Source: Fragilaria crotonensis
Lineage: Eukaryota > Bacillariophyta > Fragilariophyceae > Fragilariales > Fragilariaceae
Assembly: GCA_022925895.1 (NCBI GenBank)
Contig: JAKSYS010000193.1
Location: forward strand, 26,794 to 90,793
Length of the DNA: 64,000 nucleotides
Direction of reading: 5' to 3'
The notes under the pieces were generated by a model that worked only from the letters and a program-made list of their open reading frames with translations, made no database searches and was not told the origin of the DNA. How positions within the stretch are numbered: position 1 is the stretch's first letter; every line of letters starts with the position of its first letter. Below, piece by piece: positions 1 through 64,000 of this stretch. A program made the translations under genes and the position numbers.

Positions 1-841
1 TACCAGGACCGTCGGGGGATGGATGTCGGCATTCGTCGAAGGAACACAGAATATCTGAGTACGGGCAGTGCCTTTCCTCCAACATACCTTTAAGCCTGTT
101 CATTAGCAGTACTGTGTCGGTCAATGATAGGCCTACTTCCTGGTAGCGATTTGCCCCTTGAACGTTGTTGTCACGAATGGATCGCCTGATGATTTCGAAC
201 GTTTTCGGTGGCCATGCCTGATCTGCTTGGTTCAAGAGAGTTTGAACTTGTTCGTTGTCCGCCGCTCCTGACGCAACATCCCATGAGATGATAGGGCCAG
301 CTCTTTCTCCACTGGTATCTGTGAAAGGAGTCGTGAGCACATGTGCGTTCTGTCTGAACAACCTTGCTAGGCGCTTTTCCCCAGCAAGGGTCTCGTGCTG
401 AAGGTCGATCGCTGTCGTAATGCCGAGGAAGCAGTCCCAACACAGAAATAGTCCAAAATATGGACAGATTGTAGTGTCTGTTACTGCTGACATGCATGCC
501 CGAGATTCGCACCTCGTCCCGTTGATGAGGCGCAAGAGACGAAGGGGTGATGGAAGGTGGATAGAAGTGTCGCTCGGGGCGTTAGTAGGTGAGGGGAGAG
601 CCATTTCAATTACTTGGGTTACTGTTCTCTTCGCCTGCCCTCCACTCAGCAACGCACTTGACACAACATGATCATGATGGATGCGAGTACCCTGACTGTA
701 TCGTTTGCAACACATGGACAAGTGGAGAAGACCTCTGGGATTGACGAAGGAAAGCACAATCGCAAACACGCCAGGTTCCAACGAATCCAGCACACTGTCA
801 CTTTGCCGCCCGCCATCTTCGACATTGCTGTTGGAGAGCAT
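1..841 (-). CDS. F-box-like protein, copy 1 (C-terminal part beyond window)
   Basis: Reading the minus strand from an ATG at 841 gives an unbroken frame to the window edge. It is a diverged homologue of the gene at 15347-17022: same start context, and colinear residues over about 280 codons with mostly conservative changes. The first 50 residues contain an F-box-like hydrophobic helix pattern (LEPGVFAIVLSFVNPRGLLHL), followed by paired cysteines (CESRAC, then CWDC about 25 residues later). If the F-box call is right, the protein would act as an SCF ubiquitin-ligase adaptor, but the match is by pattern only and no substrate domain is recognised. The stop lies outside the window, so intactness is unknown. 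Confidence 0.6.
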   Translation of the reverse strand, partial: MLSNSNVEDGGRQSDSVLDSLEPGVFAIVLSFVNPRGLLHLSMCCKRYSQGTRIHHDHVVSSALLSGGQAKRTVTQVIEMALPSPTNAPSDTSIHLPSPLRLLRLINGTRCESRACMSAVTDTTICPYFGLFLCWDCFLGITTAIDLQHETLAGEKRLARLFRQNAHVLTTPFTDTSGERAGPIISWDVASGAADNEQVQTLLNQADQAWPPKTFEIIRRSIRDNNVQGANRYQEVGLSLTDTVLLMNRLKGMLEERHCPYSDILCSFDECRHPSPDGPG

Positions 842-1410
842 CTGCACGGTGTTACAGCAATGAGCGCAACTCCCGTTTCAAGAGTGAGAGAGGATAAGTT
901 GATACTTACTCCGATTCCAGCAAGGAGGTATGTAATATCGGAGTAAACTTCCTTTTTCGGTTCGAGCAGGTCAGCATCAGGAGCGATTCCAGAATAAGTT
1001 TGTGTCCTACTGAGTACTACATTTCAGGTATCGAAGGCCATTACCAAGACTGATGTTCCTGGTACTCAGATAGAATGCGTTCTCTCCTACATTGGACATT
1101 AGGAAACGCTCGGCAGCTTTCTGGGGTATGCATGTAATTTTCACCTGGGACATCCGGAAACAACACATCTGTTTCTAAGCAATGCGCATAGCGGATGCTC
1201 CTCTACAACGGTGAATTAAATCAGGTTCATGTTCAGGGGGGTTCAGGCGCTTCCTTGAAAAATTGTTGCTCTTCATTAGTGCAACGCCCCCCTGATCATC
1301 AGGAGGAGGCTCGTTCCCAGAACCCCCGATGTCGCCAGCGGAGAAATGTCTCGGGACAATCCGGAACCTTCTATTGGTTTATCATATATCCTACTCCTTT
1401 TTAAATTTGG
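842..1410. other. Intergenic, no gene seen
   Basis: The first hundred bases resemble the 5' flank of the second F-box-like copy near 17030-17100, so the duplication extends a little upstream of the start codon. The rest has no convincing coding pattern, RNA gene or repeat. Confidence 0.5.
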
Positions 1411-1455
1411 TTTGTGTGTGTGTGTGTGTGTGTGTTGGGTGCTATGTATGTTACG
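1411..1455. repeat. (TG)n tract plus flank, left target-site duplication
   Basis: About 22 bases of TG dinucleotides are followed by TTGGGTGCTATGTATGTTACG. The same arrangement, with longer TG runs, recurs at 5604-5688. The two copies bracket the LINE at 1456-5603, which is the structure expected of a long target-site duplication at a microsatellite insertion site. Confidence 0.75.
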
Positions 1456-4400
1456 TGTAGCTAGACTAAACTAGGGATGTGTGTATGAATGGGTCAGTAC
1501 AACAGTGCCGTAGGCATCGCGTAGCGGTGCGCCAGTGCTATACATCCGAAAGTCGTGAATCCGGGGCGTGCGCCATGGGGATGCGTCGTTCGGCAGCGGG
1601 AGCGGCGGCAGGGGCAAAGGGGCACGTCAGTTACATGCGGTAGAGGCCGAGGCCCGCGCCGCAGTCCCAGATCGGGGAGGGGGTTCGGCGCATCGGGTTG
1701 CGATCGGCGCGGAGGCAGCGGCTCGCGGAGCGAACCAGGGCGATCGCGAGGCGCGATCGTACGAAGCCACACACTTCGGAGTACGATCGCTTCCATTTGG
1801 ACGCGAGGCTGGAGGCTAGCCGCCGCGAAGCGGCGGTAGCCTCCGCGCCCTGCATCCCGTCCACCGAGAACACGAGCGGTGTGAAGGTACGGCGTCTCGC
1901 AATGCAGAGCGCGCCGTACTTGTCCTTCTTCTCCTTTTCGTGGCGCTGGAGGACCTTGACCGGGTCGGTGTTGCGATTGGAGGGGGCGTCCGTGTCGGTG
2001 ACACGGACATCAAAGATCGCCGTGGTGCCGCGGGTCCAGAATCCGTGGACAGCGATGTCGCCGCGAAGTTCTGGGGTGGGCTCGGTGCGGTTGGCGCCCG
2101 CCGTCTGCACGTCCTGACTCGTTTGGATGAGGGGCTCGTCAGAGACTGTGGAGGGGGTGTGCGCCTGTCCGCAGAGCTGTCCCCACGTCGCCACGAGGTC
2201 GTTGTGGCGGTGGAGGATCAGCCCTCCCTTGCGACAGGACATGGCGTGCTCCGTCGTGAAGCGTTCGCCACATCCGTCGCATCGGGGTGGGAGAGATGTT
2301 GGCGTCAGGCCGAAGCGGAGGCGGACGCCGTCGCGGAACTCTTCATCCGAGAGGTCGGAGCCGTTCAGAAGGCTCGGCAGGGTGGAGAGCCAGGCACCGG
2401 TCGCCGCCGACCGTACGATGCGTCGCTTCTCCAGGGGTCGCGAGTTCGCGAGGATCGCGTCCAAGCGGCTCGCGTTGACGCGAGACCGGCTCGCCTTCGC
2501 CGCGAGGCGACCTCGGGAAGCGTCTCGCCTGTGCTCCGTAGCACAGAGCCTGTCGCCCGTTACCAGGGTCCCCTGGAGGAGGGTCGTGCTCTCCTTCGAC
2601 GCCGCGAAAGAGAATTCGCCTGTGGTCGTCGGGTCCGGGATGCCCAAACCGCCCAGTCGCGTCGGGAGAGCGAGGAGGGGGCGAAGTTTGGCAACCTCCT
2701 CGACCGTAGTGGCGAGGAGAGCCGGCAGGAAGACAGTCGCGATGGCAGCCTCCAGCGGTGCGAAGGCGGGCGCGATGTCTGGCGTCACGCGCTGGAGGTA
2801 CTGCCACTCCGCCTGGAGTGACTGTGACAGACCGGCGTAGGCGGTCTGTGGGTACCTCCTCGCTGCCGCCGCGAGGCGGTGGACACCCTCAATCCATTGC
2901 TGGACTTGAGGGTCCACCCAATTGGCCTCGGCGGCGCCCGATCCCACGAAGCCCCCCAGGTAGCGGTGTCCCTCCTCGTGTCGGAAGTTGAATTCCGCGA
3001 GGGACTCGAGGGCAGATGGTGGGGTCGCGAGCGGGACGATGAGAATTGACTTGTCCGGCTCGGGGAAGTAGCCCCGGCGCGGTCCAAGGGCAAGAAGGAG
3101 GCGCTGAGCCTCAGCGATGCCGTCGACAGGCCCAACCATGGCCGCGTCGTCCGCGTACCATGGCTGTGCGACTGTGGGGACGCTCGCTCGTATGGACTCG
3201 GCGAGCGGCGTCAGCGCGAGTCCATAGAGTACCATGGAGAGGGGGTCGCCCTGCGTGACCCCCTCTCGCGAGAGGATGATCTCGCAGTCCCCTCCGCGTC
3301 GTCGCAGGAGGAGTTGGGCCGAGTGCCGGTAGCAGTTGAAACTGAACCGGGCACCGTTGGCCCACCGGTGGCGCACGGTCCATAGCATGGCCTTACGGCC
3401 GAGCTCGTTGAAGCCGTTGGTCGCGTCGACCAGAAGAACGGCCGTGGCCTCCGCCGATGATATGCCCACGTCGGCTGCGATGGCCTCGAAGGCCTCGTCC
3501 AGCGTCATGTCGGCGAGGGGGCCGGGGGGCGGCGGCTCAGCCATCGGTGGCTCGGGAGCCTGCGTGAGGGGGTCGTCGCCGGCCTGCGAGTCAGGTGGCG
3601 GTGCAGGGATCAACGAGGGGTCGGCGAAGACGTCACGCACGGCGTGTACGGCGCCTTCAATGCCGGCCTGGAGGCCGGCACACAGGTTGTAGTTGCCGCA
3701 GGCGGCGGTAGCCTGTGAGCCAATAGCCTTCAGCAGGCATTTGGCCCACAGGCGACGGTACACTTCCCCGATGCCGACCGGGCGGGTGCCCGGTTGCTTG
3801 TCAAGAGCAACGAGGCGGTTCGCCATCATGGCGCGATAAGACGCCCAAGGCGGCGAGGTGTTGGCGAGCCAGTTCGTCCAGGCCGCCATCTCCTCTCGCA
3901 GGGCCTCGGACTCCCGTCCGAAGCGAAGGAGCCAATTGGACAGGTCGACGGCATCCGTGCCGCCGGGCCCAGCGGCGCCCGGGAGTCTGGAGGCGATCGC
4001 CTCGACGTCGTCCTGTGTAATGCACACAGGGACGGGAGCAGGGAGATCGGGATAGGGCTCAAAGGCCCCGTCTTGATCTCCAACAGTGGTCGGGTCGCGG
4101 AGGGCAGGGTGCTTCTCATGAAGCACCTGCCAGACCGGTCGGCCTGCCTTCGAGCAGAGGTCGTCAGGCTGGCGGACGCCGCCGCCAGCGCGGTCGGTGA
4201 GAGTCCGCACGGCAGAACGAAGCCTGCCGGAGAGGACGCGTGCGTTGAAGGAGCGCGCTCGCGCCTCGTCGTCGGGTGGACGGGAGGAGGGTTGCCGAGA
4301 ATGGACCTCCCCCTCTGCGTCGTCGACCAAGGCCTTGAAGTGGCCTTGGTCCCACAAGTCCATCCGTTGCGCGAGGCGCAAGCGAATGTCCTTGGCGCGA

Positions 4401-5603
4401 CGCACCCCTGGTGTCGTCTGCAGCACAGTTGCGACGAACACCAGGGGTCGCTCCGAGTTCCAGCGGCGCTCGCGAACGCCGCGGAACTCGGCCACAAGGA
4501 TGGTCAGGAAGCGCCGTCCCACCTTACCAGCCGGGGCCTGGTATCGTGTGGTGGCAAGTTGCGCCATCCGTCGCCATCGACGCTGCCAGGTAGCGTCGGT
4601 AGCGATTCCGCCGTCGAGATGGGTCCCGGCATTGTCATGCACGTGGTCCCCAAAGGCGGTATCCAGGAGGCGATCCGCCTCGGTTACGAAGTAGCCGGGC
4701 AGATCGGCTCCCGCGTCCGGCGTTACTGCCGGGCCGGGGGCCGCCTCTGGATCGTCCCGCGCATTGACGTTGGCCCTATTGGCCGCGGTCGCTGTCGCGG
4801 GGGGACAAGCAGGAATCGGGTCCTCGCCAGCGTTGGCGGCCGCCTCGTCTGTATCCGTCGGGGCGGGCAAGGAGGGGTCGTCAAGGTCGTCGTCAGGCGG
4901 CGGATTGGGTGCCCGTTCCGGCGGCTCCGGGGTCATGCCGACGTCGCCGTCGACGTCAGTCGTTGCGATTTGTTGTCGGGATGTCTGGGGAGGCACTGGT
5001 GGGGACTCGGTCGCGGTCAGAGCGGCAGCTGGTGGGGCAGATTCGGTTGCTGGGGTGTGTTCTGTGGGCGCAGTGGCGCTGGGACTGGCAAAGAAGCATC
5101 GGAGGGTCGCTGTTGTCGGCGTTGGCAGCGGCGCTCGCTTGTTCTGGCAGTTGTTGAAGCAGCTGCACGAAGTGCAGCGCCTGTTCGCAACTCGGCAGGG
5201 ACAAGCGGCAGAGCGAGCTGTCGGCCGTGACAGGGCACAGGTCGACGATCTGGAGCAGTCACAGCAGCGCTGGAGGACTTGTCGCTGTCGACGCTGCGGT
5301 GGTTCAAGAGTTGAACCATCGTCTGCGTCGACGTGCGAGTTGTCATGCAACGGCTGCGGACGGACAGAGGACGGACGCTCGCGCGTTGTACCGTGAGGTA
5401 CGAGCGCGCTACGCGTCAAGGAGTTTTGAATTTCCTGGCGCGCGGTTGGCAACACAAGGCGACGATGACCGACACCGTCGATCACCGCCGTTACAGCTCT
5501 GTTCGCTGTCGTTCCTCGGGCGTTGCCCCTCGCGGCACCATTCACACTCATGACACTGCACAGCAAAGTTCTCGTCGGCTTGACTTGACGACAACTCCGA
5601 TGT
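1456..5603 (-). mobile_element. Non-LTR retrotransposon with restriction-like endonuclease
   Basis: A 4.15-kb GC-rich unit, minus strand, contains one long protein and is bracketed by repeated (TG)nTTGGGTGCTATGTATG sequence. The 5' leader before the ATG is only about 37 bp. The 3' trailer, about 175 bp at the low-coordinate end, has no poly(A). Architecture (RT, CCHC finger, restriction-like nuclease, no APE domain) is that of the R2/R4/NeSL/Utopia group of LINEs, many of which are site specific. The insertion inside a TG microsatellite suggests microsatellite targeting. Confidence 0.8.
1631..5566 (-). CDS. LINE polyprotein: CXC domain, reverse transcriptase, RLE
   Basis: An intact 1311-residue protein. 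Residues 101-143 form a cysteine cluster with C-x-C-x5-C and C-x-C-x6-C-x2-C-x-C-x3-C spacing, like the DNA-binding CXC (tesmin/TSO1) domain. A proline- and threonine-rich linker follows. The RT has the GVTQGDPLS motif and catalytic YADD at 804-807. A CCHC-type finger begins at C1096 (CDGCGERF...H...C). A PD-(D/E)XK-like core follows, with candidate catalytic D1170 (RGDIAV) and D1186 (FDVRV). In this class the endonuclease nicks the target and the RT copies the element RNA from the nick. No frameshift or internal stop is present, so this may be a recently active copy. Codon use is much more GC-rich than its surroundings. Confidence 0.88.
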   Translation of the reverse strand: MLCSVMSVNGAARGNARGTTANRAVTAVIDGVGHRRLVLPTARQEIQNSLTRSALVPHGTTRERPSSVRPQPLHDNSHVDADDGSTLEPPQRRQRQVLQRCCDCSRSSTCALSRPTARSAACPCRVANRRCTSCSCFNNCQNKRAPLPTPTTATLRCFFASPSATAPTEHTPATESAPPAAALTATESPPVPPQTSRQQIATTDVDGDVGMTPEPPERAPNPPPDDDLDDPSLPAPTDTDEAAANAGEDPIPACPPATATAANRANVNARDDPEAAPGPAVTPDAGADLPGYFVTEADRLLDTAFGDHVHDNAGTHLDGGIATDATWQRRWRRMAQLATTRYQAPAGKVGRRFLTILVAEFRGVRERRWNSERPLVFVATVLQTTPGVRRAKDIRLRLAQRMDLWDQGHFKALVDDAEGEVHSRQPSSRPPDDEARARSFNARVLSGRLRSAVRTLTDRAGGGVRQPDDLCSKAGRPVWQVLHEKHPALRDPTTVGDQDGAFEPYPDLPAPVPVCITQDDVEAIASRLPGAAGPGGTDAVDLSNWLLRFGRESEALREEMAAWTNWLANTSPPWASYRAMMANRLVALDKQPGTRPVGIGEVYRRLWAKCLLKAIGSQATAACGNYNLCAGLQAGIEGAVHAVRDVFADPSLIPAPPPDSQAGDDPLTQAPEPPMAEPPPPGPLADMTLDEAFEAIAADVGISSAEATAVLLVDATNGFNELGRKAMLWTVRHRWANGARFSFNCYRHSAQLLLRRRGGDCEIILSREGVTQGDPLSMVLYGLALTPLAESIRASVPTVAQPWYADDAAMVGPVDGIAEAQRLLLALGPRRGYFPEPDKSILIVPLATPPSALESLAEFNFRHEEGHRYLGGFVGSGAAEANWVDPQVQQWIEGVHRLAAAARRYPQTAYAGLSQSLQAEWQYLQRVTPDIAPAFAPLEAAIATVFLPALLATTVEEVAKLRPLLALPTRLGGLGIPDPTTTGEFSFAASKESTTLLQGTLVTGDRLCATEHRRDASRGRLAAKASRSRVNASRLDAILANSRPLEKRRIVRSAATGAWLSTLPSLLNGSDLSDEEFRDGVRLRFGLTPTSLPPRCDGCGERFTTEHAMSCRKGGLILHRHNDLVATWGQLCGQAHTPSTVSDEPLIQTSQDVQTAGANRTEPTPELRGDIAVHGFWTRGTTAIFDVRVTDTDAPSNRNTDPVKVLQRHEKEKKDKYGALCIARRRTFTPLVFSVDGMQGAEATAASRRLASSLASKWKRSYSEVCGFVRSRLAIALVRSASRCLRADRNPMRRTPSPIWDCGAGLGLYRM

Positions 5604-5653
<50 letters not shown>

Positions 5654-5688
5654 GGGTGCTATGTATGTGTGTGTGTGTGTGTGTTACG
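5604..5688. repeat. (TG)n tract plus flank, right target-site duplication
   Basis: Forty-eight bases of GT repeat are followed by TTGGGTGCTATGTATG, a second TG run, then TTACG. It is the partner of 1411-1455. The different TG lengths of the two copies are consistent with microsatellite slippage after insertion. Confidence 0.75.
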
Positions 5689-6275
5689 GAGTATGACCAC
5701 TCTGGGGTACTGTTGCACTGTTACGTGGATTACATGTACTACAGGTCTACAGTACATAAATCGACAGTAATTTATGTTGAAACGACAGTGTCTTACCTTA
5801 CTGTAGTACTGTACTGTACGTATTCTAAGTTACTGGATGGAATAGTCATTGAATTCGTTGTAAACAGGTTGATTCACAAATGCTACTGTAAAACATACCG
5901 TGCGATGAACTGCAATACCACTGGGGCATGAGCACAACACTGGGGGTACTGTGTACTGTACGTCATGTAGTAGCTTACGTTGGTACCAGGGTACTGCACA
6001 CTCTAGAACAAAAAATGTATGCTACTGTAGTACATATAAAAAGCGTGAGAGGAAATCATATATGACATACCTAAGATATGACTCTAGAACAGTACTTATA
6101 TCGTATCAGGAAATGAAGTTATTGTATGTTGAATGTATTAGAACATACAAACACGTATGGCATTTTGTTTTTGTACTTATTTGCAGGTTCAATTATAGAT
6201 TACTATGACTACTACTACTTCCTACTACGACTATTACCGCACTACTGCTGTGATGTAACGATGCACCAATTCGGT
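5689..6275. other. AT-rich intergenic, no gene seen
   Basis: AT-rich sequence with many TACTGTA/GTACTG-type words and no reading frame that looks coding. It begins with TACGGAGTATGACCACTCTGGGG, closely repeated at 9110-9134, a short motif shared between intergenic stretches. Confidence 0.5.
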
Positions 6276-8726
6276 TCAAATGCTCCCTCCGCTGTCAGAA
6301 TCCTCTGGTAGTACTTCAATTGCATGAGGACCACGACGACGTTGTCGCTGTGGCTGGTCACCAGCAGCAGCATTGTTTTCGACCATTGCAGTCCCCCTGC
6401 GACGCTTCAAACCAATGGGGCGTGGCCTATTAGAGAGATTTCCAGCAGGTAAGTTTCTCTTGTCCTCTTCGCTGCCCTTCTTGAGTATGACACTCCTGCT
6501 AAGGTATGTTGCCCGTGTGGCAATGACCCAGTCGTTGTGGTGCAATCGCCCATTGTTGAACACGTAGCTCACCCTTGTTTTCAAATATTCTGTGCCCCTC
6601 TCGTACAGATCATTGACAATTTCAGGCGTCAGATTCTCAGGAATTTCCCCGACACCTGCCTCCATCACTAAAAACACTGGTCTCCAATGTATTTTGAACA
6701 CGTCGCTCACCTTTTTGGGAAGCGGGCAGGTAAGAACTTTCGGAAGGGTTTTATGTTCCTTTGTTCTAATACACCGTTCTCACCCTCTGTTGCAAAGCCT
6801 GGCATCCCTTGGAGCCACAGCTTCCATCCAACATCTCGCTTCACTCCAGCAGGGAATGCGAATGTGGCCGGTACATCCCAGAACCGGCCACGGTAACTGA
6901 AAAGTGTGCCACGATTGCCACCAAACATGATGGCTCTACCAGCATTAGCAGCAGCACCAGCAGCATGATCATGTGGAGGCAGTAGGCGAGCTTGACCTTA
7001 TCGGATGACATCAATTTGTTCGCGAACGTCGTTTCTGATCCCATTGCGAAAGTCATCTAGAATCGTAATAATCTGTTGCCGACTAATTTGTCCATTTTCA
7101 ATAGCCCGCTCTTCCATAGCATCAAAAATAGTTTGTCTTACCAATGTTGATTGTTCGTTCACTCGTAGAAGTGTTGATTGACAGAGTTCAAGCAGTGAAG
7201 TCATCAGATTGAGTTGCATCACGTGAGGGGGCACGCCTGTAGATTTAGACATTGTCACCGTAGGCGCAGTAGTTACTTTCGTCTTTAAACGAAGTAGAAG
7301 CTCAGGATGTTGCTTGAAGCAGAGGTACCGCGGAGAAAGGATGTCCTGCATGTCTACCAGATGTTGCAAGTAACCAATCGGACGCAAATACAACAGATGC
7401 CAATACGCGAACCAGTACCCCAATACTGGAAGGGTATTGTGCAATAATGACAGAGTACATAAGCTGTAAGGCATCATGTATGTCAGCATCTTCAACTGGA
7501 TTGTCAACCGTCCAATGAGGAGGGAGTACTGAAAAAGTACTGTGGTTAGGGTCCAGCCCACATAGGCAGCGACCTAGGTAGGCATCGCCTGCCTCGGCAA
7601 ACTGCCAGTAGACGTCAATAACTTTTCCAAGGGACCAATCGCCCCGATTCGCAATTGAGGCAATTGGTGGTGGGGCCGTTGTTGCACATGTCACATGCGT
7701 GGCACTGCCTTTTCTCAAACCATGGGAAGACATTGTCCTGATGTACGTTTGGGCAATATCCCAGGACACTTTTATGATAACTTGAAGCTGCTCACAGTAC
7801 CGATGAGCTGCGCTGCCTATACCTGCACCCTGACGAATGAAAACCCGTTCGGAGTTACCGCGGAAGGTGTTCTGGTTCAATGACAACCAGACACCCAAAC
7901 TGACACCTGGACACAGAACTGGGTCCAAAGGGTTACAATAGACGGCTTTGTTGTGCGTCTTCTCGCCTTCTTTGTCTGATTTCGTTGAATCATGACGAAT
8001 CACAAAATGATGGTCTTCAGAAAGTCCTATATTGTGCAATGCCAATGGGTCAATTGATATGGACCGGGCCATAAGGTTCCACTGTAGAATAGTAGTCCAC
8101 ACCCAAACAAATATGTTTCCTCTTTCAATTGCCCATGTAAGTATCAAGCAAAACAGGGAAAAGCTGATTGGATCAGCACTCTTCTTGTCCACATTGCCAC
8201 GACTGCGAGCGTCTGCAGTTTCTTTCTTGAATGACAAAAGAAAACTGTGCATCTCAGAATAGTATGTTGAAGATAGTACCTGTTTAACTGTTCTTGAACC
8301 GAACAGAATGGCATCATTTATCTTGCGTATGTGTTCATGCGAGTATAGTTTTGCATCTTCACCTTCCGCAGCAGTCTTTGTCTTTGTTGCTGCCATGTAT
8401 GCTATGACCAAATCCACACGAAGTCCCTCATACACAAGGTCGCGGTCACATTTGTGGTAGTACTTCATTGGGTCAGCCTTCTCCTCTGCAGACAAAACAC
8501 GAGTTCCAACTTCAAAGTAGTCTGGATACTCCACCATCCACCACTCAATCAATTTCTTAAGACGACGACGATGCGTGCGTCGTGTCTCACTTGAACTTTC
8601 TTTGGTCGTTGTCGCATTCATTGCTGCTACATGCTCGGCTCGTACCTGTACCTCTGCCCCTATTGTAACAGCTGAGTCATCAGTGACACGGATCCTCCCT
8701 CCTCCTCTGTTGTTAGATTGTGACAT
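6276..8726 (-). pseudogene. Crypton-like tyrosine recombinase, broken
   Basis: The first segment (ATG at 8726, frame open to 7302) carries the recombinase core. A catalytic Arg candidate lies in WNLMARS, the HxxR box is SSHGLRKGS, then RGDW and a following VYW with the candidate nucleophile Tyr, ending AGDAYLGR. This pattern is typical of Crypton-type DNA transposons, which move as circles through a tyrosine recombinase. Homology-like sequence continues downstream in a second frame (about 7310-6998, including TGVPPHV), resumes in that same frame after an in-frame TAA at 6998-7000, and shifts back to the first frame near an AAAAA run at about 6715, ending at 6276 with an Arg-rich tail. Two shifts plus one nonsense codon make it a pseudogene unless the changes are sequence errors or unrecognised introns. 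Confidence 0.75.
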
Positions 8727-10442
8727 GATTATGATGGCTTGGGAAATGTCATGATCTGACAACAAGTTAAAAATACTTTAGCAGCAAGTATCTCCATGCG
8801 CTAATGGAACGACCATAGTAATGCGGGAAATTTGAAAGGTCTAAGTAACTTAAACAATTTAACAACCTATTAACGGTCAATCCTAGTTGAAACACGGACC
8901 TGGTTTGGATTAGGTCCTCTCCGAAAGTCATACGATTAAGCATATGATTTTTGGGGTGGACCTATTGCTCTACACATCATACATACTAGGGTCTACGCAA
9001 AAATGACTTTTTGGTACACCCGGAAAACATATACTACTAATCATATGACTCTAGGGAAAACTTCGGCACTAGACCGTATGCTCCCCTCAGTTACATGTAC
9101 GTCTGTTCCTACGGAGTATTGACCAGTTTGGGGTTTGGGGTTTGGGGTACTGCGCGTCCTCTATCCTGTATCCTGTGGTATGTATCATGCTACTCCGATC
9201 AGTTGTGAGGAACCCACTAGAGTATATATATTATATACGGAAAGAGGGTAAGACAGTATCGTCGTACTCGGAGCTAGTACTGTACTGGGTCCCAAGTCCC
9301 AACGCGTGAGAAAAGTATGACCTTTCCCCAAGCCTCCTGTACCTTTGATTTTTCAAAATATACTTTGGGATTAGCTTGTTATGTATGTATCATATGCATA
9401 GTATAATGCCACAAACCGGAGAGCATATACTGCCTGTGGACTGTGGACTGTGGACTTGCTTTCCGAGTGTGTGTCGGGACTGCGATTCTCTGTACTCTGT
9501 AGTAGTACGGAGTACTCATTCTCTAGTAGTACAACACCACACTGGTGAAGTCCCACGACAACACGCCACAGACAATGAAAATATGCAAGATGATGGAGGA
9601 TAAACCACTGCTTAGATGGCTAGGGATGATGCCAAGAGCTGTGGTTGTTATGGGCACACTCAACCACAGTGTGTACATTAAACTCTTCTACCCGCACATG
9701 TGTATCAGACATATTTCTAGGCGGCTGCATTTCATGTTGCTGGCCCCGAGGGTTGGGCAGATGTTGTAGTGACTGGTGTAAGTTAATGGCTCCAATATAG
9801 TTATGGATTAATCATGAGAAGTGGTATTCACAGTTGCTGGGGTACTAGCATTAATATAAAGCTACCGGTAGTAGTATCTACATGAGTCAAATTATGACAG
9901 TACTGGGACAGATTGAGAAGCAAGTGATTTGACCTTATCCATTCGCAAATATCTAACAGGAAGACTCAACCAAGGCCCACCAGCCAGTTTTATAAAACAT
10001 TGATACAGGGCCTGGAAGGACAGCACTTTCATCAGAAATTGTATTGGTGGCAAAGCAAGGAGCACTGCTCTTTGAATGAGGATTGATCACAATGGTTGGT
10101 TTACCTGATTTCAACAGGATACGGAAGCCTTGTATGGCCCACCCAAGTCCGCCACCTATTCGCGAGTGAGAAGGTGGTACAGCAGAAGTCAATCAAGAGC
10201 GGTCTTGCAAGGAGTTACGGCCAGTTACTCAGCTCTGTTGTTCTCACTCTTGAGTTTGGTGACCTTCCAGCAATTGTTAATGGCACGCACAGTCATCGAC
10301 ACCATCGCTGATAAACCATTCAATTTTCACTTCATGAAGGACAAGGTCCTTTGTTCTCTTGACAAGAACCTGTTTCAAAAAAGGGATGAGGAAGACGCTC
10401 AGCAGACAATGCACCCAGCAGGATGCAGCACTCAAAGACTTA
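8727..10442. other. Intergenic, no convincing gene
   Basis: AT-rich sequence without a recognisable gene. A short minus-strand frame at 9953-10192 (79 codons, glycine-rich start) has no motif I recognise. The stretch includes the G-rich repeat at 9127-9147. It may hold upstream regulatory sequence of the Crypton-like gene, but I see no specific signal. Confidence 0.4.
9127..9147 (+). repeat. Three tandem TTTGGGG units
   Basis: Three perfect copies of the 7-mer TTTGGGG, with a fourth G-run just upstream missing. It could take part in a G-quadruplex but is too short to be a telomeric array. No gene is adjacent. Confidence 0.6.
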
Positions 10443-13400
10443 CATAATAATAATAACTGAACTAATTATCGGGTTAGCACCATTTTTGAGCCGTTAGACT
10501 CAAAACGTGTACCCCATTGTGGCGAGTTTCCTCGCGAGAATTTTTATTCTAGTTGAGAACGTGCGGACTCACTCTTTTTTCCGGAAAAATGATGTACTAA
10601 TGCGCGTCTGTTTTGCAGATTCACTGCAATATTCCTTACATGACTGTTTCACTCGCCGTAGCCACCGACGTCTCGTAGATGCTGGGCCGTTAATTAACTT
10701 TTCCAAGGATCTTTCGCAATAATGTTGATCTTTGGCGCAAAGTAGATGATGATTGTTGTGGTAATGCTTTACCTCCGCGATCTCCTGTGACCTGACTTCC
10801 TTCATACTGGTGTCGCCGCTTTTGTGTAGTGTCTCGTTTCGAGAGGTCCATATGCGCGTCGTGTGATTATAAATCTCAGATATACAGCATTTCATGGTCT
10901 GTTCACCCTTGTCAACGTCAGCTTTGTGATCCACCTTCATTGACAGCATGGATAGTTCCATCCATTTTTTGGTCATAAAACCTTTTGTAGCCTGTTCCCA
11001 CCCGATAGAGGATTGTGAGTCCAATGCCATTTGTATCGGTTGGTGGAGATGAGACGGGTAGTGAGATATGTCCAGTGAGAATGTTTTGTTGTGTTGCAGT
11101 GACCAATGGTGTATACCCTGTACAAGAAGATGTCGAGCGGGATGCGCTTTTGACTGGCATACTGATATTTGTAACTGTTCCAGACTCCGTAACATTTCTC
11201 GGTTACTCCTGCACGTTAACAGATGTTTAGACGTCTCCTGTGACTGCATGCAACACGGACACAGGCCGAGTGCTGTGTCCTTGACTAAAGACTGCTGAAG
11301 CCGTCGTGCTCCCAGTTGGAGTTGTCCGTGAACCATCTTCATGTGTGTGACTTGTTTTTGGGGTTGCAGCCGGCGGAAATGTTTTCCAAATAGCCAAAAG
11401 TCAACCGATTCCCATACTTGATCAGTCCAGCCTTGTTTTTCCTGAATATATTGCCGGAGATGATAACCATTAATGTGGTACCTGATACACTCGTCGTATT
11501 GGCTTGTCAGTCGGGTCCCGTTGTGCGTGATTGAGACCTGTTGCTCCGGAATATTGTCCACTTGGGGTGCTGAGGAGTGGAGCCGACCGCGGAGTCTATA
11601 CCGAGTGGCAAGAAAATCTGCGTCGATATTCAACCGAGCAGATCGTGGAAAGTTGTTCATATGATCGGAGTGAGTCTTGATGACCTTTGACCCATTCGGA
11701 TCTAAATGGCCTTCCGAGCTTATGTTTTAACCCAGAGATAAGTGACAGCAGGTCGTGATCATTTGGCAACTTGATTCGTCGAGAGTTCCATCGAGAATGC
11801 TTGGTAATACGAGTGATTGCAGAACGACTGTCGGTGTACCAACGGAAGGTGCTCCGATGTCGAAGGCCCCAAAACCGAGACAAACTGACCACCAGAAGTA
11901 GCGCAGATGCACATCCACATAATTCGCTGCGTGTGGAGGAAGACGTGTCGTATGGCCCGTCAACCGGACCTGCACATTTTTTTACAACACCTGCTTCTTA
12001 CTTGCCAATACCCAGCCGAAGGTCCCGGATGTCCCTTGAAGTCCGCTGTATGATGCCACATAGAGGCGGGCTTTTGATCGGAAGGCTCGCCTGTAATGTT
12101 GTCGCTCACTTGTTCGAGATCAGTGAGCATACGACGTTGGGGTTTGGGTAGTGATCGTACGTACTCATAAGGTTTGGATATTCCGTAGCTAGTGCTAGTT
12201 TTGTGTTGATTGGTGGATGTAGTGCTGACGGAGCTTTAATATCTGGTGGATCTTTGAGATAAGGTATATACCGTAGAAAGGATGATTGTATGTATCTCTT
12301 CCATAATCGCCGTTCCGATGCTGTGAGAAATTCCTGTCGTGGGCATCGAGGGTCATCGGTCCATGTGTCTGGGCGTGTCGCGTCAATGTACTCTAGCGTG
12401 TTAGGCTTCGCCCGATTTACCATATCCGATATCCGTAGAACCTGTAAATGCATGCGAACATAATTGATGTCGCGCTGTTGACACTCTGTGTACCTTGATA
12501 AGTGTTGCTGCTGCATGATATATTGATCATGTTTTACCGTTAATTGCGGCATGTACTCCTCGGTCAGTTTGATTGTAATGTTGTGGCGGGACTTAATTGA
12601 CGAAGCGAAAGAACCCATGTCGGTGTCAAGTGTGGAATGTATTGATTCGGAAATTCGAGCAATGGGTTTCCAATTCCTGCTTCGAGCTGTGAGTATTGTA
12701 AATTTATTCGGAGCAGATTTCCAGTCTCTGAGTCACTATAGATGGCGTTGCGGAAAAATTTTATTGCTTCCACTCCTACCTCCGTGCGAAGATCATACAA
12801 TCCCAGTCCTCCAAGTTCTATTGGGCCGTGACGTATTGATGTGGGTATCGTAGACAAGACGTGGAGTCTTTGAAGCATGACCTGAATTACCCGACTCTGA
12901 ACTTATTGTAGATCCTCTTCGTTCACAGCGATTGTTGGGAGGCTGTATCGCATTGACGGAATATATATTGAGCGATGGAAACTTTGTATATCTGTAGCCG
13001 TTAATCTGGGAGACGCTAACCTCATCGCCTAGTTGTCCGCTTTCTTTTGTAGAACTTGAAGATGATCTGTGAAGTCCCCTATCGGATTTAGATGGACTCC
13101 CAGCATCCTTACGGAATCCTGTGGTTTTGTTCTTCTATGATTGTCCGTGATGGTGTTGAGCCTTGCTGTAGTGTTATCTGTCTGTCTTTGGGTTGTGCTT
13201 GTTGCAAAGAAGGCCGACCATTTTTCAATTCCCAGAACATCGCATACCATGAGCATTTTGAGAGATTCAGTTTACCGCCCGACAGGTAAAGTATGTGTTC
13301 CCATGTTTGAGCGATAGTTTGAAGTCTCGTAGTAAGTTCGTCCAGAGACAATTGTCCGGATGGAGATGTCAGACCAAGAGATGTGTCGTCCACAAACGCG

Positions 13401-13745
13401 TCCACCAATCGACTATGTGATCGGCCGTGAAGGATTCGAATGTCATTCTTTCTGGAACCAATTTTTCCAATGTGTTTAGCATGACCATTGTCAAGGTGAG
13501 CCAAACGGAGGGCGATGCACCGCCTCCCTGTCCAATCCCAAACAGTGGCTCGAGTGCGGTACCCTGATAATTTCCTTCTGAGACCCCGTGCGTTGTCTTT
13601 ACTGTATACTGCATTGATCGGAGAACGTCAGATTGAATTTTTATTGCGTTCGTTGGCATGCCGCACCGTCGAGCACGCAAAGACTTACATTGCGATACAA
13701 TATGCTCATTGAAGGTGTTGGATTCAACCCTGGAATATTTGACGC
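10443..13745 (-). mobile_element. 5'-truncated, degenerate LINE (no endonuclease part)
   Basis: A minus-strand LINE remnant. Its 3' end is a short (TTA)n tail at about 10443-10458, preceded by about 100 bp of untranslated sequence. Recognisable protein homology starts at about 13745 inside the RT palm, so the 5' portion (ORF1, endonuclease, RT fingers) is missing. That fits the 5' truncation usual for LINE insertions. I could not define target-site duplications. Confidence 0.7.
10569..13740 (-). pseudogene. LINE reverse transcriptase–RNase H, multiply frameshifted
   Basis: From high to low coordinate: RT palm with GIGQGGGASPSVW (13890-13369 frame); catalytic FVDD box in VDAFVDDTSLGLT and the GGKLNLSKCSW motif (13504-13109); RT C-terminal part with GPIELGGLGLYDL (12878-12564); connector (12618-12106); RNase H with WYTDSRSAI and the WVKGHQD motif (11892-11596); and a long C-terminal domain of 363 codons (11660-10569) with a CPCC...H...C zinc-finger-like cluster. 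At least five frame changes separate these parts. The family resembles the LINEs at 50.3-58.4 and 59.9-64 kb (same GxGQG and LSKC motifs). Confidence 0.75.
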
Positions 13746-14766
13746 ACCAACAATTCCAATAGCAGCTCATGTTTACAGGGTAACAACAACGGAGAAAGCA
13801 CAGGCAGATCAAATGCTTAAGAGTGGGAAAGCCTTCTTGGCGTGAAACTACTGCGCTTTGCAAGTTGGCAATGCAGCAGGCAGGTGTCACAATACGAGCT
13901 CAAAGGCAGCAACTGCAACTGAACAAAATTGCAAAGGCAAACACTTCAAACAAATAGAATATGGCACAGCCAGTTGAAGTCATTGGAAAAGCACAGGAAA
14001 CATGTGCAAAACACAAATTCAATGTACGAAGGTAACTTCCAGTGAAGGATTGGTCACATAGTCCGCTGGGTGCTCCCCGCTGAGGCACAGATGCCCTTTC
14101 TCTTGAAAGATATGAAGAAACAAGATCAAATTCTTGCAAAACATGCATCATTGCCCAATAATCGGACCACATCTCATTCTTTGTATAGAGGTGGTCCCTG
14201 CTATCCCACCAATAAAGCATAAAAATGGGTGTCACAGAAACCAATGATTGTCAAGCAATGGACTAGATTGTTAGCTTGAAACCGCTCTCAAATGAGAATT
14301 ATTCGCATCCGCTTTACCTTCAAGTCGGAAGTCCCACAAAAGTTCTAATTCGAGCATTATTGGGAAATTCAAGGGATTAAAAACTGAGATATCACATATC
14401 TTACAATGCAGCCTTGTAGCTGACTCACTCTTTATTGACATCTTTGATGAAAGGGATTTGATTCGCTACACTACTGACTCCTGTGTCAAGATACTACTGT
14501 GTTAAGGAAATCTTGGGGGGGGGGGGGGTTTGAATTGACTTATCATTTTACATGTTTACGTCTTCCGGCACGATCAGAAGTGCCAGTTTTTGCGGTTCAT
14601 AGACGACCTGCAGCCGGCAAGCGCTATTGCTAGGGGTTCATGCCTTGGAGCTTCTGCCATACATCCTCCAGATTCGAGTCGCCGAAGGGGGACCCCGTGT
14701 ATAGATTTGTTGACACTCTCTATCTACAGAGTCAAGGGACTGGTTTCGACTTGAAGTAAAACCCAA
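13746..14766. other. Intergenic with a poly-G run, no gene seen
   Basis: No coding frame I can support. A run of 14 G residues lies at 14515-14528, a likely site of polymerase slippage and of assembly uncertainty. Confidence 0.45.
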
Positions 14767-15048
14767 TCAACATTCCACGACCCTTGCAAATTGCTTGGAT
14801 GTAATGAGCTTTTGCACTTCGAGCAAACGAGAAAGTGTCACTGGGTTGCTTCCACCTTCTGATACTATAAACAAGAATCGGCGTACGTCTCCATACCCGG
14901 TGGGGCCTTGCTTGCTTCGAAAAATATGCTGGTTTGCCGTTTCCTTTGTGGACATATTCTTCCCGATACTCCTCAAAAAGTCATCGAATGAGCTCTCCTT
15001 GACCGTGGTACGAAGCCGCACTGCTGCCAGAACGGTTTTCGGCACCAC
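14767..15048 (-). CDS. Short hypothetical protein, weak
   Basis: A 93-codon minus-strand frame with ordinary composition (mixed charged residues, hydrophobic stretch RRFLFIVSEGG) and no domain I recognise. It is not preceded by a clear gene, and both strands are open here: a 176-codon plus-strand frame at 14795-15325 overlaps it. It could be an exon fragment or chance. Confidence 0.2.
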   Translation of the reverse strand: MVPKTVLAAVRLRTTVKESSFDDFLRSIGKNMSTKETANQHIFRSKQGPTGYGDVRRFLFIVSEGGSNPVTLSRLLEVQKLITSKQFARVVEC

Positions 15049-15346
15049 ATCCCGCGCACTTCATTGGTATTTCAGTGGTACTCCGAGTATCTTGAGCCCT
15101 ACAGCAACTTGGACTACCACAGTTCTAGACACAGTACTATTCTGCTCTTTGAACACTAATGACGATTATACCCTTAACGTTGAGGTGCACAGCGGCGGCA
15201 CTTTAAACATATTTCCGTTTTTATTGATTGTAAACGATGATGTTTCCTACGTTATCATCAACATCAAAACTTGTCTCCGTAACCGCCAGACAATCCTCTA
15301 CACTTGGGTGTCTAAAGTGTTGTAATGGGCTAGTGAAATTGTCAAG

Positions 15347-17022
15347 TCAACGATGACTGAGATTGCGACAAAGCTCATCGAAGATCGACACAAACTCACG
15401 ATTTCGAAATCGAGTCACTACATTACCCCGCAATTTCCCCAACTCGACCGTGATGGAGTCGACGTTTGCTTGCCGGACTCTTGGCTCAATGCGTGCATCC
15501 AGGAAAGCCAGGGCGTTGATAAGCTCAATCAAAACTTGAGTCAAGGGTAGAAGCTCTTGAAATGCGGCAGCGGCGGCATCGCATCGTCTCGTAAACTCGG
15601 CTCGATTGCTTTCTTCTTCGTCATCGGTGTCATTATCGATGACGTCGGCATCCTCCATAGTCAGATTTGGCTGGGCCACAAGGTCGATATACACAACCTT
15701 CGCCAGATCCCTTGCACAGGTTTCTGTGATGAGTGGGTATTGCCGTATCACATTCGCATCTTGAACGAGGACGATGGCTGCAAAGACACCAGCCCAATTC
15801 CCAATCGGACGGTCAGGATCGTTGCGAGGGTTGATGGAGTAATTATTCTCCAACCACTGCATTGCACGAACACATCACCTCGCCTTATTTCGTCCAGCAT
15901 GTCGCCGTTGATTGATCGAAGAGCGAAGTGCGGTTGTTCTTGATTCCGGAAATGTTCTCGAAGGCCATTTTCCCAAGGATTATTCTCGTCAAGAAAACCA
16001 AAGTGAAGAAAGTCAGTTTCATGGAGAGTTTGCATGGCCTGGCATAGATAGTCGGCGATCTCCTGCAGCTGTCTTTCAATCACTTGGTTCTGTAATGCGA
16101 TCGGGTGTGATGCAAGATCATGTACGAGCTCGTCTATGAGCTCGTCCACCATGTTTGAGTAGAATACGATACAAGAGCAATCCGAACCTGAACCGTCGGG
16201 GGATGGATGTCGGCATTCGTAGAAGGAACACAGCACATCTGAGTACGGGCAGTGCATTTCCTCCAACAAACCTTGAAGCCTGTTCATAAGCAGTACTGTG
16301 TCGGCCAATGGAAAACCCTCAACCTGGTGGCGATTTGCCCCTTGAACATTGTTGTCATGAATGGATCGCCTGATGATTTCGTACGCTTCCGGTGGCCATG
16401 TCTGATCTGCTTGGTTCAAGAGCGCTTCAATTTGCTCGTTTGCCGCCGCTTCTGAAGCTACATCCCATGAGATGATAGGACCAGCTCTCTCTCCACTGGC
16501 GTCCGTGAAAGGAATCGTAAGCACATGTGCGTTCCATCTGTACAACCTTGACATGCGTCTTTCTGTAGCGAGGGCCTCGTGGTGCAGGTCGATCTCTGTC
16601 GTTATGCCGAGGAAGCAGTCCCAACACAGAAATAGTCCAAAGTGTGGACTGGGAGTTGTTACTGCTGACATGCATGCCCGAGATTCGCACCTTGTCCCGT
16701 TGACGAGGCGCAAGAGGCGAAGAGGCGATGGAAGGTGAATAGAAGCGTCGCTCGGGGCGTTATTAGTCGAAGGGAGAGCCCTTTCAAGGACTTGAATTGC
16801 TGTTCTCTTCGCCTGTCCCCCACTCTGCAAAGCACTGGTCACAACATGATCATGATTGATGCGAGTACCCTGACTGTAACGTCTGCAACACATAGACAAG
16901 TGGAGAAGGCCTCTAGGATTGATGAAGGAAAGAACGATCGCAAACATACCAGGTTCCAACAAATCTAGCAGCACACTGTCACTTTGCCGTTCTCCGTCAT
17001 CGACGTTTCTGTTTGAGAGCAT
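15347..17022 (-). pseudogene. F-box-like protein, copy 2, one frame change
   Basis: ATG at 17022. The N-terminal 424-codon frame (to 15748) starts with an F-box-like pattern (LEPGMFAIVLSFINP), then cysteine pairs (CESRAC, CWDC) and a helical middle region. Near 15870 the frame must change to the 171-codon frame 15862-15347, which continues as a colinear acidic and helical C-terminus. A two-base GT duplication in GATGTGTTCG would explain the break, and no sensible GT-AG intron fits the spot. The combined product would be about 560 residues. It is a paralogue of the gene at 1-841, same strand, about 16 kb away. A role as a ubiquitin-ligase adaptor is inferred only from the F-box-like pattern. 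Confidence 0.55.
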
Positions 17023-17562
17023 CTGTGCGGTGTAACAGCAAGGCGCGCAGCTCCAATTTTAGATGTTAGTGAGAATGCGGTGATGCCTATACTCTGATTC
17101 CAGGACGTGACCGGGCGTACTCAGAATGTGCTTCCTCTTATGTTGTTCGAGTATTACTAGTACAGGACGACGTCAGGAGCGATTCCAAAAAAATACTTAT
17201 AACTCAACTGATGCACTCGGGTATAAGGACAAGGTCTACAGTACGACGATGGCAACAATCAGCGCACGGTCAACCGGGACTACAGCATGAATACCGCATT
17301 ATGAAATTATAGTAACGGTCACACACGAAAGAGTCCAGAGTACGGTACCACAGTACGAACGAAGTATGAACACGACGGAAACGGAGCCGGATGTACAGAG
17401 AATGCGAACGAGTGGATGCAAATGCATCACGTGGAAACGGTACCGGGAAGACGCCTAGAAGCGACCGATGGAACGGCAACTGTCATCGACACTTTAAGTT
17501 CAATTGGATTTATCGTGCCTCTCTCGAGACTATAGTGATTAACACTTCTAAAATACTATTCA
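17023..17562. other. Intergenic between F-box-like gene and DIRS-like element
   Basis: The leftmost hundred bases resemble the 5' flank of F-box-like copy 1. The remainder probably includes the left end of the DIRS-like element, but I could not find its terminal repeat. Confidence 0.4.
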
Positions 17563-19779
17563 ATGGCCCCAGTAACCTACGGAACGTGGTCCGCGTACTA
17601 CGAACGCAACAGGGAAGACAATGGCGCCATCCAGCGCCTCTTTCGGACGAATATGACGTCCTTTAGGGTCATGACCGAAAATCACCTCGATAACGCAGTC
17701 CGTCTCACCGAGACTATCGCCGGCAGCAACTTCGGTAACATGTTCTTAGTCCCCGGACTCAACGGCCGTATGCAAGTCCTCCACCACGGATTCACGCACG
17801 CCGGAGAACTGGGAGGCTCGGCAGACATTTTAGCCGTTAACGGAAACTTAAGCGAGGCAGCCATCAAAGTCATCCCTAAGGAAACAGCTGTCCAAGTCCT
17901 AGGTAACAACACCGGGCGTCGCTCCGGAACCGAATGTCCAACGTTGGAAAGTATCCTAACTGTGAACACTGCAGGAGAATTCACGGCCCTCGCCCCAAAC
18001 GGAAATGTCATTCTCAAATTGAAACCAAATCACCTTTTATCGGGCCCGAAATTTTCGAACTTGCAAAGGAGCAAAACAGATCAGATCAAGTGACCTTGCC
18101 ATGCTCATTATCGAAAGTTCAAGGCCGACGACGATGACGACGACCAGGTGAACACAGCGCGACTTGACGAAGCGGGGAAAATGAACTACTCCTCGCTTTT
18201 CTCTGGGCCTCAGCCAAAGACCTTCTCGTCCCCATCACCCTAGGAGAACCGGATGAGAGCGCAGTACTCAATAACCTACACAAGAGACTCAAAGAAAACC
18301 TGATCGAAAACAACGACCTCGCCCCCAGCGCGGGGTCGTCGGTGGGACAGGGACGAGGATTTATGGACGACGACGAGGAAGTCGAAGATACCCATACCGA
18401 TACCCAAACGATGGACGGAGACGAGTCGACAGCCTCCTCCATCAGACGACCAGGTGTCAGAGAAACGCCCGACCGATTTCGAGAACTCACCCTTACGACA
18501 GCGGGTATTGTTGAGGTCATGAAATCGGTCGAAATGGCACGACAGGCGGAGAGGAGGTCCGATGCGCAGGACCGTTCCCTCCTCAAGCACCTCGGCCGGA
18601 AACAGAGGGGGCTTTTCCTGGCATTGAGTACGCCGGACCTGGGCGTCGAACCAGAACTCTCCGAGTTCATGGAGCTTCTCGTGCAAGAGAAATCAGCAAC
18701 GAGAGCCCTCCAACTTATCATCAGCGAGTCCAAGGACTGGGAAGGAACGTTCTCAGCGGGGGGATTCCACCGGTTCCTATCCACGGGATTCATCGCCCAG
18801 GAAAAGAACAGGGCAAACCCGGGAGGGTTCAATCTGTTCATCTTCCATCCCAGAACGATCGACGTCGGGGGATCGGCATTCGACGCGGGACGAGCACGCC
18901 TTCGGGACCTCTTTGACGCCGACGTCGATGAGGAAACCATAAACCACTACTCCAAGCAAGGACTCTACGCAGCAAGCAACCACCATGACCTTAAGATCCA
19001 GCTCCAAACGGCCCTGGACATGCTGGAGCTCCTCCTGGGACCAGGGTCCATCGCGACCGCCGGACTCACGTATGTACTCGAAACGAGCCGATGGCGCAGA
19101 ATGTCGATTCTGTTCCACGAACGCTTCAAGAACGAGTCGCACTTTGGCCCCAAGATTCTGTACTGCCTCGATAGAAATCTACAACAGTTCTTCCAGCAAA
19201 TGGAGAACCGGGACCAACGAGATGGGGAATTATCCCCGACCTTCCTTCGCGACAAGGCGATGGATCTCCTCAACCTGATCGACGGGGGATACGACGTGAC
19301 GGTACGACTCCCAACAGCGCTCCAACCACCCCCCCCCTACACCGGCGGCCCAAGCCAATACGGGGCTGGCGGCACCACCACTCGCAATCACGGACGTTGG
19401 AGGACCGCCAAAGAAGAAAGGAAAGAAAACGAATGGAGCGCCGGGACCAATCGGGGAACCAGGAAGCGCAATCGTCCAGAACCCGGCGCCCCACCAGGCA
19501 TGGCAGCTCCCTGAGGGAACACGTTACGCAGAGTACTTTCAGGGACGAGCCCAAAGCACCAAGAACTGGCCAGTGGTCCCCGACGACCGACTCGGATCAC
19601 GATCCCCAGCACCCCTGTGCATTCGCTTTCAGGCGACGTCGGCATGCCGAAGGAACTGCCGCCTGGCACACGTCTCGCGAGCATCCCTAGAAGCGGGCGC
19701 ACGACGCATCGCGGACGAAAAGTTTGTCGCAGCCTACGCCGCCACACCCACGGCGTCCACCGCACTTGTCGTTACATGA
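17563..19779 (+). pseudogene. DIRS-like gag protein with frame changes
   Basis: Starts at ATG 17563 (MAPVTYGTW). The first frame runs to 18093, then coding-like sequence moves through other frames (an example is a shift in the GGGGAAAA run near 18176) into the 18342-19514 frame. That frame holds a long helical gag-like region and a Pro/Arg-rich tail. Another shift near 19510 leads to a cysteine/histidine cluster (CIRFQATSACRRNCRLAH) at about 19617-19670, the zinc-knuckle-like end seen in DIRS gag proteins. Expected role: packaging of element RNA. As written it would not make one continuous protein. Confidence 0.6.
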
Positions 19780-20572
19780 AGGGGGGGGTCGCGACACGAA
19801 CCCGATCACCGAGTTCGACGCCGCGAAAACCCACCACCTCCCCCAACCGCCTCCACCGATTCAATGGCCAACACAAAGAGAGAGCAAGAACAACAACAAC
19901 AGCGTCACAAGAGGCAGAGGAAAAAGGACCCACGCGTCCTAGTCGAACCAGAAACCATGAGTCGAGGGAGGATCACAGCCGAAACAGCCGAAAAACCATC
20001 CGAAAACTCACGGGAAACCGAAAGGAGACAGCAACCGCAACGAGGAACCGCGGGATCAGCAAAAGCAACAACGACAAGAACAGCAACCTCCCCTCCCACA
20101 CCTGGGCTGGAGATGTGGATCCGGCGACCGCCCGACCGGGCGGAGCTAACCACCGTGACCCCCGTGACGATGACCGGCCCGACCAGGCTGGGAACGACAA
20201 GTTCCCGGACCCAACCAACCAGTCCCCCCGTCACGAACCGCGCCCTCCTCACCCAAAACTGCCCGACGACCGAGCACAGTAAGGGGCAAGAAACTGAGAG
20301 CGTCCCCAACCGGGGACGCATCACTGGACCTCGCGATCGCATACCAAAACACGGAGGAGGCGACGAACCCCCCTAACGCGAGCGAGGCCCAGGCAGACTA
20401 CCCCAACGGACCCTCCACCGCAGGGGGAGGAACAGCACGTGCCAAACAGGGACCGTCGCATCTCCCAGAGCCGGGAACACCGTCCAAACGGACGCTCGCA
20501 GCAATTGAAAGGAATCACAAGCGCGTTCAGGCGGCCGACGCGGACGACGCGGCAACAATAGGTGAGTGGACA
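19780..20572 (+). other. Pro/Thr/Arg-rich linker of the DIRS-like element
   Basis: Very GC-rich, low-complexity stretch that is open in more than one frame. It probably encodes the disordered gag–pol linker, but I cannot choose a frame. Confidence 0.4.
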
Positions 20573-22850
20573 ATGGAGACAACGGAGACGAGTGTGACGT
20601 CGATGAACAAGGCCCCAGGTATCAAGCGTGAACAGGACCAGCCGCCAGAACCACATCCCAAACAAAGCTACCTCCCCAACGAGGCCAGCGCCTTCCTGCC
20701 AGAGCCCCTCAGGGGACCGGACGACACGTTTACCCCTCCACCATGGTTCCTGGCAGCCGTCAGGACCATCAGCGCAACACCAGTCGCGACCCCATCGCGA
20801 TCTCCGTTCCTCTTCGAAGTGACGACGGAGGCGGCCGCACACAACGGAGCCCTCCTCGCGGAAGCGGGTTTCGACTTAGGAGATTCCTGAGCAACTATCA
20901 GGATACCACCCTCGGCTACGGGTGCGAATTCCGCCCACCGAATCAGCTGGAGCCGCTCCTGCGACACCACCCCACTTCCAGAAACTCTCGGAACTTCTGA
21001 CCAACGGAATGTCCTACCACTTCAACACCGTGCTGACCCCCGAAGAAGAGAAGGCCGAACTTGATGCAATCCTTGCCAGGGGAAACCACAAGTCGGCGAC
21101 TGCCGATCTCAAACAAGTCTCCCTTCTCCTCGCCAAGGATGTCACCCACGGATTTTCGGTACCCATACCAATAGGCATAATTCACCAAATCCTGGGCGCG
21201 GCGGTCCAGCCGTTGGGAATGGCCACCCAACAGACCTTGGGAGACGACGGGAAACCGAAGGCGAAAAATCGCTTGACGCAAGACCTCACTTTCTCGTCGC
21301 AACCGCCCCCGGCACCGCCCCGATCCATCAACAGTCGAATCGACATGGAAGCCTACCCAGAAATGGTCTACGGATGGTGCCTCCCCCGGACGATCCACTT
21401 CATTGTCTCCCTGCGATGGCATCGGCCCCGTACGCGAGTACTCATCTCCAAGTACGACTACAGTGACGCCTACCGACGACTCGCCCACAGCGCGACAGCG
21501 GCACCCCAAACCATCGCTGTGCACGACGGGCTAGGGTACATCGCACTGCGCCTCACGTTCGGTGGATCAGCCAACCCGCCGACGTGGTGCATGGTATCAG
21601 AGATGGTGACTGACCTCGCAAACGAGATCTGCCAATGCGAGGAGTGGGACCCAACCACCCTGCACAGTCCAGCGCAACCGCTAAGCCCAGAACCTCGCTA
21701 CGCGAACGACCACACGGTCCCGGTAGCCCAAGCGTACCCGACGGCGGTTATAGCGCCCCCATCCTGAGGGGGAAAGTGGATGGGTTCATTGACGATCTCA
21801 TCCACGTCTTCTGGGACACGCCGAGTAATGTCAAACGACTCCCCCACGCCGTGCCGCTAGCGATGCATGTCACCAGCCGACCCCACGCGGGAGAGATCCG
21901 GGAACCCCTCCCACGGAGAGACATATTGTCGCTGCCCAAACTCAAAGCAGAAGGGGCACCCGCCGAGGTCCAAATCGTTCTGGGATGGACACTCAACACT
22001 CGAACGTTGACCATCGGATTGCCGACGGACAAGTTCACGGCGTGGGGGGCGGAACTCGATCGCATCAGCCGAGCCCGCCGGTGCACCTTCGGGGAGATGG
22101 AGTCACTCGCGGGAAGGTTAGGCCATGCGTCCTACGCCATCCCCCTGACCAGGCACTTCTTGGAACGAATCGACAAGATGGTCAGTGACGGGAACACCCG
22201 GAAGTCCACCAACCTGAACCTGACGGTCGAAGTGGTCGCCGACCTCCAACTGTGGAGGAAGTTCCTGTCAAGGCACACCGGGGAGTATCAATGAACCTGG
22301 TGACCATTCGCCAACCCACCAGACTCTGCTGGTCAGACGCGTGCCCCTTCGGGATGGGGGGGTACAGCCTTGTAACAGGGAAGGGATGGCGAGCGCGAAT
22401 CCCAAAAACGAGCATTATCTACGGACACCCCGGAATCAACAACCTGTTGGAATTCCTGGGTATGATCGTGAACGTATGGCTCGAATGCAGGAGCTGTAAC
22501 GACACCGAGGGTGAGGAATTCGCGTGTATCTTGGCACTGGGCGACAACACATCGGCCATCGGATGGCTGCACAAGACGGCAAACCTGGGGAGGAACCGCC
22601 AAGCCCACGCGGCCCATCTGGGAGCAGCGCGCCACCTGGCAAACGTTGTCTTGCAGTCCGACTGCTGCCTGGCATCTCAACACATACGGGAGTCCACAAC
22701 GTCGTCGCGGACCTGTTGTCGTACGTCGGGGACTGCAGGGAAACCTCACCCGATTGCCTCGGACGATCCCCCGGACGACATCCTCACTAACCGTTTCCAT
22801 TCTCAATTCCCCGAACAGATTCCCCACAACTTCGCCATCTGCCGCCTACC
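20573..22850 (+). pseudogene. DIRS-like reverse transcriptase and RNase H, frameshifted
   Basis: The N-terminal part at 20573-20890 shifts through 20743-21000 into the RT frame 20922-21767. That frame has the motifs RLTQDLTF, YPEMVYGWCLPR, KYDYSDAYRRLAHSA (first catalytic Asp) and RLTFGGSANPPTWC. The next frame (21635-22294) has the second catalytic box in DGFIDDLIH. RNase H follows in a third frame from about 22290, with WSDACPFGMGGY, NLLEF and GDNTSAIGWLHK supplying Asp, Glu and Asp. Roles are cDNA synthesis and RNA removal. All catalytic motifs survive although the frame changes at least four times. Confidence 0.75.
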
Positions 22851-22865
22851 GGACGACATCAACTG

Positions 22866-23764
22866 TTGGCTCTCGGAAGTGCTGCGAACAGCGGAATCAT
22901 CACTCTGGGCAGACAGGAAAGCAGCAACGAAGACAGCGACCGAACATGGAGAAGGTGGGTTGGATTCCAAGGCGCCGTCGGATTTACGGGTGACCCCTTC
23001 CTCACTGCTCTATCCTTCGACGAACAAAGCCTTTTCGCAAAGACCTTCCTCCAAGCCTTACGAACGTTCAAGTGGCGAACCACGGGTGAACCTGACGGAA
23101 TGCGTACGCAACCAGTGGTCGCAAACACTGTGCGGCAGGCCGCAGGCAACTTGGGTGCGACGTTTCGGGGCCATTTCAAACAAAGCCCCTTCCACATCCC
23201 GCACTCACCCAACCTGCGACCCGTCGTCCGGGCGCTCCTTGCCGCATACACTAACGCGGACCCGTCCACCAAGCGACAGAGAGCAATTACACCAAAGCTC
23301 TTGCGAGGGATGTTCAGTCTATCTGGGGCCGAGTTGCCCCATCTCAGAGACTCCCACTTTGCCATCATTAGCGAGATTGCAATCGTGGGATTCTTCTACG
23401 CCATGCGATCGTGCGAGGCAACCACAACCCCAGCCCCCGGGAGAACCAAAATCATCGCCATCAACGGCGTCGTTTTCCGAAACGCCCAGAACAAGGTCGT
23501 CCCCCATGACGACCCGGAGCTCGAGCAAGCGGAGCGAGTCACCATCACGTTCCGGAACCAAAAGAATGGGGCCAAGGACGACAAACGAACCCACCAACGG
23601 ACCCGCGACCCGGTGATGTGCCCAGTACTCCGACTGGCATCCATCGTCCAGCGCATCAAACGGCTCCTGCCTGACGCGCCACCCACAACGACCATCAACA
23701 CCACGTTGGCCGGATCCAAAACTGTCCTCCTACCCAGCAGATTACTGCTCCACCACCTGCGAAC
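22866..23764 (+). pseudogene. DIRS-like tyrosine recombinase, cut by Copia LTR
   Basis: An open 300-codon frame carries the N-terminal core-binding part (GFTGDPFLTALS, FKQSPFHIPHSP) and the first catalytic Arg in FFYAMRSCE, then RTRDPVMCPV. The expected distal part, with HxxR and the nucleophile Tyr, is absent because the reading enters LTR1 at 23765. The frame continues a few codons into the LTR and stops at 23804. The protein cannot be catalytic as it stands. Confidence 0.7.
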
Positions 23765-24178
23765 TGTGAGACCCTCTCTAGTACGGCAGATCCACAAACC
23801 TTGACCCGCTTGGGAGTCGGGTTAGTGCGGAACCGACGGGAACAGAAGAGAGGGAACACGACAACACAATGAACAAGAGCGTGGCGATGTTGAGAGGTGC
23901 GCGTCGCAAAGGGGTCGATGTCGGTGATGGTGATGTCGTGTGTCGTTGGCGTGGACGAAGCAATAACTGTACCTCTTCACCCTTACGATCGTAGACCGGC
24001 AAGAATGCAGTGGAGGTAATAGTTTTAAGCTAAGTTAGAGTTGTGTGCCGATGAAGTACACCGGCTTAAACTATACTAGTCGGAGTGGCGCGTCATACAA
24101 GACACGACCATAGATGGTATACTGTGCGCAGTTGAACAATAGCACAGTATCCAAGAATGTAGGAGATATGCACTGACA
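23765..24178 (-). repeat. Copia LTR1 (3' LTR of the full element)
   Basis: A 414-bp LTR beginning TGTGAGACCC and ending CACTGACA (TGT...ACA termini). Over its length it matches LTR2 at 30592-31006 except for one missing A (GTTAGAGTTG against GTTAGAAGTTG). On the minus strand it is the 3' LTR. The adjoining internal bases, TTACAATGGGGAGTG on that strand, look like the polypurine tract. Confidence 0.9.
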
Positions 24179-24329
24179 CACTCCCCATTGTAAGCCGAGG
24201 CATGCAATGAGCAACAGAAGTGCATCTTGATAGAGAAGAACATTAGGGAGCCGGGGGACCAAGGAGCACCGTAATGACCCATGAGACGACGAACGTGGCG
24301 GTGGTGGAGCGTGGAACCGAGCGACTTGG

Positions 24330-26810
24330 TCAAGAATCGGCGGAATTGACGACGCCAGGAATATGTGACAGGACAATCTCGTTTGCGGCTTTCCACTCCT
24401 GAAGGGCAAAGTGTTGAATATCGATGTGACGAGCACGCGGTGTGGGGCGACTGGCGTTGACCATGAGGATCGCAGCAGCGTTGTCTTCAAAAAGCGTGGT
24501 CGGACCTTGTTGAGGATATCCGAGCTCCGAAAGAATCGATCGAAGGTACTTGGCAATCTTGGCAGCGTGGACGGCGGCAAGGAATTCGGCTTCGGTGGAG
24601 CTTGTGGAAACCGTGGACTGAATCTTGGACTTGTAGGCCAGGGGACCTCCACAGAACATAAAAACAAGCCCAGTAATTGACCGGCGCGTGACAAGGTCCG
24701 TTGCATGCGCGGCGTCGACGTACCCAGCAAGTTCAATCGAGGAATGCGGTTGCGGGAAGTCAGGGAGAGTAGGATCAGGAGTGAGAATCTGGAAGTCGCC
24801 ATGCGGAAGTGTTGCCAGAAACTTGTTTCGCCAATAGAGCAAACCCCAATTTTTCGTCATGCGTAAGTACCGGGCGACACGACGTAACGCGTCGTAGTGT
24901 ACTTTCGCAGGATGATCGGAGAACCGTGCAAGTGTTGTAACCGCGTATCCGATGTCCGGACGAGCAACCACATAGGCGTAGATTAACGCGCCCAAGACAC
25001 TTCGATACGAAAATCCAGCAGCCGTTTCGATGTCACAATATTCGGGTGTTCCGTCACGAGGCGCAGTGATGTAATCGTCAAACATCTGCTGTGTCGTTGA
25101 GGCGGCAAGAGGCTCGATAGGTTTCTCGTCGGTCTCGCGTGAGCCAGAGGAAGACCATCCATAGTGCGCAAGTAGTTTATCGATGTACGACTCGCAAGTT
25201 ATCTTGATGTAGCGGTCGCGTTGCGCGATGTCGACACCGTTGAAAGACTCCAAAATACCCTCGTCGCGGAGGTCGATACCATCTTCGGAACATATCACAC
25301 GAACGAGATCTTTAACAGCGTTGACATCGACACATCCGATAGCCAAATCGTCAACCTGACGACAGATAAGCATCCGATGCCCATTGTATATTCCTTGATA
25401 CAAGCTGCGTTCGTGAGTCGTTGAAGTAAAACCATGACGAGCGATGACAGCATTGACAAACTTTTCCCAGAGAGCACCTGATTCTGGATGGCCTTGGAGA
25501 GCGTGCTGAACAGGGAGCACCATATTTCGAGGAACGGATGTACCATGGCGAGCAAGATGCCAGTCGGCGTATTGATCGTCGATGATCACAAACGTTGGTT
25601 GGTTTGGAGGCGGTGAGTTTGCATAAGCATTAGTCGCATCCACTTTCAAACTGATATATCCCTCGTGTGCACATAAAGCAAAGAAAAGACGCATGCAAGG
25701 TTGTTCGATGCAGCTAGAGTAGGTGTTAGCCAACTTTAGCTGCGGGGCTGCACGAGGAGAGCCATCGCAGCAATTTCGTGCCTTTCGGGTGCCGTCCCCT
25801 TTGATAGCATAATTCCAATGCTGGCGAAGGACGATTGCGTCTTTCGGAGCGACGACAGGGGCTCCATACATCTCTTGCTTTGCCATCGAGTCAAGTTGTT
25901 TGAATTCAGCGTCCTGCCATTCCTTCCAATTTGGAAGGCGCCGGAGTTTACGCCGAGTGAAACTTCCCAGGCTTTGCTCTGCAGGTGTCCCATGGGTCGT
26001 TGTGTTCAGGGATCGAAGCAAAAGCTGGACGTGATCATCGTCGAGCTCGCCAGATTCGCCGGGGAAAACGAGACTGTTGTCGAACGGCTCCGGTCGCGGG
26101 GATGAGGACATGGACAGGATTGTCGAGACAGTGCGCAACTGATCCACGGAAAGATGAAGCGGTTGGTCGAGATGACGATCGACGACAGGGATGTATCGAT
26201 CCGGTGCAAAAACTATCTTGAAGGATTGTTCTTCGGATGTGGCGGCAGCTTGGAGTGCTTCCAGGATGGACGCTGCGGTGAAAACAGCGACATCATTGAT
26301 TGAAACGACGAAGGCGCCGATATATTTCCGACGAACGTTCCGGATGCGGGATGCGGTGGTGTTGGGTATGATGCCAGAGACAAAACCGCGTTTCCGAATG
26401 TGACATTCTTTGATCTCGAAGCCAAGGCTGGGATGTTCACAAGTGATGGGAGGGGACAGTTCATCGAGCCGGTCGAATGGATCATCGGAGACATCCAAAT
26501 CGAAAGGGGGTAGGTCCAGACGATCAGGATCGACAACGCCGCCGTCGGCCAAATTGCGCAAGAGCTTGACATTGGGGGGTGGTTCATCAAGATCGTTCAT
26601 TCCCTCATCGAATCGCGCATGGGTGGCGGTCTTGACGGTCGAGCTGCCAAGGTCAAAGTAATACATGACCTTCAGGGAGCGCGAGTACCCAAGAAAATAC
26701 CGAGACGTGAGTTTGGGACGACACGACCATATCGAGCAGTCGTTGGGCGAACGTGGATACGACACCCAAAAGTTCGAAGCTTCGCAAGGTTTGGAAGCGG
26801 GGCACCACAC
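24330..26810 (-). CDS. Copia pol, reverse transcriptase–RNase H segment
   Basis: The RT lies in the middle of an 826-codon frame: KVDATNAYANSPPP (first catalytic Asp), QHALQGHPESGALW, and the QVDDLAIG box with the catalytic Asp pair. RNase H follows with GYVDAAHATD, SSTEAEF and a FEDNAAAI box, giving Asp, Glu and Asp. The first 46 codons overlap the end of the integrase frame. Homology crosses between the two at about 26690, so the true protein is probably one gag-pol broken by a one-base change. At the C-terminus the frame stops at 24330 just after NSAD, while the usual LTKSLG...MGH ending continues in another frame to about 24265. Confidence 0.85.
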   Translation of the reverse strand: MWCPASKPCEASNFWVSYPRSPNDCSIWSCRPKLTSRYFLGYSRSLKVMYYFDLGSSTVKTATHARFDEGMNDLDEPPPNVKLLRNLADGGVVDPDRLDLPPFDLDVSDDPFDRLDELSPPITCEHPSLGFEIKECHIRKRGFVSGIIPNTTASRIRNVRRKYIGAFVVSINDVAVFTAASILEALQAAATSEEQSFKIVFAPDRYIPVVDRHLDQPLHLSVDQLRTVSTILSMSSSPRPEPFDNSLVFPGESGELDDDHVQLLLRSLNTTTHGTPAEQSLGSFTRRKLRRLPNWKEWQDAEFKQLDSMAKQEMYGAPVVAPKDAIVLRQHWNYAIKGDGTRKARNCCDGSPRAAPQLKLANTYSSCIEQPCMRLFFALCAHEGYISLKVDATNAYANSPPPNQPTFVIIDDQYADWHLARHGTSVPRNMVLPVQHALQGHPESGALWEKFVNAVIARHGFTSTTHERSLYQGIYNGHRMLICRQVDDLAIGCVDVNAVKDLVRVICSEDGIDLRDEGILESFNGVDIAQRDRYIKITCESYIDKLLAHYGWSSSGSRETDEKPIEPLAASTTQQMFDDYITAPRDGTPEYCDIETAAGFSYRSVLGALIYAYVVARPDIGYAVTTLARFSDHPAKVHYDALRRVARYLRMTKNWGLLYWRNKFLATLPHGDFQILTPDPTLPDFPQPHSSIELAGYVDAAHATDLVTRRSITGLVFMFCGGPLAYKSKIQSTVSTSSTEAEFLAAVHAAKIAKYLRSILSELGYPQQGPTTLFEDNAAAILMVNASRPTPRARHIDIQHFALQEWKAANEIVLSHIPGVVNSADS

Positions 26811-29179
26811 ATCTCGTACGGGCTTGAAGGTCGATCGCCGTGGGGGACGAAGTTGTACAAGCGAATGTAGTGGTAGAACGCATACGGCCAGAAGTTTGGT
26901 TGCAGATTTGCTCCAGAAAGCATGGTGCGAAGGGCGTCACCAATGGTTTGGTGCGGTCTTTCTCCTGGTCCATTTTGGTGCGACGAGTCCGGACCCGTGA
27001 GTTCCACAACATATCCGAAGTTTGCGAAGGTGCGGTGAATGTCTCGACACTTCCCGAGTTCGCCACCTCCATCCATTCGGACATACTTGTCCGGGCATTG
27101 TGGAGCGTTGCTGGCAAGCCAGCTGTTGATCCAATCGACGGGTGGAGCCTTGGTGGCAAAAGCGCGACCAAAGATTCGACCGCTGTAGTGATCGGTCAAT
27201 AGGACATAGCAGGTCTCACCGTTGAGTCCGACGAGAGTGTTATGTCGAATTGAGTCGCGGCTTTTCTGCACCATGAAACCAAAGTCAATTGACAGGCCTT
27301 GGTTGCATGTCGTTGCCCGCATCGTCGTCCCTGTTCCCGAAGGGGCTTTTCGGAGCTTTGATGCAAGGCAAATCGGGCATCCTTCAATCTCGGTCGGGAC
27401 TGTGAACTGAGGCATGCCTTTTACGAAGCGATGCATCTCTGACAACCGACGAAAGTTGATATGTCCGAGACGTTGATGCCACAACATTCTTAACGCCGAT
27501 CGGCTCAACGAACGAATGGTATACGCTTCGTTGGAGGCCGAGGAGAACTCTGGAAAGGGATCCATGGCGTCGAGGAGCTCGGGGCGTTGAACGATGAGGT
27601 TTGGTGAGTCGTCAGTTGTGATGACGCTGGTGGGCGTTGGTGTATCAAACTGATTGACAGCTGCCATTCCATTTCCATAAATGTAGCGTCTTGCTGAAGT
27701 GTCGGCAGGCGGAGAGTGACATGCTTCACAGGTCATGCCGTCGACGGGGTCGAGGATTGTAGCGGCGGTGACGGGAGCATGCTCAGTACAGAGCTTGCGG
27801 ATGACTTGATTGGACGGAAGAGGCGCCAGATGGGCCTCAGGAGTCGGAGCGATCAGGGCCTCGGTGAACGTCAGCCCTCCACGGTTCGCCGTTGGTTGCA
27901 GGATGATGTAGATGTCTTGCGATCGACGAATCTTGTTCGGAAAATGGATGTGCCCAACGCCTTCAGTGAAACTGGACATGTGGTAGCCATCGGTGCCAAG
28001 TTGCTTGGATATCGCCGCATGCGAAATGATGATGCCCGGGATTGTGGGAGTGTAGTATGTCCGAATGAAAACGGACGTCGGTCCGCCGGCATTTCCACGG
28101 TTGTCTACAGGCACACACAAGAAACCGACGCCAACTGGATGGTGTGCATGATGACCAGCATCGAAGAGACGCACATTGGTTCGATGAAGCGGGCGGTAGG
28201 CAAATAACAGATGGCGATCGTTGGCAGTGCAAGCCATGGACCCGTTGTCAGCGTGGGCGAACGAGAGGTGGCGGGCGCTGTCATACGTTTCTGCTAACCG
28301 ACGCAGCAGGATGGGATCCGAAGCATCGTCGAGTAGGACCGTTTCTGATGGCGGGAGAGCAGGCGTGGTGTCAGCGACTGTCACGACGATGGAATTAATC
28401 GTGGGGATGTCGAAACAAGCCTCGAAGTCCAGTTCGTCGTCTGCAGAAGTGGCACGAAGGGAGTTCTGTTGGTAACCAAGGATCTCCGAGCCTTCATTCT
28501 CTTCATCGTCGTCCTCGTTGCCATTGTTGTGGATCGCAGGTGCGTCACCGATGGGCTCGTCCTCTAGGATGCGTCTCATGGTGCGGTTGGTGCTAGGAGC
28601 ACCGTTGGACGGGCGATCACGAACACTGGCGGAGGTCAAGCGGCTTCGGAACTGTTTGTGCGAGTTCGCGATTTGGGCCTTGAGTTGGGGGTTGCGTTGA
28701 GCTAACCCTTCTGCGACGATGAAATCGACAAAACGGTTGCAGTCCTCCAACTTGTGCCCGGGGTGGTGGCAACCCAAACAGACAGCCGAAGCATCTTGGT
28801 TCTGAGAGATGGCACGGACCATGAGATCGATGGCGTCATCATCAAGAGTGGTGTCGGACGCGAAAGAGAACTCGGGGGATGCGGTCTCGATGCGACGGAT
28901 GATGGACGTCGGCGTGCGACCTGACGATGCGGAGGGTGGGTCGCGACCGATCTCGGAGGCATACTCGACGAACGTCGTCGCGAGTTGTGCCAACGAGAGC
29001 TTGAAAGGAAGAGCTCCGTCGTGTCCGGTGCGCTTATCACGCTCGACCAAACGTCGGATTTCAGGTCGCCACTCAGAGGACAAGTTGCGAACTGAGAGAT
29101 CCAAAGCCTCTGATTCCGTGTACGTTCGGGTGGCCTGGCGCTCACGTACCATGAAATCCTGCAGTCGACGGATGTACAA
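26672..29179 (-). CDS. Copia gag C-terminus, protease and integrase segment
   Basis: An 835-codon frame. It begins in gag (YIRRLQDFMVRERQ), has a CCHC zinc knuckle (CLGCHHPGHKLEDC), an acidic linker, then a retropepsin-like region with the DNG motif (HADNGSMA) replacing the usual DSG/DTG. The GAG-pre-integrase zinc site follows (HQRLGHINFRR...CPIC), then the integrase core with three catalytic positions: D in SIDFGF, D in RMDGGGELG and E in QNGPGERPHQT. It processes the polyprotein and inserts cDNA. Upstream gag is in another frame, and the frame ends at 26672 in the integrase tail. Confidence 0.85.
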   Translation of the reverse strand: MYIRRLQDFMVRERQATRTYTESEALDLSVRNLSSEWRPEIRRLVERDKRTGHDGALPFKLSLAQLATTFVEYASEIGRDPPSASSGRTPTSIIRRIETASPEFSFASDTTLDDDAIDLMVRAISQNQDASAVCLGCHHPGHKLEDCNRFVDFIVAEGLAQRNPQLKAQIANSHKQFRSRLTSASVRDRPSNGAPSTNRTMRRILEDEPIGDAPAIHNNGNEDDDEENEGSEILGYQQNSLRATSADDELDFEACFDIPTINSIVVTVADTTPALPPSETVLLDDASDPILLRRLAETYDSARHLSFAHADNGSMACTANDRHLLFAYRPLHRTNVRLFDAGHHAHHPVGVGFLCVPVDNRGNAGGPTSVFIRTYYTPTIPGIIISHAAISKQLGTDGYHMSSFTEGVGHIHFPNKIRRSQDIYIILQPTANRGGLTFTEALIAPTPEAHLAPLPSNQVIRKLCTEHAPVTAATILDPVDGMTCEACHSPPADTSARRYIYGNGMAAVNQFDTPTPTSVITTDDSPNLIVQRPELLDAMDPFPEFSSASNEAYTIRSLSRSALRMLWHQRLGHINFRRLSEMHRFVKGMPQFTVPTEIEGCPICLASKLRKAPSGTGTTMRATTCNQGLSIDFGFMVQKSRDSIRHNTLVGLNGETCYVLLTDHYSGRIFGRAFATKAPPVDWINSWLASNAPQCPDKYVRMDGGGELGKCRDIHRTFANFGYVVELTGPDSSHQNGPGERPHQTIGDALRTMLSGANLQPNFWPYAFYHYIRLYNFVPHGDRPSSPYEMCGAPLPNLAKLRTFGCRIHVRPTTARYGRVVPNSRLGIFLGTRAP

Positions 29180-29211
29180 ACTGAAGGGCTCTGTTCGACG
29201 TTGTCGAGGGA

Positions 29212-30422
29212 TTTCGCTGGCAGTCGAAAAGACAGAATGCAGAAGGGGTGATGGAGGCGGAACAAAGAGTACACTGCATGGTACCCTGCTTGAGGTGGAC
29301 AGCCCTCAACGGCGCCTTGCTCTCTTGACCCAGCGGGGAAAGTGGACTCCTGGTTTAGGGCGGTGTAGATAAGCCCGGACATAAAAGCATCCTTCTCGCG
29401 AACGGAAGCCGGTAGCCAAGTCCACCACTTGCCGTGAATGGAATCTTCTTGCGCAGATTCGTATGGCGGGCACCACACTCCCCATTGGAGACACGTGGAA
29501 CAGAACAACTTGTACCAGTGTACAAATGAATCGTTCCGGGTGGAGTCAAATTTTGGGATGCTAGCTTTGCGAAAATCCTTGAACTTAACCTCGCCGCACA
29601 TAAACTGACTCATATAATCCTCAAACGACTCGGCACCGAAAGTTACTTCAGCCGAGAAGGGATGCATACGAGTGGGCGTTCGGGTAAGCGTTCCAGTGCG
29701 TGCCGTCGCCGCCGAACCAAAAGTGGGCGGGGTGGGGCATCGTCCGGAGGACTTTGAAAGCGGCCAGCAGCCACTGCTGGCGGTCCATGTCCACCAGTAG
29801 GTCGAGTGTCGACCGGTTGTCCGCGGAATGTCTGGGCGGCGGCGACGGCAGGGTCCGGAGTCACATCAACGTTTACATTTGGTGGGGCGGGAATCGCTTC
29901 GTTCCTGGAGGCTTCCGTAGCAGCTGGTACCTCGACTTGAACCGACGTATCAATCACCGATGGCGGGCCTGCGTGAGAACGTCGGGAGCGACTTTCATGT
30001 ACGCTGTTGGACGTCGCAGAGGAGCCTGGGGGCCTGGGGATATCGACCCCGGGCATCATGAAACGGATCAAAATAGGAACATAGACGACGTCCGATGGAC
30101 GAGGACGATCCTTGAGACGTTGGATAATCAATCGTTGAAGTGCCGGCTTTCGCAACGAAATGATGGAGTTGCGATCGCGGGCATGATACATGCTGAATCC
30201 GGAATCCGTTAGCAAAGGCACCAAATCCTCAGAAAGCCAGGTGGTGTCTTCAAGTTGATGGAGGACTGACTCGCGGATTGCTACATGATAGTTCTCAAGA
30301 AGTGTCATGGTAGAAATATCGAAGACTTCTGTGAGTGGGATTTCTGCCATTGGGCAGTCCGCAATATCGACGCTGATAACGAGACAGTCATCGTCGTGTC
30401 GAATCTCCCCGGCGTCCGACAT
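29212..30422 (-). pseudogene. Copia gag N-terminal half, two frame changes
   Basis: ATG at 30422 (MSDAGEIRHDDDCLV). The first frame runs to about 29700 through a Pro-rich stretch (RGQPVDTRPTGGHGPP). Homology with the second copy then requires a shift in a TTTT run near 29718 into the frame starting MHPFSAEVTFGAESF (29667). A second shift in a CCCC run near 29235 passes to the downstream gag-pol frame. Copy 2 (31007-33381) is continuous at that second point, which shows that copy 1 has lost one C there. Gag would form the particle and bind element RNA. Confidence 0.75.
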
Positions 30423-30574
30423 GTTAATATCAGGTTTCGGAAATATGCGGTCCCGGATGGTTGACCGAGGAGGTGTTCTGACTCGGAGTGGTTACGTGGT
30501 TCCTGGTATCGTGTGACACAAAGAACATGGAGGAACACCAGATTTGTCGGAGTGGGCGCAGAATGCAATCGTAG

Positions 30575-30591
30575 ACTTTGGGCTCATAACC
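30575..30591 (-). promoter_or_regulatory. Primer-binding site, initiator-Met half-tRNA type
   Basis: Directly inside the 5' LTR, the minus strand reads GGTTATGAGCCCAAAGT. The plus strand GGGCTCATAACC is the anticodon stem-loop of a Met tRNA (CAT anticodon). Copia of Drosophila is primed by a half-molecule of initiator Met tRNA cut in the anticodon loop, with a similar primer site. The same site is present inside LTR3 at 33524-33540. Confidence 0.7.
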
Positions 30592-31006
30592 TGTGAGACC
30601 CTCTCTAGTACGGCAGATCCACAAACCTTGACCCGCTTGGGAGTCGGGTTAGTGCGGAACCGACGGGAACAGAAGAGAGGGAACACGACAACACAATGAA
30701 CAAGAGCGTGGCGATGTTGAGAGGTGCGCGTCGCAAAGGGGTCGATGTCGGTGATGGTGATGTCGTGTGTCGTTGGCGTGGACGAAGCAATAACTGTACC
30801 TCTTCACCCTTACGATCGTAGACCGGCAAGAATGCAGTGGAGGTAATAGTTTTAAGCTAAGTTAGAAGTTGTGTGCCGATGAAGTACACCGGCTTAAACT
30901 ATACTAGTCGGAGTGGCGCGTCATACAAGACACGACCATAGATGGTATACTGTGCGCAGTTGAACAATAGCACAGTATCCAAGAATGTAGGAGATATGCA
31001 CTGACA
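30592..31006 (-). repeat. Copia LTR2 (shared central LTR)
   Basis: A 415-bp LTR, TGTGAGACCC to CACTGACA, identical to LTR1 except for one extra A. It is the 5' LTR of the full element. Its outer end abuts, without a polypurine tract, the internal sequence of the second, partial Copia copy. Confidence 0.9.
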
Positions 31007-33381
31007 GGTGAAGCTCGACATGTGGTATCCATCGGTGCCGAGCTGCTTTGAAATAGCGGCATGGGAGATGATGATGCCTGGGATCGTGGGAGTGTAATAC
31101 GTCCGAATGAATATGGACGATGGGCCTCCGGCATTTCCACGATTGTCAACCGGCACACACAGGAAACCGACGCCGACAGGTTGATGCGCGTGATGACCTG
31201 CGTCAAAGAGACGAACGTTGGTTCGACTGAGAGGGCGATAGGCAAACAGAAGCTCGCGATCGTTGGCGGTGCTATTGACCCATTGTCGGCATGCGCGAAC
31301 GACAGGTGGCGTATGGTCGTATTTTGCCAATCGACGGAGCAGGATGGATCCGGCGCGTCAATGATGTGGATGGTCTCTGATGCAGGTAGTGTGCAGGGAT
31401 CGCATCGGCAACCGGACGGTGATGGAGTTGGTGCTTGGTACTGAAGCATGCTTCGGGTCGACCTCGGCGGCCGTGACACGGAGAATTTTGTTGAAACCAA
31501 CTAATTCGTCTTCGTCATCGTCGTCGTTCTTGTCATCGATGGCAGGGACCTCAACACTGGCCGGCTCATGTTCCAAGATGCAACGCATGGTCCGGTTGGT
31601 GGAGGGCGTTGGGCGACGGGCATTGGCTGAGTTCAGGCTGCTGCGAAATTGCTTGTGCGAGTTCGCGATCTGAGCCTTGAGCTGAGGATTGCGTTGCGCC
31701 AAACCTTCGGCGACGATGTAGTCGACGAAACGGTTGCAGCCTTCCAGTTTATGGCCCGGCAATTGACAACCGAGACAAACAGAAGACGCATCTTGGTTTT
31801 GGGAAATGGCGCGAACCATCAGGTTGATCTCTTCGTCGTCGAGGGTTGTTTCGGACACGGACGACGAGATGTTTCGATGCGCCGGATGATTGACGTCGAC
31901 GTCCTCCCGGTTGACGGATGCTGCGAGGACGGTGGATCACGGCCAATCTCGGATGCATACTCGACGAACGTCGTCGCGAGTTGCGCCAACGAAAGTTTGA
32001 ACGGAAGCGCGCCGTCGTGGCCGGTGCGCTTGTCGCGTTCGACTAGGCGTCGGATCTCGGGACGCCATTCGGACGTCAAGTTGCGGACAGATAGGTCAAG
32101 GGCTTCCGATTCGGTGTACGTACGAGTGGCTTGACGCTCGCGTACCATGAAGTCTTGAAGCCGACGTATGTATAAGCTGAAAGGTTCGGTACGACGCTGG
32201 CGAGGGATTTCGCTAGCCGTCGAGAACACGGCGTGAAGGAGGGGATGGTGTAGGCGGAACAATGAGTACACCACGTGATACCCTGCTTGGGGGGGACAAC
32301 CTTCGACGGCGCTCTGTTCTCGTGAACCACTCGGGAAGGTGGATTCCTGGGTGAGGGCGGTGTAGATCAGTCCCGACATGAACGAATCCTTTTCGCGAAC
32401 GGAAGCAGGCAGCCAAAGCCACCATTTCCCATGGATTGAGTCCTCTTGCGCCGATTCGTATGGTGGGCACCACACTCCCCATTGAAGGCAAGTGGAACAA
32501 AATAGTTTGTACCAGTGAGCAAATGAGTCGTTTTTAGACGAATCGAATTTCGGGATGCTCGCTTTCCGAAAGTCTTTGAACTTCACCTCGCCACACATGA
32601 ACTGGCACATGTAGTCCTCAAACGATTCGGCACCAAAGGTCACTTCAGCCGAAAAAGGATGCATACGGGTCAGCGTTCCTGTACGAGTTGTCGTTGCGGA
32701 GTCGAATAACGGACGAGGCGGAACCGCGTCGGGGGGGGCTCTGAAAACGACCAGAGGCCATCGGTGGTCCGTGGCCACCGGTGGGTCGGGTATCGACCGG
32801 CTGTCCTCGAAAGGTCGGGACGGCGATGGCAGGATTGTCATTCGTGTCGACGTCGACACTTGGCGGGGGTTGATCTTCGTTCGTGGCAGCGACAGCAGGT
32901 GGCGTATCGACATGTACGGATGTGTCGATCACCGATGGTGGTCCTCGTCGGGAGTGCCGGGAACGGCTCTCGTGTACGCTATCGGAAGCAACAGAGGATC
33001 CTGGTGGCTTCGGGATGTCAAACGGATCAGGACAGGGACATGGACGAGGTCCGAGGGGCGAGAGCGATCCTTGAGGCGCTGGTTGATCAGGCGCTGTAGT
33101 GCAGGTTTTCGCAACGAAATGACGTGATTGCGATCACGGGCATGATACATCCCAAAACCGGAGTCTGTCAACGAAGGTATCAAATCCTCCGGGAGCCAGG
33201 TGGTGTCTTGGAGTTGTTGAAGAACCGAATCGCGAATAACGTCGTGGTAGTTATCGAGGAGTGTCCTCGTGAGGACGTCGAAAACTTCTGTGAGTGGGAT
33301 TTCTGCCATTGGGCGGTCCACAATGTCGATGGTGACAACAAGACAGTCATCGTCGTGTCGGAGCTCCCCTGCGTCTGACAT
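31007..33381 (-). pseudogene. Copia gag–protease remnant
   Basis: ATG at 33381 (MSDAGELRHDDDC). N-terminal gag runs to about 32950, shifts into a Pro-rich stretch (32932 frame), then back to a long clean frame (about 32780-31819) with MHPFSAEVTFGAESF and YIRRLQDFMVRERQ. The frame from 31858 carries the zinc knuckle CLGCQLPGHKLEGC. The protease region (frame from 31330) ends where LTR2 begins, so the final codons of that frame are LTR sequence. It is useful as a reference for frame breaks in the other copy. Confidence 0.75.
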
Positions 33382-33540
33382 GTTAATATCAGGTCTTCAG
33401 AAATATGCGGTCCTGGATGGATGATTCCGAATCGGAGTGGTTACGTGGTTCTTAGTATCGTGTGACACAGAGAACACGGAAGAACACAAACTTATTCGGA
33501 GTGGGCGCAGAATTCAATCGTATGCTTTGGGCTCATAACC

Positions 33541-33931
33541 TGTGAGACCCTCATTGACTCGCTTGGGAGTCGAGTTAGTGCAGAACCGACGGGAACAGAA
33601 GAGGAGAGCACGACAGCATAATGAACAAGAGCGCGGCGGTATCAAGAGGTGCGCGTCGCGATGGTATCGATGTCAGTGATGGTGATGTCGTGAGTCGTTG
33701 GTGTGGACGAAGCAATAACTGTACCTCTTCACCCCTACGATCATAGACCGGCAAGAATGCAGTGGAGGTAATAGTTTTAGGCTAAGTTAAAGTTGTGAGC
33801 CGATGGAGTACATCGGCCTTAAGCTAAACTAGTCGGAGTTGCGCATGCGTCATGCATGTCAATGACTGTAGATAGTAGACTGTGCGCGATTAGACAATTG
33901 CACAGTAGCAAGAATGAAATATGCACTGACA
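33541..33931 (-). repeat. Copia LTR3 (older, diverged)
   Basis: A 391-bp LTR starting TGTGAGACCC and ending GCACTGACA. It lacks about 25 bp present near the start of LTR1/LTR2 and carries many substitutions, so it is older. It is the 5' LTR of the partial second Copia copy. Confidence 0.85.
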
Positions 33932-34069
33932 GCAAAACGTACGAAAATGGCCATCTTTAAATAAAGACAGATTGGTCTTTAATTGAAGATACCCCTGGCG
34001 CTTAGACACTAGGCCATAACAAGATCACTAAAGCAAACACTTTCATGCCCATTCTCGGGGCAAAAAATT

Positions 34070-35850
34070 AGCCCAAATTGGCAGTGGCTTGTCCCCAGTT
34101 TGAAGCCCAGAGAATCACAGTCATTGTAAATTGTCCTGTTATGGAATCATTGCCGTATATCTAACTGAAAACTAAGAAATTCCTTTGTCGGCATGACAAA
34201 ACCCCATTGAGCAGCTGCCACTCCCATGTTTGGCAATATATCCAAATGCATCTGAATAAGGGGCCAATCCAAAGTGATCCACTTTGAAGCCCAAGGAATC
34301 ACAATCATTGCAAAATATCCTGTCAGCAAAGAATAAGTGGCATGCATCTGACAAGACACCAAAAGAAATTCTATGTCTGCATGAAAGAAACCCATTGAGT
34401 ACCTATCATTCTTGGCTGTCCTTGTCAAAAATTGTGATTGCAGCCCAACAAGGATAGAGTACGCAGTTGCTTGTCCCCAGTTTGAAGCCCAGGGAATCAC
34501 ATTCAATGCCAATTGTTCTGTGAAAGAATCATTGTGATTGTTACGACAAGACACCCAGGCATTTGTTTGACTGCACTACAAAAAGCCATTGAGCAGTTGT
34601 CACTCTTGTCCTTGTCAGAAATTATCATTGTCATGCATCTGACAAGGCACTCAGACATATGTTTGACTTGCATTACAAAACCCCACTGAGCAGTTGTCAC
34701 TCCTGCCCCTGTCAGAAATTGTGATTGTATCCCAAGATTGGGGAAATGGAAAGTTGTCCCCAGTTTGAAGCCCAGGGAATCACATTCAATGCCAAATGTT
34801 CTGTAATAGAATCATTGTCATTGTTGCCACAAGACACCCAGGCATTTGTTTGACTGCACTACAAAAAGCCATTGAGCAGTTGTCACTCTTGTCCTTGTCA
34901 GAAATTGTGATTGCAACCAAAGGTGAGACAAATTGGCAGTTGCATGTCCCCAGTTTGAAGCCCAAGGAATCACATTCAATGCAATGAGTCTTGTCATAGC
35001 ATCATTGTCATGCATCTGACAAGGCACTCAACATATGTTTGACTGCATGACAAAACCCCACTGAGCAGTTGTCACTCCTGCCCCTGTCAGAAATTGTGAT
35101 TGTATCCCATGATTGGGGAAATGGAAAGTTGTCCTTAGTTTGAAGCCCAGGGAATCACATTCAATGCCAAATGGTCTGTGATAGAATCATTGTCATGGTT
35201 GACACAAGACACTCAGGCATTGGCTTGACTGCACTACAAAAAGCCTTTGAGCAGTTGTCACTCTTGTCCTTGTCAGAAATTGTGATTGCAGCCCGAGGTG
35301 AGACAAATTGGCAGTTGCTTGTCCCCAGTTTGAAGCCCAAGGAATCACATTCATTGCAAGGAGTCTTGTCATAGCATCATTGTCATGCATCTGACAAGGC
35401 ACTCAGACATTTGTTTGACTGCATGACAAAACCCCACTGAGCAGTTGTCACTCCTGCCCCTGTCAGAAATTGTGATTGTATCCCAAGATTGGGCAAATGG
35501 AAAGTTGTCCCCAGTTTGCAGCCCAGGGAATAACATTCAATGCCAAATGGTCTGTGATAGAATCATTGTCATGGTTGCCACAAGACACTCAGGCATTGGC
35601 TTGACTGCACTACAAAATGCCATTGAGCAGTTGTCACTCTTGTCCTTGTCAGAAATTGTGATTGCAGCCCAAGGTGAGACAAATTGGCAGTTGCTTGTCC
35701 CCAGTTTGAAGCCCAAGGAATCACATTCATTGCAAAGAGTCTGCTTGTCATTGCATGATTGTCATGCATCTAACAAGGCACTCAGCAGACATTTGTTTGA
35801 CTGCATGACAAAACCCCACTGAGCAGTTGTCACTCCTGCCCCCATCTAAG
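34070..35850. repeat. Satellite array, about 188-bp monomers in alternating dimers
   Basis: The phrase CCCAGTTTGAAGCCCA recurs with small changes near 34095, 34478, 34757, 34948, 35137, 35324, 35512 and 35700, with a partial match near 34280. The last five intervals are 187-191 bp. Each monomer also holds GGAATCACATTCA, GAGCAGTTGTCACTC and TGTCAGAAATTGTGATTG. Two monomer types alternate (one with ACTACAAAAAGCC, one with CATGACAAAACCCC), giving a higher-order period of about 377 bp. The left end is more diverged than the right. No spacer-like unique sequence separates the units. Confidence 0.85.
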
Positions 35851-36518
35851 GGCACAAGGATGAGGTTCAACATTATTAACTTAAGTTTTTTTTCATTTAA
35901 ATGAATTAAATTACATATGTATGTATTCTGTTCGTTATTCGGTTATGTGTTTGCGTAAATCTGAGTAAATTAAAAAGTTGTTATTCATTGTTTTCTTACA
36001 TACGCAATACATACATCTAAGGGCCAAAAATCGAAATAATGCAGTACTTACGAATGCTCAAGTTCGTACAAACTTAAAAAGGTAGATATTTAGCCGATTT
36101 TAGTACATAACCACAATTTTGTTTCCATATTTTTCCACAAGCTCATACATCCGTACTCGTTAATATACGTGTTTGTCTATTTATTCAAATTAGTCGTTCT
36201 ACGTGTTTCTCAACCTATGTACTAATCAGTACCAAATCACGTCTAAGGATTCGGATTGACATTTGAGTTGGTATTTCTGAAGTCAATACGGATAAATGAG
36301 ATTTGTGTTTCTTCCTTATGTGTGCGCTCAAACACGTCATCCCTGTTTGTCAGTATGCATGACCAGTTTTCATTGGTTGTCCATGAATTAATGTTGATAT
36401 TGTTAGCCAGTGTTGTGAAAGCAGCCGTTTGATGACACACCCACTTGCAAACACGCAGTGACGCAAACACCACGTTTATTATCTCTCACAACATAAACAA
36501 TTCAATCACTCTCAAAAC
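35851..36518. other. AT-rich leader between satellite and transposase A
   Basis: No gene seen. Very AT-rich. The word CATCTAAGGGC occurs twice (about 35842 and 36011). This stretch should contain the left end and promoter of the transposase-A element, but no inverted repeat was found by eye. Confidence 0.4.
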
Positions 36519-39360
36519 ATGTCAGGATTTGTATGCTACAACCCGCATTGTATGAGCCGTCACAAACTGTTCACAACAGAAAAGGCATTCACAATCCATT
36601 TTCAGCGGTCACCGACATGTTTAGCTTTTCTCCGTCGCGGCCATTCAACAACCACAACACCAGTTGCGCAATATCGCGTTGACGCAACCTTTGATGAAAG
36701 CGTTTTACAAGTACCAAACGTCCCAAGCATTTGCGTTGCGAAGTGGTAAATGACTTGTACAATCGTGCAGCTCCATCGTCGTTGAACGCACTGCCAGCAT
36801 TGTTGCCACCCGTCATTCATATGACGGAATCACCGTTGATGATATAAATGACATTCAAAATCTTGTGGATGAACCCAATGATATACCTGAATGTCCAACA
36901 CGTCATGATAGAGTTGCCGCATCACAATTTATGTTTTCTACGGATCAAAAATGGACCATTTCATTGTTAAAGATATTGGATGACATAAATGCGCCTGATT
37001 ATGCGTTTGAATCGGTCTTAAATGGGCCAGACATGCCCACGCAGATGGGTACTCATTTAATCCCGTCGGTGGGCAATCGCGATTGAAAAATGTGGATGTT
37101 CTGTTTCAATCTGTGACAAACGCACAGAGGCTGTTACCTGCGGTTGTCACTGTGGAGGTGCCGCACGGACCACCGTGCGATGTCATCGCTTATGAATTCG
37201 CACCGCAATTACTTAACTTGTTGCAAAACCCGTCCATCATGACTGCTGAAAATCTATTGATTGATTTGAACAATCCCTTGGTACCATATCAGAGCCCTGA
37301 TGGCAGACTTGGGGATGCGCTTTCTGGGAGTGTGTATCGCGATGCATACCAACGAATGATAACGAATCCGGCACGACAATTATTTGTTCCCATTATCCAA
37401 TGGATCGACCGCACACATGTGACAGGTAATGCCCGATTTTCACTGAAACCATACATGTTCGCGCCAGCTATTTTTAAAGAGGAGTTTCGTCGTAAGCTAC
37501 AGGCCTGGGGATATCATGGCTTCCTCCCAAAAGCAAAATTATCATCCGCACAAAATCAAACTAACATGAAACAAGGTGACAATGTGCGGAACTATCATGC
37601 CCAGTTGGATGCAGTGTTAAGTTCATTTACTTCGGCCGGTCCCTATTTAATGAATGTATCATTGCCAATTGGTCCACAGGGAATCATGCAAGTGGATGTC
37701 GTCACTTGTATTCTGTATGTCATTCAAGACATGCAAGAAGGTGACATGTTGTGTGGTCGATTTGGGTCACATGGAGCAGGCATTCAGCGACATAGTCGTG
37801 CGTGTGATGTCGATCATGAAAATTTGGATAATCCTGAGGTCCAATGTTCTATGCTTTCAGCCCACGATATTGCAGCCATTGCGCGTGATCCCAACGTGGC
37901 AACTCGAAAACGATGGTCACAACATCGTTTGAATAATGTCTTTGATAGCATTCCGATGGCCGACCCAATTCGTGGAATATATGGTGCAACACCGGTTGAA
38001 ACCATGCATGCGTTTCGTAAAGGCATGATCGAAATGGTCACGTTCTTGATTCTTGAAAATGTCCCTCCCAGCCAGTTGGCGGCGTTGGACGCCCTTGCAA
38101 TTCGGTTTCACAATACGCACCGACAAACAATTCGCCGAACGTTTCCTGCAACGGATTTTAGCCAAGGTATCACAAATTTGACAAAAATTTCAGCAGCGGA
38201 ACGTTTGGGTTTGGTATTTTTGTTTGTAATTCTGGCACAATATGATGAAGGATGGCTGATTTTAGAATCCACGTTTGAAATGCGGCGAGTAAGAGCCCAA
38301 AGTGCTGATAAAACGCTGCAGCCGAAGAAGCTGCCAACCTTCCTGCTGTGATTTCTGTCTTTGAGGCAATGTTATGTTTTGATCAATGGCTCAATAAAAC
38401 CTCATACTGGACCCCGCAGCATCATGCAGAATCCAAAATGGTTGTTCAGAATGCCATCAAAACATTAATGTCCATGTGTGTAACTGACATTCCACTGTCC
38501 AAAAACAAATCGTGGAAGTTTCCAAAGTTTCACGAATTGTTGCATTTACTCGACAATATGGAACGGTTTGGTGCTCCAATCAATTATTGTGCGCAACGTC
38601 CAGAATCACTGTTAATTCCAGTTGCCAAAAAGCCTGGCCGCCGAGCACAAAAACGTCACAATGGATCTGCTTACGAACTACAATCTGCGCAACGCTTGTC
38701 GTATTCACTGATGATTAATGCAGTCTATACCAGAATATGGGACACCACAAAAGGTGCCGCTAACGTTCCTGAGAACACCAATCCTCCGACCAGCACTGGC
38801 AAAGCCACTTTTGGAACATTGACATGTGACTTCACAACTGGATATCGGTTGTGTTGGCATACTCAAACCAATGTCTCATTGATGCACATTCCCGATACTG
38901 TATTGCAGTTCTTGAGTTACCAATTTGGTTCAAAGGTGCATGTGTGCACGGAGCTGAGGCACAACGCATCCACGTATCGATGCCATCCATCATTCCAATC
39001 TGGAGGTCCTGTTTATGATTGGATGAATGTGAACTTCAAAACCAAAACGTCCAACAGAGTCTCGGTGCATCCGTGCCGTTTAACTATGGTTGTTGTTACC
39101 AACAATCTGCAACCCATTCGACTGGTTGTCCAAAAGGCTTACACACAACTGGCATCAAATCAGTGCTTCTGACCGAATGGTTAATGTCCGACGATTATAC
39201 CGTTATTGAACCTTCTGATATAGATGGCCCCTGCTTTGCTATTTTGATTAAGGATGATGGCTCTAAAATTTTGCAAACGTTGCCTCGCCATTTGTGGGCA
39301 TCAGAATTTACTGAACCTGTGGACGAGTCAAGCAAATGCTATCTCAAAACAGGGTCATAA
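36519..39360 (+). pseudogene. DDE transposase copy A, Plavaka/CMC-like, frameshifted
   Basis: ATG at 36519. The N-terminus is a C2H2-like finger (CYNPHC...H...C), then KWTISLLKILDDINAPDY. The core frame (37083-38351) has HGPPCDVIAYEF, ENLLIDLNNPL, a first acidic site in IIQWIDRTHVTG, and GATPVETMHAFRKGMIE, which resembles the conserved Glu region of Tnp2/Plavaka transposases. The C-terminal frame 38348-39172 has KFHELLHLLDNMERFGAP and RPESLLIPVAKKPGRR. The final part is in the frame ending at 39360. At least four one-base frame changes separate the parts, one in the AAA of TCTTAAATGGG near 37020. The family assignment is from motif pattern, not alignment. It ends 36 bp from the convergent accessory gene. 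Confidence 0.7.
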
Positions 39361-39396
39361 TAAAATAAATGTTATACTTAATTCATGTAAAAGGTT

Positions 39397-40326
39397 TCAA
39401 TTTATTTCTGTCATCAATGTCATTTTTTCAATCCTCTGCTGTCGCTGTCCTTCATATCGAAAAATGTAACCCCGCCGGAATCCAACAAACTCACTCTTCA
39501 CCAATGGAGTAGAGGTACAATAATTCAAAGCCTCTTCGCAAAGAGGGAGGGCTTTAACCTCATTCGCATCATACACAAATCCTCCATGAATGCAAACGGC
39601 ATGACAACAGCTACCGTCCGATGCAGTCAGAACACCAAGCAAGAGGTTTCGCGCATCGAGGTCAACTCTCCAATCGAATTGTCGAGGCAAACGCCGAATC
39701 ACTATCCAAGTCGGAAGAATGCTTCTCGCATGTTTCACAACATTTTCCAAAGCATCGACAACTGCCCCTTTTAAAATTTCTTCACCGAAATTGTCAATGG
39801 TAGATGCCTCGTCGCAAAAACCTAGCGAAAACAAAGCTGAAGCAAGGGCCTTCGACACACACAAATCTTTTCCATCAGCTTGATTGAAGTGGACAGCAGG
39901 CGCCCCATAACATTGCAAGTTTGGATGGTGGTGCAAGTGAGATGGTTTGTAATCACCGACGGGCACATCCACGAACCCACGTAGATCCCCCATCTTCAAC
40001 TCCTTCACAAATGGTTCACCAAATGCCATACTGACAAACTCTTCCTCCAAAGTTGTCTCCTTATTATTTTCCATTCGACCTAACCATTTCTCTTTTGAAG
40101 TAACAGGCTTTCGAATGACTGACTTTTGCCATTTTGCCTCTTCCTTTTCAAGACGTATTTTCTCATGTTTCTTGATGTTCATTGGACTTCTTGCAACCTT
40201 AGAAGGTGTGGGTGGTGCCTTTGCTGTGACATTCGGCGTCTGGGAATTGTCTGTTCCAAAGCGAAAGTTTGTCGATTCGCTCCGCTGGAAGGTCAGCAAA
40301 TCCAAGCTTCTTTCGCCTCTTGGCAT
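39397..40326 (-). CDS. Papain-fold cysteine-protease-like accessory protein (C-terminal segment)
   Basis: A 309-codon frame from an ATG at 40326. The N-terminal 80 residues are basic and helical. A segment with FVDVPVGDY at 118-126 follows, then a cysteine-protease-like core: candidate Cys156 in DLCVSKALASAL at a helix start, His242 in CCHAVCIHGG, and Asp253/Asn255 in VYDANE. The order Cys, His, Asp/Asn is that of papain-fold proteases (C39-like), the reverse of Ulp1. The partial homologue at 59489-59849 lies at the same place beside transposase B. Coding sequence upstream in another frame overlaps by 128 bp and appears to be the same protein, broken by a frame change between 40199 and 40326. 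The protease assignment is inference from motif order. Confidence 0.65.
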   Translation of the reverse strand: MPRGERSLDLLTFQRSESTNFRFGTDNSQTPNVTAKAPPTPSKVARSPMNIKKHEKIRLEKEEAKWQKSVIRKPVTSKEKWLGRMENNKETTLEEEFVSMAFGEPFVKELKMGDLRGFVDVPVGDYKPSHLHHHPNLQCYGAPAVHFNQADGKDLCVSKALASALFSLGFCDEASTIDNFGEEILKGAVVDALENVVKHARSILPTWIVIRRLPRQFDWRVDLDARNLLLGVLTASDGSCCHAVCIHGGFVYDANEVKALPLCEEALNYCTSTPLVKSEFVGFRRGYIFRYEGQRQQRIEKMTLMTEIN

Positions 40327-41836
40327 TCGTTACATCCTTCTCATTTATGACCTTCTTTGTTGCTTCATAATCAATCACATGGCGAACTTGGGGAGGCACA
40401 TATCGCACACGAACAACTTTATGTTTGGCGATTCTTACTTCAACATCACGTGGAACGTCAGTCCACTTGTCTGTTTGATGCATGTTGATAATATGTTGAA
40501 TGTCCACATCTGCATATTCGCTTCGGACCCATTCTTCATCAACTTTTAGTTCTTCTTCAGAGACCACCATTGTTTTTGGATCTGTTTCGCTTGGTTCTTG
40601 ATAAACCAAGCGAGCATAAAAGCTGTTGTTTGCTTTTTCAAAGCGGAGCCCCTTAACCATCGTAAGGCGAGTAAACATGAACTCGTTCGTCAACTCCTTC
40701 GTAAACTGAGATCGTTCATTCTTGATACCTTTAATCAACTCACGGATGTATTCTTTCTTGGATTCGGAGCAATCTCGGGCTTTCATTTGCTTTGCCCAAA
40801 ACTCAATCGTTTTCTGGTGATCCTTTTCACTTGACCAGTTCCACTTTTCAAAACTCTCTGCAATAAATTTTGAGAGTTCCGCTTTGAAACCTTTGTCGAT
40901 AGTGACAATTGTATCATCTGCAGTCGCTGTAGCATGGTATTTGTGATAGAAGGCCCCAATCGTAGTTGTCGACTGTGTAGAAACCTTTTGCTGTTTGGCT
41001 TCCTCAGTGAGCACGATGTAATCATTGTCGACATCACCATCATCATCATCGCTTTTGAGTCTTCCTTTCTTTCGTTGGGGTACCACATTGTCATCTTCAA
41101 ACAGAACATCATCAAGATGCAATCGTTTCAACAATTCGCCATCTTTGCGCTTCTTTGTGGGGGTTCGAATGTGGAGTTTGATGGGTCCAAGTTTTGAAGG
41201 ATCCTCGATCTTCTTGATTGTGTACCCTGGTTCTTCATCTGCCGACTTGTCTTCTTTTGTTGGTGTGTCTTCAATTTCGATGTCTGCAACGTCGTCTTTT
41301 GTTGGTGTGTGGTCGATTCTGATTTCTGCAACAATAGTGTCAGGATCGATTATTGTCAAATCATCAGCAGAGGCTCTTGCGATTTCATTTGATTGTGAAG
41401 CAACCTGCGTTGCAGCAGCCATCGAAGGCTCTGTCTCTGGCGACATAAAATTGATTTCATTGTCATCAACAGTTTCCCTTAATGCAGCAGAGGCTTTCGC
41501 ATCTGGCGACATTAAATTGATTGTCACATTTTCATCCAGATTCATGGATACACCAGCCCCTCTCTTTGCTGGTGATGATAAATCAAAAGCCTTATCTGCC
41601 TTTTCTGCTGGTGAAGATAAATCAACAATGATATTTCTGTCGGGGCTCTGGGAAACATCAATTGCAGATGAATCACCTTGAGCTGCAGCTTGGTGTCTTT
41701 TCTTTTTCTCTTCATCAATTTGTTTGCGCAGTAGGCGAAGTTTTGGCTTGGACAATGTCTGGCGCTTTTTCATTGTGTCGAAATCGGGCCAAGCAAGTGT
41801 ACTCTGCTTTGTTTCCAAGTATAATGGATTGACCAA
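40199..41836 (-). CDS. Charged linker segment of the accessory protein
   Basis: A 545-codon frame without its own good start: the first ATG is at 41773, but the frame is open upstream to about 41866. Residues 1-250 are disordered, rich in Lys, Asp and Ser, with repeated short motifs of the type DLSSPA, NLMSP and DHTPTK/EDTPTK. A folded, Lys/Glu-rich helical region follows, then a segment ending DEEWVRSEY...WTDVPRDVEV that resembles the FVDVPVGDY segment downstream, so a small module may be repeated. It sits between the GNAT–Ulp1 frame and the papain-like frame on the same strand. The sequence reads as one protein across all three if one-base shifts are allowed. Confidence 0.6.
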   Translation of the reverse strand: MVNPLYLETKQSTLAWPDFDTMKKRQTLSKPKLRLLRKQIDEEKKKRHQAAAQGDSSAIDVSQSPDRNIIVDLSSPAEKADKAFDLSSPAKRGAGVSMNLDENVTINLMSPDAKASAALRETVDDNEINFMSPETEPSMAAATQVASQSNEIARASADDLTIIDPDTIVAEIRIDHTPTKDDVADIEIEDTPTKEDKSADEEPGYTIKKIEDPSKLGPIKLHIRTPTKKRKDGELLKRLHLDDVLFEDDNVVPQRKKGRLKSDDDDGDVDNDYIVLTEEAKQQKVSTQSTTTIGAFYHKYHATATADDTIVTIDKGFKAELSKFIAESFEKWNWSSEKDHQKTIEFWAKQMKARDCSESKKEYIRELIKGIKNERSQFTKELTNEFMFTRLTMVKGLRFEKANNSFYARLVYQEPSETDPKTMVVSEEELKVDEEWVRSEYADVDIQHIINMHQTDKWTDVPRDVEVRIAKHKVVRVRYVPPQVRHVIDYEATKKVINEKDVTNAKRRKKLGFADLPAERIDKLSLWNRQFPDAECHSKGTTHTF

Positions 41837-41942
41837 TTGTTCTTGTTCACTCGTTTTGGGAACACCTCATATTGCATAGCAGCCATCCGATCAAAGAGAA
41901 CAAACCATTCTTGGCGAAGCATAGTAAGATAATCTGCCAATA

Positions 41943-44393
41943 TCAAGTCGTTGTTTTCCGTCGGGAGTGGTTCAAAAACCGTCTGTCAAAGTAGGCAAAC
42001 CACTCCTTTGTGATGTTATCCTGATGTAGCTCCCAATTCTTCTGAGGACCAAATTGCTCATCGAAATTCATTCGTTCCACTTTTTGGGTGCAAACATTTC
42101 GCAATATAATCCCGACAGCAGCAACAACTCCCACTCCACAGTTCCATCCATCGTCTTGTCGTGGGAGCAAATTTGCTTCTGGGAGACGTAAGGCCGGAAA
42201 GCTTTTGGTTCCAAGCATATTGCCTTGGGACGTTTTTCCAAATGGGGAACACCATCTCATAGCCGCACCTTGCGCAGGCATGCTTTCTTGGTAAACTTTG
42301 GTGCTGTATGACAAGTTCAGGAACCAAATGATGCCTGTATCAATGGAGACATCCCGCGTCCCAAACGGATATTTGCTGCAGTATCGGAAGAAAAATGGTT
42401 TTGGAGAATTGTCTGCATTCTCAATGTCACCAACGTTGTCACGAATGTACCCTGGATTGAAGACAAAAGTAACACTCCAGTGCTCACCATCCTCATTTTG
42501 AGGGAACACTAATACCTGTTTTGAAAGCAATCCGGGATTTCTCTCGATGATTTCATGCACCACAAAGTCTTGCTGAACTTGTTGTGTACGTTTAATCTGT
42601 TTCGAACCTGTTCCCAAAATCTTTTGGACCAAGGCTTCGAGTTCCTTTTCATCCATTGATGCATTGTCTTTTTCCAATTGAAGGAGGGCTTTGTAAGATG
42701 CGTGCGCCGCAAAACCTTTCTTCAAGACGCTTCCAAAATAAACAGACAAAATGAAAGTTGCATCTTCATATCTTCCATCACATGTCAAAATCGAAAGCAT
42801 CAAGTTTATCTCACCACTCGAAAACCATTGTGTTCCTTCCGATTCACTATGTTGCTTGCGACGGACCAGCGTCATTTCGCCTTTCAAGAACAACGAATTG
42901 GCAGGCAACAAAGGCTCAAGTGGACCAGGCAAGAGTTTGCGCAAAAGCGGTAGTGACATAAATAGATTGTCCGCATCTTTTCGATCGTAGACGAATCTTC
43001 CACCACCTATCAAAAGTGGAGGTGGATACTGGCACCAGAATGGTTGGGTCCTCGGTTCAACATTGACTGTGTCTTCATCATCTTCCTTGTCCTTGGCGGC
43101 ATTTGCAGAATTGCGGTAATTCAATTCACCATGGCGCAAATGCATAAGCATTGGGTGCTTTGAATCATTTGTTGAGCGCAAAAAGGATGATGGGGTTTGG
43201 GATTTCAATGCTGTTTGCAAATGCAAAGGAAGCATTTTAAACCCGTCATCTGCTTCACTTTTGTTCAACTGACGAAAACCAATCATCGTGTAGAAGTGAA
43301 ATGCTGATGGTTCTGAACATTGAAGGAACACCTCAATCGTCTTGACATCCTTAATGGATGCACACCGTTTAATAACTTGAACCATCATGAACAAACCCAC
43401 TCCATTGCGGCGCCACGATGTTATCGAAGGCGGATGTGCTGTCAAATGGTGCGTCACTCCCAAGAAAGACACAAATACCGACATTGCTCCATGATCGTTT
43501 GGATCGCGATGCAATTGAAAAGTAACCGCTGACACTGTGATCAGGGATGAGGCATATGGCGTCAGGGATTTCGGTAGAACACCCTTTTTGGCAACCCGAA
43601 GAGCAAGCATCATGATTGTGATATCTTGTTTCATGGCCCGATCGATTTGTTCTTCCATTGACGGAGAGGGATGGAAAATCTCGGTGTAAAATTGTCGAGC
43701 GCAAGTTAAGAAATTCTTTGGAGCTGTTCCAAAAGAAATGTTTTCGACGCATTGCGGCCCCAAGAGAACATGGCGAAAATGCCACATTTTATTGCCAATG
43801 TCTCCAGGCTTGAATATAGCCTCCGCAAACCGAAAGTGTTTGAACCAATTACGGAATGGAGGTAAATTCTGTTCCACAAAGCCGACATCCAACCCACGGA
43901 TATACGCAGCAATTATGCCGCGCTTCTGTCCATGATTAAGTTGTCCAGCCAACTCATTAATTCCGTCAAACTTATACACCGAAGCTAATGTTGAAACTTT
44001 CGTGGGTGTACTTGGAACAGGAACCACAACATCGACGTCACCTTCAATAAGTTTGTGGATAACCTCAGGAGTGGAAGCGTTGTGCGGTACTGCCTCACCA
44101 GCAGCCTTGGCCATAACCTCAAGTCCTTGCATGGGATCGGCACTTGCAAGATTCGACAATGCCAATGCAGAAGCTGCCAAATCTGCATCACCATCCAATT
44201 CAACAGGAGGCATTTGGCTTGTCTCAGCTCTGGCATTTGCCTCTGAGGACGACGAAACCAAACTATCACTGTTTTCCATCCTACCAATCATGAGTGTTGT
44301 CTCAGCATTGGTGACTGTTTCTGATGCGGCCGTGGACTCAGCTTCACTATCAACTTCACGAAGCATTTCACTCGTCAAATCTTTCCCACTCAT
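41943..44393 (-). CDS. GNAT acetyltransferase–Ulp1-like protease fusion
   Basis: An intact 816-codon frame from an ATG at 44393. Residues 1-140 are low-complexity and acidic. A GNAT-like domain lies at about 280-375, with the acetyl-CoA loop pattern R328-x-x-G331-x-G333 and FYTMIGF at 367-373. An Ulp1/C48-like domain spans about 520-800: WFSSGEIN at 523, His638-Trp639, Gln746 and Cys752 in RQDDGWNCG. The usual catalytic Asp position reads Asn693 (WFLNLS). Ulp1-type enzymes cleave SUMO-like conjugates, and KDZ/CMC transposons often carry such domains. After the stop at 41943, coding-like sequence continues in another frame (LTMLRQEWFVLFDRM), and an AAAAA run at about 41973 is a likely shift point. 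Confidence 0.7.
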   Translation of the reverse strand: MSGKDLTSEMLREVDSEAESTAASETVTNAETTLMIGRMENSDSLVSSSSEANARAETSQMPPVELDGDADLAASALALSNLASADPMQGLEVMAKAAGEAVPHNASTPEVIHKLIEGDVDVVVPVPSTPTKVSTLASVYKFDGINELAGQLNHGQKRGIIAAYIRGLDVGFVEQNLPPFRNWFKHFRFAEAIFKPGDIGNKMWHFRHVLLGPQCVENISFGTAPKNFLTCARQFYTEIFHPSPSMEEQIDRAMKQDITIMMLALRVAKKGVLPKSLTPYASSLITVSAVTFQLHRDPNDHGAMSVFVSFLGVTHHLTAHPPSITSWRRNGVGLFMMVQVIKRCASIKDVKTIEVFLQCSEPSAFHFYTMIGFRQLNKSEADDGFKMLPLHLQTALKSQTPSSFLRSTNDSKHPMLMHLRHGELNYRNSANAAKDKEDDEDTVNVEPRTQPFWCQYPPPLLIGGGRFVYDRKDADNLFMSLPLLRKLLPGPLEPLLPANSLFLKGEMTLVRRKQHSESEGTQWFSSGEINLMLSILTCDGRYEDATFILSVYFGSVLKKGFAAHASYKALLQLEKDNASMDEKELEALVQKILGTGSKQIKRTQQVQQDFVVHEIIERNPGLLSKQVLVFPQNEDGEHWSVTFVFNPGYIRDNVGDIENADNSPKPFFFRYCSKYPFGTRDVSIDTGIIWFLNLSYSTKVYQESMPAQGAAMRWCSPFGKTSQGNMLGTKSFPALRLPEANLLPRQDDGWNCGVGVVAAVGIILRNVCTQKVERMNFDEQFGPQKNWELHQDNITKEWFAYFDRRFLNHSRRKTTT

Positions 44394-46336
44394 GATGGAG
44401 AATCAACAATCGTATGATTTCAATCAGACCTCACAAACTTCAATGACGCCCAATGGCTTGAACGGTCCTTTGCTAAACAAAAAGGACTACTGCACCAACC
44501 GAGTAATGTGGGCTTTACCAGTAAGGCACGACGTGTAGGCACACTACTCTTTCGAGCAAGATCCTCGCAGGTGACTGATGTCCACACACAAAACTCGAGA
44601 TGGTGCAGCAACTGAACAATCTTATCAATCAATAACGACGACAATGCTTGCCAGCTGAAGTTGTTGGTTGTAAAACTGACAAAACAGATCAAAATTGGAG
44701 TGAGTTATTTCGATTGTGATGCAGCAAAGCAGTTTCCTCTTGGTTGCACAACGGTAAGATCTTGATCAGTACCAGGTACAGTGATAAAGAGTACCTACTG
44801 TCAAAGGAACAAGCGTAGTAAAATACAACACAGTGCTCCTACCACCATGCAGTAGAGGCCACGTGTTTTGGCGCGTACTACCAGTAAGTACTCACTGTAC
44901 AAAAACAACAGTGCTGGTACGACGATGCCGTAGAAAACGCGTGGAAGTAGAGTTTTTGTACATCCGGGTTACCCTGCGGCAACACACCAAAATTCCCCTG
45001 ATCTCATCCATTCAAAAAGAACAACAACCTTGTCATCTTCAAAGCCAAAACTCTCACAGATTCATCTCATGACATAAGAGGATGGGATGTTACTTACAGA
45101 AACGAATTTGGTGAAGAATTGAGAAAAGAGTGAATAGAAGTGTGTCAGTTCACTTGAGGATCTGACACTGGATGGAGTTGTGTACCAAAAATGTGTTCGA
45201 CGCATAACGGTCGTTTAACGTCATGTTAACATCGATTTAACGGATAATGTACCGAGAAGGTTTATACTACTTCTTCACACAAACGCAGGTTTTGAGGTGC
45301 ATTAACTAGCAGGGACCGCAGTGGTTCGATGCCCGCAGCCCCAAGATCGTCAGTTCCATTTGCGTTCTCGAGGAGCCTTGGCGGTTTGTTTAACAGCAAA
45401 AGCAAATTGAATTGCGACATATATATAACGGCACGCCTACAAGACGAGTATCACTATCAACACCGAAACCACACCAAGTAACGATGCATCGAAACACAAT
45501 TGCAACACAACGGTTGATTCCGTGATATAACCGCAGTAGAAAAAAACAATGGCAAATACAAAATGAAGAATTTCAAAGCCATTTGCTACGCGAAAAAAAG
45601 CGATGGAACAATAAGCAATCACACGACAGCTAACCACCATATACGACAACCGCCAACATATGGAACGACCGGTACAGCAGCAATGTGTTTATCCTATTGT
45701 GATGCCGCATCTGCAGAGGCCCACATAGGTTACACAAAAATTGTCTAACAATGAACACGTCTGTATTACGCATTAGCGAGACGGCGAGCAATCAAAGTAA
45801 AAAGTAAGAACAATACAGTCGTATTGCAGACCAGTAGAAGTACCGGCCGAAGTAAAGTACTTACTAAGAACTCAACGATAGTAAAAAAGGGCAATGAAAA
45901 CATTTGATGCAAACTACTAGATTACTTTCACGGAAGTAGCGTTGAATCGTGTGAATCCAGTATCTTGTTCTACGTTGAATACAGCGGCAGCACGTTAATT
46001 TAATTTACCGTTTTTTGTTCTTAGCACGGAACCAGTTCACAGTGCCATCAATTTATTACTGAGATTTTAATGCGGGAAACAATGTTCAAATTTAAATAAT
46101 GCGCGGCACGCAATTAAGGTTTGACTTTCAAATAAATCGTAAGTCGTAACTTTGTTTGAACCACAACACGTGTTTTGGTTCACATTTATACATGCAACAA
46201 ACCACATGTTGTCATACAACATATATCTACGTTGGATGAAATGATCAATGTTTGAATGAGTTTGCATTAATCGTGGAATTATAAAGACTTACTACAGCAC
46301 GTTTACATGAGTTCATAAAACGCAAGTTTGCTTCAG
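44394..46336. other. Intergenic between transposase-A element and four-exon gene
   Basis: AT-rich sequence with no gene I can support. It should contain the right end of the transposase-A element and the promoter of the following gene. A GGTTCGATGCCC word at 45328 looks like a tRNA T-arm but no tRNA folds around it. Confidence 0.45.
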
Positions 46337-47781
46337 ATGAACGGAATGCATCATCGCGGTCAACTGGACCCATCATCCGTTTTGGATGATGAACTGCCTT
46401 CGATACTTACCAAAAACATGTTGTATATGTCGAGACGAAATGATTGCGCAGTTGCTGAGGCCGTGCAAAGTGATCAAAAAGTACTATATCATCAACAACA
46501 ACACCAAGTAACGCCGATCATGACTGGTTATTCTCCCATGCCATCAATGCGAGACGGCGGAGAAACAGAGCGTGCGTTAATGCCTGGAAATGTTGCAATG
46601 GTTCCTCCTCATCCTCTTCCGCTTAACATGCAGCTTCAAAACACAATTGCGTCGCAACGCATGATGGTGAAAGAGTGTGTCAAAACAAAGTTGTTCAGTC
46701 GTCTCAAATTTTTTAAAAAAGACTTGCATGGTTTATATGATTTAAGACGTGGCACCGTTTGTTCGATGATTGTTGCTAATTGCAATGTAGCGACAGAAGA
46801 CGTTGATGAATACTGGTGGGCAGACATGCGTAAACTTGTTGTTTGTACTCACACAGATCGTCGCAACAACGTCATCAAAAACATGCGCTTAAGATTCAGA
46901 GGTACGTACAATTTTATGAATGGCTCGAGTGCAATCATATGACTAACGTTTGGTTTTGTTGTGTCAACGCAGACGGCATGTGTGGTAAGATACCGCACTT
47001 TAAAGTCAACAATGGTCAAAATGCCGATATGGACTACATGTTAGCTATGCGAGACAATTTGGTTCATTATGTTCATTTAATTGATATCTATGCGCCTTGC
47101 ATTGTGGGACACAGTAATTGGAATGACAAGGCTAACATGATGAGTTATTGTCGTTCCGATGCTTGTGTTTTCAATGAATATGTGTTCTCGTTAACGAAGC
47201 CTTTATGCTTCTTGTGTTACTAAATTACACAGAGACATGGATGTCTGAATTGGCATTGGAACAATCAAAGGTATGACGATAAAGTGCAATGTTTTGATTT
47301 TGTTCGATTGCCGTGCTAACACATTGCTATAAATATGGCCGATACTTCGTTACAGATTCAAGCACATGTTAACGCTGTTGCGGGTCAGGTCCCCGCGATT
47401 GTGGTAAGTTCTTGATTGCTGCGTGACAATATCGCAAGCATGCTACAAAGCTAACACTTGGTGCAATGGTAGGCACCAAAGTATACATTGTCACGAAAAC
47501 AACGCAACGATACTAATGGTGTAGCTGGGATTGGATGGACTGAAGATGGCATGAATAAGTTTAATGAGCTCTACGATTCCGTGAAAGAAGACAGGATTTC
47601 GCGTGGAGTGATGTTTAATAATCAATTGCTGAATGTTTTTTTGGAGCGCCAACGTGTTGTGAAACCAAATCCACGACGTGCAAACAACCGTAAGCGCAAA
47701 GCGATGCCACGAGATGATATGGGATGTATTGACACCGTGCTGTGCACAAATGAAAATCCAGACTGCATTGTGCCTTTATAA
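46337..47781 (+). CDS. Four-exon gene of unknown function, transposon-associated family
   Basis: Proposed exons: 46337-46901, 46973-47270, 47356-47403, 47473-47781. All three introns are GT-AG (71, 85 and 69 bp), and each has CTAAC 17-35 bases before the acceptor. Exon 1 ends in KNMRLRFR. Exon 2 begins in phase (DGMCGKIPHFKV). Near 47190 the frame must gain one base, after which VNEAFMLLVLLNYTETW runs cleanly to the donor at 47271. Exon 3 is IQAHVNAVAGQVPAIV. Exon 4 holds WTEDGMNKFNELYDSVKEDR and a basic tail. The product would be about 406 residues. I recall similar multicopy proteins from diatoms, with no known function. It lies upstream of transposase B, same strand, and may belong to that element. 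If the exon-2 frame change is real, the protein ends at 47223 instead. Confidence 0.6.
46902..46972 (+). other. Spliceosomal intron 1, 71 bp
   Basis: Donor GTACGT, acceptor CAACGCAG, branch-like GACTAAC at 46940-46946. Removal joins two frames into one, which supports a real intron in a nuclear gene. Confidence 0.7.
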
Positions 47782-48538
47782 TGTGATTATTTTAATATTG
47801 ATTAAGATGCAGATATTTACCACACACCACTTCATAAATAGACAGTACGATACAACATAATCAGGCGGTGCTAAGTAAAGGAATATGAAATGCAAAATAA
47901 AGGATTAACTAGCGACGAAAGATCAGGAGTACGCCTGATTAGATTACGTTGTTTCGTGAGAAGAAACTTAGGATTCCGTATTCTAAATTATACCGGAATC
48001 CATCAATTAGAACTCGGGTGTATCAAAGAGTATTTTGTTGGATTCCGAATTCTGGACTTCGGAACATGTGCATACAAAAGTACGGAATACGAAAAAAAAA
48101 CTAGTACGTGAACAATAATGTGGCATTATTTTGTACGGATCTATGCATAATTTAATTCGTATAAATCCAAACAAAAAATAGGGATATGTGACACGAATTC
48201 AGGTCTTGCTTTTTAGATGTATGCCGGGGTATGAAGTTAATCATTCTCATACGTACGTAATGATACCAAGTTTTACGCGTTTAGTTCATTTTCTGCAACA
48301 ATTTCATTTTTCCGTGATTTTTGTTAACGAAATTTGTGCTTTAATTCTCGGTTACTGCAAGTGCGAGTTCAGGAATCTGAATCTCTGTTTAGGTTTATAA
48401 TGGCACTCTATCACACTGATTGCCTTTGCCTGATAGAGCAGCCACCACAACCAGTATTTCGCCTTGTTACTAATTGCCACTTTGCATCCGTTTCTGGTTG
48501 CACGATTGCTGCTGCGTTATTGTTTTGTTTCTTTTGTC
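47782..48538. other. AT-rich leader of transposase B
   Basis: No gene seen. Probably includes the left part and promoter of the transposase-B element. No terminal inverted repeat was found by eye. Confidence 0.4.
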
Positions 48539-50298
48539 ATGTCATCTTTTGTTTGTCTCAATCCTCACTGCAGCGGACGCCGTCGGCGGTTTGTAAGCGA
48601 GAAATCGTTTGGAATGCATTTACAAAAATCCACTTCGTGTTGGCATTTCTTTCGTGCCCGTATGTCTGCAGGTAAAGGTTCCGCGTTAGACACTAGTTGC
48701 GTTATGGTGCCCTGCCCAACAAACCGCGCGGCGGAAGACGCTGACGCCGTCTACGCAAGCTCTCAACGCGCTGTGCCGCTGTTGTAATTTTGTAAACGAC
48801 AATTTCTCTTCATCAGGATCAATTGCTTTTCCAATTGAAGACGGCAATTTTCACCATGTTCCATGTCCACCAAATGTGCCACACCAGTCTTGTGCAGTGC
48901 CGCCTCCGCCTGTCTCTTTTCCATTCTCAACAAACCAAAAGTGGACTGTGGCACTACTTAAACTTCTGAATGATATGAATGCACTGACTATGCTTTCAAG
49001 CAATTCTAACATGGGCACGCAGGCCATTGCCGACGGCTTTTCCTTTCAACCAGAAGGAGGCAAAACACATCGCAGGAATGTTGATCGACTTTATGCTATG
49101 ATGAATAATGCCACGCAGCTGTTGCCATCTGTACGCAGGGTTGACGTGCCACACGGTCCTCCGTGTGATGTCATAACATTTGATTTTGTTCCTCAACTGT
49201 TACAATTGTTACAAAATCGAACCATTATGACCCAGGAAAATCTCCTTATTGATGTGCAGGACCCATTGCGACCGACACCAGTCCCAATGGTGTTCGAGGC
49301 GAAGCTTTGTCCGGTCAGGTGTATCAAGATGCGTATCAACGCCTTGTTACCAATCCTCAACGTCAACTCTTTGTCCCAATCATACAATGGATTGATCGTA
49401 CATCGGTCACTGGGAATGACCGATTTTCACTCAAACCGTATATGTTTACTCCTGCCATATTTGCTGAGCCATTTCGACGCACCATCCCCGCATGGGGATT
49501 TCATGGATTCTTGCCAAAACCAAAACTTCTTCTGCGCAAAATCAGACATTCAAACTTGGTGACAACATTCGCAACTATCATGCGCAGTTACAGGTTGTGC
49601 TATCCTCATTTCGACGCCGTCTTCGCGCCACGCAATGTCCATTTACCATTAGGACCAACCGGATCTATTCATGTTGATATTGTTACGTGTATTCTTTTGT
49701 GATACAAGACATGCAAGAAGGGGATGCTCTATGTGGTCGTTATGGCCCCCACACGCCGCAGGTGCAACGCCACTGTCGATCATGCAATGTCAGTTATGAA
49801 GATTTAGATTCTCCTTATTTTACGTGTCGGTACTTGTATGCCGCACCAATGGCAATGATTGCCTCCAGTGACGACAAGGCAATTCGTGTACGGTGGTCGC
49901 AACATGCAGTGCACAATGCCTTTCAAGACGAAGTGCTTGCTGATCATTTACGAGGTATCTTTGGTGCAACTCCTGTGGAAACCATGCATGCATTTCGCAA
50001 AGGTTTAATTGAGCACGTCACCTTTTTGGTGTTAGAAAATGTTCCGGTGTCTCGCAAAGCAGCTTTGGACGATCTTGCAATTCAATTTCATCACCGCCAC
50101 CGGCAAACGTATCGCAGAAAATATCCGGCTACCGATTTTAGCCGTGGGGTAACCAATCTAACAAAGGTAACAGCGCGCGAACGCCTCGGATTGGTTTTTC
50201 TTTTTGTTATTTTGTCTCAATATGATGAAGGCTGGGATATTTTGGACCACACGTTTGAGCGCCGAAGCATTGCCACTGTGAAAAACATTGTTGAAGTG

Positions 50299-50313
50299 TT
50301 CGAAGCACTTCTC
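50299..50313 (+). repeat. Target-site duplication, left
   Basis: TTCGAAGCACTTCTC, an exact 15-bp match to 58358-58372. In transposase B it encodes FEALL, present once in copy A. Confidence 0.9.
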
Positions 50314-50398
50314 AGAATTTTCACCCTAGTGAATTTTGGAAGACATTCAAAAATCCTACGTGAATCTCTGGTACGTTTCGTACGACGAAACATTGACA

Positions 50399-52051
50399 AT
50401 GACGACGCAGTCTTTTCCAATCTCCAGCGTTGGTTGTGATCCAACCCGCAATCCCGATGTGGAAGACGACTTGTCTACAGCTACTCCACCTGTTGGTTAT
50501 CGTAATCCAGATAACGATTATGAATTCGTTTCGAAAACCATCAGGTTCAACTTTGCACCAACTGACCGCACGCGTATTGATAGTGTTGATCCCGCTACTG
50601 TCCATATCCAATGGTTACGTATCATTGCGTCCACCTTCGGAAATGACGTTAAGGTCATCAACAACTACAATAAACCTGTCAACAGCATCCACACCAACAC
50701 CCAAACTACAACCAAAACAAGTTTTAAGCACGATCAGCAGTTCAACATTCATCAGAAGTCAGTAGGTGTCGATTCTTCTGGGATGTCGAGGGTAGCGTTC
50801 ACTATTGTTCATCGGATTCTTGTCCGCATCCCCTTTGGTCAGATTAAGCGACATCCCCAGGCTTTCCAACTCTTGAAAGATCAGAATTGTTTCTTGAGGG
50901 AGCACTTGTGGGATGAACAAGAATGGGACGTCCAACAAATCGGCTTTGTCACTGGTTTCAATCCGAAGTATTATACTTCCGAAAAAGTCACTATGGATCT
51001 CCGCACTCGCCTCACCGATGGAATGCCACGAGCAAAAGTTCCAAAGTTCCAAACCGTTTTGAAAACTCACAAAATCAGTCACAAAGAACGAATCTCCTCA
51101 ACTCAGGCGTTTTCGGTCGAGGTTCCAACTCATTCTGCTGCCCAACTCATCTCGCTCATGAAAGAGTCTACCAAAGACACTAAAGATTATGTGCCATTTC
51201 AAATGCGCCGTAGAAACCCGGATGCTTTTCAAGGTGCAATCAGGTATCAAAATCATGTTTTGGCAACCCAGCACGTGGTTATGATTAATCACATCGGAAC
51301 TGACGCTATGTACTACTTATCGGACCGGATTCAGGCTATCTCAGGAGTTCTCGACGTTATTCCAACAAAGAAAGTGTCCCACAATGGCAAGTTTTATGTT
51401 CTTGTTCAAAAAAATGAGGAAGGTAAAGTACGAAAGGCCTTGCAACAACAATTCAACGAATGGTATCGTGATGTCGTTCCAGAAGATGCAAAACCGCACG
51501 ATGGGAAATTTGAAGGTCCGCCTGAAGTGCCTAATCCCAGGACTGATGGCTATTCAAGTGGCGAACAATCTTGGCTAACAACGTCCACGAAGAGCTTTAT
51601 GGAATACAGCGTTTCGAGCATGACAACAACAAGCACTACGAACGGAGATTTTGAGTTACGTCTTGATAAAGCATGGGATAATCGTCCAAGCGCCGAAGGT
51701 CCATCGTCGAAGAACCAGACCCAATTCAGCAAGTCATCCTCCGAACGAATGTATGAGTCGTATGCGGCCGCAACAGTTTCTGATCAGATGTCAGGTATGA
51801 CGGAGTCTGATACTCCACGGGATATACTCCACGAGGAGTTGAGAAACAAAATCGCTACACTCGAAGCCATGATAGAACGTTTATGCCATCAAGTTCAAGT
51901 TTTAACCAATGCAACGGCACACCAGCAATCGGCGGACCAAGACGGATCAGTCGACCATCGAGAAAAACGCCTCGACAGGAAGGATTCTCCACGCAAACAC
52001 AAACAATCGCAAAATATTCAGCTTCTCAGGTATCGCAGAAGATACCAGTGA
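50399..52051 (+). CDS. LINE ORF1 protein
   Basis: 550 residues from the ATG at 50399; the frame is open slightly upstream with a TTG. No zinc knuckle is seen. The middle is a folded alpha/beta-looking region (RVAFTIVHRILVRIPFGQ, MYYLSDRIQAISGVL). The C-terminal third is Ser/Thr-rich, followed by a predicted coiled coil (ELRNKIATLEAMIERLCHQV) and a basic tail. Position and length suit a nucleic-acid-binding ORF1 protein that packages LINE RNA. Its end overlaps the start of the endonuclease frame by 169 bp. Confidence 0.65.
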   Translation: MTTQSFPISSVGCDPTRNPDVEDDLSTATPPVGYRNPDNDYEFVSKTIRFNFAPTDRTRIDSVDPATVHIQWLRIIASTFGNDVKVINNYNKPVNSIHTNTQTTTKTSFKHDQQFNIHQKSVGVDSSGMSRVAFTIVHRILVRIPFGQIKRHPQAFQLLKDQNCFLREHLWDEQEWDVQQIGFVTGFNPKYYTSEKVTMDLRTRLTDGMPRAKVPKFQTVLKTHKISHKERISSTQAFSVEVPTHSAAQLISLMKESTKDTKDYVPFQMRRRNPDAFQGAIRYQNHVLATQHVVMINHIGTDAMYYLSDRIQAISGVLDVIPTKKVSHNGKFYVLVQKNEEGKVRKALQQQFNEWYRDVVPEDAKPHDGKFEGPPEVPNPRTDGYSSGEQSWLTTSTKSFMEYSVSSMTTTSTTNGDFELRLDKAWDNRPSAEGPSSKNQTQFSKSSSERMYESYAAATVSDQMSGMTESDTPRDILHEELRNKIATLEAMIERLCHQVQVLTNATAHQQSADQDGSVDHREKRLDRKDSPRKHKQSQNIQLLRYRRRYQ

Positions 52052-54393
52052 GCCAGCGCCAACGAACGGAGATCGCCTCACAGTGTGGGACGATTATTTA
52101 CCCAGAACTGATGATGATTTGTAGTACTCAAACGGAATTTAATACAGGGAGGGTTAACTTTCCTGGAGATAATGGTATGGATACGGAACAGAGACACAAC
52201 TCAATATTACAACGTTTGACTGATTTAGCAGCACATGCGAGCAGAAGATATTCCACTACAGCACCGGAATCAACGGACACTACAGGAGTTATCCCGGAAG
52301 TATCTCCCGACAATCCTACATTCCAACCACCGCTGTTGTCTGCAACAATCCTCACGCCAGCCCAGAGGCTGAGTATTGCAAGAACGGAATGGAACAAACT
52401 CTTGTCGCAACGTGGGACTATACCAGCAACACGGACATCGGTCTTGTCGTCAGAAAATCGTCGCGAAAATAATTCATGGGGAGATACGTTGGAGGAAAAA
52501 GGCGATCGTGTTACAAGGATTTATTCTTTGAATGTAAACGGTCTTTCAATTGATCGAAGAGGTGGGAGATTTGATGATTTATGTAAAGTGGGCAAAGAAG
52601 TTCAAGCCGACATTATTTGTTGTCAAGAACATAATCTGGACACAACACGATCTCACGTTCGTAGCATATTATATGACACTGCTCGACAATATTGGAGTCG
52701 TACACGTCTTGTATTCGGCACTACGCCTATTCCGTTTGAGACTAATTATAAACCAGGTGGTACACTGATGGTATCAATTGGCGATATCACCGGGCGCGTG
52801 ATTGCACAAAGTCACGACAAGTGGGGTCGGTGGACAAGCCAAACTTTCCGCGGAGCGGGAAATACAAACTTGACGGTCATATCTGCTTACCAGGTCGTTA
52901 CTGACAGTCCCCATACAGGTTTAACAACGACAACCTCACAACAACAGAGTTTATTGACACAATCGAACGATCCCGCCACCCCACGTAAGGCGTTCAAACG
53001 TGATTTAAAGAAGTTCATTCGTGAAAGACGCATCCAAGGAGACGAGTTGTTAATCGTCGGAGACTTCAACGAATCGTTCGCATCGGAAATTGACGGCATG
53101 AGTCAAATTGCTGCGGAGTTTCAGTTGCTGAACGTCATGCAGACCAGACATCACCACAGACCTCCTGCGACATACTTACGAGGGAAAAAATGCCTCGATT
53201 ATGGCCTCGCAACGCACAGGGTTGCAAACGCTATGCTTCGGTGTGGATACGAATCCTTCAATGAAAGATTCGCTACCGACCATCGTGCTTATTTTTTCGA
53301 TTTTGATAATGATTCTCTCTTTGGAAACATGACTCAGAAGCTTGCGCCGAATACCCTTCGAGTGTTAAAGTCAAACAACATCGAACAGGTGACCCAGTAT
53401 ATCAAAATAAAATATGACCACCTGATGCATAGGAATGCCATTTGCCGAGTTGAACAATTGTCTCTCCCTGGAAACAGACATGTATTCGCTGAACGTTTAG
53501 ATTCTGATGTTGTCAAGGCAAGTCTGGATGCCGAGATGAAAACCAAAAGATTTCGAGAACCAGCATGGTCAGTCGCGTTAAGCAAGGCGAGACTGAAGAA
53601 GGCAATTTTGACTAAATGGCTTACAATGCAACGAACAGGTTTAGATCATTCGCAAATTTTCGAACACGTCATGGCAACACAAAATGTCGATATTACGCTT
53701 CCAGAATCGAAAGAACAATGCAAGCAGCAACTACGAGAGGTTCAAGTGGAGATTAAAACGATAGTTGCTGAAAGTTACCTCCGAAGGGATCAAGAAAGAG
53801 AAGAACGAATCCAAGAGCTTGAGCAATCGGTAATCACAGCGGACAAACAGCACGCTAAGCTACTCAGGCGGTTGATGAGGAACGAGAAGGTAAAGCGAGT
53901 TTCGGAAAAGATTAAAGCTGCGCGTGAGAAAGGGCAGAGACAAGGAGTCACGCGTATTGAGATTCCCTGTTCACCATCGACCGATCCAAAAACATGTACG
54001 GACTGGCAGACTATCGATGTTCCGTCGGAAATCGTGGAACAAGTTCAGCGAAGAAATCGGCAACATTTTGGTCAGGCACAAGGTACTCCGTTTACAGTAG
54101 CTCCGTTGGCAACCGATCTGAATTTTTTCGGAGATACCGAGAAGGCAGATTTGATACTCGAGGGTAAATATCGGACTGATCAATATTCCGAGTCAGTGCA
54201 ACTCCTACTTCAACATTTGCATCAAACTCATGAGACGGTGAATATGGCAATGTTTCCGACAGTTTCCATGGAGGAGTTCAAGGGAAAGATTAGTGCATGG
54301 CGAGAATCCACTACCACGTCACCATCGGGTATGCATCTGGCCATTACAAGGCACTGTTCGCGAAACACAAATATTCACATGTGCCTCCGTTAG
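51883..54393 (+). CDS. LINE ORF2, AP-endonuclease segment
   Basis: An 836-codon frame. After a disordered 200-residue start comes an exonuclease-endonuclease-phosphatase domain: SLNVNGLS (metal-binding Asn), CCQEHN (catalytic Glu), VGDFNES (Asp/Asn pair), GKKCLDYGLAT and the terminal TDHRAYFFDF with the active-site His. It nicks target DNA to prime reverse transcription. A Lys/Glu-rich helical connector follows. The frame ends at 54393 shortly after TTSPSGMHL, where family RTs continue GHYKAL. One missing G in CTGGCC would explain the stop. Confidence 0.85.
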   Translation: MPSSSSFNQCNGTPAIGGPRRISRPSRKTPRQEGFSTQTQTIAKYSASQVSQKIPVSQRQRTEIASQCGTIIYPELMMICSTQTEFNTGRVNFPGDNGMDTEQRHNSILQRLTDLAAHASRRYSTTAPESTDTTGVIPEVSPDNPTFQPPLLSATILTPAQRLSIARTEWNKLLSQRGTIPATRTSVLSSENRRENNSWGDTLEEKGDRVTRIYSLNVNGLSIDRRGGRFDDLCKVGKEVQADIICCQEHNLDTTRSHVRSILYDTARQYWSRTRLVFGTTPIPFETNYKPGGTLMVSIGDITGRVIAQSHDKWGRWTSQTFRGAGNTNLTVISAYQVVTDSPHTGLTTTTSQQQSLLTQSNDPATPRKAFKRDLKKFIRERRIQGDELLIVGDFNESFASEIDGMSQIAAEFQLLNVMQTRHHHRPPATYLRGKKCLDYGLATHRVANAMLRCGYESFNERFATDHRAYFFDFDNDSLFGNMTQKLAPNTLRVLKSNNIEQVTQYIKIKYDHLMHRNAICRVEQLSLPGNRHVFAERLDSDVVKASLDAEMKTKRFREPAWSVALSKARLKKAILTKWLTMQRTGLDHSQIFEHVMATQNVDITLPESKEQCKQQLREVQVEIKTIVAESYLRRDQEREERIQELEQSVITADKQHAKLLRRLMRNEKVKRVSEKIKAAREKGQRQGVTRIEIPCSPSTDPKTCTDWQTIDVPSEIVEQVQRRNRQHFGQAQGTPFTVAPLATDLNFFGDTEKADLILEGKYRTDQYSESVQLLLQHLHQTHETVNMAMFPTVSMEEFKGKISAWRESTTTSPSGMHLAITRHCSRNTNIHMCLR

Positions 54394-54485
54394 ATCCGTC
54401 AATACCACCAGAAGATGAACGCACAAGAACATCTGAAGTTACTGGCTCTTAAAGACGAATATGACAACATGCAACAAACATTGGC

Positions 54486-55844
54486 GTGATGCATTTATCG
54501 TTGTTGAATTACGCACTTGAACGCGGATACTCGTTCACCAGATGGCAATGTATAGCGAATACGATCTTGTTCAAAGATAGAGGATGCGTGAAAATACACC
54601 GCACAAGAGTGATACACATCTATGAGGCCGATTTTAATCTCATGTTGGGTATCAAGTGGCGAGCGACATTGTACCAATCAGAAGCAATGAAGCTGCTTAA
54701 TGATGGACAATTCGGATCTCGACCTCGTCGAAATGCAATCGATCCGGTTATGATAGAGGAGCTGCAGTTTGAGATCTCGCGACTGAGTCGACGAATGTTT
54801 CTTCAAACTAATTATGACGCCAGTGCTTGTTATGACAGAATTATTCCAAATTTGGCAATGCTCGCAAGTCGCAAATTCGGTGTTGCAAAAGAAGCTACCC
54901 AATGCAATAGCTACACTCTCTTTAACGCCAAATACCAGATCAGAACTGAGCTCGGATTATCGGAATCCTCGTACTCACATTCGACAGATATGCCCATATA
55001 CGGAACGGGTCAGGGAAGCGGGAATTCCCCGATGATTTGGTGTTTCTTGTCGAGTCTGTTGTACGATTGTTACGATTTGAAGGCATATCCTGCGCAGTAT
55101 TGCAACCCGGATTGGTCGAATCAAAGTCGTATTACGATGATCGGATTCGTGGATGATAGTAACGGACAAGTGAATTCGTTTTATGAGACAGAAGATTCGG
55201 CACACTTGCAAGAGTTGATCCGGAAAGCACAACACAATGCTTCACAGTGGTCCAGTTTACTTCACGCCACCGGAGGAGCGTTGGAGCTTTCCAAATGTTC
55301 ATATCACGTCATGTATTGGAAATTTTCTATGCAAGGCGCTCCCGTCCTGTCTAATATTAAATCGGAAATCCCTCCCTTGCAGGTAAGCGACCCGTTGACT
55401 GATAATATCCAGGTACTGGAATTCTTACCACCTTCGGTTGCACATAAAACTCTTGGACACTACAAAGAACCGGTAGGAATTCAAAAGACGCAGTTCCGCC
55501 AACTTAAAGAAAAAAGCGATCGGATAACCGAGTTTCTCTGGTCAACACATTTCACAAGGGAGGAAGCATGGACATACTACCGATCATGCTACGTGCCTGC
55601 AGTGACGTACCCATTAACCAGCTCATTTCTTTCGTCCTCGCAGTTAACTTCTATACAAACGAAGGCTATGGCCATCATAGCAGCGAAATGTGGTTTTAAT
55701 CGCAAGACAAAGAAGGAAGTATTATATGGACCGCATGATCTGGGAGGAGCAGGTTTGCCATCTTATCGCCCAACAAGGCATTTGTCAGACAACGTATTTT
55801 TTACGACATTGGAGGAGTCAATCCTCAGTCGGAAAACTTCTTAA
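54486..55844 (+). CDS. LINE ORF2, reverse transcriptase segment
   Basis: A 452-codon frame with RT motifs in order: ANTILFKDRG; QFGSRPRRNAIDPV; TNYDASACYDRI with the first catalytic Asp; YGTGQGSGNSPMIW; GFVDDSNG with the catalytic Asp pair; TGGALELSKCSYHVMYW. It continues directly from the endonuclease frame after a one-base shift near 54340. Its end runs into the next frame at a TTTTTT run (55797-55803), where deleting one T gives a continuous protein. The remaining ORF2 parts are at 55690-58226. Confidence 0.85.
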   Translation: MMHLSLLNYALERGYSFTRWQCIANTILFKDRGCVKIHRTRVIHIYEADFNLMLGIKWRATLYQSEAMKLLNDGQFGSRPRRNAIDPVMIEELQFEISRLSRRMFLQTNYDASACYDRIIPNLAMLASRKFGVAKEATQCNSYTLFNAKYQIRTELGLSESSYSHSTDMPIYGTGQGSGNSPMIWCFLSSLLYDCYDLKAYPAQYCNPDWSNQSRITMIGFVDDSNGQVNSFYETEDSAHLQELIRKAQHNASQWSSLLHATGGALELSKCSYHVMYWKFSMQGAPVLSNIKSEIPPLQVSDPLTDNIQVLEFLPPSVAHKTLGHYKEPVGIQKTQFRQLKEKSDRITEFLWSTHFTREEAWTYYRSCYVPAVTYPLTSSFLSSSQLTSIQTKAMAIIAAKCGFNRKTKKEVLYGPHDLGGAGLPSYRPTRHLSDNVFFTTLEESILSRKTS

Positions 55845-57258
55845 GTGTACGATGGCTTGGGTACATTTGTCAGTGGGGATGCCTTATTCAATATTGGAGA
55901 GGACAGAAGAAGTCTTACCACATCTCGAATCGAAATGGATTCGAAGTCTCCGGGAATTTTTGGCTTCGATCTCCGCGTCTATTCAGTTAGATGATCCATG
56001 CGTTCCACCAACACAAAGAGAACACGACTGTTATCTGATGGATATGATCATACAGTCAAAGCGGTTCACTCCAGCTGAAATTCGGAAGTTGAATTATTGC
56101 AGGTTGTTTTTGCAAGCGGTCACATTATCGGATATTACAAAACCCAATGGAACGGAACTGGATCCGTGTTTTTTACAAGGGAGATCATCGCTTCATAGTG
56201 GACGAACACGATGGCATACCATTAACCAAGATAGACCTTCGGAAACCGAGTGGAAATTGTGGAGAGCAGCGAACGCGATATGGAGTGATCCGCAGGGGCA
56301 ATTAGTTCATCCGCTCGGAGCGTGGTTGAAGCCAGTACCAGAACTTCGATTCCAATACTTTGCGTACGTATATCGACGATCATTATATATACGAACGGCG
56401 GAGAATACTTATGCTACATTTCGTCATAACGGATTGAATTATTATCGTCCGTCGTCAACACAGCGTCACCGCACATACGCACAACTTCCCGAACGAGCAA
56501 GACCAGCTGAAGTAGAATTTGGTGGCGAAGGCAGATGGCTTTTGCGAGGTCAACCATCGAGATCATTCAGAATTCCAACGATTCCTACGTCAGCGACAGC
56601 CACCTTCGATCTCTTCATTAATACCCTTGATCCGTGGGAAACGGAATTACTTCGTCAGAGTACGCTCACCGTTGACCCTTATTCCGTATGCTTGGCGCTA
56701 ACACCAGGTTTTCGGGCAGTAAGCGATGGTTCCGTTAGCAGACAGCATCATGGTTCATTTGGTTGGGTTGTGAGTTCATTAGATGGCGAGCGTCTAGCAG
56801 TTGGGATGGGTCCGGTTCGAGGGCGCCGCCTGCATTCCTTTCGGGCTGAGGCATATGGTTTATTATCTCTGCTTCGTTTTCTGATACGCATCAAAGAGTT
56901 CACGGGTATGCACGAAGCATGGGATGGAGTGTTGGCAACGGATAGTCAGAGTGTGTTGGATACCTTGCAAATCGGGGACACGGATCTGCAGGAGGAAGAA
57001 ACACCAATTGACTTAGACAATGGAGGCGTGGTGCTGGATTGCTTAAGGCCGGACTGGGACATCCTCATCGAAATCCAAACTGCGTTACAAAGTCTTCCAC
57101 AGGTTCGTCTTCAATACGTGAAAGGGCATCAGGATCGGAAGAGATCATACCAGAGCCTCGATCTCCTTGGTCAACTTAACGTTGATGCTGACCAGCAGGC
57201 AGGTCAATACAATCTGGAATATGGAGCTCAGCGACCGATCGTCTTATTGTCACCCTAG
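55690..57258 (+). CDS. LINE ORF2, connector and RNase H segment
   Basis: Useful coding begins at about 55800 after the shift in the T-run. A Trp/Arg-rich connector leads to RNase H: VSDGSVSRQHHGSFGW (first Asp), SFRAEAYGLLSLL (Glu), LATDSQSVLDTL (Asp) and the terminal VKGHQDRK. RNase H removes RNA from the cDNA hybrid. It ends at 57258; the following residues continue in another frame. Confidence 0.8.
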   Translation: MVLIARQRRKYYMDRMIWEEQVCHLIAQQGICQTTYFLRHWRSQSSVGKLLKCTMAWVHLSVGMPYSILERTEEVLPHLESKWIRSLREFLASISASIQLDDPCVPPTQREHDCYLMDMIIQSKRFTPAEIRKLNYCRLFLQAVTLSDITKPNGTELDPCFLQGRSSLHSGRTRWHTINQDRPSETEWKLWRAANAIWSDPQGQLVHPLGAWLKPVPELRFQYFAYVYRRSLYIRTAENTYATFRHNGLNYYRPSSTQRHRTYAQLPERARPAEVEFGGEGRWLLRGQPSRSFRIPTIPTSATATFDLFINTLDPWETELLRQSTLTVDPYSVCLALTPGFRAVSDGSVSRQHHGSFGWVVSSLDGERLAVGMGPVRGRRLHSFRAEAYGLLSLLRFLIRIKEFTGMHEAWDGVLATDSQSVLDTLQIGDTDLQEEETPIDLDNGGVVLDCLRPDWDILIEIQTALQSLPQVRLQYVKGHQDRKRSYQSLDLLGQLNVDADQQAGQYNLEYGAQRPIVLLSP

Positions 57259-57261
57259 CCA

Positions 57262-58226
57262 AAGCGCACTTGGTTTTAGCTGATGGGACCGTCACCGGCA
57301 GATATTCCACTGTGTTACTTCATGAGGCATCCCATGAACCTCTTCTCGAGTATATCAGGACGAAGAACGGATGGACCCAGTTTACCCTTCAATGTATCAT
57401 TGGGAGCTCATGCTTCAGCCATCAATCGCACGGCAATACCTCACACTCACATTGTTAAACTTTTGCATCGGTTATTACCCACGGCAGCTCAGGCGAACAA
57501 ATTCGACGGGGAATCGTGTGCGCGTTGTGCGGTTCCTCGACGAGGATTATTTCACATTATCCGATGTCAGCACAGCACTCGTGGCGAATGGCGGACACAG
57601 CTCCTGGCTCGACTCGAGACTCCTTCATTCACTCGAATACATCACCGATGCTGTGTGAATTAATGCTGGATGGGTTGCGTCAATGGTTTGATTCTTCCGA
57701 CAACGACATCAACCTTTGTCCAGATGAGTATCACCCTACATTGCGGGAAATTATTCTTCAACAAAACAAGATCGGATGGGCACAAGTACTACTCGGGCGG
57801 TTTAGTGCGGCTTGGGAATCTCAACAGCGACGATATCATTTGACTCAACACGGCGAAGACGACGACAGGAGCCAAAGTTCAACATGGCAAGCGAACGTGA
57901 TTTTACTTTTGTGGAAACAGTGGTATAAGTTGTGGAAGCAAAGGAATCGAGAAGTGCACGGACATGACGAACGTACCAGGCTGGAGACAACTACTCGCGA
58001 GGTGAGGCGACAACTCTCGGAGATATACCGACACCGCACACTTTATGAAACACACGTTCAGAAGTTATTACACGCTGATGTGACGGAACATGAACAGCAT
58101 TCCTTGCGGGTTACTCAGAATTGGTTGGCAATCAATGCCCCGATCTTTCGCGATAGCTATCGCCGAGTTAAGCGGAGAGCGACTACTGGTATGAGGTCGA
58201 TTCGAGACTACTTTGGCGTGCGCTAG
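57262..58226 (+). pseudogene. LINE ORF2 C-terminal domain, frameshifted
   Basis: Coding-like sequence moves through three frames: ADGTVTGRYSTVLLHEASH (57270 frame), a Cys/His cluster CARCAVP...FHIIRCQH (57283 frame), and a Trp-rich helical end with LLLWKQWYKLWKQRNREVHG (57516 frame) stopping at 58226. The Cys/His part resembles the zinc-finger-like tail of the LINE at 10.5-13.7 kb. This domain may bind the target or the element RNA. Confidence 0.65.
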
Positions 58227-58357
58227 AGGTGGCTTCTCAAGTCGAACAAGCGACGATAGCTACTGTATACTCCAGTACAGTGCCTATCCGTGCGGGTCGA
58301 ACGTCTTCTCGTATTGGGCGTAGCGATAGCACGTTAATTTGAATTCTAGTTTTTTTT

Positions 58358-58372
58358 TTCGAAGCACTTCTC
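58358..58372 (+). repeat. Target-site duplication, right
   Basis: TTCGAAGCACTTCTC, an exact copy of 50299-50313, directly after the T-run at the LINE 3' end. Confidence 0.9.
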
Positions 58373-59488
58373 TGTTTTGATGCCTGGCTTATGCAGGACA
58401 CATTTTGGGACAGCTCCAACAGCTCGACCGCAATTCAATCGGCACGTTCGTCGATAGAAGGGTTATTAAAATTGTGTAAAAACAATATCCCTGCAATGAA
58501 GGAAAATTGTTGGAAATTTCCAAAGTTTCATGAATTGTTGCATATCGTTGATGACATTGAAAGATTTGGAGCACCACGAAACCTTAATGCCGAACGACCA
58601 GAATCGCTATTGATTTATGCCGCCAAACGACCTGGGCGCCGGGCACAAAAACGACATGCAGGAATTTTGTATGAACTGCAATCTGCACAACGACTTGCGG
58701 ACTCCCATATCATTAATTTGGTTCACACACGTATCTGGGGTGACAACGAAGTTTTCGATAATTCAAGCGTTTCCGACGTAAACAGCGACGATGATGACGA
58801 CACAACCGAATCTGCCATTCTGCAAACGTCTGGCCACGCCACGTTTGCAACCGTGACGTGCGTCTTTGGAGTGCCTCGAGTGGTATGGCATAGCTGTACT
58901 GACCTCCAACGGATGCGATTGCCAACAGCATTGCTCGAGTTTCTGACTGAACATTTTGGTCTTCATGTCCGCATTGCAACTGAATATGTGCGGCACATTT
59001 ATACTTTTCGATGTCATCCTGCCTACCAATCTGGCGGAGCTGTCTACGATTGGATGAATGTCCAGTTCAATGATGATAGTATTTGTCCTTGTCGATTAGC
59101 TGCCGTTGTTGTATTGATGACGATCCAAACAACCCGGAGCGATTTGCTTGGTTGTTCAGGCAGCTATGAAACGGTCGCACATTGATTCCGTTTTATTTAC
59201 AGAATGGAGTTGGTCAAGCACCTACCTGACCATATCACCCAACGCAATTGATTCCCCTTGTTTTGTGGTTTCCATTAAGGATGATGATTCAAAAGTTTTG
59301 GTAACAAAACCGTATGACGAGTGGCCCGCCCAGTTTACCTCTCTCTATCACTATCCATCACAGAATTCAACTTAAATTAATAAGATCAGAAATTAAATGC
59401 CAAACTTAATGTAAAGCAATCAAATGTATGTCATACGTAATGTATATTATTCACATAGATTGTTCTTCCTCATGCAAGCGTCATCAGA

Positions 59489-59849
59489 TCAAGTTTGTGC
59501 TTTTTTTGTCCCTTTGTACCTTAGGAAATATCCACGACGAAAGCGAACGAATGAACTCTTCACTTCTGCTGTTGAAGTGCAATAATCGAGTGCCTCTTGG
59601 CACAAAGGGAGTGCAACGACTTCATTTGCGTCATACACAAATCCTCCATGAATTGTTACCGCATGAGAACAATTGCCGTCAGACGCGTACAAGACACCAA
59701 CCAAAATATGGCGCTCATCCAATAGATCTTTCTGCCAATCAAAACTTTTAGGGATCCTTTCAATAACAATCCACTTAGGTAGGTAGCATTTTCCTTGCAC
59801 GCAGCATCACGCAATCAAGAGCATCAACGACAGCACCTTTCAAGATTTC
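59489..59849 (-). pseudogene. Papain-like accessory protein remnant, copy B
   Basis: The minus-strand 104-codon frame (59800-59489) matches the end of the accessory protein at 39397-40326: WIVIERIPKSFDW, CSHAVTIHGGFVYDANE with the candidate His and Asp, then the FRRGY end. The preceding residues (EILKGAVVDALD) lie in another frame up to 59849. There the homology stops at the start of the third LINE, so the candidate catalytic Cys and all upstream domains are outside or lost. The gene end is 113 bp from the end of transposase B, in the same convergent layout as copy A. Confidence 0.75.
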
Positions 59850-59952
59850 AAGATTTTACACAATTTTCTAGTTTAGAGTTTCGCAAGTACAGTCTGTCCG
59901 CAGTCCGTAATTGCGTACAGTAAATAGGAAGTTGTCGCGTACCCCAAGCATC

Positions 59953-61062
59953 ATGACCATGACCGAAGGAACGGCTCCCACGCCTCCTTCGGCTCTCCCC
60001 GTCGATTTGACTCCATCGCACACGATGTATGGATTCGAGACTGACACCTGGGTAGATCAACCCATTCCCGAAGCTCCCGACTGGTTTTCCCGCCAAGAAC
60101 GTTATCGTAGGAACGCCAACGCGCAGGCCTATCGGCAGTACGGACACCCAACCAACTGGAATCGATACATTCATCTTGGATTGTTTGTGTTCGAAGATTG
60201 TTTCGAATGCGACAAAGTTTGGGCAGCTGTTAACACGGATCCTCTCATGGTCCATAGAGCAATCTGGTATAACTTCATGAGTCACGTTGATCGTGATCTC
60301 CAGGTTCCAGTCAAGTTAAACGATTGGGCAACCAACATCTCTCAACCGTATCTAGCGGTCCATGACCCAACGACATTGCACGAAACCGATACCACTGCTT
60401 ACTCTTGGAAAGAGATGCGATTTTTCAAACAGCAAGAGGAAATGGAGATTGACGATGCCCAAGCTTGGATCCCAGTTTCAGGACGCCGTCGATCAAAGAG
60501 CCCACCAAATCAGCAGTCCATTATTAACGTGAATACGAGCAATGTTGTCGGTGCCTTTGCTCCTGGTTTTAATCTTCCCCCAGAAGAATTACCAAGGAAC
60601 TATCGACCCATGGAAAACAAACTGCCGGAACAACGAGGACAACTCCCATTGATCCAAAAGAACAAAGACGTGATCGAAAGGAAAGGGGAAAAAGCTGACC
60701 AGCTCAACAAAACGATGAGAGAGAATAAGAAGCAGGATTCTCAGCAACTTCCACTTGGTCGAAATGTGACGGATAACGAAGTTGAACAGGAAACCCAACA
60801 CGTATTTGGTAACAACCGACATGATCTAAATGAAAAGGAGAGTACGACGCCATGGAACAATACAACCACCCAAACAGCACCACATCCAAACATTCCGACA
60901 AACGATGGTACCCATCGAGTCACGATCAAATGGTTCCCACCGGAGGATTTGGCAGTATACGAAAGCGACAAAAATAAAATGAATGAAGCAATCTACAACT
61001 TAGTGAGTGATATTCTCCCGAACAATACGGAATGCTGTACCGGTGGGAAAGCGAAGATTTGA
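59953..61062 (+). CDS. LINE ORF1 N-terminal segment
   Basis: 369 residues from the ATG at 59953 (MTMTEGTAPTPPS). A folded N-terminal region contains FVFEDCFECDKVW. Then comes a Gln/Asn/Lys-rich disordered stretch and a C-terminal part with HRVTIKWFPPEDLAVYES. Homology of the ORF1 family continues downstream in other frames, so the stop at 61062 is probably a frame break rather than the true end. Confidence 0.6.
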   Translation: MTMTEGTAPTPPSALPVDLTPSHTMYGFETDTWVDQPIPEAPDWFSRQERYRRNANAQAYRQYGHPTNWNRYIHLGLFVFEDCFECDKVWAAVNTDPLMVHRAIWYNFMSHVDRDLQVPVKLNDWATNISQPYLAVHDPTTLHETDTTAYSWKEMRFFKQQEEMEIDDAQAWIPVSGRRRSKSPPNQQSIINVNTSNVVGAFAPGFNLPPEELPRNYRPMENKLPEQRGQLPLIQKNKDVIERKGEKADQLNKTMRENKKQDSQQLPLGRNVTDNEVEQETQHVFGNNRHDLNEKESTTPWNNTTTQTAPHPNIPTNDGTHRVTIKWFPPEDLAVYESDKNKMNEAIYNLVSDILPNNTECCTGGKAKI

Positions 61063-61189
61063 TGATGTCAAATTGTGCAAAATCTAACAGCTATCGGGTT
61101 ACGAGACATATATCTCCGAAAGTTACAATGATACCAGAGCGATCTCAGATGATATTTGAGTCCGCTTTGGCTTTAAGAACAATCCGTCC

Positions 61190-63212
61190 ATGTGGAAGAA
61201 TTCTGAAATGATGAAGGAAAAGTTTACAACAAAACAACTTGATGTCACAATTTCAAACTCTGCGAGCTCAAGTGGTAAAATGGTTACAGCGGGATATATC
61301 CTGCTCAAAGCTCCGAACACCACTCATAAACTCTGGTACAACAAGTATTTAAGGAGTTTACTGCCGGATCATGCTCCATTTTTGACGTCATTCGACAGAA
61401 AAAGTGCCCTATGGATCAGCTAATTCCACATCTCACGATCCAATGCGGGGAGAAACATGTCACACCGTTGTGCCAAGCACTTCTTCCGATCATGACGGGA
61501 CGAGGTATCGCTCTGTTCTTACCAAGATACGCACTAGGCACAATGAGCAACGAACAGGTTCGAAACATTTTCAGTTCCATGACAGGTGGGCAAAGTCATT
61601 GCAAGCGATCACACTTTCTCCACAAGTCACTCATCTTGATCATCAAGTCGCACTGAATACCATGAAGACGGATCAACAACAAAACGATCTACACGAGAAT
61701 GGATAGCATCTCTAAAGAAAAGGACGGAACCACTTCAGCTTTATGCGATGCAGTTAACGGGACAAATGACAACAAGGCATATTTGGTGACCTGAGTCATT
61801 ATTTTAAACGCGCAATATCAATGGCAGCAATACAAATCAAGGTTTTTCCTCCGAGTCATCGAGAAGCAAGGTTCAGAGACAATTTACCAGGTCTTCCGAC
61901 GTAATAGTCATTCAGACGGAGATCCAAGCAAATGTGCAATTCCTGGAACAAATGTCGATGGCGACAACATGGCACCGAGAACCAGAAGGACAACCAAGGT
62001 CAGATTCAACGTCGCCAAGCAACAATTCCAATCACAACAAGCCCCAAACAGTCTCACAGAACACCAGTCTGAACTCACATCTCCAACGCACAAAACAAGC
62101 ATGGCCAACTCCATCTGAGGCGTCCAACAACCGTAGCGATCAGTCCACTGGAACAACTAACCAACGCAACAACCATGAGCAAAACAATCCGTACCTCGGG
62201 TCGGAGGCAAGTTCTGCCACAAGTATGAAGAGGAAAGAAGCACAACCTCAACACGATCAATGACAGTTGTCTCTCGAATGAATAGCACGGACTCTAGATT
62301 CCATGAACTCGAACAGTTAATCAAACGACAACAACAGGAGAAAACATCAGGAAGATATCATCGGACCGCTTGAACAATCTTGAACGGCAATTCACAAGAA
62401 TAGAGGAGTTGGATACCAAAATGTCGGCAGTCCAGACGCAACTAGAACATTCAAATGTGAAGCTGGAACAATCGGCAAAAGAGCAAAAGATCTTATCAGA
62501 TAATTTGGAGGTACTTTCCAGGAAACATCCCACCAATTTTCAGACATGAACGACAAGATACTTCTCACAATGGAAAGCCAACAAGACATGTCATACACGA
62601 TGTTGGACATGAGGAAACAATTCGAACAATTATCTCAGTTTATGACAGCCATGGCGGACAAAATGGAAATAGCAATGACACGACAACACATCGACGGCAC
62701 GAAGTATTCAAACCCTGGAAATTTGGAAAACTTAGGGCAAACAAAAGAAGCCAACATAGTGGCGGGTCGAGCGTGCATTCTGGATCGACGAAATCGAAGA
62801 CATCTCAGGACTCATCCCAAGACACGAGCGTTTACAGATCTCCTGAGAAAAAGAAACAGCATACAAGATCCAAACACCGAATCGGCGATGACGAACACAA
62901 CAACTGCATAATTGCGGATAAGATAGATAAGGACAAGATTAAACCAATAGAGGGCCTTGCATACCAAGAAGAGAAGGGTGAAGGATTCGCAATTCATGGA
63001 ATCGGTGGTGAAGACCTTCTTGAGGATATGTCTGAGTCGTCGGACGTCTGCTTAAACCTTGAAGATGCTTTCGAGGAACTACAACACGCTAATACCCTAC
63101 ACCAGGCTAGCGGACAACATCATATTGGGAACCTTGCATCCCGCGAAGCCCCAACCGATCTGGACGATCAATACACAAGACCCCTCGATCCAGACGGTGG
63201 CAAACCTGATTA
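61190..63212 (+). pseudogene. LINE ORF1 C-terminal part, frame-broken
   Basis: GYILLKAPNTTHKLWYNKYL (61190 frame) is followed in the next frame by DQLIPHLTIQCGEKHVTPLC (61411 frame), both typical of the ORF1 of this LINE family as I recall it. Gln-rich and coiled-coil sequence follows (62273-62700, with LEQSAKEQKILSDNLEVL), then an acidic segment ending 63212. Several frames are used, so no continuous protein is encoded as written. Confidence 0.55.
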
Positions 63213-63482
63213 ATGGCGACACAGCATCATAATCAGCAGCGTACAGAGGAGGTGATGCGGACACGAGGAGAGACTACCGCGAACGAGGAAATGAACAGCC
63301 TAGATACTACCACGATTCCATTTGGTCAATCATGCAATGGCGGAATGTCCAACAGAACAAGAGGCCGCTATATGTCACAAGGACAAGACAGGCATCCACC
63401 ACTGCCACATCTGTCATCAGTTTTAATGCTCCGAGACATCGCCCTGGACGAATCAAAGCAAGAAAGCAAACAGACCCACAGG

Positions 63483-64000
63483 CTACACAATCATTCGGTG
63501 ATGCGGTTGTGTATAAAGACCCACGTTCGTTAAGGATATTCTTTCAGAATGTAAAGGATTGACGTATTCCTCCGGATTGAGGACTACAAATACTACATGT
63601 CCCAGATGGCGGCATTCGGAGTCGACTGTTTTGGATTGGCTGAGACAAACACCGCGTGGCAACAATACCATCTCCAAATGGAATACACAGCGAGTGTTAA
63701 GAGACAGTTTAGATTGGGGAAAACAGTCTTTGGGTACCCAATAACGGAGGTGGATCGATGTTCGAGTAGCGAATCTTTCAGGCAGGGGATGTCTCACCAC
63801 TATCCGAGGAAAACACACAACGACAGTTCAAGGTCCAGGAATCTGCGACCCTACAGGACTGGGCAGATGGAGGAATCACCATCGAAGGTAAAGGCGGATC
63901 CACTCTTCGTTACTCACTGTCTACAGAGTATGCGAGGGATCAGTAAGGCAGGCGCCACTAGGAGTGCATTGGTAAGGGAACATGAGTACTACCGGAGACA
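63483..64000 (+). pseudogene. LINE AP-endonuclease, N-terminal part
   Basis: SLRIFFQNVKG (metal-site Asn) near 63526 shifts frame into YYMSQMAAFGVDCFGLAETN, with the catalytic Glu in LAETN. A further shift near 63780 reaches sequence reading TTVQGPGICDPTGLGRW, seen in this endonuclease family. The domain is cut by the window edge. Confidence 0.65.

Follow-up and report, generated by a model that had tools for sequence, protein, structure and literature searches.

Plavaka transposons are grouped with EnSpm/CACTA (Kojima, 2025, PMC12730594), and fungal Plavaka and other fungal elements can carry a TET/JBP epigenetic-modifier gene (PMC12730594). The transposon described here, which we named element 1, resembles PlavakaA and PlavakaB in its Plavaka transposase, a 2-bp duplication, CATC...GATG ends and a possible epigenetic-modifier cargo, but differs from the fungal elements in being algal and in having an accessory protein with GNAT, Ulp1-like and papain-like domains instead of TET/JBP; the main text of that paper contains no words beginning with ulp, protease or acetyltransferase (PMC12730594). 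Ulp1 is also known from CACTA elements, namely Cactavine-2, -3, -4, -5, and -13 of grapevine (Benjak, 2008, PMC2528002), which are similar to element 1 as EnSpm/CACTA-related elements with an Ulp1-type domain, but are plant CACTA elements for which a GNAT or papain-like domain is not mentioned in the available text of that account (PMC2528002). The third comparable system are the Vandal MULEs, whose VANC/KIU genes contain Ulp1 and whose VANC proteins direct hypomethylation of related elements; according to the available part of that description, they share with element 1 an accessory protein with an Ulp1 domain, but they are MULEs and not CACTA-related, and their accessory architecture is a different one (PMC13317346). 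The same algal genome also harbors transposon-borne Ulp1 peptidases at the loci L056 and L059, but these have clear matches to the Pfam C48 family (7.6e-10 and 4.9e-7, respectively) together with a MULE transposase match. At five loci of this genome, L054, L056, L057, L059, and L060, Ulp1 (C48) adjoins or is fused to MULE transposases, as is the case in the KIU elements of plants; this assignment comes from a Pfam check for L056 and L059 and from inspection by eye for L054, L057, and L060. Thus, both the transposase class and the presence of Ulp1 in CACTA are already known, whereas the triple-domain accessory combination appears to be new, as searches of openly licensed PMC papers yielded no account of a transposon protein in which GNAT, Ulp1-like and papain-like domains are fused.

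The window, i.e., the whole stretch of 64,000 nucleotides that was analysed, corresponds to C106:26794-90793 of a 62.1-Mb assembly with 881 contigs. The chlorophyll-binding family has 61 matches in this genome, and its member L065 matches among PDB chains at first the LHCI chains of entry 9vfj, followed by VCPI-1 and fucoxanthin chlorophyll a/c proteins; the host is accordingly an alga. A scan against Rfam gave no match at the gathering score. Within the window, the following features define element 1 and the element that surrounds it:

36014-48219, plus strand: whole DNA transposon (element 1), 12,206 bp
36014-36020, plus strand: left terminal inverted repeat CATCTAA, from copy comparison
48213-48219, minus strand: right terminal inverted repeat TTAGATG, from copy comparison
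36012-36013, no strand: target site duplication TA, left copy
48220-48221, no strand: target site duplication TA, right copy
35843-36013, plus strand: left end of element 2 (CATCTAAGGGC...), the host of element 1
48222-59806, plus strand: remainder of element 2, with transposase and papain-like pieces and a retrotransposon interruption

The ends of element 1 are common to its other copies. A 501-bp probe of the accessory gene is found at 10 places in the genome, seven of which (window included) have 98-100% identity, and all nine places outside the window were fetched and aligned to it. Besides the window, eight copies show the left end CATCTAAGGG and seven the right end TTAGATG; C200 is truncated by the contig end on its left side, and C674 and C202 on their right side. 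The flanks of the copies differ, except for C620 and C202, which have the same left flank. Equal 2-bp flanks are present in five of the seven two-ended copies (TA, TA, AT, TG, TA), and unequal ones in C620 and C527. Hence the shared terminal inverted repeats, which the initial annotation had proposed to look for, are present as CATCTAA...TTAGATG and enclose the transposase as well as the accessory gene. As C620 and C202 have a common left flank and several locus pairs have equal scores, some of the loci may be alleles or duplicated contigs, and all counts given here refer to assembly loci rather than to independent insertions.

The left-end motif CATCTAAGGGC is present again at position 35843, and the sequence of a related transposase continues to the right of 48222. 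When both flanks of element 1 are joined at one TA, the resulting 374-bp query aligns end to end with six loci at 95-96% and matches three further loci at 77%, and the uninterrupted sites L067 and L068 read across the junction with a single TA each. These empty sites indicate that element 1 is nested in the related element 2 and that its target site duplication is TA. Element 2 is a second Plavaka element with DNA ~66% identical to element 1 over 49140-50258; its transposase pieces lie at ~48.5-50.4 kb and 58.3-59.2 kb and its papain-like piece at 59489-59806 on the minus strand. It is split by a retrotransposon with an endonuclease-like frame at 51811-54393, which matches PF03372 with 6.6e-5, just below the cut-off. 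Directly left of the element 2 end there is a tandem array with periods of 186 and 375 bp (34624-35842), and further left a Copia-type retrotransposon was recognized by eye on the minus strand (24333-29179), comprising a frame at 24333-26810 with a reverse transcriptase match (PF07727, 4.1e-16) and a gag/integrase-like frame, also assigned by eye, at 26672-29179.

The transposase gene of element 1 is located in its left part:

36519-39360, plus strand: transposase of the Plavaka type; five frames in the window, one intact frame in the copy C147

The five frames extend over 36462-36749, 36754-37086, 37011-38351, 38312-39172, and 39019-39360, a break-up that the initial annotation had not noticed, and in C147 the transposase is a single stop-to-stop frame of 967 amino acids. 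The region 37011-38348 matches the Pfam family Plavaka (PF18759) with an E-value of 2e-12 and 47.4 bits against a cut-off of 26.3. Judged from this match, element 1 belongs to the Plavaka lineage of cut-and-paste DNA transposons, which is EnSpm/CACTA-related. The initial annotation had named it a candidate undescribed transposon, a designation that does not apply to the transposase, as Plavaka is a known lineage. The 2-bp target site duplication (TA) agrees with Plavaka as well. For PlavakaB, duplications of 2 or 3 bp and the ends CATCA..TGATG are described (PMC12730594); element 1 has CATCTAA..TTAGATG, so that bases 1-4 agree and base 5 differs, and since its ends are close to, but not the same as, those of PlavakaB, we filed it as Plavaka and not as PlavakaB. 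A further character of Plavaka, the motifs C(2)C and H(3-4)H between the second D and the last E, was inspected by eye, and the place of C(2)C is occupied by CRSC in element 2 and by SRAC in element 1. Among the subterminal sequences no 7- to 9-mer is clearly above shuffles. Membership in KDZ was rejected because the transposase matches Pfam Plavaka, a lineage placed with EnSpm/CACTA (PMC12730594), and an assignment to Maverick/Polinton was rejected as none of the nine frames scanned has an integrase or polymerase match.

Opposite to the transposase, element 1 harbors the accessory gene:

39397-44393, minus strand: accessory gene, very probably encoding one protein of ~1,660 residues
43218-43418, minus strand: core of the GNAT acetyltransferase domain, residues 326-392 of segment 1
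42024-43037, minus strand: Ulp1-like domain with H638, N693, Q746, and C752 of segment 1 (alignments A2 and A4, Q placed by eye; hhalign)
40202-41866, minus strand: long charged linker, containing a single short tandem repeat (41249-41332)
39415-40047, minus strand: papain-like domain with Q150, C157, H243, D254, and N256 of segment 3

The last transposase frame ends at 39360 and the accessory frame at 39397, so that both genes converge with 36 bp between them. In the window the minus block consists of three stop-to-stop frames, 41943-44402 (819 amino acids), 40199-41866 (555 amino acids), and 39397-40329 (310 amino acids). The convergence, and also the places where the frames meet, were found about as the initial annotation had given them, and its proposal of one long protein likewise stands, since for either junction there is another copy whose natural frame reads across it: segments 1 and 2 are joined in a 1,132-amino-acid frame of C874 and a 380-amino-acid frame of C147, and segments 2 and 3 in a 627-amino-acid frame of C131. 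The same applies to a diverged family, in which L045 has a frame of 1,414 amino acids that starts ahead of GNAT and continues through the linker, and L052 one of 567 amino acids that leads from the linker through the papain-like domain. That the three frames are three separate genes is therefore highly improbable, even though none of the copies examined has a frame open through all three segments. The differences between the closest copies speak against it too. Compared with the window, C620 has 15 substitutions and 26 short indels, C147 eight and 40, C474 13 and 28, and C200 14 and 48, and of these indels 19, 26, 16, and 31, respectively, lie in homopolymers of at least four bases (57-73%), which hold 6.9% of the bases. 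Few substitutions together with many homopolymer indels mean that the frame breaks are most plausibly explained as errors of the assembly. At about 41855, one base that is present in seven other copies is missing from the window and from C200, and as some junction gaps are common to several near-identical copies, these could also be true mutations of the youngest copies. Near 41973, the window has a run of five T, which varies from T4 to T7 in other near-identical copies, and for this reason programmed frameshifting was rejected as the main cause. From the frames and their bridging, the minus-strand block is thus very probably one protein of ~1,660 residues.

Within this protein the GNAT domain is well supported by sequence comparison. 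GNAT acetyltransferases have the motif R/Q-x-x-G-x-G/A, and RRxGxG is invariant in the five sequences of alignment A5. The window protein matches PF13673 with an E-value of 6.1e-5 and 23.4 bits, just below the cut-off of 23.6, and this family matches seven of nine members (E-values up to 1). In a profile search NAA50 chains were found with an E-value of 0.0029, and PHROGs and NCBIfam gave weak acetyltransferase matches only (0.0014 and 0.17). For the Ulp1-like domain the assignment is a weaker one, and it is described here as Ulp1-like for the order of its residues. Peptidases of the Ulp1/SENP type (C48) have the catalytic order His, Asp, Gln, Cys. In the accessory protein His, Gln, and Cys are invariant in the seven sequences of A4, and an Asn is invariant in nine of nine Ulp1-like sequences at the presumed place of the C48 Asp, an equivalence that is our own reading. 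An alignment by hhalign with five C48 domains of the same genome has a score of 24.3 over 25 columns at the Cys box, which was reached by one of 300 column shuffles (best 26.1). Pfam C48 has no match above the cut-off in the window protein and matches one of nine members with 0.026; among the 63 C48 matches in the genome none lies at an Ulp1-like accessory locus, and the A4 profile has no match among PDB chains at E-values up to 10. A single-sequence structure model of this domain has a mean pLDDT of 34.3 and was useless. For the third domain, papain-like peptidases (clan CA) have the order Gln, Cys, His, Asp/Asn, and the corresponding residues Q150, C157, H243, D254, and N256 are invariant in 18 of 18 aligned sequences. 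This domain has no sequence match in Pfam or PDB, and its fold comes from a low-confidence model; it is therefore designated papain-like. Of the three domains that the initial annotation had read in this block, GNAT is well supported, whereas Ulp1 holds for the order H, N, Q, C and a weak profile match and not for Pfam, and papain for the C...H...D order in relatives, with a fold that is predicted at low confidence. Outside of this genome, relatives were found neither in viral_contigs (alignments A1 and A2) nor in phage records (GNAT-Ulp1 segment) nor in genome_contigs (alignment A1).

Element 1 extends beyond the accessory block to 48219 and contains a third gene, neither of which was seen in the initial annotation:

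46337-47223, plus strand: third gene, probably of two exons (~46337-46901 and 46973-47223), from genome matches and with splice sites proposed from the sequence
47473-47781, plus strand: further open reading frame of 102 amino acids

Between the accessory and the third gene, at 44445-44615, other copies are ~270 bp longer and have a 170-bp stretch doubled (overlapping alignments). The region 46337-47781 has no match in Pfam, and the third gene has 97 matches in the genome.

The arrangement of these genes was then compared over the genome, with close hits merged. The 80 transposase, 70 papain-like, 40 Ulp1-like, and 82 third-gene clusters obtained from these searches are lower bounds. The tally of association took in 70 of 111 papain-like matches; most of those left out are second fragments of a locus, and C55:35865 and C264:13925 were left out although lying somewhat apart. 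A transposase is present within 12 kb of 59 of the 70 papain-like clusters, always in convergent orientation (59 of 59), and 11 have none. Similarly, 35 of 40 Ulp1-like clusters are convergent with a transposase and five are without. Counted by transposase clusters instead, a papain-like cluster is convergent in 58 of 80 cases, differently placed in two, and missing in 20. A further tally of 71 papain-like loci, to which C55:35865 was added and for which a second Ulp1-like query was used, shows an Ulp1-like match no more than 10 kb upstream on the same strand at 60 loci, none at 11, and no other arrangement. In diverged relatives, too, the domains follow each other as GNAT, Ulp1-like, linker, papain-like, and the pairing of accessory block and transposase that the window had suggested is thus a fixed one wherever a transposase is near a papain-like cluster. 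The third gene occurs mainly in two layouts, with a transposase within 12 kb of 53 of 82 clusters (35 downstream on the same strand, 16 head-to-head, two otherwise) and 29 clusters without. Among ten distant transposase loci (32-36% identity), nine have no detectable accessory within 10 kb, and the accessory found at the tenth, C518, adjoins another Plavaka transposase, whereas weak matches of the third gene are present on the contigs of seven of the ten (C17, C121, C156, C170, C471, C599, and C650). The accessory gene is therefore either a clade-specific addition or too diverged to be seen there, and the loci without it, 20 of 80 clusters and nine of ten distant ones, indicate that not every Plavaka element needs an accessory protein.

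Gene capture is known for CACTA and MULE elements, as the available parts of two accounts describe (PMC2528002; PMC13317346), and the accessory gene might accordingly consist of host gene fragments that were captured by chance and are not used by the element. This is very unlikely, because the papain-like and Ulp1-like parts recur in order beside transposases at loci down to ~30-50% protein identity, and because the intact copies that were compared have dN/dS values far lower than 1. For the papain-like part the ratio is 0.068 (C872), 0.118 (C339), and 0.179 (C131), for the GNAT-Ulp1 part 0.15 (C872) and 0.333 (C131), and for the transposase 0.134 against C131. Higher values were obtained for C874 (0.29-0.45) and for C527 (0.60-0.76), which is full of frame breaks, and against the more distant loci C449, L027, L029, and element 2 dS is saturated, so that no ratio can be given. 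The ratios indicate that the genes are under purifying selection in most comparisons.

By analogy with the Ulp1-bearing VANC/KIU proteins and with TET/JBP in other transposons, the accessory protein would most likely be a counter-silencing factor. We tentatively picture element 1 as a Plavaka element with three products, a transposase, a counter-silencing accessory protein of ~1,660 residues and a third protein that may be a DNA-binding partner. The transposase would cut at the CATC ends and insert with a 2-bp duplication, as the ends and the empty site suggest. The accessory protein, held at the element by partners or by its charged linker, could free silencing proteins of their SUMO- or ubiquitin-like tags and place acetyl groups on chromatin or on regulatory proteins, with the outcome that the element stays expressed and is kept up against the host. 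A stronger form, about which we are rather doubtful, is that a single three-enzyme protein erases ubiquitin-family tags with two unrelated peptidase folds, writes acetyl marks, is inherited with the transposase and has been retained at dozens of loci in a single algal genome. The presence in one chain of two cysteine-peptidase-like domains, one on either side of the long charged linker, could also mean that these process the accessory protein itself or the transposase in a polyprotein-like maturation, with GNAT modifying the transposase; Polintons carry a core cysteine protease, according to the part of the source available (PMC5718144). We regard such a maturation as unlikely, since transposase and accessory protein are encoded by separate convergent genes and a quarter of the transposase clusters (the 20 of 80 mentioned above) have no detectable accessory gene. 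Alternatively, the accessory protein might be a structural or DNA-binding partner like TnpA, with its enzyme-like domains being inactive scaffolds, to which the Asn in place of Asp and the position of the Ulp1-like domain below the Pfam C48 model would fit. This role is equally improbable, as the invariant His, Gln, and Cys of the Ulp1-like domain, the papain-like Cys, His, and Asp in all aligned sequences, and the purifying selection argue against inactive domains, and the third gene is another candidate for the DNA-binding role.

To our knowledge, few transposons of organisms other than plants and fungi are known to carry genes for proteins that might counteract silencing by the host. The conserved GNAT, Ulp1-like and papain-like protein opposite to a Plavaka transposase is a concrete and testable candidate for a counter-silencing factor in an alga, and the recent near-identical copies of element 1 make experiments possible. 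Furthermore, the occurrence of Ulp1-type domains in Plavaka-type elements and in MULEs, two unrelated groups of transposons within the same genome, would point to a common need.
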